From positions 1-44,916 of the forward strand of contig NZRL01000125.1 of assembly GCA_002696205.1 (NCBI GenBank): 44,916 nucleotides of DNA. Direction: 5' to 3'. The notes under the pieces are model-generated. The model was not told the DNA's origin and searched no databases. It saw only the letters and a program-made list of their open reading frames with translations. Within the stretch, counting starts at the first letter, position 1; the number at the start of each line of letters is the position of its first letter. The stretch comes from Rhodospirillaceae bacterium (GTDB lineage: Bacteria; Pseudomonadota; Alphaproteobacteria; Rhodospirillales; Casp-alpha2). Position numbers and translations under genes: made by a program. This document shows, one piece after another, positions 1-44,916 of the stretch.

Positions 1-78
1 GATTGGGATACCGTTCATGCGGATGCGACCGAAAGACGTAGCTGGCCGCGCCCCAAGAACGTGGAGCGAAAAAACTAA
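1..78 (+). CDS. Possible 3' end of an upstream gene (partial)
   Basis: Frame 1 is open from the first base to a TAA stop at 76-78 and would encode the last 25 residues of a protein, ending VERKN. Nothing in these residues identifies a family. The next convincing gene starts about 80 bases later in the same direction, so this could be the preceding gene of the same operon. A second forward frame also stays open here (from 17), so the assignment rests only on position and is weak. Confidence 0.3.
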   Translation, partial: DWDTVHADATERRSWPRPKNVERKN

Positions 79-158
79 AGTCGCCGACGATCCCCGTTCC
101 GGACTTGCCGAATACCAAGCACATAAAACGCGACGAGAAGAGTTTGGGGTTGAACGAG

Positions 159-437
159 ATGAGGTTTTTGGCAGCGGCCATGACGGCCTTTTTGCTTTGC
201 CTGTGGGCGGGTGGGCCCGCCTGGGCCGACGATGATGGGCGATTCCGCATCATCAATATCAAACGCGACATCGACGGAGACAAAGGACCGCGCACGGTCA
301 ACGGCACGATGATGGTCGACAGCCGGACCGGGCGGTCGTGGATCCTGGACGAGGAACGGGGCCGCTGGGTTCCTGTCGGCTTCCGCGCCGCGAAGTTGGG
401 TAACGACGTGACCGTCTTGCCCGGCGCGGCCCAATGA
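159..437 (+). CDS. Small exported hypothetical protein, first gene of the secretin/giant-protein operon
   Basis: This encodes about 92 residues. I chose the ATG at 159 because it places a clean Sec signal peptide at the very N-terminus (MRFLAAAMTAFLL, then a predicted cut after AWA before DDD). The longer frame from 105 would put a charged 18-residue tail ahead of the signal. The mature part is about 70 residues and contains VDSRTGRSWILDEERGRW, a short Trp-rich strand pattern that I have the impression recurs in small proteobacterial envelope proteins, but I cannot name a family. Its stop codon overlaps the ATG of the secretin lipoprotein (ATGA at 434-437), so the two are translationally coupled. 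I infer a periplasmic accessory or chaperone-like role for the secretin or for the giant protein. This inference rests on gene order only. Confidence 0.7.
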   Translation: MRFLAAAMTAFLLCLWAGGPAWADDDGRFRIINIKRDIDGDKGPRTVNGTMMVDSRTGRSWILDEERGRWVPVGFRAAKLGNDVTVLPGAAQ

Positions 438-2383
438 CGACCATGACCAGCGCCATGATGCGCGGTGCCCCGAAACGGACCCTGGCGGCGGCTGCGGTTG
501 CGTTTTCCATCCTAGGCGGCTGCATGCAGACGCCGGGCCCGGAGACGCCGGTGACCGGGGCAGGGCCGGCGACACAGGCGCAGGAGAAAGTCCGCCTGAA
601 ACTGACCGAGGCGGATTACCGGAAACCGCTGTGGCGGGCCGTCGATGCGATCCGCCGTGGCGCCTATGAGGAAGCCAATTTCATTCTGAACGAGGCGCTC
701 AATCTGGAGCCGGCCCATGCCGACCTGCATTTCCTGAACGCCTATGTCTATGAACTGCGCGGCCGGACGGAAGGCAGCGACGTCGCCGATCTGGCCCAAT
801 CGGGTTACATCGCGGCGCTGAACAACGACCTGCGGCATTGGCCGTCGTCCTACCGCCTGGGCCTGTTCCACATGCGCAAGGGCGATTACCGGGAAGCCCT
901 GCGGTGGCTCGGCGAGGCGGCGATGGTCAAGGAAGACTCGCCGGAGATTTTCGAAGCCCTGGCCGAAGCCAGCTACATGTCCTTCGATGCGCCGGCGGCT
1001 GACGCGTTTCTCAATCGCGCGGCGGATTTGACCGGCGAGACCGTGGAAAACGTGCGCGCCCGTGCCGTGGTCAACGCGGCGTTGGACGACCGCGCCGACG
1101 CGGAAAAATATCTCGACCAGTACAGGAGCCTCGTGCCGGAACAGAAATCCCGCCGTCTCGCCCAACGTGTGCGGCAATGGCAGGGGTTTCATAATTCCGC
1201 CTTGAAGAACGCCGCGCTGCGCGGCGGCACCGGCCTTGTCCAACAGGCTCAGTTCTTCGGCGGCAAGACGCCGTCCGGCGTGCCGTCGTCGAAGGCGCCG
1301 AGCGGCGCGGCCCCCGCCACATCGGCAGCCGGCGAAGAGAAGCCGGAAGAGTTGAAGAAACTGCCGGGCATGTTGGTGATCGACGCGATCATCATCCGCC
1401 AGGCGACCTCCGTTCAGGAAAAGCGTGGGGTCAATCTGCTGTCTCAATTGCAGACCAACTTCTCCGGCAACGTGTTCCAATTCACCCGCGACGGCGCGAC
1501 AACGGGCGGTACGGCGACGAACCGCATTCAAAACGCCCTGACTATCGCGCTCGGGACCGCGTCCCAGAACTCCATCGACTACAACTTGAACATCGCCAAC
1601 AACACCGACAGCCGCACGGAAATCCTGGCCAGGCCCTCGATCACGATTCTGGAAGGTGAGACAGGCAGCTTCTTTCTGGGCCAGGAAGTGACCTATTCGG
1701 TCGACGGCGACGGCTCCGATTCCTTCGATAAGGAAGTCGGCATCTCTTTCGAGGTAACGCCGGAAATCCTGGACGGCGGGCGCGTGCGGCTCGAGGCCAA
1801 AGCCGAGTTCGATACCTTCACGACCTCGACTTCGTCGGTCACCTACGCGCGGGTCATCCCGACGCTGAAGAACCGCCTGTCCTCGACGGCGATCCTGACC
1901 GTCGGCCAGACCCTTGTCCTGGGGGGCGGCACGGAAGAGGAAAAGTCCAAGACCTCGGATGACGTGCCGCTGCTCGGCCGCGTGCCGCTGTTGCAGTATC
2001 TCTTCAGTTCCAAGGTCTCCACGACGCAGGATACCTCCCTGGTCTTTTTGATCACGCCGCGCCTGGCCGAGAGCCTGGACGATGCCGAGAACGTCAATGC
2101 CGCCGCGGGCGAGCAGGGGATCAAGGTCGAAAGCGACGTCATGCGCCAATTGCGTCAAAGATTCCGCAACTGGTTCGACCCGACCAGCAATCTGACGAAA
2201 GCCCTGATCGGCCTGTCCTATTCCGATCTTTACCGGGAGTTCCGCGTCGGTGATCTGAAATTCTCGGACACCGACCAGGACGGCGATTTCGATCATCTGC
2301 TGGCCAAGGACGGGGACGGGTTTCTCAATACCTATGAAGAAGGGTTCTTCCCCGAACTGCTCCGGTACTTCTATTTCGATTGA
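434..2383 (+). CDS. TPR-secretin outer-membrane lipoprotein
   Basis: This is a 649-residue lipoprotein. A hydrophobic signal ends in the lipobox ILGGC, with Cys30 as the lipidation site. Residues about 60-250 are helical and TPR-like (for example EEANFILNEALNLEPAHADL). A low-complexity Ser/Ala/Pro linker follows around 275-300. Residues about 315-565 form a secretin (GspD/PilQ/CpaC-type) domain that opens with VIDAIIIRQAT, contains RPSITILEGETGSFFLGQEV and ends with the diagnostic VPLLGRVPLLQYLF (511-524) before SLVFLITPR. The C-terminus carries two acidic EF-hand-like stretches (DTDQDGDFD and DGDGFLNTYEE, about 610-636). Typical secretins have N0/N1 periplasmic domains, and here a TPR block occupies that place. 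Family knowledge says secretins form multimeric outer-membrane gates. No pilus or type II ATPase, inner-membrane or pilin gene is visible in the window. The gene sits 23 bases before the giant gene, which suggests that protein as its substrate or partner. Confidence 0.9.
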   Translation: MTTMTSAMMRGAPKRTLAAAAVAFSILGGCMQTPGPETPVTGAGPATQAQEKVRLKLTEADYRKPLWRAVDAIRRGAYEEANFILNEALNLEPAHADLHFLNAYVYELRGRTEGSDVADLAQSGYIAALNNDLRHWPSSYRLGLFHMRKGDYREALRWLGEAAMVKEDSPEIFEALAEASYMSFDAPAADAFLNRAADLTGETVENVRARAVVNAALDDRADAEKYLDQYRSLVPEQKSRRLAQRVRQWQGFHNSALKNAALRGGTGLVQQAQFFGGKTPSGVPSSKAPSGAAPATSAAGEEKPEELKKLPGMLVIDAIIIRQATSVQEKRGVNLLSQLQTNFSGNVFQFTRDGATTGGTATNRIQNALTIALGTASQNSIDYNLNIANNTDSRTEILARPSITILEGETGSFFLGQEVTYSVDGDGSDSFDKEVGISFEVTPEILDGGRVRLEAKAEFDTFTTSTSSVTYARVIPTLKNRLSSTAILTVGQTLVLGGGTEEEKSKTSDDVPLLGRVPLLQYLFSSKVSTTQDTSLVFLITPRLAESLDDAENVNAAAGEQGIKVESDVMRQLRQRFRNWFDPTSNLTKALIGLSYSDLYREFRVGDLKFSDTDQDGDFDHLLAKDGDGFLNTYEEGFFPELLRYFYFD

Positions 2384-2406
2384 GAGCAGGACTTAAGGAC
2401 GGCGGC

Positions 2407-5400
2407 ATGACCGGCAAAGCCGCGCATACCCGAATACCTCTCCGGCACCTCCGGCATCATCGTCTGCGTGCGGTGGCTGTCGCCGCCGTCGTATCCGCTG
2501 GCCTGGGAAGCTGGGCAGCGGTGGGGCCGTCCATGGCCCAAGCACCGGACCCCAACCCGCCGGCGATTTCGCCGCCGAAGGTATCCTCACCCGACTTGAC
2601 CGCACCCGACGTCTCGGCGCCGGACCCCGCACCGGCGGCGACGGAGGGTTCGCGTTTTCAGGCAAAAGTCGCCAAAGCATTTGAAAAATCCGGACTTTTC
2701 AAGGGGCTGGATCTGGAAAAGGCAGGCGAGAACGGCAAGGCCCGAAGCCTGACCCTGCCCAAGGATCGCGGCAGCATTGAATTTTTCTATCTGCCGGACG
2801 GGTCCGAGGAACAAGACACCGAGGCGGCGCCCGAAGACACCTCGGAAAAGCCCGCTGCCGCACCGGCGCCATCGGAAGGTGCGCCGACACCGGCACCCGT
2901 CACGACGGTCGAAACCGTAGAGCCGGGCGCCGCACCGGTCGGCGCGGCGGCTCCCGGCGCGACGGTCTCGGAGATTACCGACGACACGGTGAAGGGCAGC
3001 TATCATTTCATCTACAAACGGGACGACCTGCCGCTGAACCTGTTCGCGGAGAATTCGGGCAAGACCGGCGCGATCGACCTCATCCTCAAGGACGTGGTGA
3101 TGATCTACAGCTCCGAAGAGCGGGACACGCGCCTCGCCAAATTGAAGCTGGACCCTGGCACGGGGCGGTTTCTCCGTAAGTTCATCACCACCAAACGCCG
3201 GGCCATGGACCTGCCGGCGGGCGGGTTGGTCTTCGCGCGCTTGATCGTCAAGGACAACCCGTTTCTCGATAAACTCGACCGTGCGCTCGATTTCAAGGAG
3301 CGCGAGGTGCTGGTGCGGGGCGAGCTCAGCTACCGTATGTTCCGCCGCCTGGCGGGCCTGCCCGTGCCGACGGCGAAGCCGGACGTAACGCCGGATGACC
3401 TGTCCCTGTCGTTCAATCTGGAAGGCTTCCGGCCGCCGAAGATCGGCCGTTACGTCGATGCTTCGGACGTGGCGCTACGGATCGCGCCGGACAAGGATGG
3501 GCGGGTCGACATGACCGGTTCGGCGGCGGCCCGCTTCGGGTTCGGTGCACGCAAGGTGAAGGCGCGCGGCGTTCTGGATTTCGACGCCGTATCTGGTGAC
3601 GGCGAACCCGTCTTTCGTATGACCGCCAAGGCGGGAGAGCGCGACCTGCGCAACATCAAGGTCGACGGCGCGCAAGTGACCGTGATGGATTTCCTGTTTT
3701 CGCTCGACGATGACTATACGCCCAAACTACGCGCCGAAGGATTTGGCGAGCAGGCGGGGCAGCGGATCCCCATTGCCGGCGAGTTGGACGAGGAAGACGG
3801 GCGCAATCTGTTCAAGCTGGACGGCAACTCGCTTGAAGCCATCGCCGGATTGGATATTCCGGGATTGGACGAAATCAAATTACCGACGCTGCCCAAATTG
3901 ACCACGGGCCGCGCCGTCGCCGCCGATACGGTTGTGCGCGGGCAACCGGCCAAGGTCATTATCGGGCCGATCACAAATAACGATGCCGCCTATGTCGGCC
4001 TCTCGGTCGATGGCGGTGGTTTGGAAACGCTGGTGCCGACGGGGGCGCTCGGCGACCTGGGCCAGATTGAGACGGGGCGTGCGCTCTACCTCTATCTGCC
4101 GAAAGGCCGGGCACCGCCGCGTCTGGCCGACCTGCCGCCGTCTTTCCGGCCACTGTTCGAGGAATTCTTTACCGAGGAAGACCTCGCGGCCGCCAAACCG
4201 GGCCTGAACTTGTTCCAGGCCTCCGACTTTGCGGAAAAACATCCGTTCAACCGGCTGCTGTCCCTGTTCCGCCGGGGGGAGACGCAGCCCGGCAGCATCC
4301 GCATTCTCGGGCAGGTCGATCCCCTGGTCTTCGACGAACCCGAAGATTCCGTGTCCGAAACCTGGGGGCGCGGCGAGGCCAAGTCCCGCTTGAAACGTAT
4401 TCTCGCCAGTCTGCGCCTGCGTGGCCGGGTTGAGGGACTGAACGGCATCGGTCTGGGCAGCCTGTTCCGGCTGGCCGACCGGGCCGAGTTCGCATTCGAA
4501 GGCACAAAATCCGGCAAGGTCACTGCGGGTCTTGATTTCGGCGGTACTTTGAAGATGGCCGGAGCAAGCGCACCACGCCGGTTCGAATTTGCCGCCACCG
4601 GGTCGTCTGGCGGCGCGTTCTCCTGGCGCGGTGACGAAGTCGACGCCAAGGGGGAGGATGTTCGGGGCGGACAGCGCATCATGCTCTCCGGCGTGATCAA
4701 GAACCGGCGCCTGGAGGCCCCGCGCATCCAGCTCGCCGGTCGTTACCGTTTGGGCGATCTTTTGCCGGCCGAAGTGCCGGGCCTGGCCGATCTGGAACTG
4801 CAGGACGTGTTCCTGAGCCGGGGGGTGATTTCCGCCGCTCTGGGGCGGGCCGGCGCGCGGTCGGGCATCACCATCGTGGACAAGCCCGGGGTCGCCTTCG
4901 CCGTCATCGACGTCAGCCGCGGCGTGCGCCCGGCAGCCTATCTGCCCGGTTTGGACCGCACCCCCTTGGCCGATCTGGAATTGCCCGAAACGGCTTTGCT
5001 GATCGCCGGGGAGGGCACGGACGCCACCGCCGTCGACGGTCTGCCGCCGGCCATGGCGGCGGCGTTGAAGAAGAGCCTGCGGAACGGCGGCATCGACTTG
5101 GCCCCGGGCATCTCCTTTCTTTCGCGCCTCGGCTTCGACGGCGGCGATCCGTTGGCCCGGCTGGCCCGGCGATTGGGTGTCCCTGCAAACGAGACGGCCT
5201 TCCTTTCGGGCAAGATCCCGGCAAGCGTGGTCAAGGCCATCGCGGGCGGAGCGCGGCCCAAGTCCGTCGCGGGATTATCGCTGACCGCACAGCTCCCGCG
5301 TCTGACCCTGCCGGGGCTCGACAAGCTGTTCAAACTGTCCGAGGTCACGCGCCTGAACCTGGCGCCTGACGACGCGGGAGTTTTGGGCCTGACCCTGACC

Positions 5401-8400
5401 TCCGGCGGGACATTCACCGTGCCCATCGTGAACCGTGAGGAACAGGTCGCGCTGACCGCCCGTATCACCGGCAAGGGAGCCGAGCGCCTGGCGACGGCGG
5501 TGATCCTGGCAGGTGACGCAAAGGCGCCCAAACTGAACCTGACGGCCGAGGCGCCGCTCGATTTCAAGGACCTGAAGAAGGCCAAGGACTTCGTCGTCAC
5601 CGTGGACAACGGCCTGACGCTTTCCGATCTGCTGGGCACGGACGTTCCAGGCATCGGCAATCTGCGCCTGGCCGAGGCCAAGCTGTCGCTCGGCCATGTC
5701 CGGGGGACCTTGGCCCTCGGCGAGACGACCTTCACGGTCAACCTGGCGGCGCTCGGGGGCGGCGGAGGCGGGGGCAATCCGCTGGCCCGCCTGATGACGC
5801 TGGAGGTCGCGGACCTGCCGGGGCTCAAGGTCATTCCCGGCCTCGGCGCGACGCCGCTCGCCGATGTGTCGCTCAACGATCTCGTATTCGCTTATGTGCC
5901 GGCCCTGCCGGGGCTGGGGGGAGGCGGGTCCGGCGGTCTATCCCTGGACGCCTTGCCGGACCCGCTCAAGCATCTGAAGGACAAGCTGGCCCTGCCGTCC
6001 GGCAGCGGCGGGGGAGGCCTGTTGCCGGGTCTCAACCTGGCCTCGGCCCTGGACCCGGCGAAACTCGGCAAGCTCTCGGACCTGTTGGGCAAGCTGGGGG
6101 CCGGTAACGGCAAGCCTTTGAAACTGCGGGCGGTGATGCCGGGCGAGGTCTTGGCCTTCATCCGCGACAAACTTCCGGCGCGGAAAAAGGGCGGGAAGGG
6201 CGATACCAAGAAGAAGATCAAGGCCTTGGCCAGGACGGCGGTCGCCCAGATCGTCAAGCGCACCAACCTGACCATTCCCATCCCCGCGATTAAGTTGCCG
6301 GGCGTCGGCGATTACCTGTCGTCGCGCAAGGCCGAGATCGCGGTCAAGGGCGCTGTCGGCGAAAGCGGCGAAGCCATCCTGACCACCTCCATCGCGGGCA
6401 CGTTCGACTTCGCGCTCCCGGGCACACCGACATCGGGCAGCCTCGACCACGAGATTGCGGTCACCCTGGATACGGCACGCAACCTCAAGACCGCATTGGC
6501 CGGTACCGGGAAGCTCGACAACGTCGGCGGGACGCTTGAGCTGAGTGGGTCGTTGGAAAAGACCGATGGCGACAAGCGGGCGGACCTCGCGTTGAAACTG
6601 GACGGCGACGGCCTGACCCTGGCCAACGTCATGGGCCTGAATGTTCCGGGCGTGTCCGATGTGGCGCTGACCAAGGCGTCCGTGCGGGCCGGATTGCTGA
6701 GCGCCGAGATCACCTTGAAAGAGGCCGCATTCACGGCGACGGCATTCGATTTCGCCAAGGGCAGGGCGCCCATCCTGGCCCTGACGGCGGCGAACCTGGA
6801 CGCCGGGCAATTGCTGCCCGCGCTGTCTGGGTCGGTGCTGGATGCCGCCGTGCTGGAACGCTCGACCTTCCTCTTTCTGCCACAAGGCAGGAAGGAGGGG
6901 CTGGCCGAGGCAGGCTGGCCCGAGGAGTTGCAGGGCCGCTTCGATCTGGCCAAGGTGGGCGACGGCTTTAATGCCGACCTCGCGGCGCGGCCCAAGCCTG
7001 ACGGCCAGTTGGCCGATTTCCTAGGCGGGTTGGGCATCCGTCTGGCCGAACCGTTGGACATTGAAGGCCGCTTCGCCGCCAATCCGTTCACGGCGGCGCC
7101 CAAAGACCTGCTGGCCGCCATCGACCTCAAGGCCGCTCTGCCGAAGCTGTCCTTCGACAAGATCGGCGCCGTCGTCATCGACTTCCCGGATCGTCCGGTG
7201 CTTGCCCTCAAGGGAACGGACAAGGGGTTGGCGACGCGCATCGATACGGCGATCCGCTTCACCCTGCCGGCCCTGCGGCGCAGCTATCAGGGCGAGGGAT
7301 CGTTCACCACCGCGCCCGGCGAGGACGGACGGCGCATGCTCGCCTTCGCCGGATCGGCCCTGGATACCGGCGGGCGGCGGGCGTTGATCGAAGCCTCGAT
7401 GGCACTGCCCGGGTCGCCCCGGGACTTCCGGCTCAAGTTCTCGGGCGAACAGACGCTCTCCAGCCTGCTCGGCGTCGATATTCCGGTGATTGGCGACCTG
7501 GCCTTGAAAGAGGTCGAACGCGACCCGGACTTCCTGGTCGCCAAGATCGCCCTGAAGGGCTTCGAGACGACGGTCGGCGCGTTCAAGACCGACGGGCGCT
7601 GGGCGGTGACGTTCTCGGCCGAGGGATTGAAGCCGTCGGAATTCATTCCCGGCCTCGACGGATCGCCCCTCGCCGGGCTGACCCTGCCCAGGGCCGCCTT
7701 CACCTATATTCCCAAGCGCACGGGCGACGGCACGGCCCTGCGCTTGCCGTTCGACATGGCGGGCCTGCCGGACAAGGTCCGGTCGGCGGTCGGCCCCTTG
7801 CTGTCGCCCTTCGGCGGGGGTGGGTCGAGCTTCCGCCCCGGTTTGAACCTCAAAAGCTTCCTGAATCCCGGCGACCTTCCCGCGTTGAAGAAGATGTTCG
7901 CCTTCGCGGGCGGCGGCGGTGGGAAGCCGTTGAAGCTGTCGGGTGTGTTGCCGGTCGAGGCACTGAAATCCCTGATCCCGAGCGGCGGCGGCGGGAGCGG
8001 CGGGGGGCTTGGAGCGAAGGCAAAGGACGCCGTTGCCAAGCTGGTCCAGCAGGTCGACCTGGAAACCAAGCTGCCGGCGGTCAACCTGCCGGGCGTGCGA
8101 GACGTGGTCGCCTTCGGCGATCCGGTGTTGCGGATTCAGGGCGTACCGGGCAAGGGCACGGTCGCGTTGGTCACCCGCATCGCCGGCGACATGACGGTAA
8201 GCCTGCCTGGGGTCAGCCCGGTTGAAATGACCGGCAGCCTCCGCCTGGTCGCGCGGGGCGACGGCGTCGGCCTGGACGTTGCGGGAGACAGCGACCGCCT
8301 GCGCCTTGGGGGCAGCGTCGATCTGAACAAGGCCGATCCGCGCCTGCAACTGACCGTGACCTCGGACATCACCGTCGCCGATCTGGTCGGCACGTCGGTG

Positions 8401-11400
8401 CCCGGCATCGGCGATCTCGCGCTGACCGACGCGCGGATCGGCTCGGAGATCATTTCCGTGACGCTGCAATTGCGCGGCTCGCAGACCCCCCTGGCCCTGT
8501 TCGATTTCAAATCCGACAAGAAACCCTTTGCCGCGCTGGTTCCCGAGAACGTCGACGCCGCCGACTTCATCCCGGGTCTGCGCGGCACGGCGCTGGACAA
8601 CGCCAAACTGGTGCGCGGCGCGCTGGTCTACGTGCCGTACGGTAAAGACGCCTATCCGACGAGCGAGTTCTATCCCGACAGCGTCACCAACGCCCTGGCC
8701 CTGGTGTCACGGGGCGGCGCGTTGGAACCGGCACAAGGATTACGGGCGGGCTTCATCCTGGAGCCCAAAGCCGATAGCCCGTTCGACAAGGCCCTGACCT
8801 TTGTCGGCGTGCGGCAGGAAACGATCGAGGTCGCGGGCGCACTGCCCAACGTGGTCCTGGGAAAGGGGGGCGGTCGGGGGCTCAACGGCGATCTTTTGAA
8901 ACAGGCCGTCGCGGCGGTCGATTTGGAAGCGCGCCTGCCGGCGATCAATCTGCCGGGCATCGAGAAGGTGGTGACGCTGGGCGCCCCCTACCTGCGGATC
9001 AAAGGCGCGGCGGTTCCGGGCCGCGACGGCAAACCGACCGGCGAGGTCAAGTTGCGGGTCGGCATGGCGGGCGACCTGACCCTTAAATTGCCGGGCCACG
9101 ACCTGGGCTTCGAGGGCGGGATCGACATCGAAAAAGCGACGGGCGGCAAGGCGTTCAGGCTGGCCCTTCGGTCGACCTCCACGGTCAATTGGGACAAGGC
9201 CTTCGGCCTGCCGTTCGTCAGCCTGAACAAGTTGGGCCTGACCGGTGCCATCGAGCGCACGGCGGAAGGTGCGGCAATGCTCGACGCTTCGCTGACGACG
9301 ACGGCGCGGCTCGACAAGCAGGAATTCCAGGCGGTCAGTACGCTGACCTTGAAATCCAATACCGCGCCGGAATTGCGCTTCACCATTCCGGGCAGGATCG
9401 ACGTCGCCAACCTGCCGGTGGTCGGCGGGCTCAAGGGCGTGAACGAACTGAGCTTCGCCAACCTGTGGATCGGCACGGGTGGTCTCGGCGGCAAGGTTCG
9501 GATCGACAAGCTGGGCATCGGCGGCGAGGGCGCGATCTTCCTGCATGGCGGCAAGCCGGTGGCCCTGGTCAAGGCCGACCCGTTCAAGATCACCGACCTG
9601 GTCGGCAATTCGGGCCTGGCCAGCAAGTTCAAACAAGTGCTGGAGGGGGCGGCGCAGATCACCCTGCCGGAATCCGTCTTCGCGATCTCCACGGCGGACC
9701 TGTCGACGGCGACCATCGGCGATCTTCCGGCGGGCATCCGCCCGATGTTGAGCGGTCTGATGCCCAAGTCCGGCGGTGACAAGCGGCGGCTGCCGTTCGG
9801 CACCGGCGTGTCGTTGATCGCGGCGCTGAGCGAAGCCAACCTGCCGCCCGCGATCCGGCAGGCCGCGACCCGCGACATCAATATATTCAAGGCCGTCGAT
9901 GGGCCGTTGTTGCTGGGCGGAAGTCTGAAGGGCGTGTTCGACGGCAACCTGGAGGCACGCCTGGAAGCGCGCCTGCCCGATTTCAAACTGCCGGACGGCC
10001 AGCCCTGGCGAAAGCTGGTCTCGCTGGACAGCGTCGGCGCCGAAGGCTTTCTGTTCATCGACGTGCCCAAGCTGCAGATGGGCCTGGGCGCGGCCGGCAA
10101 TGTCACGCTGGATGTGCCGCGCGTGGGTGAGCCGTCGAAGTCCGATAAGCTAAAATTCGCGGGCGATCTCTATGCTTCGTTCGATGCCGTGTCCTGGGCC
10201 GGCAGCTTCAAACTGGCGGCCAAGATGCGCGGCGACTGGCATCAGCCGTTCGGCATTTCAAAGAACCATACCTTCCGCAACCCGGCGATCCTGATCGGCT
10301 TCGACAGCGAGGGCAGCGTCGAATTCGGCGTCGGCGCCTCGGCGATCATGACCGGGCTGGGGCCGAAACAGGACCGCACGGTCGAGGCCGACGCCGACTT
10401 CCTGATCAACATCAACTTCTCGACCTCGATCCCGTTGCCCAAGAAGCTGGCCATCGTGCTGAAGGCGAAGGGCGAATTGAACCAATGGGTCGCGCTGGAA
10501 ACCATGGAGGGCACGTTCAAGGGCGTGCTGGGCGGGCCCATGGCGAACGAGGTGTTGAAGGTCCTGCCGGACAAGGCGTCGCGCGACACGGCAAAGGCGC
10601 TGCAGAAGGAAATCCTCAAACGGTCGGTCTTCGACATCATCCGCCTGGATGAATTGCCGCTGCCGACCTTCAGTGTCACCGATCCGGAAATCTTCTTCGC
10701 CACGCCGGGCTCGAAAATTCCGGGCCGCGATGACACCTTGGACACCATGGGGGTACGGGTCGCCGGAGCGGCCCATATGGCGTTGTTCGGCAAGAAGAAG
10801 CGCTTGGCGGGGGCGGACCTGCGTCTGACCCTGTCGGACGGTCTGATCCTCAAGGGCGATCTCGGCGACATCACCGTGCCGCCGGTCCTCAAGGTGCAGA
10901 ACGCCAAGGTCGATATCGTCGCCAATTTGAAGCAACTGCCGCACTTCAAGGTCTCGGGGACGACCGAATTCATCGGCGCCAAGGACCACGTCGATATCGA
11001 GTTTTCCAAGGACCGCATCCATTTCGAACTGGAACGCGACCTGGGCCGCGTCATCAAGACGCGGTTCCTGGCGCAGACGGATTCCGGCGACGTGCTCGGG
11101 GCCCGGGAGTTCCTGGTCGAGGCCGATACCCAGACCGAGGTCGACAAGCTGATCTCGGACGAAGTGTTCCCCCGCATGGGCATTCCCAAGGTCGTCTTCG
11201 ACGCAATCAAGTCACAGACGCCGTTGTTCATCCATGGGCTCAAATTCCGTGGCAAGCTGGTCGAATTTCTGAAGGGTGGCGACGTGACGCTGGAGATCGA
11301 TCATTCGTTCTTCGGCACGCGCATGAAGGAACCGGCGGTGGCGACCGTCAAACCGGTCTGGGCCTCGGCCAATCCGGTCGAGGTTCTGCCCGTCAACGCC

Positions 11401-14400
11401 ATCGGCGCGGCCATGGGCAAGAGCTTCTTCGCCTATCTGGTCGATCATCCGGTGCGGCTGGGCAAGGTCAACCTCGGGCTGGTGTCCTTGGAGCATGCGA
11501 GTCTGTCGGCCGAACGTGGCTCGACATCTTCGCGCTTCAAGATCACGGGCAAGGTCAACGCCCTGGGTCTGCCGTTTTCGGAAACCACGGCCTACCTGGA
11601 CAACAAAACCGGCCTGACCCTGGACTCGACAACCGAGATCAACATTGGGCTGCCCCTGGGCCCGATCGGTAATCTGGCCCGCAGCGAGACGACCTTGCAT
11701 TACGAATTGAACCCGGCGGGGGTCAGCCACAAGATCAAGCTGGACATGTCGACGGCGGCGCTCGGCTTTAAGGATTCCATCCATTTCAAACTGGACGGCG
11801 ACCTGACGCGGACCGACGTCTCGTTCAATTCCACCCACCCCTGCGCCAAGTTCGATTCCAAGGCGACCATGGACGCGGGTGACATTCGCAACCTCGCCCT
11901 CAAGCTGGGCCAGGGGAATGCTCAGCCGGTCGACTTCATCCAGGCGGTCAAGTTCAAGCCGCAGATCAATCTGCCGTCCCCGCAGGATGCCTTGAAGTGC
12001 GGTGCCCGCGTTGCCGGCTTGGCGGCGGCGGCGGTCGATGCCGCGGGTGAGGGGCTGAAACATGTCGCCAACGCCGCGAACCTGGTGGTCGGCGCCGTCG
12101 GCGACCTGGCAGGCCAGATCATTCAGGGCTTGAAGTCGCTGGACTGCAAACTGCTGCGCCTGGGCGATTGTCCCCGGCCGTCCGATTGCCGTGGCTCGGA
12201 GCGCTGGAATAACGACCTCAAGCGGTGCTGGATCCGCGATGAATTCCTGCTTCGTCACTATTCCATCGGCTACAAGGACAAAGGCTGGTGCGCCGATATT
12301 CGCGGCGCCAAGGATAAATGGGGCCAGGAGATCATCCCCTGGAGTTGCCACGGCAAATGGAATCAGGCCTGGCGGCTGCTCAGCGACGGCCGGATGCAGA
12401 ACCGCAAGGGCGGCTGCATGGCGGCGGATGGCTATCGGGAAGGCCGGACGGTCACCCTGGCGCCTTGCAACAATTGGCAGGCGCTGAAGATGGAGTTCCT
12501 GGAAACCGGCCAGATCATCGCCCATCGCCAGGACGGCAGCGGCGGCGCCTGCCTGGCCATTCACAAGGACAAGGTCGTGCTTTGGGGCTGCGACCGGGTC
12601 GGGGAGAAATGGACCGACCTTTGGATCCCCTACGATCCCTTCCGCAAGAAGGTCGTCAACCCGGCCCTGGAGCGCCAGTCGGCCCGATTGGAGGCGGCCT
12701 ACAAGACGCCGATCAGCAACGATCCGCCGGTGCCTTTCATGCGTTATTGGAAGCGCAGCACCAACGAGTACTATCACACCGCCGACCCGGCCCAGTTCGG
12801 CGAAGGCCGCGACGGTTGGAAATACGAAGGCAAGGTCGGCATGATCTTTGCCAAGCGCGCACCCGGCACGGTGCCGCTGTTCCGCTTCTGGCGGCGGGCC
12901 ACGCGGGGCCAGAACCACGTCTATACGACAGACCCCAACCCATTCCGGGGCGGGCAGCGTGGCTTCAATTTCGACGGCGTCGCGGGCTACGTCTACAATC
13001 GGGAAATCCCCAATACCGTGCCGTTCTACCGCTACCACGAAAGCGACAACACGAACTATTACTACACCGGCGATATCCACAATCTGGGCACTCGGCCAGG
13101 CCGCCCTTGGCGATATGAAGGCGTCGCCGGCTACCTTCCAAAGGAAGAGCCGCCGCTGATCCCGCCGGTCGAGCCGTCCAATCCCGTACCGCTGGCCTTC
13201 GACAATTCCATCCAGGTCTTTCCCAAGCCGGCCGAAGGCACGGTGCCGCTCTACCTTTATGGCAAGATCGAAAACCGCCGCCGCAAGGCGCCCGATATCC
13301 TGGCCCTCGATTTCAACGAACGCGGCTACGGATCGCCCGCGATCTATTACGCCGGGGTCGCGGGATATGTCTTCAAGGACAAGCGGTCGGGAACGGTTCC
13401 TGTCACCCAACGCCAACACGGCAAGACCGATGGATTGGGGTATGCCCCGGGACCCGATTTCGGACCCGGCAAGGACGCCCGGATCGTCAACGCGCAGCCG
13501 GTGCCGTTGCTGCGTTATTTCAATCCGAAGGCCAACGATCATCTCTATACCGCCGACCCGGATCAGTTGGGCGACGGACGGGACGGTTATGTGCGTGACG
13601 GCGTCGCGGGGGCGATCTTCCCGGGCCGGGTCAAGGGCAGCGTGCCGCTCTACCGCTATTGGAACGGCGCCAAGCAGGACCACATCTTCACCACCGATTT
13701 CCAGGACCTCTGGTACGGCAAGGACGGCTACGACTATGTCGCCGTCGAAGGTTACGTCTATCCCATGCAGGAGAAGGGCACCAAGGCGCTGCACCGCTAC
13801 CGCAACGGATCGACCAACGACAATCTGCTGACCACGGATTTCGACGAGTTCGGCGGCAAGCGCGGGGCGCGTGGTTTTGCGTATGTGAAGGTCGAAGGCT
13901 GGGTGCCGCGGATGACGGCGCCGGGCGCCCGGGAGAAAGCGGTGAAGGCCGCGCCGGAGATGATGCTGCGCTACCGAAATGGCGGCACGGGCGATCATGT
14001 GATCGCCGCGGGTTTCGGGACGATGGGCGAAGGCGCCAACGGCTATGCCTTGGACGCACCGCTCGGTATGATCTTCACGAAAAAGGCCAAGGATACTGTG
14101 CCGCTTTACAGCTATTGGCACGCGGGCAACAAAGACACCTATTACACGGCGGATTTCGACGGCTTGGCCTGGGGCAAGGACGGTTGGTCCTATCAGGGGA
14201 TCGCCGGTTGGATATACGACAAGGAACGGCCCGGCACGGTGGCGCTCCGCGTCTATCACTCCTCGGCCCAGCGCGAACACATGCTGGCCCGCGACGGCGG
14301 CGGTAAATCGGGCTACACCGCGCAGGGCATCGTCGGTTGGGTGCCTGAATTCAAGGCGCCGGGGACGGACACGCCGGTTGCCAAATCGACGCCGCAGATC

Positions 14401-17400
14401 CTTGCCCGCTATGTCAACGCCAAGACCCGCGATGCCCGCCTGACCGCCGGCGACGGCGAATTCGGCCAGGGGGCGGGCGGATATCTTCCCGACCGGTATT
14501 TGGGCTACATCTGGCCGAGACGGGACCAGGGACTGGTGCCGCTCTATCGCTACTTCAACGCCCAGACTAAGGACACCTATGTCGCGACCGATTTTTCGGA
14601 GCGTTGGTACGGGACCGAAGGTTATGTCTACGAAGGCATTCTCGGCTACGTCCTGGGCAAGGAAACGGCGGGCGCCGTGGCGCTTCACCGCTACGTCAAC
14701 GACGCCAGCCGCGACACCCGCGTGACCACCTATTTCACGGAACTGGACGGCAAGAGCGGCCGGGACGGCTACCGGTATCAAGGCATCATCGGCTGGGTGA
14801 ACCCGTTCGTCCCTCCGGGCCTGGACCAGCCGGAGAAACCGTCCGATCCCGTTCCCTTCGTGCGCTATCGCGATGCCAAGACCGGCGCCTGGCTGCTGAC
14901 CGCCGGGCCTGCCTTCGGTGCGGCCAAGGGCGACCTGAAAATCGACCGCGCCCAGGGGCGTGTCTTCACCACCCGCGCCCCCGGCACGGTGCCGCTTTAC
15001 GAATACGCCAAAGGGAAAGGGCACGTCCGCCGCTACGCCACCGACTTCGGCGAGTTCCTGTTCGGCAAGGAAGGCTTCGGCTATCTGGGGATCGCGGGCT
15101 TCGTCTATCCCAAAGCGCGGGCCGGGGCGGAGCCGTTCGTCCGGTTCGCAACGCGTGACAACGGCGGTCACGTTCTGGCCGTCGACAAGGCAGAGTTCAC
15201 GGGTAAGGGCGGCTACGCAGGTGCCGCCGAAATCGGTTTCGTGCCTGCCTATTCGGAGGAACCGTCGCCTGAATTCCGAAACCTCTACATCGCGACCAAC
15301 GACAATTTCAGCTGCCTGAGCGCCAAGCCAGAGGCGGGCGGAAATTTGGAATCCATGCTCTGCGCCGAAAACGGAGATATGCGGTTCACGCTCTGGTCCG
15401 ACGGGACCCTGCGCCACGACCCCAAGGATCTCTGCCTGGGTACGGCCCTCAAGGGGGGCAAGCCGGACGAGGTTGGGGTTTATACCTGCGATTATTCCCC
15501 CGGCCAGCAATGGGATATCCGCTGGACCGGCAAGCGGCCGGCCCGCCCGGACCCGACAGCGGCGGCCCGTCTGGTGCACAAACAAAGCGGACGCTGTCTT
15601 GGATTGGCCGATGCCTCGGGCCGGGACGAGGTCGAAGCCCAACTGATCATATGCTCCGTCGGCAATGATCCGGCCAAGGCCGGGCCGCAGGTTTGGGCCA
15701 TGGATAAGGCCGTGCCGAAATACGTCTTGCCGGGGACCGACGCACCGGTCCAGGCCGCCCCGCCGCAGATGCTGGTCCGCTACGTCAATCCCAAGGCGAA
15801 GGGCGCCGATCATCGTATCGTCAAAGGGTTTGACGAAATAGGCAGGGGCAAGGACGGCTTCATCCCTGACGTGTTGATGGGCCGCATCCACCCGACGCGG
15901 GCCCAGCAGGGCATGACACCGCTCTATCGCTACGTCTCGGCGGCCGCCGGCGATACCATGTACACCGCCGACTTCCTGGAGATGCGGTTCGCCACGGGCG
16001 GGTACCGATACGACGGCGTGCTCGGCTATGTGCAGGCCGATAGGGGCCCGGGGCTGGTCGCGCTGCACCGCTATTACAACAAGTCCAAGGCCGACCACCT
16101 GGTGACCACGAACCTGGACGAACTGGACGGCGCCAGCGGCAAGAACGGATACCGTTATGAAGGCATCGCCGCCTATACGCCGGATACGGGGGCCGAGGTG
16201 CGGGATGGCTGGGGCCGGGTGTATCTCGCGAACCTGGGCGGCATGGTCTGTTTAAACCGGAACGGTGACCGCAGTTTGGGATCGCGCCGTTGCGAGGATG
16301 AAGGCAGCCAGGCGCTGGCCTTCTGGTCCGACGGCACGCTGCGCGATCCGGGCGGTACGGTCTGTTTGACCACCGACCGGGCGGGCAAGACCGCACCCGA
16401 GATGAAGCCCTGCGACAACAACCTGACACAGCGCTGGGTGGCGGAATGGCAAGGCGGCAAGGCGCCTGCGGTCCCTGGCGGAAAGGCAGGCATGCACCTT
16501 GCCCATTGGCTCTCCGGGGCCTGCGTCACGTTGGCCGACGGATCGGGCCGCGACGACATCGCCGCCGTCATGGCGCCCTGCGAGAAGTTCGCCAAGGACG
16601 ACCGCCGCGCGACCTGGTGGCCGCATGTCGAGCCACCGGAATTCGTCGCGCCGGGCACGTCGTCGCCTGTCGTTCGGAGGGACCCGGTCCCGCTGGTTCG
16701 CTACGTCAATCCGAAGGCGAAATCCGGGGATCGCCGTCTGACCGCCGGGGCCGAGGCCCTTGGTCTGGGCAAGGACGGCTATGCCATGGAGACGGCACAG
16801 GGCTACGTCTGGACCGGTCGCGCACCCGACACCGCGCCGCTCTATCAGTATGTGAACACGGCGACAGGCGATCATTTCTGGACCCCGGATTTCCGCGAAC
16901 TCGGCTGGGGAGCGGAAGGCTACGACTACACGGGCGTGGCCGGATACCTCTATGCCGAACAGCGCCCGGGAACAGTGGCGTTGCACCGATACGTTAACTC
17001 GGCCAAGGGCGATCACGTGCTGACTGCTGACGCGGACGAGTTCGGCGGCAAGGCGGGCAGGGGCGGCTATGCCTACCAAGGCATTGCGGCCTGGGCGCCG
17101 CGTTATCCGGAAGACCCCATCGACGGCTACAAGGGGCTTTACCTCGCGACCAACAAGAACCTGAGCTGCCTGGACGGCCAGGCCAAGCTCGGCGCGCCGG
17201 TGACCTCGTCCTTCTGTCACGATCACAAGGGGCCGAAGTTCTCGTTCTGGCAGGATGGGACGCTGCGGTTCGAGGATGCGGGCAAGGACGGCACCAAACT
17301 CTGCCTCGACGCCGGCAAGGGCGGCGTGGTCCTGGCGCGGTGCGCCTATACCCGATCACAGCAGTTCACGCCGCGTTGGCAGGGCGCGTTCCCGGCGGCC

Positions 17401-20400
17401 GTCGATCCGGCCCGCCCGTTGCAGATCGTCCAGGCCGATACGGGCAAATGCCTGGCCCTCAAGAATGCCTCGGGCCAGGACGGCGTGGTCGCCGTGCTGG
17501 AGGCCTGCAAGGCGCCGGGCGACACGGTTCAGACCTGGTCCGCCGGCACGGAACGTCCGGTATTTACGGCGCCTGGCATGGAGATCGCCGAGCAAATTTC
17601 GACCCCGCTGCCGTTCATCCGCTATGCCAACCCGAAGGCCAAGGGCGGCGACCACTTGATGCAGGCCGGGCCGAAACCGTTCGGTCTGGGCAAGAACGGC
17701 TACGAGATGCAGACCGCCCAGGGCTTCATTTTCAAGACCCGCGCGCCCGGCACGCAACCGCTCTACCGCTACAGGGACAGTAAGACCGGGGACACGATCT
17801 ACACCGGCGACTTCCACGAATTCCGCTATGCCAAGGGCACAACGGCCTACGACGGCTGGGTCGGCTACGCCTATGGCAAGGAGCGCAAGGATGCCGTCGC
17901 CTTGCACCGCTATCACAACAAGGCCAAGGGAGATCACCTGCTCACCGCTCATCCCGCCCGCTTCGGCGGCAAGGCGGGCAAGGACGGCTACGTTCCCGAC
18001 GGCGTTGTCGCCTGGGTGCCGCCTTACGACGAAACGCCCAACCTGGCGCATCAAGGTCAATATGCCGCGACCCACGGCAACCTGACCTGTCTGGACGCGG
18101 AAGGAAAAGACGGCGGGCCGCTGTTGTCGAGTTACTGCGGCAAGGCGGAGGGCAGGCACCTTGTGTCCTTGTGGAATGATGGGACCCTGCGCCAGGACGC
18201 AAGCGGCCTTTGCCTGAGCTTACGCACGCCGAACAAGGGCGGGGCCAAAGGTGCCGAAGTGACGTTGGACCGCTGCGACTACACCCGCGCGCAGCAATGG
18301 TCACTGGGCAAACCCGGCCGCGACAAGGCCTTGAAGATCAGCCATACGGACTCGGCCAAATGCCTAGGTATCGCCGACGCCTCCGGCCAGGACGGCGTGG
18401 AGACCCGGGCCTACCCTTGCGGCAGTGCTGCCCCCGATCTGCAGAGCTTCACGCTGACGACCGAGCGCCCCGAATTCGTTCCGCCGGGCATGGAACTGGC
18501 CGAGGCGCAATCGACGCCGCTGCCGTTCATCCGCTACGTCAATCGCAAGGCCAAGGGTGGCGACCACCTGATGCAGGCCGGGCCGGAACCGTTCGGGCTG
18601 GGCAAGGACGGCTACGAGATGCAGACCGCCCAGGGCTTCATCTTCACGACCCGGGCGCCGGGCACGCAGCCGCTCTATCGGTATAAGGACAGTAAGACCG
18701 GGGACACGATATACACCGGAGACTTCCACGAATTCCGCTACACGAAGGGATCGGTCTCCTACGACGGCTGGGTCGGTTACGCCTACGGCAAAGATCGCAA
18801 GGGCGCGGTGCCGCTCCATCGCTACGCCAATAAGGCGAGGGGCGATCATCTACTGACAGCATATCCCGACCGGTTCGGCGGTAAGTCGGGAAAGGACGGC
18901 TATGCCCCCGACGGCATCGTCGCCTGGGTGCCGCCCTATGACGAAACGCCGGACAAGGAGCATCAGGCGGTGTTCGCGGCGACCCACGGCAATCTCACCT
19001 GCCTGGATGCCGAAGGGACCGATGGCGGGCCGCTGCTTTCCAGTTATTGCGGCAAGGCGGACGGCAAGCACCTCGTGACCTTCTGGAAGGACGGCACCCT
19101 GCGTCAGGACGCCAGCGGGCTCTGCCTGAGTTTGCGGACACCTTCCAAGGGAGGCAAGGCGGGTGCGGTGGTGACCGTAGACCGCTGCGACTACACCCGG
19201 TCGCAGCAATGGATCCTGGGCAAACCGGACCGCGACAAGGCATTGAAGATCAGCCATACGGACTCGGCCAAATGCCTGGGTATCGCCGACGGCTCGGGCC
19301 AGGACGGCGTCGAGACCCGTGCCTACGGTTGCACGAAGGGCGACCCCGACCTGCAGAGTTTCACGCTCACGACGGGGCGGCCGGAGTTCATTCCACCGGG
19401 CATGGACGCGCCCATTGCCAAGTCGGCCCCGGTGCCGCTGGTCCGTTATGCGCGGAGCGGCGGGCGCCCGTCGCATCTGTTCAAGCTGGGGCCGGAGGAC
19501 TGGGAGACCGGCAGGGAGGGCTACACCATCGAAGTCCCACAGGGCACGATCCTGCCGAAACGCGCGGCCAAGACAGTTCCGCTCTACCGCTACCGCCACG
19601 GCGGCCGGGATCAGGTGCTCCATGTCTCGGACTTCCTGGATTACCGGTTCGCCAAGGACGGTTATGTCTTCGATGGGGTGCTTGGATACGTCCTGGCCGA
19701 ACAGGCCAAAGGCGCGGTGGCCTTGCGCCGCTACCGCCACGGCCAGTCGGGCGACGATCTGTTGACCATCGACAGAGGCGAATACGGAGGCGACCGGGGC
19801 CGGGGCGGGTACGTTTTCCTGGGTGTTCAGGGCTGGGTCGAGCCGTATCGCGCGGTTCCCGTCACGCCGGTCTCTGCCGTCGCCGCCGTGACCAAGGACT
19901 GGTTTTGCCTGGCCGGACCGGAGGCCGCGGAAAACAACCGTGCCGTCATCATGCCATGCGCGCCGGACCGCGCCGCGACGTTCACCTATTTCGACGACGA
20001 CAGCCTGCGCGAGGACGCCGGTGGGCGTTGCCTGACGTTCGAGAATGACCGCATGCCCGCGACCTGGGCCGATTGCGTCTACCGCGATCCGCGCCAGCGT
20101 CTCGCCTTGGCCTGGACCGGCAAGGGCAAGCCGCCCGAGGCGGCGGACGGCACGCGGCCATTGGGCCTGCGCCATGTCGAGACGAAGCGCTGTGCCGCCC
20201 TGCAACAAGGGAAGTTCGCAGCAGGGACACCGGTGATCCTGCAGAATTGTGCCGGCAAGGATGGCCGCGATGATCAGAACTGGCATGTCATGGCGGCACT
20301 GCCGCGGGCCAAGGCGTTGGCCGGTTGGACCGGCCTTTCCCTGGCCGGTGGTGGCGGCCTCTGCGTCAATCCGCCCACGGGCCGGGGCGGGGCGCAGGTC

Positions 20401-20778
20401 ACTTTGCAGACATGCCTGGCCGGTCGCGGGCGCGCCACCTTCGCCCGTTATGACGACGGCACCTTGCGTCACGAGGCGACGGGAACCTGCCTGAGCATTC
20501 CGCCGGGCAGGGGCGGCAGTGTCACGGCGGAATTGCGACCTTGCCTGGTCAACAGTCCGACCCAGGTCTTCGAGATTCTTTGGAATGCCCCTGGCAAGGC
20601 CCCCAAAGCCCCCGACGCGGGCCGTGAATTCCGCCTGCGTCTGCCGGCCACGGGGCAATGCCTGGGCGTGCGCGGTGGGACTTGGGCCGAAGGCGGTCGG
20701 GCGGCGCTGACCCGCTGCGCGAAGGCCAGGGGCGCGCCGACGCAGAATTGGCGGCTTGAAGGGGAGGGGACGCAATAG
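2407..20778 (+). CDS. Giant (about 6123 aa) exported repeat protein with DUF5648 and ricin-B-like lectin modules
   Basis: I start at ATG 2407, which has AAGGA seven bases upstream. A TTG at 2380 overlapping the secretin stop would add nine residues. A signal peptide with Arg/His-rich n-region ends near residue 45 (SMAQA). Pro/Ala-rich linkers fill residues about 46-195. Residues about 480-2300 hold at least six or seven divergent repeats of about 280-330 residues built around DLLGTDVPGIGNL-like and PGLDGSPLAGL-like motifs, with Gly-rich loops. I do not recognise this family; the alternating strands recall AsmA/TamB-like beta sheets only loosely. A further unrecognised beta-rich part runs to about 3200. 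From about 3280 to the end there are eight ricin-B-like trefoils with QxW motifs (QAW, QQW, QRW, QNW) and Cys pairs. Between them lie about ten three-bladed DUF5648 modules of the form VPLYRYWN...HxFTTDF...GYxYxGVxGYVY. No RTX repeats, autotransporter barrel or sortase motif was seen. The likely role is a surface or secreted glycan-binding protein handled by the adjacent secretin. Confidence 0.9.
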   Translation: MTGKAAHTRIPLRHLRHHRLRAVAVAAVVSAGLGSWAAVGPSMAQAPDPNPPAISPPKVSSPDLTAPDVSAPDPAPAATEGSRFQAKVAKAFEKSGLFKGLDLEKAGENGKARSLTLPKDRGSIEFFYLPDGSEEQDTEAAPEDTSEKPAAAPAPSEGAPTPAPVTTVETVEPGAAPVGAAAPGATVSEITDDTVKGSYHFIYKRDDLPLNLFAENSGKTGAIDLILKDVVMIYSSEERDTRLAKLKLDPGTGRFLRKFITTKRRAMDLPAGGLVFARLIVKDNPFLDKLDRALDFKEREVLVRGELSYRMFRRLAGLPVPTAKPDVTPDDLSLSFNLEGFRPPKIGRYVDASDVALRIAPDKDGRVDMTGSAAARFGFGARKVKARGVLDFDAVSGDGEPVFRMTAKAGERDLRNIKVDGAQVTVMDFLFSLDDDYTPKLRAEGFGEQAGQRIPIAGELDEEDGRNLFKLDGNSLEAIAGLDIPGLDEIKLPTLPKLTTGRAVAADTVVRGQPAKVIIGPITNNDAAYVGLSVDGGGLETLVPTGALGDLGQIETGRALYLYLPKGRAPPRLADLPPSFRPLFEEFFTEEDLAAAKPGLNLFQASDFAEKHPFNRLLSLFRRGETQPGSIRILGQVDPLVFDEPEDSVSETWGRGEAKSRLKRILASLRLRGRVEGLNGIGLGSLFRLADRAEFAFEGTKSGKVTAGLDFGGTLKMAGASAPRRFEFAATGSSGGAFSWRGDEVDAKGEDVRGGQRIMLSGVIKNRRLEAPRIQLAGRYRLGDLLPAEVPGLADLELQDVFLSRGVISAALGRAGARSGITIVDKPGVAFAVIDVSRGVRPAAYLPGLDRTPLADLELPETALLIAGEGTDATAVDGLPPAMAAALKKSLRNGGIDLAPGISFLSRLGFDGGDPLARLARRLGVPANETAFLSGKIPASVVKAIAGGARPKSVAGLSLTAQLPRLTLPGLDKLFKLSEVTRLNLAPDDAGVLGLTLTSGGTFTVPIVNREEQVALTARITGKGAERLATAVILAGDAKAPKLNLTAEAPLDFKDLKKAKDFVVTVDNGLTLSDLLGTDVPGIGNLRLAEAKLSLGHVRGTLALGETTFTVNLAALGGGGGGGNPLARLMTLEVADLPGLKVIPGLGATPLADVSLNDLVFAYVPALPGLGGGGSGGLSLDALPDPLKHLKDKLALPSGSGGGGLLPGLNLASALDPAKLGKLSDLLGKLGAGNGKPLKLRAVMPGEVLAFIRDKLPARKKGGKGDTKKKIKALARTAVAQIVKRTNLTIPIPAIKLPGVGDYLSSRKAEIAVKGAVGESGEAILTTSIAGTFDFALPGTPTSGSLDHEIAVTLDTARNLKTALAGTGKLDNVGGTLELSGSLEKTDGDKRADLALKLDGDGLTLANVMGLNVPGVSDVALTKASVRAGLLSAEITLKEAAFTATAFDFAKGRAPILALTAANLDAGQLLPALSGSVLDAAVLERSTFLFLPQGRKEGLAEAGWPEELQGRFDLAKVGDGFNADLAARPKPDGQLADFLGGLGIRLAEPLDIEGRFAANPFTAAPKDLLAAIDLKAALPKLSFDKIGAVVIDFPDRPVLALKGTDKGLATRIDTAIRFTLPALRRSYQGEGSFTTAPGEDGRRMLAFAGSALDTGGRRALIEASMALPGSPRDFRLKFSGEQTLSSLLGVDIPVIGDLALKEVERDPDFLVAKIALKGFETTVGAFKTDGRWAVTFSAEGLKPSEFIPGLDGSPLAGLTLPRAAFTYIPKRTGDGTALRLPFDMAGLPDKVRSAVGPLLSPFGGGGSSFRPGLNLKSFLNPGDLPALKKMFAFAGGGGGKPLKLSGVLPVEALKSLIPSGGGGSGGGLGAKAKDAVAKLVQQVDLETKLPAVNLPGVRDVVAFGDPVLRIQGVPGKGTVALVTRIAGDMTVSLPGVSPVEMTGSLRLVARGDGVGLDVAGDSDRLRLGGSVDLNKADPRLQLTVTSDITVADLVGTSVPGIGDLALTDARIGSEIISVTLQLRGSQTPLALFDFKSDKKPFAALVPENVDAADFIPGLRGTALDNAKLVRGALVYVPYGKDAYPTSEFYPDSVTNALALVSRGGALEPAQGLRAGFILEPKADSPFDKALTFVGVRQETIEVAGALPNVVLGKGGGRGLNGDLLKQAVAAVDLEARLPAINLPGIEKVVTLGAPYLRIKGAAVPGRDGKPTGEVKLRVGMAGDLTLKLPGHDLGFEGGIDIEKATGGKAFRLALRSTSTVNWDKAFGLPFVSLNKLGLTGAIERTAEGAAMLDASLTTTARLDKQEFQAVSTLTLKSNTAPELRFTIPGRIDVANLPVVGGLKGVNELSFANLWIGTGGLGGKVRIDKLGIGGEGAIFLHGGKPVALVKADPFKITDLVGNSGLASKFKQVLEGAAQITLPESVFAISTADLSTATIGDLPAGIRPMLSGLMPKSGGDKRRLPFGTGVSLIAALSEANLPPAIRQAATRDINIFKAVDGPLLLGGSLKGVFDGNLEARLEARLPDFKLPDGQPWRKLVSLDSVGAEGFLFIDVPKLQMGLGAAGNVTLDVPRVGEPSKSDKLKFAGDLYASFDAVSWAGSFKLAAKMRGDWHQPFGISKNHTFRNPAILIGFDSEGSVEFGVGASAIMTGLGPKQDRTVEADADFLININFSTSIPLPKKLAIVLKAKGELNQWVALETMEGTFKGVLGGPMANEVLKVLPDKASRDTAKALQKEILKRSVFDIIRLDELPLPTFSVTDPEIFFATPGSKIPGRDDTLDTMGVRVAGAAHMALFGKKKRLAGADLRLTLSDGLILKGDLGDITVPPVLKVQNAKVDIVANLKQLPHFKVSGTTEFIGAKDHVDIEFSKDRIHFELERDLGRVIKTRFLAQTDSGDVLGAREFLVEADTQTEVDKLISDEVFPRMGIPKVVFDAIKSQTPLFIHGLKFRGKLVEFLKGGDVTLEIDHSFFGTRMKEPAVATVKPVWASANPVEVLPVNAIGAAMGKSFFAYLVDHPVRLGKVNLGLVSLEHASLSAERGSTSSRFKITGKVNALGLPFSETTAYLDNKTGLTLDSTTEINIGLPLGPIGNLARSETTLHYELNPAGVSHKIKLDMSTAALGFKDSIHFKLDGDLTRTDVSFNSTHPCAKFDSKATMDAGDIRNLALKLGQGNAQPVDFIQAVKFKPQINLPSPQDALKCGARVAGLAAAAVDAAGEGLKHVANAANLVVGAVGDLAGQIIQGLKSLDCKLLRLGDCPRPSDCRGSERWNNDLKRCWIRDEFLLRHYSIGYKDKGWCADIRGAKDKWGQEIIPWSCHGKWNQAWRLLSDGRMQNRKGGCMAADGYREGRTVTLAPCNNWQALKMEFLETGQIIAHRQDGSGGACLAIHKDKVVLWGCDRVGEKWTDLWIPYDPFRKKVVNPALERQSARLEAAYKTPISNDPPVPFMRYWKRSTNEYYHTADPAQFGEGRDGWKYEGKVGMIFAKRAPGTVPLFRFWRRATRGQNHVYTTDPNPFRGGQRGFNFDGVAGYVYNREIPNTVPFYRYHESDNTNYYYTGDIHNLGTRPGRPWRYEGVAGYLPKEEPPLIPPVEPSNPVPLAFDNSIQVFPKPAEGTVPLYLYGKIENRRRKAPDILALDFNERGYGSPAIYYAGVAGYVFKDKRSGTVPVTQRQHGKTDGLGYAPGPDFGPGKDARIVNAQPVPLLRYFNPKANDHLYTADPDQLGDGRDGYVRDGVAGAIFPGRVKGSVPLYRYWNGAKQDHIFTTDFQDLWYGKDGYDYVAVEGYVYPMQEKGTKALHRYRNGSTNDNLLTTDFDEFGGKRGARGFAYVKVEGWVPRMTAPGAREKAVKAAPEMMLRYRNGGTGDHVIAAGFGTMGEGANGYALDAPLGMIFTKKAKDTVPLYSYWHAGNKDTYYTADFDGLAWGKDGWSYQGIAGWIYDKERPGTVALRVYHSSAQREHMLARDGGGKSGYTAQGIVGWVPEFKAPGTDTPVAKSTPQILARYVNAKTRDARLTAGDGEFGQGAGGYLPDRYLGYIWPRRDQGLVPLYRYFNAQTKDTYVATDFSERWYGTEGYVYEGILGYVLGKETAGAVALHRYVNDASRDTRVTTYFTELDGKSGRDGYRYQGIIGWVNPFVPPGLDQPEKPSDPVPFVRYRDAKTGAWLLTAGPAFGAAKGDLKIDRAQGRVFTTRAPGTVPLYEYAKGKGHVRRYATDFGEFLFGKEGFGYLGIAGFVYPKARAGAEPFVRFATRDNGGHVLAVDKAEFTGKGGYAGAAEIGFVPAYSEEPSPEFRNLYIATNDNFSCLSAKPEAGGNLESMLCAENGDMRFTLWSDGTLRHDPKDLCLGTALKGGKPDEVGVYTCDYSPGQQWDIRWTGKRPARPDPTAAARLVHKQSGRCLGLADASGRDEVEAQLIICSVGNDPAKAGPQVWAMDKAVPKYVLPGTDAPVQAAPPQMLVRYVNPKAKGADHRIVKGFDEIGRGKDGFIPDVLMGRIHPTRAQQGMTPLYRYVSAAAGDTMYTADFLEMRFATGGYRYDGVLGYVQADRGPGLVALHRYYNKSKADHLVTTNLDELDGASGKNGYRYEGIAAYTPDTGAEVRDGWGRVYLANLGGMVCLNRNGDRSLGSRRCEDEGSQALAFWSDGTLRDPGGTVCLTTDRAGKTAPEMKPCDNNLTQRWVAEWQGGKAPAVPGGKAGMHLAHWLSGACVTLADGSGRDDIAAVMAPCEKFAKDDRRATWWPHVEPPEFVAPGTSSPVVRRDPVPLVRYVNPKAKSGDRRLTAGAEALGLGKDGYAMETAQGYVWTGRAPDTAPLYQYVNTATGDHFWTPDFRELGWGAEGYDYTGVAGYLYAEQRPGTVALHRYVNSAKGDHVLTADADEFGGKAGRGGYAYQGIAAWAPRYPEDPIDGYKGLYLATNKNLSCLDGQAKLGAPVTSSFCHDHKGPKFSFWQDGTLRFEDAGKDGTKLCLDAGKGGVVLARCAYTRSQQFTPRWQGAFPAAVDPARPLQIVQADTGKCLALKNASGQDGVVAVLEACKAPGDTVQTWSAGTERPVFTAPGMEIAEQISTPLPFIRYANPKAKGGDHLMQAGPKPFGLGKNGYEMQTAQGFIFKTRAPGTQPLYRYRDSKTGDTIYTGDFHEFRYAKGTTAYDGWVGYAYGKERKDAVALHRYHNKAKGDHLLTAHPARFGGKAGKDGYVPDGVVAWVPPYDETPNLAHQGQYAATHGNLTCLDAEGKDGGPLLSSYCGKAEGRHLVSLWNDGTLRQDASGLCLSLRTPNKGGAKGAEVTLDRCDYTRAQQWSLGKPGRDKALKISHTDSAKCLGIADASGQDGVETRAYPCGSAAPDLQSFTLTTERPEFVPPGMELAEAQSTPLPFIRYVNRKAKGGDHLMQAGPEPFGLGKDGYEMQTAQGFIFTTRAPGTQPLYRYKDSKTGDTIYTGDFHEFRYTKGSVSYDGWVGYAYGKDRKGAVPLHRYANKARGDHLLTAYPDRFGGKSGKDGYAPDGIVAWVPPYDETPDKEHQAVFAATHGNLTCLDAEGTDGGPLLSSYCGKADGKHLVTFWKDGTLRQDASGLCLSLRTPSKGGKAGAVVTVDRCDYTRSQQWILGKPDRDKALKISHTDSAKCLGIADGSGQDGVETRAYGCTKGDPDLQSFTLTTGRPEFIPPGMDAPIAKSAPVPLVRYARSGGRPSHLFKLGPEDWETGREGYTIEVPQGTILPKRAAKTVPLYRYRHGGRDQVLHVSDFLDYRFAKDGYVFDGVLGYVLAEQAKGAVALRRYRHGQSGDDLLTIDRGEYGGDRGRGGYVFLGVQGWVEPYRAVPVTPVSAVAAVTKDWFCLAGPEAAENNRAVIMPCAPDRAATFTYFDDDSLREDAGGRCLTFENDRMPATWADCVYRDPRQRLALAWTGKGKPPEAADGTRPLGLRHVETKRCAALQQGKFAAGTPVILQNCAGKDGRDDQNWHVMAALPRAKALAGWTGLSLAGGGGLCVNPPTGRGGAQVTLQTCLAGRGRATFARYDDGTLRHEATGTCLSIPPGRGGSVTAELRPCLVNSPTQVFEILWNAPGKAPKAPDAGREFRLRLPATGQCLGVRGGTWAEGGRAALTRCAKARGAPTQNWRLEGEGTQ
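3843..9480 (+). repeat. N-terminal array of ~280-330-residue protein repeats
   Basis: Anchors of the form (D/S)LLG(T/V)D(V/I)PG(I/V)xDLxL recur near bases 3843, 4760, 5630, 6626, 7462 and 8383, with a diverged copy near 9200. The spacing is about 820-1000 bases. Within each unit the anchor is followed by a strand-rich segment, a second motif PGLxxTPLADLxL, then often a Gly-rich loop and a KLPAxxLPGV-like segment. The copies are divergent at DNA level, so the array is old compared with the C-terminal duplication. This is visible only in translation. Confidence 0.7.
15727..20778 (+). repeat. C-terminal DUF5648 + ricin-B-like super-repeats (about 304-307 residues each)
   Basis: The linker motif (A/P)PG(T/M)(D/E/S) recurs near bases 15733, 16651, 17572, 18484 and 19396, giving periods of about 912-921 bases. 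Each unit is one three-bladed DUF5648 module followed by one ricin-B-like trefoil with QxW and paired Cys. The last unit has a second trefoil appended (about 20325-20775). Before this array, bases about 12720-15265 carry five or six DUF5648 modules without lectins between them, preceded by a first lectin-like domain at about 12250-12640. The array grew by duplication of the two-domain unit. Confidence 0.8.
17578..19401 (+). repeat. Recent 912-bp in-frame tandem duplication inside the giant gene
   Basis: Bases 17578-18489 and 18490-19401 are two direct copies that stay in register at exactly 912 bases wherever I compared them. Examples are the ATGCAGGCCGGGCC segment near 17659 and 18571, the GACAGTAAGACCGGGGACAC segment at 17776 and 18688, and the GCCATACGGACTCGGCC segment at 18341 and 19253. 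No indels were seen between the anchors. Differences are mostly at third codon positions. The unit is 304 codons and encodes one DUF5648 module plus one lectin trefoil, so copy-number change would keep the frame. Confidence 0.9.
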
Positions 20779-20810
20779 GCCGGCAAACACTTGGCCGGTG
20801 GGTGGGTGGG

Positions 20811-20824
20811 GTTTGGGCCCAAAC
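20811..20824. promoter_or_regulatory. 14-bp perfect palindrome downstream of the giant gene
   Basis: GTTTGGGCCCAAAC is perfectly self-complementary and lies 33 bases after the stop of the giant gene and about 210 bases before the P450 gene. It has no loop and no following T-run, so it is not a classical terminator. It could be a dimeric regulator site or part of a rho-independent structure. The function is unknown. Confidence 0.35.
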
Positions 20825-20975
20825 AAGACGAAACACAAACTGCGATCCGACGGCTAAATTTAATCTATTCACCAGCGGATTAGCCTGGTCGGCGTGACAT
20901 TCGTCATAGATCGGAGAGGGCGGTTTGCGCTATCGATTGGTGCGGAGTTGCATCGTATCGAAGCAGCCGCGCGGA

Positions 20976-20992
20976 TATTCGATCAACGAATA
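20976..20992. promoter_or_regulatory. Inverted repeat upstream of the P450 operon (possible operator)
   Basis: TATTCG-ATCAA-CGAATA has perfect 6-base arms around a 5-base spacer, 42 bases before the P450 start. It lies in the 255-base intergenic region (20779-21033), where the operon promoter must be if P450 is the first gene. No regulator gene is adjacent, and I could not assign clear -35 and -10 boxes. Confidence 0.35.
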
Positions 20993-21033
20993 CCGTTGAT
21001 GCGGCGCCGAAGAGACGAGGGGGCTGAGGAAAA

Positions 21034-22380
21034 GTGCTACGGGAAATCCCCCGTCAGAGGGGACATTGGCTGTTGGGCAACGCGAAAGACGTGTTGCCGA
21101 ACGCGCACCAGTTCGTTGCCGGGACGGCCGCCGCCCATGGTGGATTGGCGCGGTTTCGCGCCCTTCATCGGACGCTGTACGCCACGGTGCGCCCGGAAGA
21201 CGTCCGGCACATCCTGTTCGACAACGTCGAAAACTACGTAAAGAGCTATCACTACCGGTCCACCAGCGTGATCAGCGGCTGGGGACTTCTGTTCATCGAT
21301 GGAAATCTGTGGCGTCGGCGCCGCCGGATGATTCAGCCCGGGTTCAGGCGGGCTTCCTTGCGGCCCATTGCGGAGATCGCGGCGCGGGAAAGCGCCGCCG
21401 TCATCGACGACTGGCCGACCCGTCAAGGAAACGACGGTGCGATCGAGGTGGTCGCCGATCTGCGCACCATTGCGTTGCGGACGATCACGCGGGCGTTGCT
21501 CGGGATCGGGCTGGACGGTGAAAAGGCCGACCGCTTCGGGGAGGCCGTTTCCGGGGCCTTGAAGGTGCTCGGCCGGCGCAACAACGGTGTTGCCTGGCCA
21601 TTTTGGATGCCGACGGCGGACAACCGGGCGCTCCATGACACGAGGGCCGCGCTTGACGACTTCCTGATGGACCAAATTCGCGCGCGGCGGGCGGCCTTGG
21701 CGGCAAACGAGGAAACCCCCGGCGGTATCTTGGAAAGCTATATCGGGGATCCCGAACTTTCCGACCAGAACGTATTGGACGAGACCAAGACTCTGTTCAC
21801 CGCAGGCTTCGAGACGGCGGCAACCGCGCTGGCCTGGTCGCTGGGGCTGCTGGCGGATCACCCGGAAGTCGCCGAAGCCTGCGAAGCCGAAGTCGACCGC
21901 GTGTTGAACGGCCGTCTCGCGACCTTCGACGACCTGATTAATCTGCCGACGATCACGGCCGTGGCCGAGGAGACCCTGCGCCTGTTCCCGCCGATCACGC
22001 AGGTCGGGCGCGAAAGCCTGGCCGAGGACGATCTGGGCGGGTATCGCCTGCCCAAGGGCTCGACGATCTTGATATCCATGTACGGGATTCAGCGCTCGCC
22101 GGAGTTGTGGGACGCGCCCGAGGCTTTTCGCCCCGAGCGTTTCGCGCCCGAGCGCCGGGATGCGATCCCCGAAGTCGCCTATTTCCCCTTCGGCGCCGGG
22201 CGCCGGACCTGCATCGGGAATAATTTTGCCCTACAGGAGCAGACGGCTATCCTGGCAACGATCCTTCAACGATATCGCCTGGCAATGCCGCCTGGGACGG
22301 AGATGCGCGAATCTCTGCGCGTAACCTTGCAACCCGGCTCGGCACTGCCGATCCGGGTAACCCTGCGGAAGGCCGCATGA
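21034..22380 (+). CDS. Cytochrome P450
   Basis: This is a 448-residue soluble bacterial P450 with no N-terminal anchor. The heme-binding signature FPFGAGRRTCIG places the Cys ligand at 393. The ExxR motif is E313-R316 in EETLRLFPP. The I-helix AGFET gives the acid-alcohol pair E260-T261. Start is GTG at 21034 after GAGGA, with no good ATG nearby; the N-terminal text IPRQRGHWLLGNAKD fits the usual P450 beginning. Its stop overlaps the start of the FAAL-ACP-synthase gene (ATGA, 22377-22380), so it belongs to that pathway. It most likely hydroxylates or desaturates the fatty acyl chain or the amino-ketone product. The redox partners are not in the window, and the substrate cannot be read from sequence. 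Confidence 0.93.
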   Translation: MLREIPRQRGHWLLGNAKDVLPNAHQFVAGTAAAHGGLARFRALHRTLYATVRPEDVRHILFDNVENYVKSYHYRSTSVISGWGLLFIDGNLWRRRRRMIQPGFRRASLRPIAEIAARESAAVIDDWPTRQGNDGAIEVVADLRTIALRTITRALLGIGLDGEKADRFGEAVSGALKVLGRRNNGVAWPFWMPTADNRALHDTRAALDDFLMDQIRARRAALAANEETPGGILESYIGDPELSDQNVLDETKTLFTAGFETAATALAWSLGLLADHPEVAEACEAEVDRVLNGRLATFDDLINLPTITAVAEETLRLFPPITQVGRESLAEDDLGGYRLPKGSTILISMYGIQRSPELWDAPEAFRPERFAPERRDAIPEVAYFPFGAGRRTCIGNNFALQEQTAILATILQRYRLAMPPGTEMRESLRVTLQPGSALPIRVTLRKAA

Positions 22381-25300
22381 ATAACTTTTCATCCCCGACA
22401 CCGGTCGAATTTCTGCCTGACATCCTGCACTGGCGGGCGAAAACCACGCCTGACAAAACAGCGTTCGTTTTCCTGAACGGGGACTTGGACGAAACGGCGC
22501 GGCTGAGTTACGCGGCCTTCGACCGGCAGGTCGAGACCGTTGCCGCGGCTCTGCGGAACCGTGTCGCGCCGGGCGACCGGGCACTTTTGCTATATCCCAC
22601 GGGGCCCGAATTCGTGGTCGCGTTTTTTGCCTGCCTGAAAACCGGCGTCATCGCCGTGCCCTGTCCGCCGCTTCGGCGCAACCGGGACCTGGATCGTATT
22701 GCCGCGATTGCCGCCGACTCCCGGCCGTCGCTGGTTTTGACGACGCAACAAGGCAATGCGGCACGGTCCCAGGACGCTGCCCAGTCGCAGACCTGGGGAG
22801 CGGAAGTTCCCTGGCTGGAAACCGATGGCCTGTCCGCTGGCCCCGGATCGGATACGCCCATGTGCGCGGTCGATCAGGACACCGCCGCCTTTCTGCAATA
22901 CACCTCCGGTTCGACCGGGCATCCCAAGGGCGTGACCATCAGCCACCGCAATCTCATGCACAACGAAGCCCTGATCGGCGAGGCCTTCGCGATCACGTCG
23001 GCGGATGTGTCCTTGGGATGGTTGCCGCATTTTCACGATATGGGGTTGATCGGAACGCTGCTGCATCCCGTGGTCGCCGGAATCCCGGCCTACGTCATGG
23101 CGCCCGCCGATGTCCTGCGCCGCCCGATGGTCTGGCTCGAAGCGATCTCCCGCTTCGGCGCCACGGTCAGCGGCGGGCCGAACTTCATTTACGACTACTG
23201 TGCGCGGAAGGCGCCCGCCGATCTCGGCGGCATCGATCTGTCGCAATGGCGGCTTGCCTTCAACGGGGCGGAGCCGGTCCGTCCGGCAAGCCTGGATCAT
23301 TTCGCCGAGACCTTCGCGCCCGCAGGGTTTTCCGCGCGAAGCTTCTACCCATGTTATGGCCTGGCCGAGGCGACTCTGATCGTCACCGGGCCCACAGCCG
23401 GTGACGGGGCCGGGCGCGGCAATTTTTCCCGCGCTAAGCTCGAGACGGGGAAGGCCGTTGCGACGGAAGGCCTCGGCGGCGAGGCCCAGGTGGGTCTGGT
23501 GTCCTGCGGCCGTCCGGTCGGCGGGCAGACCGTCACGATCGTCGACCCGGACAGCGGGAATTGCCGCGCCGACGGCGATGTCGGGGAAATCTGGGTCTCC
23601 GGGCCGAGCGTCGCGCGCGGCTATTGGAATCAGGACGACGAAAGTGCGGAGACCTTCACCGCATCGACTGCAGATGGCCTGGCCGGACCGGCACTGCGCA
23701 CCGGCGATCTCGGTTTTGTTCACGACGGCGAATTGTTCGTCACCGGGCGTCTGAAGGATCTGATCATCCTGCGCGGGCGGAACATCTATCCGCAAGATAT
23801 CGAAACGGCGATGTCGATCGCCCATGACGCATGTCAGCTGGATGGCGCGGCCGCCATTGCCGTCGACGACGGGGTGGAGGAACGCCTTGTCGTGCTGCAG
23901 GAAATTCGCCGTGACCGGATGCGCGGCCTTGATGCGCCGTCGGTGATGAATGCGATCCGCCGGGTTTTGTCGGAACAGTTCGAAGTCCAGCCGGCGGCGA
24001 TCCAATTGCTGCCGCCCCATGCGCTTCCGCGAACCTCCAGCGGCAAGCTGCGCCGTGGGAAATGCAGCGCCCTTTATGCGGCGGGCGAATTAAAGTCCCT
24101 GGCCCGTGAGGAACTGGCGCCGGAAACGTCCGATGCGACCGCGAGCATCGCCGACCCGGCGATTGTCGCCGACCTGTCGGTGATCCTCGGCGATGTGCTG
24201 CGGCGCCCCGTGGAGTCCATCGGGGCCGATTTGAGCCTCAGCGAGTTCGGTATCGACTCGCTCGGCGTTTTGGAACTGTCCCATGAAATCGAAAGCCGGT
24301 TTGGCGTGACCATTCCGCCGTCGGAAGAGTTCCTCGAGAAGTCTCTCGAGGAACTGGCCGGTATCCTGGGTAATCAGGACAGCCTGAACACCGGCGCGGA
24401 TGACGCGCAGGACCCGGCGCCCAGTGCGACCGTCGATCTGTTCGACAAATGTCACGGCGACGGCGGGTATTTCGGCTACTACCGCAAGGCCGGAGACAAA
24501 TACTACTCGCAGCCGGTTCTGGAGGGCGAGCCGGGACCGGACATGACGTTCGGCGGCGTGCCGCAGATCGTCTGGTCGATCAACAATTACCTGGGCCTTT
24601 GCGGCGATCCGCGCCTGACCGAGACGGCGCAGGCAGCAGTCGACACTTACGGTTCCTGGGCGCCCATGGGCTCACGCATGCTGACCGGCAATACGGACCG
24701 CCATCAGGAACTGGAAGACCGCCTTGCCCGCATGCTGGGTAAGGAAGCGTCGGTCGTCTTCAACTACGGCTACATGGGGGTCATGGGAACCATGGCGTCC
24801 TTGGTCGGTGACGCGGATCAGATCGTCATCGACAGCTTGTGCCACGCCTGCATCGTCGACGGCGCCCATCTGGCGTCGAAGGACCGGCCGTTCCGCGTGT
24901 TCCGTCACAACGACCTGGACAGCCTGGAAGACCAATTGCGCCAGGCCAACCGCAACCGCCGGGGCGGCGTCATGGTTGTCACCGAAGGCGTTTATGGAAT
25001 GAGCGGCGACATCGCCCCGTTGCCCGAGATCATCGCCTTGAAGGACCGCTACGGCGCGCGCCTGTTCGTCGACGATGCCCACGGGTTCGGCATCATGGGC
25101 AAGACCGGCGCCGGATTGGGCGAGCACCAGGGGTGTATGGACGGCATCGATCTGTATTTCGGCACCTTCGCCAAGAGCTTCGTCGGCATCGGCGGGTTCA
25201 CGGCAGGCGACGCCGCCGTGACGGATTACATTCGCTACAATTCTCGGCCCAATGTCTTCGCCAAAAGCCTGCCGCTGATCTACGTGGAGACAGCGCATCG

Positions 25301-25646
25301 CGTGCTCGACATCATGGCGGCCGAACCGGAGCGTCTCAGCCGAGCTTGGGACGTCGCGGCGCGCCTGCAGACCGGTTTGCGGGATCTCGGCTTCGATCTG
25401 GGCAATACGGAATCGGTGATTACGCCGGTCTATATCGAAGCGGGCAACGAGGAAGCGGCCCGCGACGTCGTTCGCTTCATGCGCGAAAAGGAAGGCATTT
25501 TCCTCTCCGCTGTCACTTATCCGGTGGTGCCGCGCGGGGTCGTGCTGTTGCGCATGACGCCCACGGCGGCGCATACCTTCGATCATGTGGACCGCACGCT
25601 GGCGGCGTTCGAACGCCTGCGCGCCCATTTGCAGGGCGCATCGTGA
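22377..25646 (+). CDS. Trifunctional FAAL-ACP-alpha-oxoamine synthase
   Basis: This is a 1089-residue fusion. Residues 1 to about 575 are a fatty acyl-AMP ligase: the ATP loop TSGSTGHPKG starts near 176, and GWLPHFHDMGLIGTLLHP is typical of FAALs, which hand acyl-AMP to an ACP rather than to CoA. Residues about 590-665 are a carrier domain with the phosphopantetheine Ser628 in FGIDSLG. Residues about 690-1085 are a PLP-dependent alpha-oxoamine synthase of the KAPA synthase/serine palmitoyltransferase/ALAS family, with FVDDAHGFG and the Schiff-base lysine K933 in TFAKSF. Family knowledge predicts loading of a fatty acid on the ACP and decarboxylative condensation with an amino acid to give a long-chain amino ketone. 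Which amino acid is used cannot be read. The gene overlaps P450 by 4 bases and is followed by an SDR that could reduce the ketone. Confidence 0.93.
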   Translation: MNNFSSPTPVEFLPDILHWRAKTTPDKTAFVFLNGDLDETARLSYAAFDRQVETVAAALRNRVAPGDRALLLYPTGPEFVVAFFACLKTGVIAVPCPPLRRNRDLDRIAAIAADSRPSLVLTTQQGNAARSQDAAQSQTWGAEVPWLETDGLSAGPGSDTPMCAVDQDTAAFLQYTSGSTGHPKGVTISHRNLMHNEALIGEAFAITSADVSLGWLPHFHDMGLIGTLLHPVVAGIPAYVMAPADVLRRPMVWLEAISRFGATVSGGPNFIYDYCARKAPADLGGIDLSQWRLAFNGAEPVRPASLDHFAETFAPAGFSARSFYPCYGLAEATLIVTGPTAGDGAGRGNFSRAKLETGKAVATEGLGGEAQVGLVSCGRPVGGQTVTIVDPDSGNCRADGDVGEIWVSGPSVARGYWNQDDESAETFTASTADGLAGPALRTGDLGFVHDGELFVTGRLKDLIILRGRNIYPQDIETAMSIAHDACQLDGAAAIAVDDGVEERLVVLQEIRRDRMRGLDAPSVMNAIRRVLSEQFEVQPAAIQLLPPHALPRTSSGKLRRGKCSALYAAGELKSLAREELAPETSDATASIADPAIVADLSVILGDVLRRPVESIGADLSLSEFGIDSLGVLELSHEIESRFGVTIPPSEEFLEKSLEELAGILGNQDSLNTGADDAQDPAPSATVDLFDKCHGDGGYFGYYRKAGDKYYSQPVLEGEPGPDMTFGGVPQIVWSINNYLGLCGDPRLTETAQAAVDTYGSWAPMGSRMLTGNTDRHQELEDRLARMLGKEASVVFNYGYMGVMGTMASLVGDADQIVIDSLCHACIVDGAHLASKDRPFRVFRHNDLDSLEDQLRQANRNRRGGVMVVTEGVYGMSGDIAPLPEIIALKDRYGARLFVDDAHGFGIMGKTGAGLGEHQGCMDGIDLYFGTFAKSFVGIGGFTAGDAAVTDYIRYNSRPNVFAKSLPLIYVETAHRVLDIMAAEPERLSRAWDVAARLQTGLRDLGFDLGNTESVITPVYIEAGNEEAARDVVRFMREKEGIFLSAVTYPVVPRGVVLLRMTPTAAHTFDHVDRTLAAFERLRAHLQGAS

Positions 25647-25671
25647 CACACCGCAAGCGACAAGGACCGTC

Positions 25672-26448
25672 ATGCCCCGCGCCCTGGTAACCGGGGCGGC
25701 GAGGGGGATCGGCCGGGCCGTGGCCGAAGCCCTGCGGGACGCGGGATACGAAGTCATCGGAACCTCCCGCGATCCGGCGGGCATCACGGACCCGCCCTCA
25801 GGGGTGCGGTTCCTGCCGCTCGATCTTGCGAACGGAGACAGCATTGCGGCTTGCGCGGACCAGGCGGGTCAACTCGATCTTTTGGTCAACAACGCCGGGT
25901 TCAGTCAGGCCGGGCCCTTGTGCGAGACGCCCTGGCCGGAAATCGAGGACCTGATTACGACGAACTGGACCGGCGTGATCCGGCTGACCCGGGCGGTGAT
26001 GCCGGGAATGGCGCAGGGCGGGCGGATCATCACGGTCGGGTCGCTCGCGGGCCGCATTCCCTTGCCCTATGTCGCCGTCTACGCCGGTTTGAAAGGCGGT
26101 CTGGAATCCTTCACCAAGGCCCTGCGTCTGGAACTGGCGCCGCTCGGCGGCACGGCCTGTATCGTCGAACCGGGCTTCGTGAAGACCGACATCCGCCAGG
26201 ACCTGTTCGTCGATCCCGCTTCGCCCCATGCGGAACGGGTCGCCCGCGTCCGCGCCTTCCGGGCCGAAAGCATGGCGCGGGCCGCCGGACCGGAAGAGGT
26301 CGCCGCCGCGGTGTTGAAGGCCGCGCAATCGCCGAACCCCAAGGCCGTTTGGGTGGCGGGGCGGGGTGCGCGCCTGTTCAATGTGCTGTCGCGGGTTCTG
26401 CCCGCCGGAATGTTCGAGCGCGCCTATCGCCGCAAGTTGGGGATTTAG
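25672..26448 (+). CDS. Short-chain dehydrogenase/reductase (SDR)
   Basis: This is a 258-residue classical SDR. The start is ATG 25672 with AAGGA five bases upstream, 25 bases after the synthase stop; the frame extends upstream but overlaps the synthase without SDR sequence. The cofactor loop TGAARGIG lies near the N-terminus, NNAG follows, and the catalytic pair is Y137-K141 (YAGLK). VEPGFVKTDI follows as usual. By position it is the natural candidate to reduce the 3-keto group formed by the alpha-oxoamine synthase to an alcohol, as 3-ketosphinganine reductases do in sphingolipid synthesis. This is inferred from context. The VOC gene starts 11 bases after its stop. Confidence 0.9.
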   Translation: MPRALVTGAARGIGRAVAEALRDAGYEVIGTSRDPAGITDPPSGVRFLPLDLANGDSIAACADQAGQLDLLVNNAGFSQAGPLCETPWPEIEDLITTNWTGVIRLTRAVMPGMAQGGRIITVGSLAGRIPLPYVAVYAGLKGGLESFTKALRLELAPLGGTACIVEPGFVKTDIRQDLFVDPASPHAERVARVRAFRAESMARAAGPEEVAAAVLKAAQSPNPKAVWVAGRGARLFNVLSRVLPAGMFERAYRRKLGI

Positions 26449-26459
26449 GGGCTGCCGCG

Positions 26460-27527
26460 ATGAATACAGCCCCCACATTCATTTCCGGCATTCAGCAAGT
26501 CGGGGTCGGCGTCCCCGCGCTGGATGACGCTTGGCGGCTGTACCGCCGGGCGTTCGGGTTCGACGTGCCGGTGCTGCGCGATGCCGGCACGGCTGAGGTG
26601 ATGACCCCCTATACAGGCGGCCGGGTGGAAAGCCGGGATGCCGTGATCGCGCTGAACGACCGGGGCGGCGGCGGCCTGGAAGTTTGGCAGTACACGTCGC
26701 GGCCCTGCGTGGCGCCCGCGACGCGGCCGATGGTCGGGGACCTGGGTGTTATGGCGATCCGTCTGAATTCACCCGATCCGGCCGTCAGCCTGGACCATTG
26801 CAGGGCCCTGGGCCTGACGACCTTCGGACCGTACGAGGCCCCCGATGGTGCGACGCAGGGTTGGGCCGTCGATCCCATGGACAACCTGTTTCAGTTCGTC
26901 CGGTCCGACGATTGTTTCCGGCCCCGCAAATTTCATTGCGGCGGGATCGCGGGCGTGATGATCGGCGTGTCGGACATCGATGCCGCGCGGCGTTTTTACG
27001 GCGGCATCCTGGGCTACGATCAAACCGTCTATGACCGAGAGGGACATTTCACCGATCTTACGGACCTGCCCGGCGGGAGTGGAGCGTTCCGCCGTGTTCT
27101 CCTGTCCCGGGATGAAGCACCGAAGGGCCCCTTCGCCCGGTTGCTTGGCCGCTCCCGGATCGAACTGATCCAATGTTTGGACCGGTCGCCGACACCGATT
27201 TTCGCGGGGCGCCAATGGGGGGATCGGGGTTTCATTCATCTCTGCTTCGATGTCGTCGGCATGAACGCGCTGCTCGACCGGTTCGCAGGCGCCGGGCATC
27301 CGGTGCGTGTCCGCAGCGACGACAATTTCGAAATGGGCGAAGCCGCCGGCGCGTTCGCCTATGTGGAAGATCCGGACGGCACATTGATCGAACTGGTCGA
27401 AACGCGGCGTCTGCCGATTCTGAAAGCCGTCGGCTGGTCCCTGGACCTGACCCGGCGCGACCGGGCCAAGCCAATCGCCGATTGGATGTTGAAGGCGATG
27501 GCGCTCGGGCGGGTGCGGGACCGCTGA
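26460..27527 (+). CDS. Two-domain VOC (glyoxalase/extradiol-dioxygenase fold) protein
   Basis: This is 355 residues starting at ATG 26460; the longer open frame upstream is a shadow of the SDR gene. Four beta-alpha-beta-beta-beta modules are visible. Modules 1 and 2 (about 5-155) contain GIQQVGVGVPALDDAWRLY and AVDPMDNLFQFV. Modules 3 and 4 (about 160-320) contain GVMIGVSDIDAARRFYGGIL, RIELIQC, FIHLCFDV and EDPDGTLIELVET. The C-terminal domain keeps His and Glu at positions that are metal ligands in this superfamily, whereas the N-terminal half lacks the usual first His, so probably only the C-terminal half is catalytic. VOC proteins range from dioxygenases to isomerases and resistance proteins, so the reaction is unknown. 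It is the last gene of the P450 operon and may tailor or protect against the product. Confidence 0.75.
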   Translation: MNTAPTFISGIQQVGVGVPALDDAWRLYRRAFGFDVPVLRDAGTAEVMTPYTGGRVESRDAVIALNDRGGGGLEVWQYTSRPCVAPATRPMVGDLGVMAIRLNSPDPAVSLDHCRALGLTTFGPYEAPDGATQGWAVDPMDNLFQFVRSDDCFRPRKFHCGGIAGVMIGVSDIDAARRFYGGILGYDQTVYDREGHFTDLTDLPGGSGAFRRVLLSRDEAPKGPFARLLGRSRIELIQCLDRSPTPIFAGRQWGDRGFIHLCFDVVGMNALLDRFAGAGHPVRVRSDDNFEMGEAAGAFAYVEDPDGTLIELVETRRLPILKAVGWSLDLTRRDRAKPIADWMLKAMALGRVRDR

Positions 27528-27542
27528 GCGACGGGTCGTCGC
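27528..27542. terminator. Short hairpin between convergent operons
   Basis: GCGACG-GGT-CGTCGC forms a perfect 6-bp stem with a 3-base loop directly after the VOC stop codon and just before the end of the convergent membrane fusion protein gene. There is no T-run on either side, so it may be a weak bidirectional terminator or only a chance structure in a 21-base gap. Confidence 0.35.
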
Positions 27543-27548
27543 CGCCGG

Positions 27549-28595
27549 TTACTCCGTTGCGGCTTGGATCACCCGGTCACCGGACCGGACCCGGTACACG
27601 CCGTCCGTGAGTACCCAGCGGTAGCCGTCCGGCACTCCGTCCAGAACCGCGCGTTCGCCGCTGATCAATGCGACCTTGACCGCCAGACGCTCCGCCGTGC
27701 CCGGGAGGTCGCGGGCCAGGTAGATGATCGCCTTGCCGTCGCCGAGATTGTGCAAGGCGTTGACGGGAACCACCGTTCCACGCCGGGCGCCGTCCGGGCG
27801 CGGCAACCGCGCGCTGGCGCGGATACCCGCACGCAGGCGCGGATCCGTTCCGGAAAGTTCAAGCCGGACCTTGAAGAACCCATCCGAAGCTTCCGCAATC
27901 CCGGCGACCGAGCGGACCGTTGCCGGAAGCCGGAGGTCGGGCAGGGAGGGGAAGCGCACCAAGGCTTCATCGCCCACGGAAAGGCCGCTGATGTCGCTTT
28001 CCGGCACGTTCAGGTCGATCAGCCAGGGGTCATCGTCGGCGCGCAGGGCAAAGACCGGCGTTTCCGGCGTTACCCATTGCGGGTGATCGAAATAACGGCG
28101 GGTGATGACGCCGGCGGCGGGGCTGGTCAGCACGTGATGTTTCTTGTGAATGATCGCTTCGGCCAATTGCGCGCGGTTCAGATCGCGGGCGTTGCGGGCG
28201 TCGTCCAGATTGGTCTGCGACACCACGCCCTGACGGCGAAGCTTTTCGGATCGTCCCAGGTCCGTCTCGCTTTGCCGAAGTTCGACGCGGCGCTGATCGA
28301 CGGTCGCGGAGATCACGCTGTCGTCCAGGCGGCCAAGGCGTTGGCCGGCTTCGATGCGCTGTCCTTCCTCGGCATCGAACGACAGCAAGGTTCCCGATTC
28401 CTTGAAGTACAGCTTGCGCGGCAGGTCCTGCAGCGTGCCGTGGGCGGCGAAGGTGGCAATCACGCGTTCCACGACCAGCGGCTGGGCCGTGACGGGCGTT
28501 CCGGCGGGCTCCTGGGCGCGCGTTGAAGCCATCGTTGCCGTCAGGACGAGGGCGCTCAGGGCGGAAATCAGCGGAAGGGAGAGTAGGGATCGCAT
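27549..28595 (-). CDS. RND efflux membrane fusion protein (HlyD/AcrA family)
   Basis: This is 348 residues with an N-terminal Sec signal (SALSALVLTATMASTRA) and no lipobox Cys, so it is periplasmic rather than a lipoprotein. The order is a lipoyl/barrel half with LLSFDAEEGQRIEAGQRLGRLDD, a short helical hairpin (RVELRQSETDLGRSEKLRRQ), the second lipoyl half (TSPAAGVITRRYF), then beta-barrel and membrane-proximal domains. It starts 2 bases after the stop of the RND permease and so is the second gene of that operon. It links the pump to an outer-membrane channel. No TolC-like gene is in the window, so the channel must be encoded elsewhere. Confidence 0.9.
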   Translation of the reverse strand: MRSLLSLPLISALSALVLTATMASTRAQEPAGTPVTAQPLVVERVIATFAAHGTLQDLPRKLYFKESGTLLSFDAEEGQRIEAGQRLGRLDDSVISATVDQRRVELRQSETDLGRSEKLRRQGVVSQTNLDDARNARDLNRAQLAEAIIHKKHHVLTSPAAGVITRRYFDHPQWVTPETPVFALRADDDPWLIDLNVPESDISGLSVGDEALVRFPSLPDLRLPATVRSVAGIAEASDGFFKVRLELSGTDPRLRAGIRASARLPRPDGARRGTVVPVNALHNLGDGKAIIYLARDLPGTAERLAVKVALISGERAVLDGVPDGYRWVLTDGVYRVRSGDRVIQAATE

Positions 28596-28597
28596 GT

Positions 28598-31500
28598 CTA
28601 TCGCCGCGTCAGAATGGAATAGAGGACGGGAACCAGCAGCAAGATCAACACAGTGGATGAAGCGAGTCCACCGGCGATCACGGTCGCCATGCCCCGAAAC
28701 GGGCTGTCGCCGACGGCGACGGGCAGCAGCCCCAGAGTCGTCGTCAGGGAGGTCAGGACAACCGGCATGAAGCGGCGGACCGCAGCCTCGACCGCGATCT
28801 CGCTGATCGGCTTGTCGGGTTCTTCCGTCCGTATCGCGTTCGCTTCATCGACCAGAAGGATCGAATCGTTGACCACGATCCCCATCAGGCTCGCCAACCC
28901 CAGGGCCGCGATGAACGAGAGGTATTGTCCGCTGAGCGCGATGGCCAACGCCGCGCCGACCGCGCAGAAGGGGATGGCGGAGAAGACGATCAAAGGCTGG
29001 ATAAGCGAGCGGAACTGCAGCACGAAGATGGTGAAGATGATCCCGGCCGCGAACCCGGCGAACTTGCCCAGGTCCGCGTAATCCTGCGTCAGTGTCTCCA
29101 GTTTGCCGCCGATCCGCATGTCGGCGCCGGGCGGCAACGGCTTGGTCGCCATCTTTTTCAGCAGGGCGTCGCCGAAGGCATGGGCATCGGCGCCAGCCCG
29201 CAACCAGAATTGAACCTCCACCGTCGGCCGGAAATCCAGGTGGTCGATTTGGGCCCGGCTGCCGCCCAGGTGAATCCGGGCAACGTCCGACAGGGCAAGC
29301 CGTTCGCCGTTGTCCCGCGTGAGCACCAGGCCGTCCGTGGGAACGAAGGGCGCGCCTTCGTCGCGCGCGACTTTCAATCGGATGGGGGTTTCCTCGCCCC
29401 GTTCATCGCGGAGATGGCCGACCTCCTGGCCGAACGACAGCATGGTCAGGGCCTGCGAGATTTCAGATCGCGAGACGCCCCGCGCGGCCATCGCGCCGTC
29501 GTCCAATTCGACCTGCATGGCGATGTCCTTGAACTCCGCCGGATTGCTGATCCGGGTCAGGTCGGGATGGCCCCCGATGCTGTCGCGGATGTCTTCGGCA
29601 TAGGCGACCAAGGCGTCATGGTCCGGCCCCGCGATGATCAAGGACAGATCGGACTTGCGCGGCCCGGCGCGGGCGGGATCGAACGGCGAGACGGAGATCG
29701 CCCCGAAAACCCGGTACGGATCGAGCGCCTGCGACAGACTGTCGGCAAGACCCAGGAGATGGCTTTCCGTGGCCGAATTCGTGCGCACCAGGAACACGGG
29801 ATCGCCGTCGCTGTCCATGCCGACGTTGACGGTCGGTGCGGAAATCCCGCTGAACGCAAAGACGTTGATGATGCCTTCGTGGGCACGCAGCGTCGCTTCG
29901 ATTTTCTCCAAGGCGTCGGCCCGGGCCTCGGGCCCGGCGTTGCGCGGCATGGCGACGTTGACGGTCAAGTAGGGGTCGTCACTCGGCGGCATCAGTTTGA
30001 CCGGCACGTCCTTGACGACGAAACCGGTGCCGATGAAGGCCGCGACGAACAGGCCGACGACCAGTGCGCGATGGTTCACGCCCCAGGTCAGGAATCGCCG
30101 GAAATGGTCGTCGCGATAGGGGATCATCGCGGTCAGCAGGCTGCGCGGCGTCGGCAGCCAGCGGATCTTATCCAACGTGCCGAACATCGACAGCAGCAAG
30201 ACGATCACCGTGCAGGCGACGAACAGCGAACACAGCAGGTTGATCCAGATGGTCGCCGAAAGACTGCGCAGGTAAAGACCGGAGGGCGAGGTCAGAAAGA
30301 AAATCGGCGCGAAGGCGACCATGGTCGTCAGGGTCGAGGATAGCAGCGGCGAAAAGGCGTCGTCCGCCCCCTGAACCGCCGCATCGACCCGCGACATGCC
30401 GCGGTATCGCTCCCGCAGGAAGGCGTTCTCCGTCACGACGATGCCGTTGTCGACGATCATGCCGAGCGCGATGATGAACCCGGCCATCGAAACCTGCTGC
30501 ACGCCGTAGTCGGTGAAGGACAGGACCGACATGGACGCCAGGAAACTGAGCGGCAGCAGGGTCATGATGATGAGGGTCGATCGCGCCTCGACCGTGAAAT
30601 AGAAGATCACGAACAGGACGATCGCCGTCAGGGCGAAGGAATCGACCAGCGATTCGACCAGACGCCAGACCTCGTCGCTTTGATTGTAGACGACCTCCAG
30701 GGTGACGCCGTCGGGCAATTGCGCGCGGACCTGGTCGAGAACCTCGGTCAGCTTGTCGTTGACCTTGAAGATATTGATGTCCGGTTCGGCTGTGGCCTTC
30801 ACCATGGTCACGGGCTTGCCGTCGACATGGACGAACACGGGTTGGTGTTCGGCGACGACCTCGACGGTGGCGATATCGGCCAGGCGGAAGGCATGGCCTT
30901 CGGCGGTGTGCAGAAGGATGTCGTTCAGATCAACCGGGTCTGCGAGCGCCGCCTGGGGCGGCTGGATGCTGTAGTAACGCCCGTCGACGACGACCCGGCG
31001 GCCTGGCAGGTTGGTGTTGGCGCTTTCGATCTCGGACGCGATCCGTGACAAGGGAACGCCGTAGCGATTGGCCTTGTCCAGATCGACGACGATGGAAATC
31101 TCCTCGTCCGCCCGCATCAATTCGACCTTCTTGAGTTCCGGCAGCGCCTGCAGGCGGGCCTCCAGCCCGCGTGCCTGGGCGAATACCAAATCGGCGTCCG
31201 CGGTGCCGCCCATGGCGACCATGAACGAGGTCTGAAAATCCGAAACACGCACGGCTTTCAGGCTGTATTCCAAAGAGTCCGGCAGCTTGAAGCGAATGCC
31301 GTTGATTGCCGATTCCATATCCTGGCGTTTGAGCGAGACATCGACGCCGTAGCGGAATTCGGCCCGGATATGGGCGCGGCCGCTTTCGATCTTGCTGTCG
31401 ATCCGGTCCAGGTCGGCGAGGGACCGGAGTTCGTCCTCGATGGGAAAGATCACGGTGCGCTGGATTTCGCCGGGGGATGCCCCGGGCAGCAACAGATTCA

Positions 31501-31642
31501 CGGAGACGACGGGGATCGCATAATCCGGATCGCGGCTGATCGTGGCATTGTCCATGGCGATCAGGCCGTAGACGATGATGATCAGCGCCGCCATGGCGGA
31601 AAAATGCCGATTGTGCGCGATGAAATAGAAAAGTTTATGCAT
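28598..31642 (-). CDS. RND efflux permease (AcrB/HAE1 superfamily)
   Basis: About 1014 residues with the RND layout: one N-terminal membrane helix, a large periplasmic loop, six helices, a second loop and five helices. I place the start at ATG 31642 (MHKLFYFIAHNRHF) because the first helix follows directly. The open frame to 31711 adds a 23-residue tail without ribosome site. TM4 contains IIALGMIVDNGIVVTEN, with D398-N399 where AcrB has the Asp pair. The C-terminal half has SLMGIVVNDSILLVDEANA in place of the AcrB Lys segment. The differing proton-relay residues place it in a branch apart from AcrB, nearer to divergent HAE1 pumps, some of which move lipids. It is divergent from the acyltransferase gene and convergent with the P450 operon, which suggests export of the amino-lipid product. 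Confidence 0.9.
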   Translation of the reverse strand: MHKLFYFIAHNRHFSAMAALIIIVYGLIAMDNATISRDPDYAIPVVSVNLLLPGASPGEIQRTVIFPIEDELRSLADLDRIDSKIESGRAHIRAEFRYGVDVSLKRQDMESAINGIRFKLPDSLEYSLKAVRVSDFQTSFMVAMGGTADADLVFAQARGLEARLQALPELKKVELMRADEEISIVVDLDKANRYGVPLSRIASEIESANTNLPGRRVVVDGRYYSIQPPQAALADPVDLNDILLHTAEGHAFRLADIATVEVVAEHQPVFVHVDGKPVTMVKATAEPDINIFKVNDKLTEVLDQVRAQLPDGVTLEVVYNQSDEVWRLVESLVDSFALTAIVLFVIFYFTVEARSTLIIMTLLPLSFLASMSVLSFTDYGVQQVSMAGFIIALGMIVDNGIVVTENAFLRERYRGMSRVDAAVQGADDAFSPLLSSTLTTMVAFAPIFFLTSPSGLYLRSLSATIWINLLCSLFVACTVIVLLLSMFGTLDKIRWLPTPRSLLTAMIPYRDDHFRRFLTWGVNHRALVVGLFVAAFIGTGFVVKDVPVKLMPPSDDPYLTVNVAMPRNAGPEARADALEKIEATLRAHEGIINVFAFSGISAPTVNVGMDSDGDPVFLVRTNSATESHLLGLADSLSQALDPYRVFGAISVSPFDPARAGPRKSDLSLIIAGPDHDALVAYAEDIRDSIGGHPDLTRISNPAEFKDIAMQVELDDGAMAARGVSRSEISQALTMLSFGQEVGHLRDERGEETPIRLKVARDEGAPFVPTDGLVLTRDNGERLALSDVARIHLGGSRAQIDHLDFRPTVEVQFWLRAGADAHAFGDALLKKMATKPLPPGADMRIGGKLETLTQDYADLGKFAGFAAGIIFTIFVLQFRSLIQPLIVFSAIPFCAVGAALAIALSGQYLSFIAALGLASLMGIVVNDSILLVDEANAIRTEEPDKPISEIAVEAAVRRFMPVVLTSLTTTLGLLPVAVGDSPFRGMATVIAGGLASSTVLILLLVPVLYSILTRR

Positions 31643-31715
31643 TTGGCTGGTCTGCTGCCGCCTTTCCCCCGGCGCGATCATCGGCACGGCCGTCGCCGGG
31701 CGTCCGATCAATTAT

Positions 31716-31737
31716 CTGCCTTTTCCCCATGGGGCAG
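31716..31737. promoter_or_regulatory. Palindromic site in the RND pump/acyltransferase divergent promoter
   Basis: CCCCATGGGG (31725-31734) is a perfect palindrome, flanked by CTGCC and GGCAG. It lies between the divergently transcribed RND permease and acyltransferase genes, where a shared operator would be expected. No regulator gene is next to it. It is a candidate operator only. Confidence 0.3.
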
Positions 31738-31865
31738 AATGCGCTGCGGGTGGGGCAAGTTCAAGTATGACGAGAACGACTTTTCCTGTGAATCGAATTC
31801 ACCGGATGGTACGAGAGTCTTTACACTTCAATCGTTTACCCGAAATTCTGCCGAAAGTCCCGCGC

Positions 31866-32732
31866 ATGGCGCCTGCCCCTAGATTTCAAACCGAGCCCTG
31901 GCCCCCCGTGCGGAACCTCGTATTGGACGTGCTGGCCCAGCATCGGCCTCATACGGTCTACGGTTTCGGCGAGGCGGATGTCACCGAGACGCTGGAAAAA
32001 TTGCGCCGGTTCAGCCGGGCCGCGGGTGTCGCGGTGTCGCTTAATGCCTTTGTGGCGTATTGCATCGTGCAGGCGGCGGTGCGCCATCCCGAGGTGCTGA
32101 CCCATCGCAAAGGGCGCAAGTTGATCCGTTTCGAAGATGTCGATCTGGGAACCTTGATGGATCGGCGCGTCGCCAACGGCGCATTGGTGCCGACGGGATG
32201 TATCCTCCGGCGCGCGCAGGAAAAGTCGCTGGCCGAGTTGAATTGGCAATTCCGTGAGGCGACGAAGCGGGGCTTCGATCTGGACCCGTCCCGTGCCTGG
32301 ATGCAGCGCCTGGCCCGCATGCCGGGCTTCGTGCACCGGGCCGTGGTCTGGTTCCTCAATCGTAATCCGATTTCGAAGGCGCGCCTGCACGGCACCATCG
32401 GCCTGACCAGCCTGAACAGGGCGAGCGTCGGATGGCGATACCACGCCCTGCCGCCGAACCCGCATACCTGTTCGATAGCCTTGGGCGGAATTTACGAACA
32501 GGCGGACCCCGCCGGTGGTGCGGCCCGGCGCATGCTGGCGGTCTCCATCGGGTTGGATCACGCGGTCCTTGACGGTATTCCCATGGTTCAGTTCTCGGAA
32601 ACCTTGGGCCGGCTGATTGAGGGCGGCGCGGGACTGGATGAACGTTTCGTTGAGCAAACGAAGGAACTGAAAGAAAGCGGGGGCGCCGGCAATTTAGAGA
32701 CGGATGGCGCCGGGGAGAGACGTGAGCGGTGA
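31866..32732 (+). CDS. Lipoyl-less 2-oxoacid dehydrogenase E2-type (CAT-fold) acyltransferase
   Basis: This is 288 residues from ATG 31866. The frame is open from ATG 31767, but bases 31767-31865 are AT-rich with codon use unlike the rest, so I treat them as promoter region. The protein matches the catalytic core of E2 acyltransferases/chloramphenicol acetyltransferase: SLNAFVAYCIVQAAVRHPE near the start, GTIGLTSLNRASVGW in the middle and the active-site HxxxDG as DHAVLDG near the C-terminus. It lacks the lipoyl and E3-binding domains of real E2 subunits, and no E1 or E3 gene is nearby, so a role in pyruvate metabolism is unlikely. I infer acyl transfer, for example N- or O-acylation of the amino-lipid made next door. 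Divergent placement against the RND pump supports membership in that locus. Confidence 0.75.
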   Translation: MAPAPRFQTEPWPPVRNLVLDVLAQHRPHTVYGFGEADVTETLEKLRRFSRAAGVAVSLNAFVAYCIVQAAVRHPEVLTHRKGRKLIRFEDVDLGTLMDRRVANGALVPTGCILRRAQEKSLAELNWQFREATKRGFDLDPSRAWMQRLARMPGFVHRAVVWFLNRNPISKARLHGTIGLTSLNRASVGWRYHALPPNPHTCSIALGGIYEQADPAGGAARRMLAVSIGLDHAVLDGIPMVQFSETLGRLIEGGAGLDERFVEQTKELKESGGAGNLETDGAGERRER

Positions 32733-32763
32733 GCGCCTGCCGTTTTCATCAAGTGTTGGCGGT

Positions 32764-32813
32764 GGACGAAGTCCGGTGCGAACCCGTCTCAACCGGCTCC
32801 CTGTTTGGCAGGG
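32764..32813 (+). other. Cluster of small stem-loops, possible structured RNA fragment
   Basis: Three hairpins lie close together: GGAC-GAA-GTCC (32764-32774), GGT-GCGA-ACC with a GNRA-type loop (32775-32784) and CCCTG-TTTGG-CAGGG (32799-32813). They lie in a 480-base gene-free stretch (32733-33213). I do not recognise a riboswitch or intron class. It may be a remnant of a group II intron or another mobile RNA, or a terminator-like structure after the acyltransferase gene. Confidence 0.25.
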
Positions 32814-32974
32814 AAAATACAGCGTAGATTCGAATTTCTACCCTCTACTTGGTCATATAAATCCATGCTAAGAGCGAGGGCTCTACGGTGAGCGGGCCAA
32901 TTTCTTAAATTTTCAAACAGGGAAATCGGTGCCGGAACCAGGGAACCCAATACGTTGCATTAGGAAATCAGGGA

Positions 32975-33106
32975 CTACTGTTCCCGCAGGCCCTGCAGTA
33001 CGATCCTGATCTTATCTTCGACCGAATACTGATTGCGCGTTTTGCGGAGGATGTCGCGTATCGTCTGCTCGGCGGTGTCTTTCGTAGTTATCGATTTTTA
33101 TCTCAT
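32975..33106 (-). pseudogene. Decayed IS3-family transposase OrfA fragment
   Basis: Read on the minus strand, this segment encodes TKDTAEQTIRDILRKTRNQ followed by YSVEDKIRIVLQGLREQ, which matches the N-terminal helix-turn-helix region of IS3-family OrfA proteins. The frame starts ATG-AGA-TAA, so it has a stop at codon 3, and it ends at TAG (32975-32977) where intact proteins continue with the rest of the HTH. No OrfB (DDE) remnant is visible nearby. It is a dead fragment marking an old insertion or deletion between the efflux/acyltransferase locus and the catabolic island. Confidence 0.75.
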
Positions 33107-33111
33107 CTTCG

Positions 33112-33155
33112 CTCCCTTACAGGTCTCTACGATGAGCCAAAAATCCTCCCTTACA
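33112..33155 (-). repeat. Direct 10-mer repeat at the probable IS end
   Basis: CTCCCTTACA occurs at 33112-33121 and 33146-33155 (TGTAAGGGAG on the minus strand), immediately upstream of the transposase fragment. Terminal sequences starting TGT are common for IS3-type elements, so the outer copy may be the old IS end. A related 13-mer, CTCTACGRTGAGC, occurs at 32881 and 33125. No matching opposite end was found. Confidence 0.4.
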
Positions 33156-33213
33156 CAAAGACCCCAACCCGTCCCAAGGTCGCTGACGTTAGACGGTGCC
33201 TACGGACATTGCA

Positions 33214-34032
33214 TCATTGACGGGAGAACGGTCGTGCGTCCGGGCCATCGAAAGTCCAGATCATCTCCTTGGGCAGCGGACCTTTGTTGCGGCCGCCTTG
33301 ACGGCTCTGTTCCCAGGCGTGGGCTAGGATGCCGACGGAGCGGGATAGGCAAAACAGTCCTCTGGCGAGCGGCGGCGCGAAGCCGAGTTCCGCGTAGATA
33401 ACCGCCGTTGCGCCATCGATGTTCATGGGGATGCGCTTCCCCTTGGTTTCGAAAAGATACGTCTCGATGGACCGTGCGACCTTTGCGAACGCGCCGGAAA
33501 CGATGCCGTCGGCAACGGCGGCATCGACCAGTTCCAGCAATCTCGGCGCGCGCGGGTCGATCGGATGGAAACGGTGCCCGAAGCCGGGCACGAACTTGTT
33601 ACCGGCGGCGATGAAGACATCGAGGGTTTGCTTGATCGCGGCATCGAGCGCGAGGCCGTCGTCGGCCTTTGCACGTACGGCGGCATAGAATTCGACGGCT
33701 TGTTCGCCGGCGCCGCCATGAACGTCCCCGAGGACGTTCACGGCCGAAGCGACGGCATTATTCAGGCCTACGCCGCAGGTCATTGCCATGCGGGCGATGG
33801 CGATGCTGGGGGCTTGCGGCCCGTGATCCACGCCTGAGACCAGAGCGGCTTCCAGCAAGGCGGCTTGTCCGGACGTCGGAAGCTCGCCCCGGAGCATCAG
33901 CCAGATCATTTCGACGAAGCCGACGTTGCCGGTCAGTTCCTCGATGGCATAGCCGCGGAAGCGAATGCTGCCCGGCGACATCTCGATAATCTCTGTACGC
34001 CACCAATCTTCGGCTTTTTGGCTCTGGCTCAT
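33214..34032 (-). CDS. Citrate synthase-fold citryl-CoA lyase-like protein
   Basis: This is 272 residues, much shorter than citrate synthase (about 430) and matching the short citryl-CoA-lyase-like branch. The catalytic positions are recognisable: H105 in GDVHGGAGE, H153/H156 in GFGHRFHPIDPR and D206 in NIDGATAV, corresponding to the His-His-Asp set of citrate synthases. The C-terminus (HAWEQSRQGG to KEMIWTFDGP) looks complete. ATG at 34032 has AAGGA upstream. It follows dctM by 49 bases and is the last gene of the TRAP operon, just before the IS fragment. Family knowledge suggests cleavage (or formation) of a citryl-CoA-type thioester to acetyl-CoA plus an oxoacid. I infer that it splits the CoA ester made from the imported acid. 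The exact substrate (citryl-, citramalyl- or other CoA) is not determined. Confidence 0.7.
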   Translation of the reverse strand: MSQSQKAEDWWRTEIIEMSPGSIRFRGYAIEELTGNVGFVEMIWLMLRGELPTSGQAALLEAALVSGVDHGPQAPSIAIARMAMTCGVGLNNAVASAVNVLGDVHGGAGEQAVEFYAAVRAKADDGLALDAAIKQTLDVFIAAGNKFVPGFGHRFHPIDPRAPRLLELVDAAVADGIVSGAFAKVARSIETYLFETKGKRIPMNIDGATAVIYAELGFAPPLARGLFCLSRSVGILAHAWEQSRQGGRNKGPLPKEMIWTFDGPDARPFSRQ

Positions 34033-34081
34033 GTCATTTCCTTTTTCGTGGGTCGTGCCGCAGGTTGTAACAAAGACGGCA

Positions 34082-35353
34082 CTACAAGATACGAACCAGA
34101 TCCATCGCGAGTCCGGGCCAGAAGTAGAGGACGAACACGGTGGTCAGCATCATGACGATGAACGGGATGACGCCTCTCGATACCTCGCCGAGCGTTGATT
34201 TCCCGACCGCCTGCATGATGAACAGGTTCAGGCCCACCGGCGGCGTGATCAGCGCGCATTCGACCATGATCACGAACACGATGCCGAACCAGATGGGGTC
34301 GATCCCCATGGCGAGCAGGGATGGGTAGAGCACCGGCATCATGATCAGCAGCATGCCGAGGGCTTCGAGAAAAAGCCCCATGAACAGGAGAACGACGCAG
34401 ATGGCGAGGGTGAAGCTCCAGGGCTCGGAAAAACTCGCGGTGACGAGATTCGAAACGCTGACCGGGATCTGATACAGGGTGATCGCCTTGGCGAAAATCT
34501 TGGCGCCGGCGATGATAAGCAGGATGGTCACCGTCGTCCGCATGGAGTCCATGCAGGCATCCTTTAGGCGCTGCAGCGTCATCGTCCGGAACACGAGGGT
34601 GATGACGATGGCTAGGAACAAGCCGACACCGGCGGCCTCGGTCGGCGTGAAAATACCGAGATAGATCCCGAGAATGATGACGACGGCGATGAACATCGTC
34701 GGAAACGCCGCCAGGGTCGCTTTCACGCGTGCCGGCCAAGACGCACGCTCGACGTTTTCGAAGTCGCCTTTGTAACGGGCATACACGATCGAATACGCGG
34801 AAAACAGCAAGACCAGGAAGATGCCCGGGCCGATGCCGGCGATGAACAGATCGATGATCGATTCCTCCGTGATGACACCATAGACGATCATGACGATGGA
34901 GGGCGGAATCAGGATGCCGAGCGTGCCGCCGGCGGCGAGTAGCCCAAGCACGAATTTCTTCGGATCCCCGCGGGCCGTCATTTCCGGGACGGCGATGGTT
35001 CCGATTGTGGCGGCGGTCGCCACCGACGAGCCGGAGATCGCCGCGAACAGGCCGCAGGAAATGATGGTCGCGACGCCGAGACCGCCCGGCCAGTGGCCGA
35101 CCCACGATTGCGCGGCGGCGAACAACTGCTGGCCGGCCCCGCATTTGAGCAGGATGTTCGACATCAGCAGGAACAGCGGGATGGCCAGCAGCACGAAGTT
35201 GTCGATGCTGGAATAGAGGGATTGCGGCACCATGATCAGGTTGAAGTCCTGGATCATGAAAAGAGCCAGGCCCAATCCGCCCAACGCGAACGCGACGGGG
35301 ATGCCGAGGAGCAGCAGCGCCAGCAGAGCGGCGAGAATGAGAAATGCAGTCAT
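34082..35353 (-). CDS. dctM: TRAP transporter large permease subunit DctM
   Basis: This is 423 residues with about 12 predicted membrane helices, starting MTAFLILAALLALLLLGIPVAF. Conserved DctM text includes AIPLFLLMSNILLKCG, SGSSVATAATIGTIAVPEM and GTLGILIPPSIVMIVYGV. It forms the sodium-driven transport channel together with DctQ, and the periplasmic DctP delivers the substrate. The gene starts 18 bases after the dctQ stop, so the two are co-transcribed. Substrates of this family are organic acids, including C4-dicarboxylates, keto acids and aromatic acids. Confidence 0.95.
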   Translation of the reverse strand: MTAFLILAALLALLLLGIPVAFALGGLGLALFMIQDFNLIMVPQSLYSSIDNFVLLAIPLFLLMSNILLKCGAGQQLFAAAQSWVGHWPGGLGVATIISCGLFAAISGSSVATAATIGTIAVPEMTARGDPKKFVLGLLAAGGTLGILIPPSIVMIVYGVITEESIIDLFIAGIGPGIFLVLLFSAYSIVYARYKGDFENVERASWPARVKATLAAFPTMFIAVVIILGIYLGIFTPTEAAGVGLFLAIVITLVFRTMTLQRLKDACMDSMRTTVTILLIIAGAKIFAKAITLYQIPVSVSNLVTASFSEPWSFTLAICVVLLFMGLFLEALGMLLIMMPVLYPSLLAMGIDPIWFGIVFVIMVECALITPPVGLNLFIMQAVGKSTLGEVSRGVIPFIVMMLTTVFVLYFWPGLAMDLVRIL

Positions 35354-35371
35354 TTGATATTATCCCTTTTC

Positions 35372-35878
35372 TCAGACTTGCTCTGTTTCGGCATGGGCGC
35401 GCGGTTTTTCGCCACGCAATACGCGGATGAGATCGACGGCCGCCTGCAAGGCGAGAAGCGCGAAGCCGATGGGGACGGCGGCCTCGGTCAGCACCCGGGG
35501 AACCTGGTTCATGGTGTCGGTGGTGCGGCCGATGCGCTGGCTTTCCATGGCAATGTCGAGCCCATAGGAGCAAGCGATCCAGGAGAACCAGATAATGAAC
35601 AGAAGGGTGATCGCCTCGGCGACACGCTGCAGACGTTCGGGAAGTAGCAGAACAATGGCGGAAACGCGAATAAGGCCCTGGTCCCTGAGGATAAAGGCGG
35701 CGCCAAGGAACGTCGCCCACAACTGCAACATCCGCGATCCTTCCTCGGCCCAGGAAGTCGGCGCGTTGAAGAGATATCGGGCAATGACCTCGTAAGACAA
35801 CATCAGCCCGATCAGCAGGAAAAGGAACGCGGCCAGCGCTCCGAACACGCCGCTGATGCGATCGACAAACCTGAACAT
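35372..35878 (-). CDS. dctQ: TRAP transporter small permease subunit DctQ
   Basis: About 168 residues with four membrane helices. I choose ATG 35878 (MFRFVDRISG) because GGGAG lies directly upstream; the frame is open to 35890. The family motif YEVIARYLFNAPTSWAEE is present after the first helix, followed by the typical GAAFILRDQGLIRVSAIVLL. It sits between dctP and dctM and is preceded by a terminator-like hairpin after dctP, so it is probably expressed at a lower level than the binding protein. Confidence 0.93.
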   Translation of the reverse strand: MFRFVDRISGVFGALAAFLFLLIGLMLSYEVIARYLFNAPTSWAEEGSRMLQLWATFLGAAFILRDQGLIRVSAIVLLLPERLQRVAEAITLLFIIWFSWIACSYGLDIAMESQRIGRTTDTMNQVPRVLTEAAVPIGFALLALQAAVDLIRVLRGEKPRAHAETEQV

Positions 35879-35917
35879 TCGCTCCCCCAATGAGTGAATT
35901 GTTATAATGAGATAAAG

Positions 35918-35943
35918 AGGAGGCCCATTCGAGCGGGCCTCCT
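35918..35943 (-). terminator. Hairpin after dctP (partial terminator between dctP and dctQM)
   Basis: AGGAGGCCC and GGGCCTCCT form a perfect 9-bp stem around an 8-base loop, 25 bases after the dctP stop. On the minus strand it is followed by CTTTATCT, a weak U-tract. Attenuation after the binding-protein gene is common in TRAP and ABC operons, giving excess DctP over the membrane subunits. Confidence 0.75.
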
Positions 35944-35967
35944 AATAGTCTTTGATATGGACGTTGG

Positions 35968-36999
35968 TTATTTCAAGTAGGACTGGGCGGCTTCGTAGAC
36001 CTTTTTCCCCAGTTCGCCCGAATGCTTGAGATAGGACTCGACGACCGGCTTGCCGGATGCCCGCCAAGTCGCGAGTTCCTCTTCGTTCAGGGTGATGATC
36101 TCGCCGCCCTTCGACTTGAGGAAGTCGATCGCTTCCTGTTCGATCTTGGTGACGTTCTCGCGGTTGGCTTTTTCCGCTTCCTGACCGCATGACGTCATCG
36201 TCGCGCGCTCATTGTCGGTCAGGCCGTTCCAGAATTTCTCGTTGATGAGGCTGAGGAACTCAATGTGGGCGTGTTCGGTGAAGGTGGTTACGTCCATCAC
36301 TTCATAGAGCTTGCGGCTCTTGACCGAGGCGACGCCGGTCATGCCTGCGTTCACCGTCCCGCGCTGGTAGGCGAGGAACTGCTCGGAACCAGACGTCAGT
36401 GTCGGCGCGCCGCCGTTCACTTCCACGAATTCGCCGTATGTCCGACCGAGAACGCGGACTTTCAGGTTCTTCAGATCGGCGGGCAGGCGGATCGGATGAT
36501 CCTTCTTGGAAATGAACACGGTGCGCCCATAGTCGATCCACCACACGACGCGCGAGCCGGTGGCCGCGACCGCGTCATCGAGCAGAACGCGGACTTTTTC
36601 GCCGGGGGCGATCATTTTCACCAGATCGCCGCGCATGCCCGTGGCGAACGGAACGTCGAAGATTTCCATCGCCGGAATGGTGCCGGCGAAACGCGCGGAG
36701 GTGACCATCCCCATTTCGATGGCCCCCGACGAAACGGCCTGGGGGACTTCCTTATCGCGGTACAATTGCGCTGACGGGTAGATCTGGAATTCCAAATCGG
36801 TCTTGCCTGAAACGCAATCCGCAAACATCTGCACGTTCTGGGCCGCGAAGTTGTGCTGGGGAAGCTGCGTCGTAAAACGAACAGTCTTCGCTTCGGCGGC
36901 GGAAGCGCCGGCGAGTGCCGACATACCGATAACGAGTGCGATGGCTTTGCCAGCGCACGAGAAATTATTTCTTTTTTCCATAACCTTAGACCTTTCCAT
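35968..36999 (-). CDS. dctP: TRAP transporter periplasmic solute-binding protein DctP
   Basis: About 343 residues. I start at ATG 36999 (MERSKV), which has GGGGAA upstream. ATG 36981 (MEKRNN) is equally possible, while the longer frame to 37173 only runs through the promoter region. The signal peptide ALVIGMSALAGASAAEA precedes the mature start. The DctP family signature is clear: VRFTTQLPQHNFAAQN near the start, PSAQLYRDKEVPQAVSSGAIEMG, and the ligand-binding region LKNLKVRVLGRTYGEFVEVNGG with the arginine that binds the carboxylate of the substrate. The end is YLKHSGELGKKVYEAAQSYLK. It sets the specificity of the DctPQM system. The preferred acid cannot be read from the sequence. It is the first gene of an operon running through the citryl-CoA-lyase-like gene. 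Confidence 0.95.
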   Translation of the reverse strand: MERSKVMEKRNNFSCAGKAIALVIGMSALAGASAAEAKTVRFTTQLPQHNFAAQNVQMFADCVSGKTDLEFQIYPSAQLYRDKEVPQAVSSGAIEMGMVTSARFAGTIPAMEIFDVPFATGMRGDLVKMIAPGEKVRVLLDDAVAATGSRVVWWIDYGRTVFISKKDHPIRLPADLKNLKVRVLGRTYGEFVEVNGGAPTLTSGSEQFLAYQRGTVNAGMTGVASVKSRKLYEVMDVTTFTEHAHIEFLSLINEKFWNGLTDNERATMTSCGQEAEKANRENVTKIEQEAIDFLKSKGGEIITLNEEELATWRASGKPVVESYLKHSGELGKKVYEAAQSYLK

Positions 37000-37187
37000 T
37001 CCCTGTTCCCCAAGGCGGGGAAATGTTGTGCGTCCGAAGTCCGTGCCGGTTGCCGTCGGCTTGGCGATCTTGTCCACGCGCATCTTTGCCATGCCGCGAA
37101 GAGCGGTTATGACGAAGATGCTGGCCGCATCAAAACTGGTGCATGGCGTGGATTTACAGGATGGAAGCCTCAACCAATCACAAAAAC

Positions 37188-37199
37188 GGAACGTATTCC
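37188..37199. promoter_or_regulatory. Candidate IclR-type operator upstream of dctP
   Basis: GGAACGTATTCC has the form GGAA-N4-TTCC and lies in the 370-base region between dctP and iclR, about 190 bases before the dctP start. The same GGAA-N4-TTCC pattern appears upstream of iclR, and it resembles the TGGAAAT-ATTTCCA type sites known for IclR-family proteins. The rest of this intergenic region must hold the dctP promoter, but I could not assign convincing -35 and -10 boxes. Confidence 0.45.
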
Positions 37200-37371
37200 A
37201 TTTTTATGCTCTCATAGTCTCTCATTCATTGCAACGGTTTTGTCATGACAGCATGCGGCCGTGCGCGGCGGGCCCTCGGAAGGGGCACGTCGCGTCGGGG
37301 ATGCGGCAATGGGCGAGCGGGGCGGAACCCTACGCCGGGCGCCGCAGTCGAAGATGGGCGAGGGAAGCGGC

Positions 37372-38100
37372 TTACGGCAGCGTGAGAGTCGAGCCGAGTT
37401 TCGCGGAAATACGCTGTGCCGAGCTTTTGAGGAGTTCGGTGAATTTGTCGTGGTTCGGGCGCAACCGTGAGTCGGGCCCGTAAATGCCGATGGAATAACG
37501 GCACTTGTTATTCATATCGAACACCGGAAGGGCGATGCCGGCGGACCCGGCAAAGCGGGTGCCGATCTCGAAGGCGAAACCTTTCTTGAGAATTCCGGCG
37601 ATGTCTTTGTCGAAAGCGGGGCCGGAGAAACCGGGCTTGTCCTTGTATTTCTCCTGGGCTTCCGGGTGATAGGCCAGAAATAGCTTGCCCGTCGCCCCGA
37701 GATCGAGCCCGACGATCTCGCCGACGCGGAGCGAGAGTTTCAAGGCATGCGTGCTCTCGATGACATCGATCAAAATTCGTTCGGTGCCGAGAAATTCGCT
37801 CAAGGCGACCGTTTCCTGGGTCGCCGCATTGATCTTTTCCAGCTCCGGATGCGCGATCTCGCGGGCGCCGAGGTTGGGCAGTACGCAGTTGCCCAGCCGC
37901 AGGATGCGATGGGAAAGCCCGTAATGCATGCTGTCGATCTGCACGAGGTATCCGGCGTCGACCAGTGTTTGCAGGATGCGAAACGTCGTCGACTTGGGAA
38001 GGTCGATGCCTTCGCTAATTTCATTCAATGTAAGGCGTTGCCGATTCGGTTCGAAAAGATCCAAAACGGTGAAGGCCCGCATAATCGCTCGAATACTCAA
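37372..38100 (-). CDS. IclR-family transcriptional regulator
   Basis: This is 242 residues. The winged HTH occupies residues about 5-65 (FTVLDLFEPNRQRLTLNEIS, then LPKSTTFRILQTLVDAGYL) and the IclR effector-binding domain about 75-240 (SLRVGEIVGLDLGATGKLFL and PGFSGPAFDKDIAGI). The only start that keeps the whole HTH is TTG 38100, because a stop codon lies in frame 18 bases upstream; ATG 38082 would remove six residues. IclR proteins usually act as local repressors or activators of catabolic genes, with a pathway metabolite as ligand. It lies between the TRAP operon and the flavoprotein/MmgE/CoA-transferase operon, in the same direction, and its own upstream region contains the clearest candidate operator. 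Confidence 0.92.
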   Translation of the reverse strand: MSIRAIMRAFTVLDLFEPNRQRLTLNEISEGIDLPKSTTFRILQTLVDAGYLVQIDSMHYGLSHRILRLGNCVLPNLGAREIAHPELEKINAATQETVALSEFLGTERILIDVIESTHALKLSLRVGEIVGLDLGATGKLFLAYHPEAQEKYKDKPGFSGPAFDKDIAGILKKGFAFEIGTRFAGSAGIALPVFDMNNKCRYSIGIYGPDSRLRPNHDKFTELLKSSAQRISAKLGSTLTLP

Positions 38101-38122
38101 TGGATATAAACCGTCTAGCGAA

Positions 38123-38156
38123 TGGAATAAGTTCCGAACTGATTAATCTTATTCCG
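38123..38156. promoter_or_regulatory. Candidate IclR operator upstream of iclR
   Basis: TGGAATAAGTTCC (38123-38135) contains GGAA-TAAG-TTCC, and a further half-site CTTATTCC lies at 38148-38155, giving the inverted pair GGAATAAG...CTTATTCC. It starts 22 bases upstream of the TTG start, suggesting autoregulation. The block GTCTAG followed by GGAATAAG is shared with the CoA-transferase/SDR divergent promoter. Confidence 0.5.
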
Positions 38157-38242
38157 CGAGCGTGTCCAGGTTTTGTCCCTCTCTTTCTCCGGCGAACGGC
38201 TTCACTGTCATGAATACGGGCTGCCGCTGGGCGCCGGAATCG

Positions 38243-39349
38243 TTAGGATTGACGCGGTTTTAGGAAGTCGCCCGACCGCATTGCCGGGTGGCTGCGCTCG
38301 TAGGGATGCGCGATGGCGATTTGGCCGCCAAGCGCGAACGCCGCATGCCACGGCCACCGGGGGTTGAAGAGAAACCCCCGTCCGAGCGCGACGAGGTCGA
38401 CCCGGTCGTTGGCGATCAGTTCTTCCGCCTGCAGCGGTTCGGTGATCAGGCCGACCCCCATGGTCGGGATGTCGACGGCCTGGCGGATCGCTTCGGCGAG
38501 CGGAATCTGATAGCCGGGACCGATGGGGATTTGCTGATCCGGGGTCGATCCGCCGCTCGACGCGGTGATGTAGTCGCAGCCGAGTTCTTTCAGGCGTCCC
38601 GCGAATACGATGGAATCGTCGACGCTCCAGCCGCCGTCGGCCCAATCGGTTACGGACAAGCGCACGCCAAGGACCCGGTCCGCGGGCCAAACGTCGCGGA
38701 CGGCGGCGAAGACTTCGAGCGGAAACCGCATGCGGTTTTCCAGCGTCCCGCCATAGGCGTCGTCGCGTTGATTGGCGAAGGGCGTGAGGAACGAATGCAG
38801 CAGATAGCCATGCGCGTTGTGAACCTCCGCCACGTCGATGCCGATGTCGCGGGCCCGGACGGCGGCCTGGCGAAAGGCGGCGGTGACATCGTCCATGTCG
38901 GATCGGGTCATGGCTTCGGGCGTTTCCCGGCCGGGATAGGGGATGGCGGAGGCGCTCCGCATGACCCATTGCCCCTGTTCCTCGGTGAGCGGAATTTGAC
39001 CGAGCCACGCCGGCGTCACCGCGCCCTTGCGGCCCGCGTGCGCCAGTTGGATGCCCCATTTGCTCTCGCCCTGTTTGCGGCAGAAGGACAAGACCCGGTC
39101 GATGGCAACGGCGTTTTCGTCGCGCCAGATACCGAGGTCGAACGGGCTGACGCAGCCGCGCCGTTCGACGGCACTCGCTTCCAGGATGACCAGACCGGCG
39201 CCGGACACAGCAAAATTACCGAGGTGCATCATATGCCAGTCCGTGGCGTTGCCGTTGCCGTCGCCGGAGTATTGTCCCATCGGCGAAACGACGATGCGGT
39301 TCGAGAACGTGACGTCGTTGATGGTGAACGGGCTGAACAGTTTGGACAT
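38243..39349 (-). CDS. NamA/YqjM-like NADH:flavin oxidoreductase (old yellow enzyme family)
   Basis: About 368 residues. ATG 39349 (MSKLFSPFT) has GAGG upstream, and the frame beyond it is non-coding. It is an FMN TIM-barrel enzyme of the thermophilic-like OYE class (YqjM/NamA): NRIVVSPM near the start, GIQLAHAGRKG, then HNAHGYLLHSFLTPFANQR with the two His and the Tyr that bind and protonate the substrate. The YqjM cysteine that tunes FMN (SPMCMYS) is Gly25 here (SPMGQYS), while the following Tyr27 is kept. These enzymes reduce activated C=C bonds of enones or enoates. The gene lies 43 bases after the MmgE/PrpD gene and is last in the operon with the CoA-transferase, so it should act on an unsaturated intermediate of the same acid pathway. 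Confidence 0.9.
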   Translation of the reverse strand: MSKLFSPFTINDVTFSNRIVVSPMGQYSGDGNGNATDWHMMHLGNFAVSGAGLVILEASAVERRGCVSPFDLGIWRDENAVAIDRVLSFCRKQGESKWGIQLAHAGRKGAVTPAWLGQIPLTEEQGQWVMRSASAIPYPGRETPEAMTRSDMDDVTAAFRQAAVRARDIGIDVAEVHNAHGYLLHSFLTPFANQRDDAYGGTLENRMRFPLEVFAAVRDVWPADRVLGVRLSVTDWADGGWSVDDSIVFAGRLKELGCDYITASSGGSTPDQQIPIGPGYQIPLAEAIRQAVDIPTMGVGLITEPLQAEELIANDRVDLVALGRGFLFNPRWPWHAAFALGGQIAIAHPYERSHPAMRSGDFLKPRQS

Positions 39350-39392
39350 GGCGGTTCCTCTCTTTTTGTTTTGAATGGCAGCGGCGGTTTCG

Positions 39393-40745
39393 TCAGGCGG
39401 ACCTGGCACCCTCGGTGAGAGCCGCGGTTAAGGCGGGCAGGCCGGTGTCGTCGCCAAAGGTTTCGAAAATGGCGAAGGTCGCCGCCGCTTTATCGCCGAG
39501 GACCGGCCGGGCGAGCGACATGAATTTGTTTTCCATCTGCGCCCACGTCATCGGCCGGCCGGGATTGCCGGACGCCAAGGGAATGTGAGACGAGACATCG
39601 TTTCCTGCCTCGTCGATCGCGTTCAGCGTTGCCGAGGTGGCGCCGACCGCCGGGTCCGCGATGAGCTCGATCCGCGTCATCAGCTGTCGGAGCGCGGTGT
39701 CGCGGATGGATTGCGCGTTGAAGTCCGCCTGCGAGACGTCGCGCCCGTGCAGGCCGAGAGCGATACAGAAGGCAATGCTGAACTTGCCGTCGAGCGGCTC
39801 GATCAGCTCTGTCTTGGAGGCAAAGCGGAGTGCCATGGGGTTCACGCGGGCTTGGACTTTCGTAATCCGCACCGGTGCCAGTCTTGTCCCGATCTCGCGG
39901 GCGGCCTCGATCGCCGGATGGGTCATCAGACATGCGGCGTACGGTTTGAAGGTGTTGTTCAGGATCTCCCAGCCGTCGTCGAAATCGAGCTTGGCGATGC
40001 CGAGGCTTCGGTCCTGCAACAGGACGTCGGCGAAACCTTCACCCGCCGGCTCCAGAAGGTCCGGGTTGGCGAGAAAGCCCTCCGCCGCGAGTTGAGCGGC
40101 CATGACGCCGTCCATGGCCGCCTTGCCAGCGTGCAGCGGTTTGCCCATCGTGCCGAACGAGGCGACCAGGCCGGCGCCCTGCGTCGCGGCAATGCCCATG
40201 GCATGCGCGATGGCCGGCCCGCGGAGGTCCAGCAAGGCGCAGGCGGCGGCCGTCGCGGCGAATTTGCCGAAAACGGACGTGGCGTGAAAACCGCGCCGGT
40301 TGACCGTCTCGCCGAACAGCCGGCCGCCGATGCGCGCGCCGACCTCGAAACCGGCGATAAAGGCACGCAAGACACGCTCTTCGGGACGTTGCCGTTCGCT
40401 CGCCAAGGCCAGTACCGCGGCCCAGGTCGGACCGCTCAGATGCGACAGGCTGCCGACGTGGGTGTCGTCGAAATCGAGACAGTGCGCGAAGGTGCCGTTG
40501 ACCAAGGCGGAGACGACCGGGGCAGCGGTTCCCGCCTGAAAAACCGGCGCCAGGCCGTTCGCGTTCCAGTGCCGCGTCATGTCGCGGGCAAGCCGCCCGG
40601 CGGCTTGGTCGTGGGCGCCGACGGTCACCGCCGTCCAGTCGGCGAGACACATTCGCGCGGCATTCAGCACCCCTGACGGGAGCGGACGCGATGCCATGCT
40701 CTCGATGAACGCGGCAATGGCGTGGGCGTTTCCGGTCGAGGTCAT
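39393..40745 (-). CDS. MmgE/PrpD family protein
   Basis: This is 450 residues, the usual length for the family. The N-terminal all-helical domain contains VLNAARMCLADWTAVTVGA and the signature ALVNGTFAHCLDFDDTHVGS. Further on are GRRLFGETVNRRGFHATSV-like text with the conserved GFHATS, and the alpha/beta domain starting around LNNTFKPYAACLMTHP. Known members include 2-methylcitrate dehydratase PrpD, cis-aconitate decarboxylase and iminodisuccinate epimerase, so the function is a dehydratase, decarboxylase or isomerase of a di- or tricarboxylate. Its ATG overlaps the CoA-transferase stop by 4 bases (40742-40745), giving tight coupling. Together with the citryl-CoA-lyase-like gene it points to a tricarboxylate- or citramalate-like intermediate, but the substrate is not established. 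Confidence 0.88.
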   Translation of the reverse strand: MTSTGNAHAIAAFIESMASRPLPSGVLNAARMCLADWTAVTVGAHDQAAGRLARDMTRHWNANGLAPVFQAGTAAPVVSALVNGTFAHCLDFDDTHVGSLSHLSGPTWAAVLALASERQRPEERVLRAFIAGFEVGARIGGRLFGETVNRRGFHATSVFGKFAATAAACALLDLRGPAIAHAMGIAATQGAGLVASFGTMGKPLHAGKAAMDGVMAAQLAAEGFLANPDLLEPAGEGFADVLLQDRSLGIAKLDFDDGWEILNNTFKPYAACLMTHPAIEAAREIGTRLAPVRITKVQARVNPMALRFASKTELIEPLDGKFSIAFCIALGLHGRDVSQADFNAQSIRDTALRQLMTRIELIADPAVGATSATLNAIDEAGNDVSSHIPLASGNPGRPMTWAQMENKFMSLARPVLGDKAAATFAIFETFGDDTGLPALTAALTEGARSA

Positions 40746-41977
40746 GCGTTCGTCTCTTTCGATGGTCCGAGAACCCCCTTGGACCGGAGACCGGCGATCT
40801 CTTCTGCCTCGTAGCCGAGATCGGCGAGGACCGTCTCGGTGTCGCCGCCGAGCGACGGGGCATCCGTCCGCGTCGCGCGCGCAAGTCCGGAAGACGCCAG
40901 CGGATTGACCATATGAACGATCCGTGACTGCCCCGAGGCGTGGACGTCGATCAGCCCGCGCGCCGTGACGTTGGCGCTGTCCAGCGCCTCTTCCGGCGAC
41001 AGAACGGGACAGATCGGCACGCCGTGGCTGTTCATGAACTCGACGATCTCGTCGCGCGTACGTGCCGCGCAGTAATCCTCAATGGCCACGCGGTATTTTT
41101 CCCGCAGATCGCCGTGCGTGCTATGGCGGGCATCCGGCCGCTCGTTGGGATCGGCCAGGTCCGGCCGGCCGATCGCCGCGCAGAAAGCCTGCCAGAGCCG
41201 CGATTCAAGAAGCGCCACGGCGACGGCCTTGCCGTCCTTGGTTTCGTAAACGGCATAGCGGGGATTGGCGCCCCAGGCTTCGAGGCGGTCGCCGGGATCG
41301 TTCGGCAGCGCCGCGCCGATGGCACCGGTCATGGCGATGTTGCACATGCTGAACAGGCTGTCGTACATGGCCAGATCGATATAGGCGCCGTCGCCGGTGC
41401 GGTCGCGGCGGATCAACGCGGCCAGGACGGCGCTACACGCGGTGCTGGCGCCGGCATAATCGGCGGCCTGGAAGCCCGGCACCTGTTGCGTGTGGCCGTC
41501 GAGTTTGCCGAGCGGCATATGTCCGGCGACGCTTTGGATGGCGAGATCGTGGCCGGAGATATGCGCCAGCGGTCCCTCTTGGCCGAAGCCGGTGATCGAA
41601 CAATAAACGATGTCGGGCTTGGTTTCCTTCGCCGCCTCGTAAGAGATGCCGAGTTTGCCGGTCACGCCCGGACGGAACGATTCCACGACGACATCGGCGC
41701 CGCCGATCAGGCGATGCGCGATTTTCTGGCCGTCGTCCGTGGACAGGTCCAGTTCGATGGAGCGCTTGCCGCCATTCACGAGTTCGAAATAGACGCTGGA
41801 ATTGCCCTGGCGGGGCGCGTTGTAGCGGCTCATGTCGCCGATGCCGGCTTGCTCCACCTTGATTACCTTGGCGCCGAGGTCGGACAGGAACTGCGTGCAC
41901 CAAGGGCCCGGCAGTAGACGGCTGAAATCGATGACGGTGATGCCGTCGAGCGGCAAGGGCGTGGATGGCCGTTCCAT
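40742..41977 (-). CDS. Class III CoA-transferase (CaiB/BaiF family)
   Basis: This is 411 residues from ATG 41977, with GGGGA upstream; the open frame to 42262 runs through the divergent promoter and has no family similarity. It begins LPLDGITVIDFSRLLPGPWC and has the fold-typical SDLGAKVIKVEQAG, GGKRSIELDLSTDDG and VVVESFRPG. D144 in SGHDLAIQ fits the aspartate that carries the acyl-aspartyl intermediate in formyl-CoA transferase and CaiB. It probably activates the imported acid by moving CoA from another acyl-CoA such as succinyl- or acetyl-CoA. It is the first gene of the operon CoA-transferase - MmgE/PrpD - OYE and is divergent from the SDR operon that also ends in a CoA-transferase of the same class. 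Confidence 0.92.
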   Translation of the reverse strand: MERPSTPLPLDGITVIDFSRLLPGPWCTQFLSDLGAKVIKVEQAGIGDMSRYNAPRQGNSSVYFELVNGGKRSIELDLSTDDGQKIAHRLIGGADVVVESFRPGVTGKLGISYEAAKETKPDIVYCSITGFGQEGPLAHISGHDLAIQSVAGHMPLGKLDGHTQQVPGFQAADYAGASTACSAVLAALIRRDRTGDGAYIDLAMYDSLFSMCNIAMTGAIGAALPNDPGDRLEAWGANPRYAVYETKDGKAVAVALLESRLWQAFCAAIGRPDLADPNERPDARHSTHGDLREKYRVAIEDYCAARTRDEIVEFMNSHGVPICPVLSPEEALDSANVTARGLIDVHASGQSRIVHMVNPLASSGLARATRTDAPSLGGDTETVLADLGYEAEEIAGLRSKGVLGPSKETNA

Positions 41978-42058
41978 GGTCGTTTCCCCATTCGTTGTCG
42001 TTTCATTGGCGATGCAGGAAATAAAAGTTTGACATGCACGCGAGGGCAAACTTACAAA

Positions 42059-42097
42059 ATGGAATGCATACTGTCTAGTGGAATAAGCGAACGTTCG
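42059..42097. promoter_or_regulatory. Divergent promoter region with IclR-type half-sites
   Basis: The 229-base gap between the divergent CoA-transferase and SDR genes contains TGGAATGCATAC at about 42060, GTCTAGTGGAATAAG at about 42073-42087 and the perfect palindrome CGAACGTTCG at 42088-42097. GTCTAG plus GGAATAAG also occurs directly upstream of iclR. This suggests that both operons are controlled by the local IclR protein. The actual promoter boxes were not resolved. Confidence 0.45.
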
Positions 42098-42206
42098 TAC
42101 GCTTCGCCTGTTCGAGCACGGCGGGATAGGTATCTCGTCCGGTTGGCGGAATTGAGAAACGGAAACAGGAATCGCCGGCGTCCGCCGGTTCTTTTCGGGG
42201 GAAAAA

Positions 42207-42995
42207 ATGGATCTTGGTCTTGGCGGTAAGAGTGTTCTGATCATCGGCGGCGCGCGCGGCATCGGCTACGCGGCAGCCCAAGAGGTCGCGGCTGCCGGCG
42301 GCTGCATCGCGCTCGCCGATATCGATGGCGATGCCGCGGGCGAAGCGGCCTCCCGTCTTGCCGCGGCCACCGGCGCGCGGGTTGTGGGCATTCGCATGGA
42401 CGTGACCGCGCCGGACGAGATCGCCGCCGGTCTGGAGACGATTTCGGCCGAATTCGGCGGTATCGACGGCCTGGTGATTTCGGCGGCGGTTCTCGACGAC
42501 AAGCTGTTCTTGGAATCCGGGCCCACCGACTGGCAGCGGATGATCGATGTTTGTTTGTACGGTCCGCTGAACGTGCTGCATGCGGTGCTGCCGAAAATGA
42601 TCGAGGCCGGTTCGGGGCATGTCGTCTGTATGGCGACCGATGCCGCGCGGGTCGGTCAGGCGCGTCTGTCCTATTACGCGGCGGCAAAGGCCGGGGTGAT
42701 CGCCCTGGTCAAATCGATTGCCCAGGAAGTAGGGCGCCATGGCATTACCCTCAACGTCGTCTCTCCCGGCGCGACCAATACGGAACTGCGCCAGGAGCGT
42801 GAAGAAGGCATGCGTGCGCAAATGGGTGACGAGGCGTATCAAAAGCGGGTTCAGAAGGTCGAGCGCATGTATCCGCTGCGCCGCATCGGCGAACCGCAAG
42901 ATCACGCGGGGATCATTGCCTTGCTTCTGAGCGACCGAGCATCCTGGCTGACGGGCCAGGTGATCAGTATCAACGGCGGCTTCGTAATGCCGTGA
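42207..42995 (+). CDS. Short-chain dehydrogenase/reductase (SDR), catabolic cluster
   Basis: This is 262 residues with GGGGGA five bases before the ATG. The cofactor loop is GGARGIG, Asp-Ile-Asp after strand 2 (ALADID) suggests NAD(H) rather than NADP(H), and the catalytic pair is Y157-K161 (YAAAK). Two usual motifs are altered: NNAG is replaced by ISAA, and the catalytic Ser region reads MATDAA. The C-terminus WLTGQVISINGGFVMP is typical of FabG-like and 3-hydroxyacyl dehydrogenases. It is the first gene of a forward operon and is followed 10 bases later by the acyl-CoA dehydrogenase, so a hydroxyacyl-CoA or hydroxyacid oxidation step fits. The substrate is unknown. Confidence 0.88.
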   Translation: MDLGLGGKSVLIIGGARGIGYAAAQEVAAAGGCIALADIDGDAAGEAASRLAAATGARVVGIRMDVTAPDEIAAGLETISAEFGGIDGLVISAAVLDDKLFLESGPTDWQRMIDVCLYGPLNVLHAVLPKMIEAGSGHVVCMATDAARVGQARLSYYAAAKAGVIALVKSIAQEVGRHGITLNVVSPGATNTELRQEREEGMRAQMGDEAYQKRVQKVERMYPLRRIGEPQDHAGIIALLLSDRASWLTGQVISINGGFVMP

Positions 42996-43005
42996 GGATG
43001 GACCG

Positions 43006-44160
43006 ATGAATTTCGAACTCACAGTCGAACAACGAATGTTCCAGGAAGCGGCAGTCGAAATGACGGCCCGCGACATCCGTCCGGTGATGGATGCCCACGA
43101 TCCGGATACGCCGTTGCCGAAAGACGCGATGATGCAAATCTACGGTGTGCTCGCGCGTCAGGGGCTGACGGCGCCGCGTCTGCCCGAAGAGGTCGGCGGC
43201 GGCGGCATGAAGATGCTCGACTACGGGTTGATGTACGAAAAGCTGCCGGCGGAAATCGCCCTGTCCCTGCTGGGGCACGAGTGCACCATGGCGCGGATTT
43301 TCGCCGAGTGCGAGGAAGCGCAACGCGACCGGCTGTTGCCGGAGCTGTTCGCCGGCACCAAGATCGGCTGCACCGGAACCACCGAGCCTAATGCCGGCTC
43401 GAACCCGCGCGAGGTTCGTACCCGCTGCACCGAGGACGGCGACGCGCTGGTGATCAACGGCACCAAGATGTGGATCACCAACGCCTCCATTTGCGACACG
43501 ATCATGGTTACCTGCCGAGACGGCGAGGATGAGCGGGGCCGGGGGCAGATCCGCCGCGTGGTCGCGGAAAAGGCGGTGTCGCCGTTCGAGGCGCGGGAAA
43601 TTCCGACGCTCGGTCTGCGGCAGGGCCACCTGGGCGAGGTCGTCTTCGACGATTGCCGCATTCCGAAGGAAAATGCGCTGGGCGCGTCGGGCGATGCGTC
43701 TAAGGTGCTGACGCTGACCTGGAACGGCAACCGGCCCTTGGTCGGGCTGATCGCCGTCAACCTGGCGCAGCAGGCCTATGACGCGGCGGTCGAATACGCC
43801 GGCACGCGCCAACAGTTCGGCAAGTACATCGGCGGCCACCAGATGGTCCAGGCGGCCCTGGCCGATATCGAAACGGCGATCACCACCAGCCGGCTGTTGT
43901 GCTACTACGCACTGGATTCCATCGATCGCGGCGGGCGGGTCAACGGGCTATCGGCGATGGCCAAGCGGCATGCGACGACAGCCTGCGAACGGGCCATCTC
44001 CGAGGCCATGCAGGTGCATGGCGCCATGGGGATCGGACGCGAAACGGGACTGGAGCGCCTGTACCGGGATGTACGGATGCTGCCGATCCCGGACGGCGCC
44101 AACAATATTCTCGCCCTGATCCAGGGGCGTGAAATCGTGGGCATGGATGCGTTCCGCTAA
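43006..44160 (+). CDS. Acyl-CoA dehydrogenase family protein with Asp in the catalytic-base position
   Basis: This is 384 residues, the usual length. The N-terminal helical domain, the FAD-binding middle part (GCTGTTEPNAGSNPREV, then INGTKMWITNAS) and the C-terminal helices (YAGTRQQFGKYIGGHQMVQ, then MQVHGAMGIGRETGLERLYR) are all intact. In most family members the catalytic Glu sits in YEGT just after the YRD segment. Here the text is PIPDGANN, putting Asp363 at that place. I recall Asp-for-Glu exchanges in dehydrogenases acting on alicyclic acyl-CoAs, so this may mark a non-linear substrate. It lies between an SDR and a class III CoA-transferase. I infer alpha,beta-dehydrogenation of the CoA ester made by the transferases. 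Electrons would pass to ETF, which is not in the window. Confidence 0.9.
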   Translation: MNFELTVEQRMFQEAAVEMTARDIRPVMDAHDPDTPLPKDAMMQIYGVLARQGLTAPRLPEEVGGGGMKMLDYGLMYEKLPAEIALSLLGHECTMARIFAECEEAQRDRLLPELFAGTKIGCTGTTEPNAGSNPREVRTRCTEDGDALVINGTKMWITNASICDTIMVTCRDGEDERGRGQIRRVVAEKAVSPFEAREIPTLGLRQGHLGEVVFDDCRIPKENALGASGDASKVLTLTWNGNRPLVGLIAVNLAQQAYDAAVEYAGTRQQFGKYIGGHQMVQAALADIETAITTSRLLCYYALDSIDRGGRVNGLSAMAKRHATTACERAISEAMQVHGAMGIGRETGLERLYRDVRMLPIPDGANNILALIQGREIVGMDAFR

Positions 44161-44211
44161 AAGCAAGGGGCGCGTACCTACCCACACCATAAGAAAAGAC
44201 GGAGAACAGTT

Positions 44212-44916
44212 TTGACGGAGCGATATGCGGACCCGGCGGCGGCGCTCGACGACCTTGTGGTGGTCGAACTCGGCAGCCGGATCGCCACCGGGGTCTGTGG
44301 GTCATTATTGGCACAGCTCGGTGCCGAGGTGATCGTCGTCGAGCCTGTTCTGCCGTCAGGTTCGTGGAAATGGGCAAGCCGGGCACAGTTCGTCGCCGGC
44401 AAACGTAGCCTTGTCGTGGACGCGAGCGCGCCGGACGACCGCCGCCTCCTGGACAACTTGCTTTCTCGGGCCGATGTCGTGCTGCTGTCCAGTGACGTCG
44501 ATATCGCCTGGCGGGACTGCGTCACGGCGGCTGGGTGCGGGAAAGCGGTGGTCTGCGATTTCACCGCATTCGGGCGCGATCGGGACGCGACGATGCCGCC
44601 GGCCACGGACAAGATCATTCAGGCCCTTTCCGGCGTGGCCCACACGACCGGGTACGTGGATGGCCCGCCCGTGTTGTTGAACGTTCCGGTGATGGAGTAT
44701 TCGGCGGGGGCTTATGGCGCGTCCGCGGTGCTAGCGGCCTTGGCCGTCGTCGAGCGCGGCGGGGCCGGCCAGTCGATCGACGTCGCGCTCTACGATTGCG
44801 CGGTCAATTCGATGATTACGTTCCTGCCGTCGTATTTCGGCGGCGGCGAGCCCGGCCGCCTCGGCAACGGTCATGCCATGGCCGTGCCGTGGAACGCCTA
44901 TCAAGCCACGGACGGA
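44212..44916 (+). CDS. Class III CoA-transferase (CaiB/BaiF family), 3' end cut by window
   Basis: The frame runs from a TTG at 44212, with GGAGA six bases upstream, to the end of the window: 235 residues without a stop. There is no better ATG before the first conserved motif. Family features are DDLVVVELGSRIATGVCGSLLA-like opening text, AQLGAEVIVVEPV, GKRSLVVDASAPDD, CDFTAFGRD, IIQALSGVAHTTG and GGAGQSIDVALYDCAVN. It begins 51 bases after the acyl-CoA dehydrogenase stop, so it is the third gene of that operon. It is clearly diverged from the CoA-transferase at 40742-41977, and the pair could act on different acids or form a two-subunit enzyme, as some class III transferases do. Confidence 0.85.
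   Translation, partial: MTERYADPAAALDDLVVVELGSRIATGVCGSLLAQLGAEVIVVEPVLPSGSWKWASRAQFVAGKRSLVVDASAPDDRRLLDNLLSRADVVLLSSDVDIAWRDCVTAAGCGKAVVCDFTAFGRDRDATMPPATDKIIQALSGVAHTTGYVDGPPVLLNVPVMEYSAGAYGASAVLAALAVVERGGAGQSIDVALYDCAVNSMITFLPSYFGGGEPGRLGNGHAMAVPWNAYQATDG

Follow-up and report, generated by a model that had tools for sequence, protein, structure and literature searches.

A fatty acid-activating, carrier and cysteate fatty acyltransferase-type fusion protein in a putative sulfonolipid locus of a Rhodospirillaceae bacterium

Introduction

Sulfonolipids are sphingolipid-like molecules that have so far been studied mainly in Bacteroidota, and their biosynthesis begins with the step of the cysteate fatty acyltransferase (CFAT), which yields 3-ketocapnine from cysteate and an acyl-ACP. 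They have been tied to gliding, inflammation and the multicellular development of choanoflagellates, and the characterised enzymes in the available text of the papers concerned are from Bacteroidota (PMC11211663, PMC8319176). The Cap enzymes are described by Liu 2022 and Vences-Guzman 2021, as cited in the accessible part of PMC10191378, and loose searches are summarised in the available literature as having yielded candidate sulfonolipid genes in several phyla. In this study, we analysed a contig of 44,916 nt from a Rhodospirillaceae bacterium (hereafter the window), in which a gene for an unusual three-domain protein lies among genes for a cytochrome P450, a short-chain dehydrogenase (SDR), a VOC protein, an RND pump and an acyltransferase. 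A preliminary description had proposed an amino-lipid locus of no nameable pathway. We asked which pathway this locus might serve, and which of its genes belong to it.

Results

Architecture of the locus

The features of the locus are as follows.

20766..20778, no strand: left junction, end of synteny with two genus-mates, from nucleotide alignment to genome G002
21034..22380, plus: cytochrome P450 at the head of the operon (PF00067, 278 bits)
22377..25646, plus: FAAL-ACP-CFAT fusion, 1089 aa (Pfam AMP-binding, PP-binding, Aminotran_1_2)
22377..24116, plus: FAAL domain, residues 1-580, of NRPS/PKS loading-module type
24177..24362, plus: acyl carrier domain, phosphopantetheine Ser628 (PF00550; DSL motif)
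24429..25643, plus: alpha-oxoamine synthase (AOS) domain of CFAT (SulA/CapB) type, PLP Lys933, diagnostic Lys963
25672..26448, plus: SDR, candidate 3-ketocapnine reductase
26460..27527, plus: VOC-superfamily protein, two modules (Glyoxalase, 47 bits)
27549..28595, minus: RND periplasmic adaptor (MFP), candidate exporter part (TIGR01730, 148.5 bits, cut-off 94.9)
28598..31711, minus: RND permease, candidate exporter (PF00873, ACR_tran, 498 bits)
31767..32732, plus: stand-alone E2-type acyltransferase, candidate N-acyltransferase (PF00198, 48.9 bits)

All genes named in the preliminary description could be recovered at or near their proposed positions and in the proposed families from open reading frames and Pfam matches. 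The combination of fatty acid activation, carrier and AOS in one protein is borne out by the Pfam domains of the fusion, with AMP-binding at residues 18-417 (252 bits), PP-binding at 602-662 (48 or 54.2 bits, depending on the search) and Aminotran_1_2 at 729-1077 (136 bits). Translational or tight linkage of the P450, SDR and VOC genes is likewise reflected in a 4-nt overlap between P450 and fusion and in gaps of 25 nt between fusion and SDR and 11 nt between SDR and VOC, for which the starts at 25672 and 26460 are the most likely and longer ORF starts are disfavoured. The permease and adaptor genes, separated by 2 nt, lie on the minus strand, convergent with the VOC gene at a distance of 21 nt, as had been described, and divergent from the acyltransferase gene at 55 nt. 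The heme cysteine motif of the P450 reads FGAGRRTCIG, the SDR motifs TGAARGIG and YAGLK are intact, and the acyltransferase carries HAVLDG. Its characterisation as a lipoyl-less E2-type enzyme holds, since the Pfam search lists neither a lipoyl nor an E3-binding domain; a fold predicted for this protein alone (pLDDT 34) was set aside. Scans for promoters and terminators yielded no more than in shuffled sequence.

The AOS domain is of the cysteate fatty acyltransferase type

By sequence, the AOS third of the fusion belongs to the CFAT/SulA/CapB family and not to the serine palmitoyltransferases (SPTs). Against solved structures it scored 396 bits to a cysteate-C-fatty acyltransferase (28eh) and 369 bits to SulA (7u7h), compared with 253 bits to the best SPT structure. 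The predicted fold (pLDDT 87) matched Alistipes SulA best (7u7h; E 1.9e-46, TMq 0.94), with E 3.5e-38 for the SPT 3a2b. In a tree of 31 rows, the 22 CFAT-like rows including the window formed one clade (100/100), outside of which the SPT and KBL rows fell, and the window grouped with two Spirochaetaceae and Legionella lytica (89/87). Lys281 of SulA was put forward by its discoverers as a discriminator, according to the available part of PMC9304779. Its counterpart in the fusion is Lys963, and lysine is also found in L. lytica and in all 80 loci compared, whereas the position is Ala in the three SPT-type rows and Asn in the four rows of the KBL clade. Nine general AOS/PLP positions (SulA numbering Asn53, Gly115, Tyr116, His140, Asp217, His220, Thr248, Lys251 and Arg376) are all kept in the fusion but recur in the SPT-type rows of E. 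coli and Pseudomonas, so that only Lys281 discriminates.

Given this placement among the cysteate acyltransferases, the likely product of the AOS is the sulfonate 3-ketocapnine, and a pathway can be named after all, that of sulfonolipid biosynthesis. The earlier term amino-lipid was therefore right in outline, but too general, missing cysteate as the substrate class. The nearest AOS relative is only 60% identical, which makes a shifted amino-acid specificity possible.

The FAAL-ACP part resembles a loading module

Among the best 25 of 115 NCBIfam matches of the first domain, an NRPS/PKS model came first and AMP ligases took the next seven places, all under their curated cut-offs. The best solved structures bear the deposition names 'Polyketide synthase' and 'Saframycin Mx1 synthetase B', followed by FadD23 and other AMP ligases. 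Judged by these comparisons, the domain is closer to FAALs than to CoA ligases; in FAALs as a class, a characteristic insertion blocks CoA transfer. As the FAAL-ACP part resembles NRPS/PKS loading modules, the fusion probably loads its own acyl group, and its domain anatomy lends support to the earlier suggestion that a sphingoid-like amino ketone could be made without free acyl-CoA.

Such an arrangement could also be expected of a serine-using start enzyme of sphingolipid synthesis, in which the rhodobacterial AasR, AcpR and SPT functions are joined in cis. Rhodobacterial SPTs use a dedicated ACP and acyl-ACP synthetase, as stated in the accessible text of PMC9386255, and for plasmid clusters of comparable layout (H2-H9; inspected in H2 and H5) the alignments to the fusion cover 79-84%. 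However, the ligases of the SPT-type clusters H2 and H5 branch separately from the window in the FAAL tree (100/99), and the AOS domain lies within the CFAT clade with Lys in place of Ala at the diagnostic site. On the grounds of the AOS tree and Lys281 we set the use of serine aside as highly improbable.

Gene neighbourhoods of relatives

In a few loci elsewhere, CFAT is linked to SDR, VOC and cysteate-synthase-type genes. A cysteate synthase gene (TIGR03844, 460 and 489 bits, cut-off 324.9) immediately precedes each of the two nearest AOS genes, both from Spirochaetaceae. A Bacteroidales contig (L074) holds an operon of CFAT, a cysteate-synthase-like gene, SDR and VOC in the order of the window; its VOC is 38% identical to that of the window over 129 aa (E 2e-27), while its SDR is more distant (25%). 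This is the only one of 80 loci in which VOC and CFAT are linked, and the highest-scoring model for its cysteate-synthase-like gene is that of a threonine synthase, both of which count against the sulfonolipid reading; among 72,556 plasmid records the VOC found no match. At locus L025 an SDR 39% identical to that of the window directly follows the AOS gene. The absence of an SDR match adjoining the AOS at locus L026, and the score of the window SDR against the 3-ketodihydrosphingosine reductase (KdsR) model, 120.5 and thus far under the cut-off of 400, again weigh against it. On the L. lytica plasmid pLlyPCM2298_1, CFAT is followed by a FAAL-ACP fused to phosphosulfolactate synthase (ComA), with a ComB-like gene in addition.

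Relatives of the P450, the RND pump and the E2-like acyltransferase were found near CFAT in the available sequence of none of the 80 other loci, which speaks against the sulfonolipid reading. The pump and the acyltransferase might thus be unrelated passengers of a pathway consisting only of P450, fusion, SDR and VOC, to which we assign a little less than an even chance. The opposite strand of the pump fits such a view, as do the two inspected contexts among ten plasmid relatives of the acyltransferase, which were unrelated and held nothing lipid-linked; the one context inspected among 95 P450 relatives held nothing lipid-linked either. Against it, both genes lie within the stretch that lacks a counterpart in two genus-mates, and pump and acyltransferase were, like the fusion, not found in the other genomes of the relatives searched, with no match to the permease at E<=1e-150 or to the acyltransferase at E<=1e-15 in any of 40.

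Host genome, insertion and cysteate supply

The assembly comprises 208 contigs with 83.9% completeness and 2.94% contamination. Positions 146-20766 of the window align to G002, mostly at about 75% nucleotide identity, and the alignment stops there; compared with two genus-mates, the locus is inserted. The MmgE/PrpD gene of the right flank is absent (E<=1e-80) from the seven genus-mates. A TRAP permease gene has no plasmid match at E<=1e-80, and a 16S search gave no match. For the genes of acyl-CoA dehydrogenase and CaiB at the right-hand end, the nearest relatives are in Pseudorhizobium flavum, a hint of Alphaproteobacteria. Neither the window nor the corresponding junction of G001 and G002 yielded a tRNA; a single tRNA-Ser lies elsewhere in L128.

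An AOS match at E<=1e-70 was found nowhere beyond the own genome in samples of the class (385) and the phylum (398). Together with the fragmented, incomplete and slightly contaminated assembly and the missing MmgE/PrpD gene of the genus-mates, this could suggest a binning or assembly artefact with a locus foreign to the genome. We consider this extremely improbable, since the contig is anchored by the syntenic 20-kb stretch, and its secretin gene shares 79% identity with that of either genus-mate.

Within the own genome (83.9% complete), neither the cysteate synthase model TIGR03844 nor ComB (PF04029) found a match at E<=0.001. The sole ComA homologue passes Pfam (185 bits) but fails the ComA equivalog (157.6, cut-off 280) and lies on another contig than the fusion, so that we judged it weak as a source of cysteate. 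These results count against the sulfonolipid reading. The lack of a cysteate synthase match and the modest identity to the nearest AOS would rather fit a CFAT-derived domain that uses another amino acid and whose amino ketone would be converted by P450, VOC and acyltransferase to a small secreted molecule, and the NRPS/PKS-like loading part as well as the P450 and the pump, suggestive of a tailored and exported product, would agree with this. Such a specialised metabolite is nevertheless distinctly unlikely, given that the fusion retains Lys281 together with the general AOS residues and that in L074 SDR and VOC follow CFAT in the company of a cysteate-synthase-like gene.

Discussion

We propose, as the probable reading, that the 1089-aa protein is a self-loading CFAT starting a sulfonolipid pathway in which the SDR, the VOC protein and the other genes take the parts set out below. 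Domain content, CFAT placement, diagnostic residue, the linkage of CFAT to SDR, VOC and cysteate-synthase-type genes at a few other loci, and insertion of the locus are read directly from the DNA, while we infer all reactions, the identity of the substrate as cysteate, and the parts played by P450, pump and acyltransferase. The FAAL domain would convert a free fatty acid to the acyl-AMP and load it onto the built-in carrier domain, from which the PLP domain would condense the acyl group with cysteate to 3-ketocapnine and CO2. The SDR would reduce 3-ketocapnine to capnine, and the VOC protein would contribute an additional or accessory step. The E2-like acyltransferase might N-acylate the base, the P450 might hydroxylate the chain, possibly late, and the RND pump might export the product, a sulfonolipid.

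With the capnine pathway of Bacteroidota (CapA/Cys, CapB/SulA/CFAT, CapC/KCR) the locus shares the AOS family, the diagnostic Lys and an SDR next in line, and cysteate-synthase-type genes adjoin some of its relatives. It differs in that CFAT is fused behind a FAAL-ACP and adjoined by P450, VOC, RND and E2-like acyltransferase genes, that TIGR03844 revealed no cysteate synthase in its genome, and that the host is probably outside Bacteroidota. In the rhodobacterial AasR, AcpR and SPT (Caulobacter, E. coli), as in the window, the AOS receives its acyl group from a fatty acid ligase and a carrier of its own, so that acyl-CoA is not needed. However, these are separate proteins with a ligase of another lineage, and their AOS is of SPT type, uses serine and has Ala at the diagnostic site. 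L. lytica also pairs CFAT with a FAAL-ACP, but in two genes and with phosphosulfolactate synthase as fusion partner, and the tree, with weak branches here, does not put the FAALs of the two side by side.

The CFAT family is already known, as are three-domain layouts of AMP-binding, carrier and AOS domains, for which no function was given in 2013. Table 2 of PMC3870968 lists the A-CP-PLP2 layout for Microscilla marina A1ZVW4 and Blastopirellula marina A3ZWL3, which we liken to the fusion by layout alone, the available part of that paper giving no function for them; its text has Synechococcus PCC 7002 B1XHP8 modelled on SPT at 42% identity. Among titles and abstract openings of the open-access literature we found no description of a FAAL-fused CFAT, and nothing on fatty acyl-AMP ligase with oxoamine synthase.

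In its furthest form, our model would describe a full sulfonolipid factory outside Bacteroidota, in which one protein loads, carries and condenses a fatty acid with cysteate, the VOC protein is a new conserved pathway step, the E2-fold enzyme a recruited capnine N-acyltransferase, and P450 and RND pump provide an oxidised, exported signal; taken together, this is rather doubtful. If the proposed pathway is true, a CFAT that carries a loading module of its own and comes from an organism probably outside Bacteroidota would widen the range in which sulfonolipids are to be searched for, and the VOC protein and the E2-type acyltransferase would become candidate pathway enzymes. The fusion would offer a single-protein route from free fatty acid to 3-ketocapnine and thereby, besides AasR/AcpR/SPT, a second route to a sphingoid-like base without acyl-CoA.

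Results

The preliminary description had listed the genes of this locus, and all of them are present, with families and linkage as claimed there:

21034-22380, plus strand: P450, FGAGRRTCIG motif intact
22377-25646, plus strand: fusion protein of 1089 aa with AMP-binding residues 18-417 (FAAL), carrier domain 602-662 and alpha-oxoamine synthase (AOS) 729-1077
25672-26448, plus strand: SDR, YAGLK motif intact
26460-27527, plus strand: VOC
27549-28595, minus strand: RND adaptor
28598-31711, minus strand: RND permease
31767-32732, plus strand: stand-alone E2-type acyltransferase, HAVLDG motif intact

The P450 and fusion genes overlap by 4 nt, gaps of 25 nt and 11 nt separate fusion from SDR and SDR from VOC, and the RND permease/adaptor pair converges on the plus-strand genes. 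A motif check found Ser628 of the carrier domain (ACP) intact.

Of 44 distinct solved sequences that match the AOS domain at E<=1e-30, the best are a cysteate-C-fatty acyltransferase (28eh, 396 bits) and SulA from Alistipes (7u7h, 369 bits); the top serine palmitoyltransferase (SPT) reached 253 bits. In a 31-row IQ-TREE tree, which took in 16 of the 78 other loci resembling cysteate fatty acyltransferase (CFAT), all 22 CFAT-like rows including the window formed one clade (100/100), outside which fell three SPT-type rows (two of them, L105 and L106, labelled from layout and tree, with no annotated function), four rows of the KBL clade (three labelled in the same way) and two other AOS rows. The window grouped with two Spirochaetaceae and Legionella lytica (89/87). 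Lys281 of SulA was proposed by its discoverers to tell CFAT from SPT (Radka et al., PMC9304779). In a 93-row alignment the window has Lys here (residue 963), as do L. lytica, 28eh, 7u7h and 80 of 80 loci; because the loci were chosen by likeness to the window, their agreement is not independent. All three SPT-type rows have Ala, as does a further AOS row (L111); L110 has Val, and all four KBL rows have Asn. Nine further SulA positions (53, 115, 116, 140, 217, 220, 248, 251, 376) match in the window too, but are common to E. coli and Pseudomonas SPT-type rows and therefore do not discriminate. For an AlphaFold model of the AOS domain, built from 27 rows (the window and 26 of the 80 loci; pLDDT 87.1), the four top PDB matches were all Alistipes SulA chains. 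We are highly confident that the AOS domain belongs to the CFAT family, and judging from sequence, cysteate is probably its real substrate.

The genome itself (83.9% complete) gave no match to the cysteate synthase model TIGR03844 or to the phosphosulfolactate phosphatase (ComB) family. It holds one homologue of phosphosulfolactate synthase (ComA), on contig C65 (L024 5127-5939; 185 bits to the Pfam model, 157.6 against an equivalog cut-off of 280), which adjoins a sulfatase (scoring 290 bits against choline-sulfatase, for a cut-off of 433) and a large oxidoreductase, which we take to be of the molybdopterin type. The lack of TIGR03844 and ComB matches and the sub-cut-off ComA homologue count against the cysteate reading; cysteate could be taken up from outside.

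CFAT neighbourhoods elsewhere were drawn from the best 80 of 572 AOS relatives on genome contigs, which is no census, with many loci ending early at contig ends; 77 belong to Bacteroidota, two to Spirochaetota and one to Balneolota. The nearest AOS genes among them are those of two Spirochaetaceae, L025 (60%) and L026 (56%), each with a cysteate synthase directly upstream (460 and 489 bits, cut-off 324.9). In L025 (1090-4456) an SDR, 39% identical to that of the window, overlaps and follows the AOS, and in L026 (8658-11236) tblastn and ORF comparison found no SDR match beside it. In a Bacteroidales locus (L074, 9995-14042) the order is CFAT, cysteate-synthase-like gene, SDR, VOC; the synthase-like gene fits a threonine synthase model best (152 bits, against 99 bits for TIGR03844, both under cut-off), the SDR is 25% identical to that of the window, and the VOC, which runs off the contig, is 38% identical over 129 aa (E 2e-27). 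By tblastn (E<=1e-8), the best 80 of 572 loci held an SDR in three, relatives of the L025 cysteate synthase in three (L025 itself counted) and a FAAL in none. Among their 3072 ORFs, one matched the window VOC and none the P450, RND pump or acyltransferase (E<=1e-3); 72,556 plasmid records held no VOC match (E<=1e-8). SDR and VOC types of this locus are found again near CFAT at one or two other loci, and the VOC may be a so far unassigned step of the sulfonolipid pathway. Reductase genes in C. gleum and A. finegoldii are reported not to adjoin cfat (PMC11211663), and SDR linkage in the window, L025 and L074 is therefore informative, not a rule.

In tblastn comparisons, the FAAL domain of the fusion shares 42-44% identity with those of three annotated NRPS proteins and about 36% with the ligases of two SPT-type clusters. 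A 22-row tree, which took in 14 of 19 loci from relatives, separates it from these ligases at a 100/99 branch. FAAL-carrier proteins of similar length occur in a genus-mate (L006 124-3561) and an order-level relative (L005 1489-4908); their C-terminal half is not AOS and carries HHxxxDA, presumably marking a condensation domain. Four tandem carrier domains at G000:C76:11924-13012 lie within one 2140-aa frame and recall polyunsaturated fatty acid synthases.

Plasmid records matching the fusion numbered 238 (E<=1e-50), eight of them covering at least 80% of it, and three were examined in detail. In two (H2, H5), ligase, epimerase, carrier and SPT-type AOS are separate genes. In the third, from L. 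lytica (L022 16247-19875), a CFAT-type AOS 47% identical to that of the window is followed by a FAAL-ACP that forms one protein with phosphosulfolactate synthase (276.8 bits, cut-off 280) and then by a phosphosulfolactate phosphatase homologue (111.7 bits, cut-off 175), a putative sulfonate precursor route beside CFAT. Such a layout may be a second means of coupling the supply of sulfonate to the making of sulfonolipids.

The genome comprises 3.78 Mb in 208 contigs (2.94% contaminated); a search of it for a 16S gene gave no hit. Window 146-20766 is syntenic with two genus-mates (G001, G002), mostly at about 75% nucleotide identity, and the alignment ends where a giant gene ends. This stretch holds a secretin/TPR protein and then an ORF of 6132 aa in which ricin-B lectin and DUF5648 domains recur (434-20778), both conserved in the two genus-mates, mostly at about 75% nt; the secretin gene shows 79% identity to its counterpart in each. 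Genes right of the break had no tblastn match (E<=1e-5) in about 18 kb (G001) and 35 kb (G002) beyond it. Outside the host genome, neither a class sample of 385 nor one of 398 from the phylum gave a match to this AOS at E<=1e-70 (up to four candidates were scored in listed genomes). Among the matches listed for 100 genomes, the host included and with up to seven candidates apiece, no other covered all three fusion domains, and 40 other genomes held neither the RND pump (E<=1e-150, a strict threshold) nor the acyltransferase (E<=1e-15). Given the synteny break and the lack of matches in the relatives searched, the block looks recently acquired, and contamination is argued against because the contig is anchored by synteny. 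With CFAT so scarce in the sample of the host phylum and 77 of the best 80 loci in Bacteroidota, the host probably lies outside Bacteroidota. The right flank (33214-44916) carries citrate-synthase-like, TRAP transporter, IclR, flavin oxidoreductase, MmgE/PrpD, CaiB, SDR and acyl-CoA dehydrogenase genes, of which CaiB and acyl-CoA dehydrogenase have similar counterparts on a plasmid of Pseudorhizobium flavum, where the two lie 1 kb apart. MmgE/PrpD had matches in three of 40 other genomes (E<=1e-80) and in none of seven genus-mates, so the insert may extend past the locus to the contig end.

Discussion

FAALs form acyl-AMP from a fatty acid and ATP, and the FAAL domain would activate a free fatty acid in this way. 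The acyl group would then be moved onto phosphopantetheine on Ser628 and condensed with a cysteate-PLP aldimine at Lys933. This condensation would release CO2 and yield 3-ketocapnine, which the SDR would reduce to capnine; the steps after the FAAL follow family chemistry as described in PMC9304779, PMC11211663 and PMC10191378. Any order of VOC, P450, acylation and export would be a guess, and whether P450, pump and acyltransferase belong to one pathway is evenly balanced.

Rhodobacterial SPTs are described as working with an ACP and an acyl-ACP synthetase of their own (PMC9386255), and the window fusion resembles an in-cis version of such a system for cysteate. The three-domain layout was already known: a 2013 survey (PMC3870968) reports A-CP-PLP2 proteins in Microscilla marina and Blastopirellula marina, giving no function for them, and takes an SPT as the template for modelling a Synechococcus 'AMP-binding enzyme'.

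Candidate sulfonolipid genes outside Bacteroidota are likewise in print: PMC11211663 mapped Cys and cfat across 13,362 human-associated genomes with a cut-off of E 1e-20 and reports KCR-like enzymes from 13 phyla, Proteobacteria included, in the genomes that had both. In our judgement this cut-off is loose enough to admit other AOS enzymes. Sulfonolipids were first seen in a diatom (PMC9304779, PMC11211663), and roseobacters are reported to make a different, non-capnine sulfur aminolipid (PMC8319176). The gene pairs of L025 and L026 suggest sulfonolipids in Spirochaetaceae.

The core finding is a predicted CFAT-type AOS fused with a module that would load fatty acid for it. The FAALs of the window and L. 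lytica lie on the same side of the 100/99 branch, yet are not grouped (branches 80/90 and 88/63); a ligase-carrier pair may therefore have joined CFAT or come beside it more than once.
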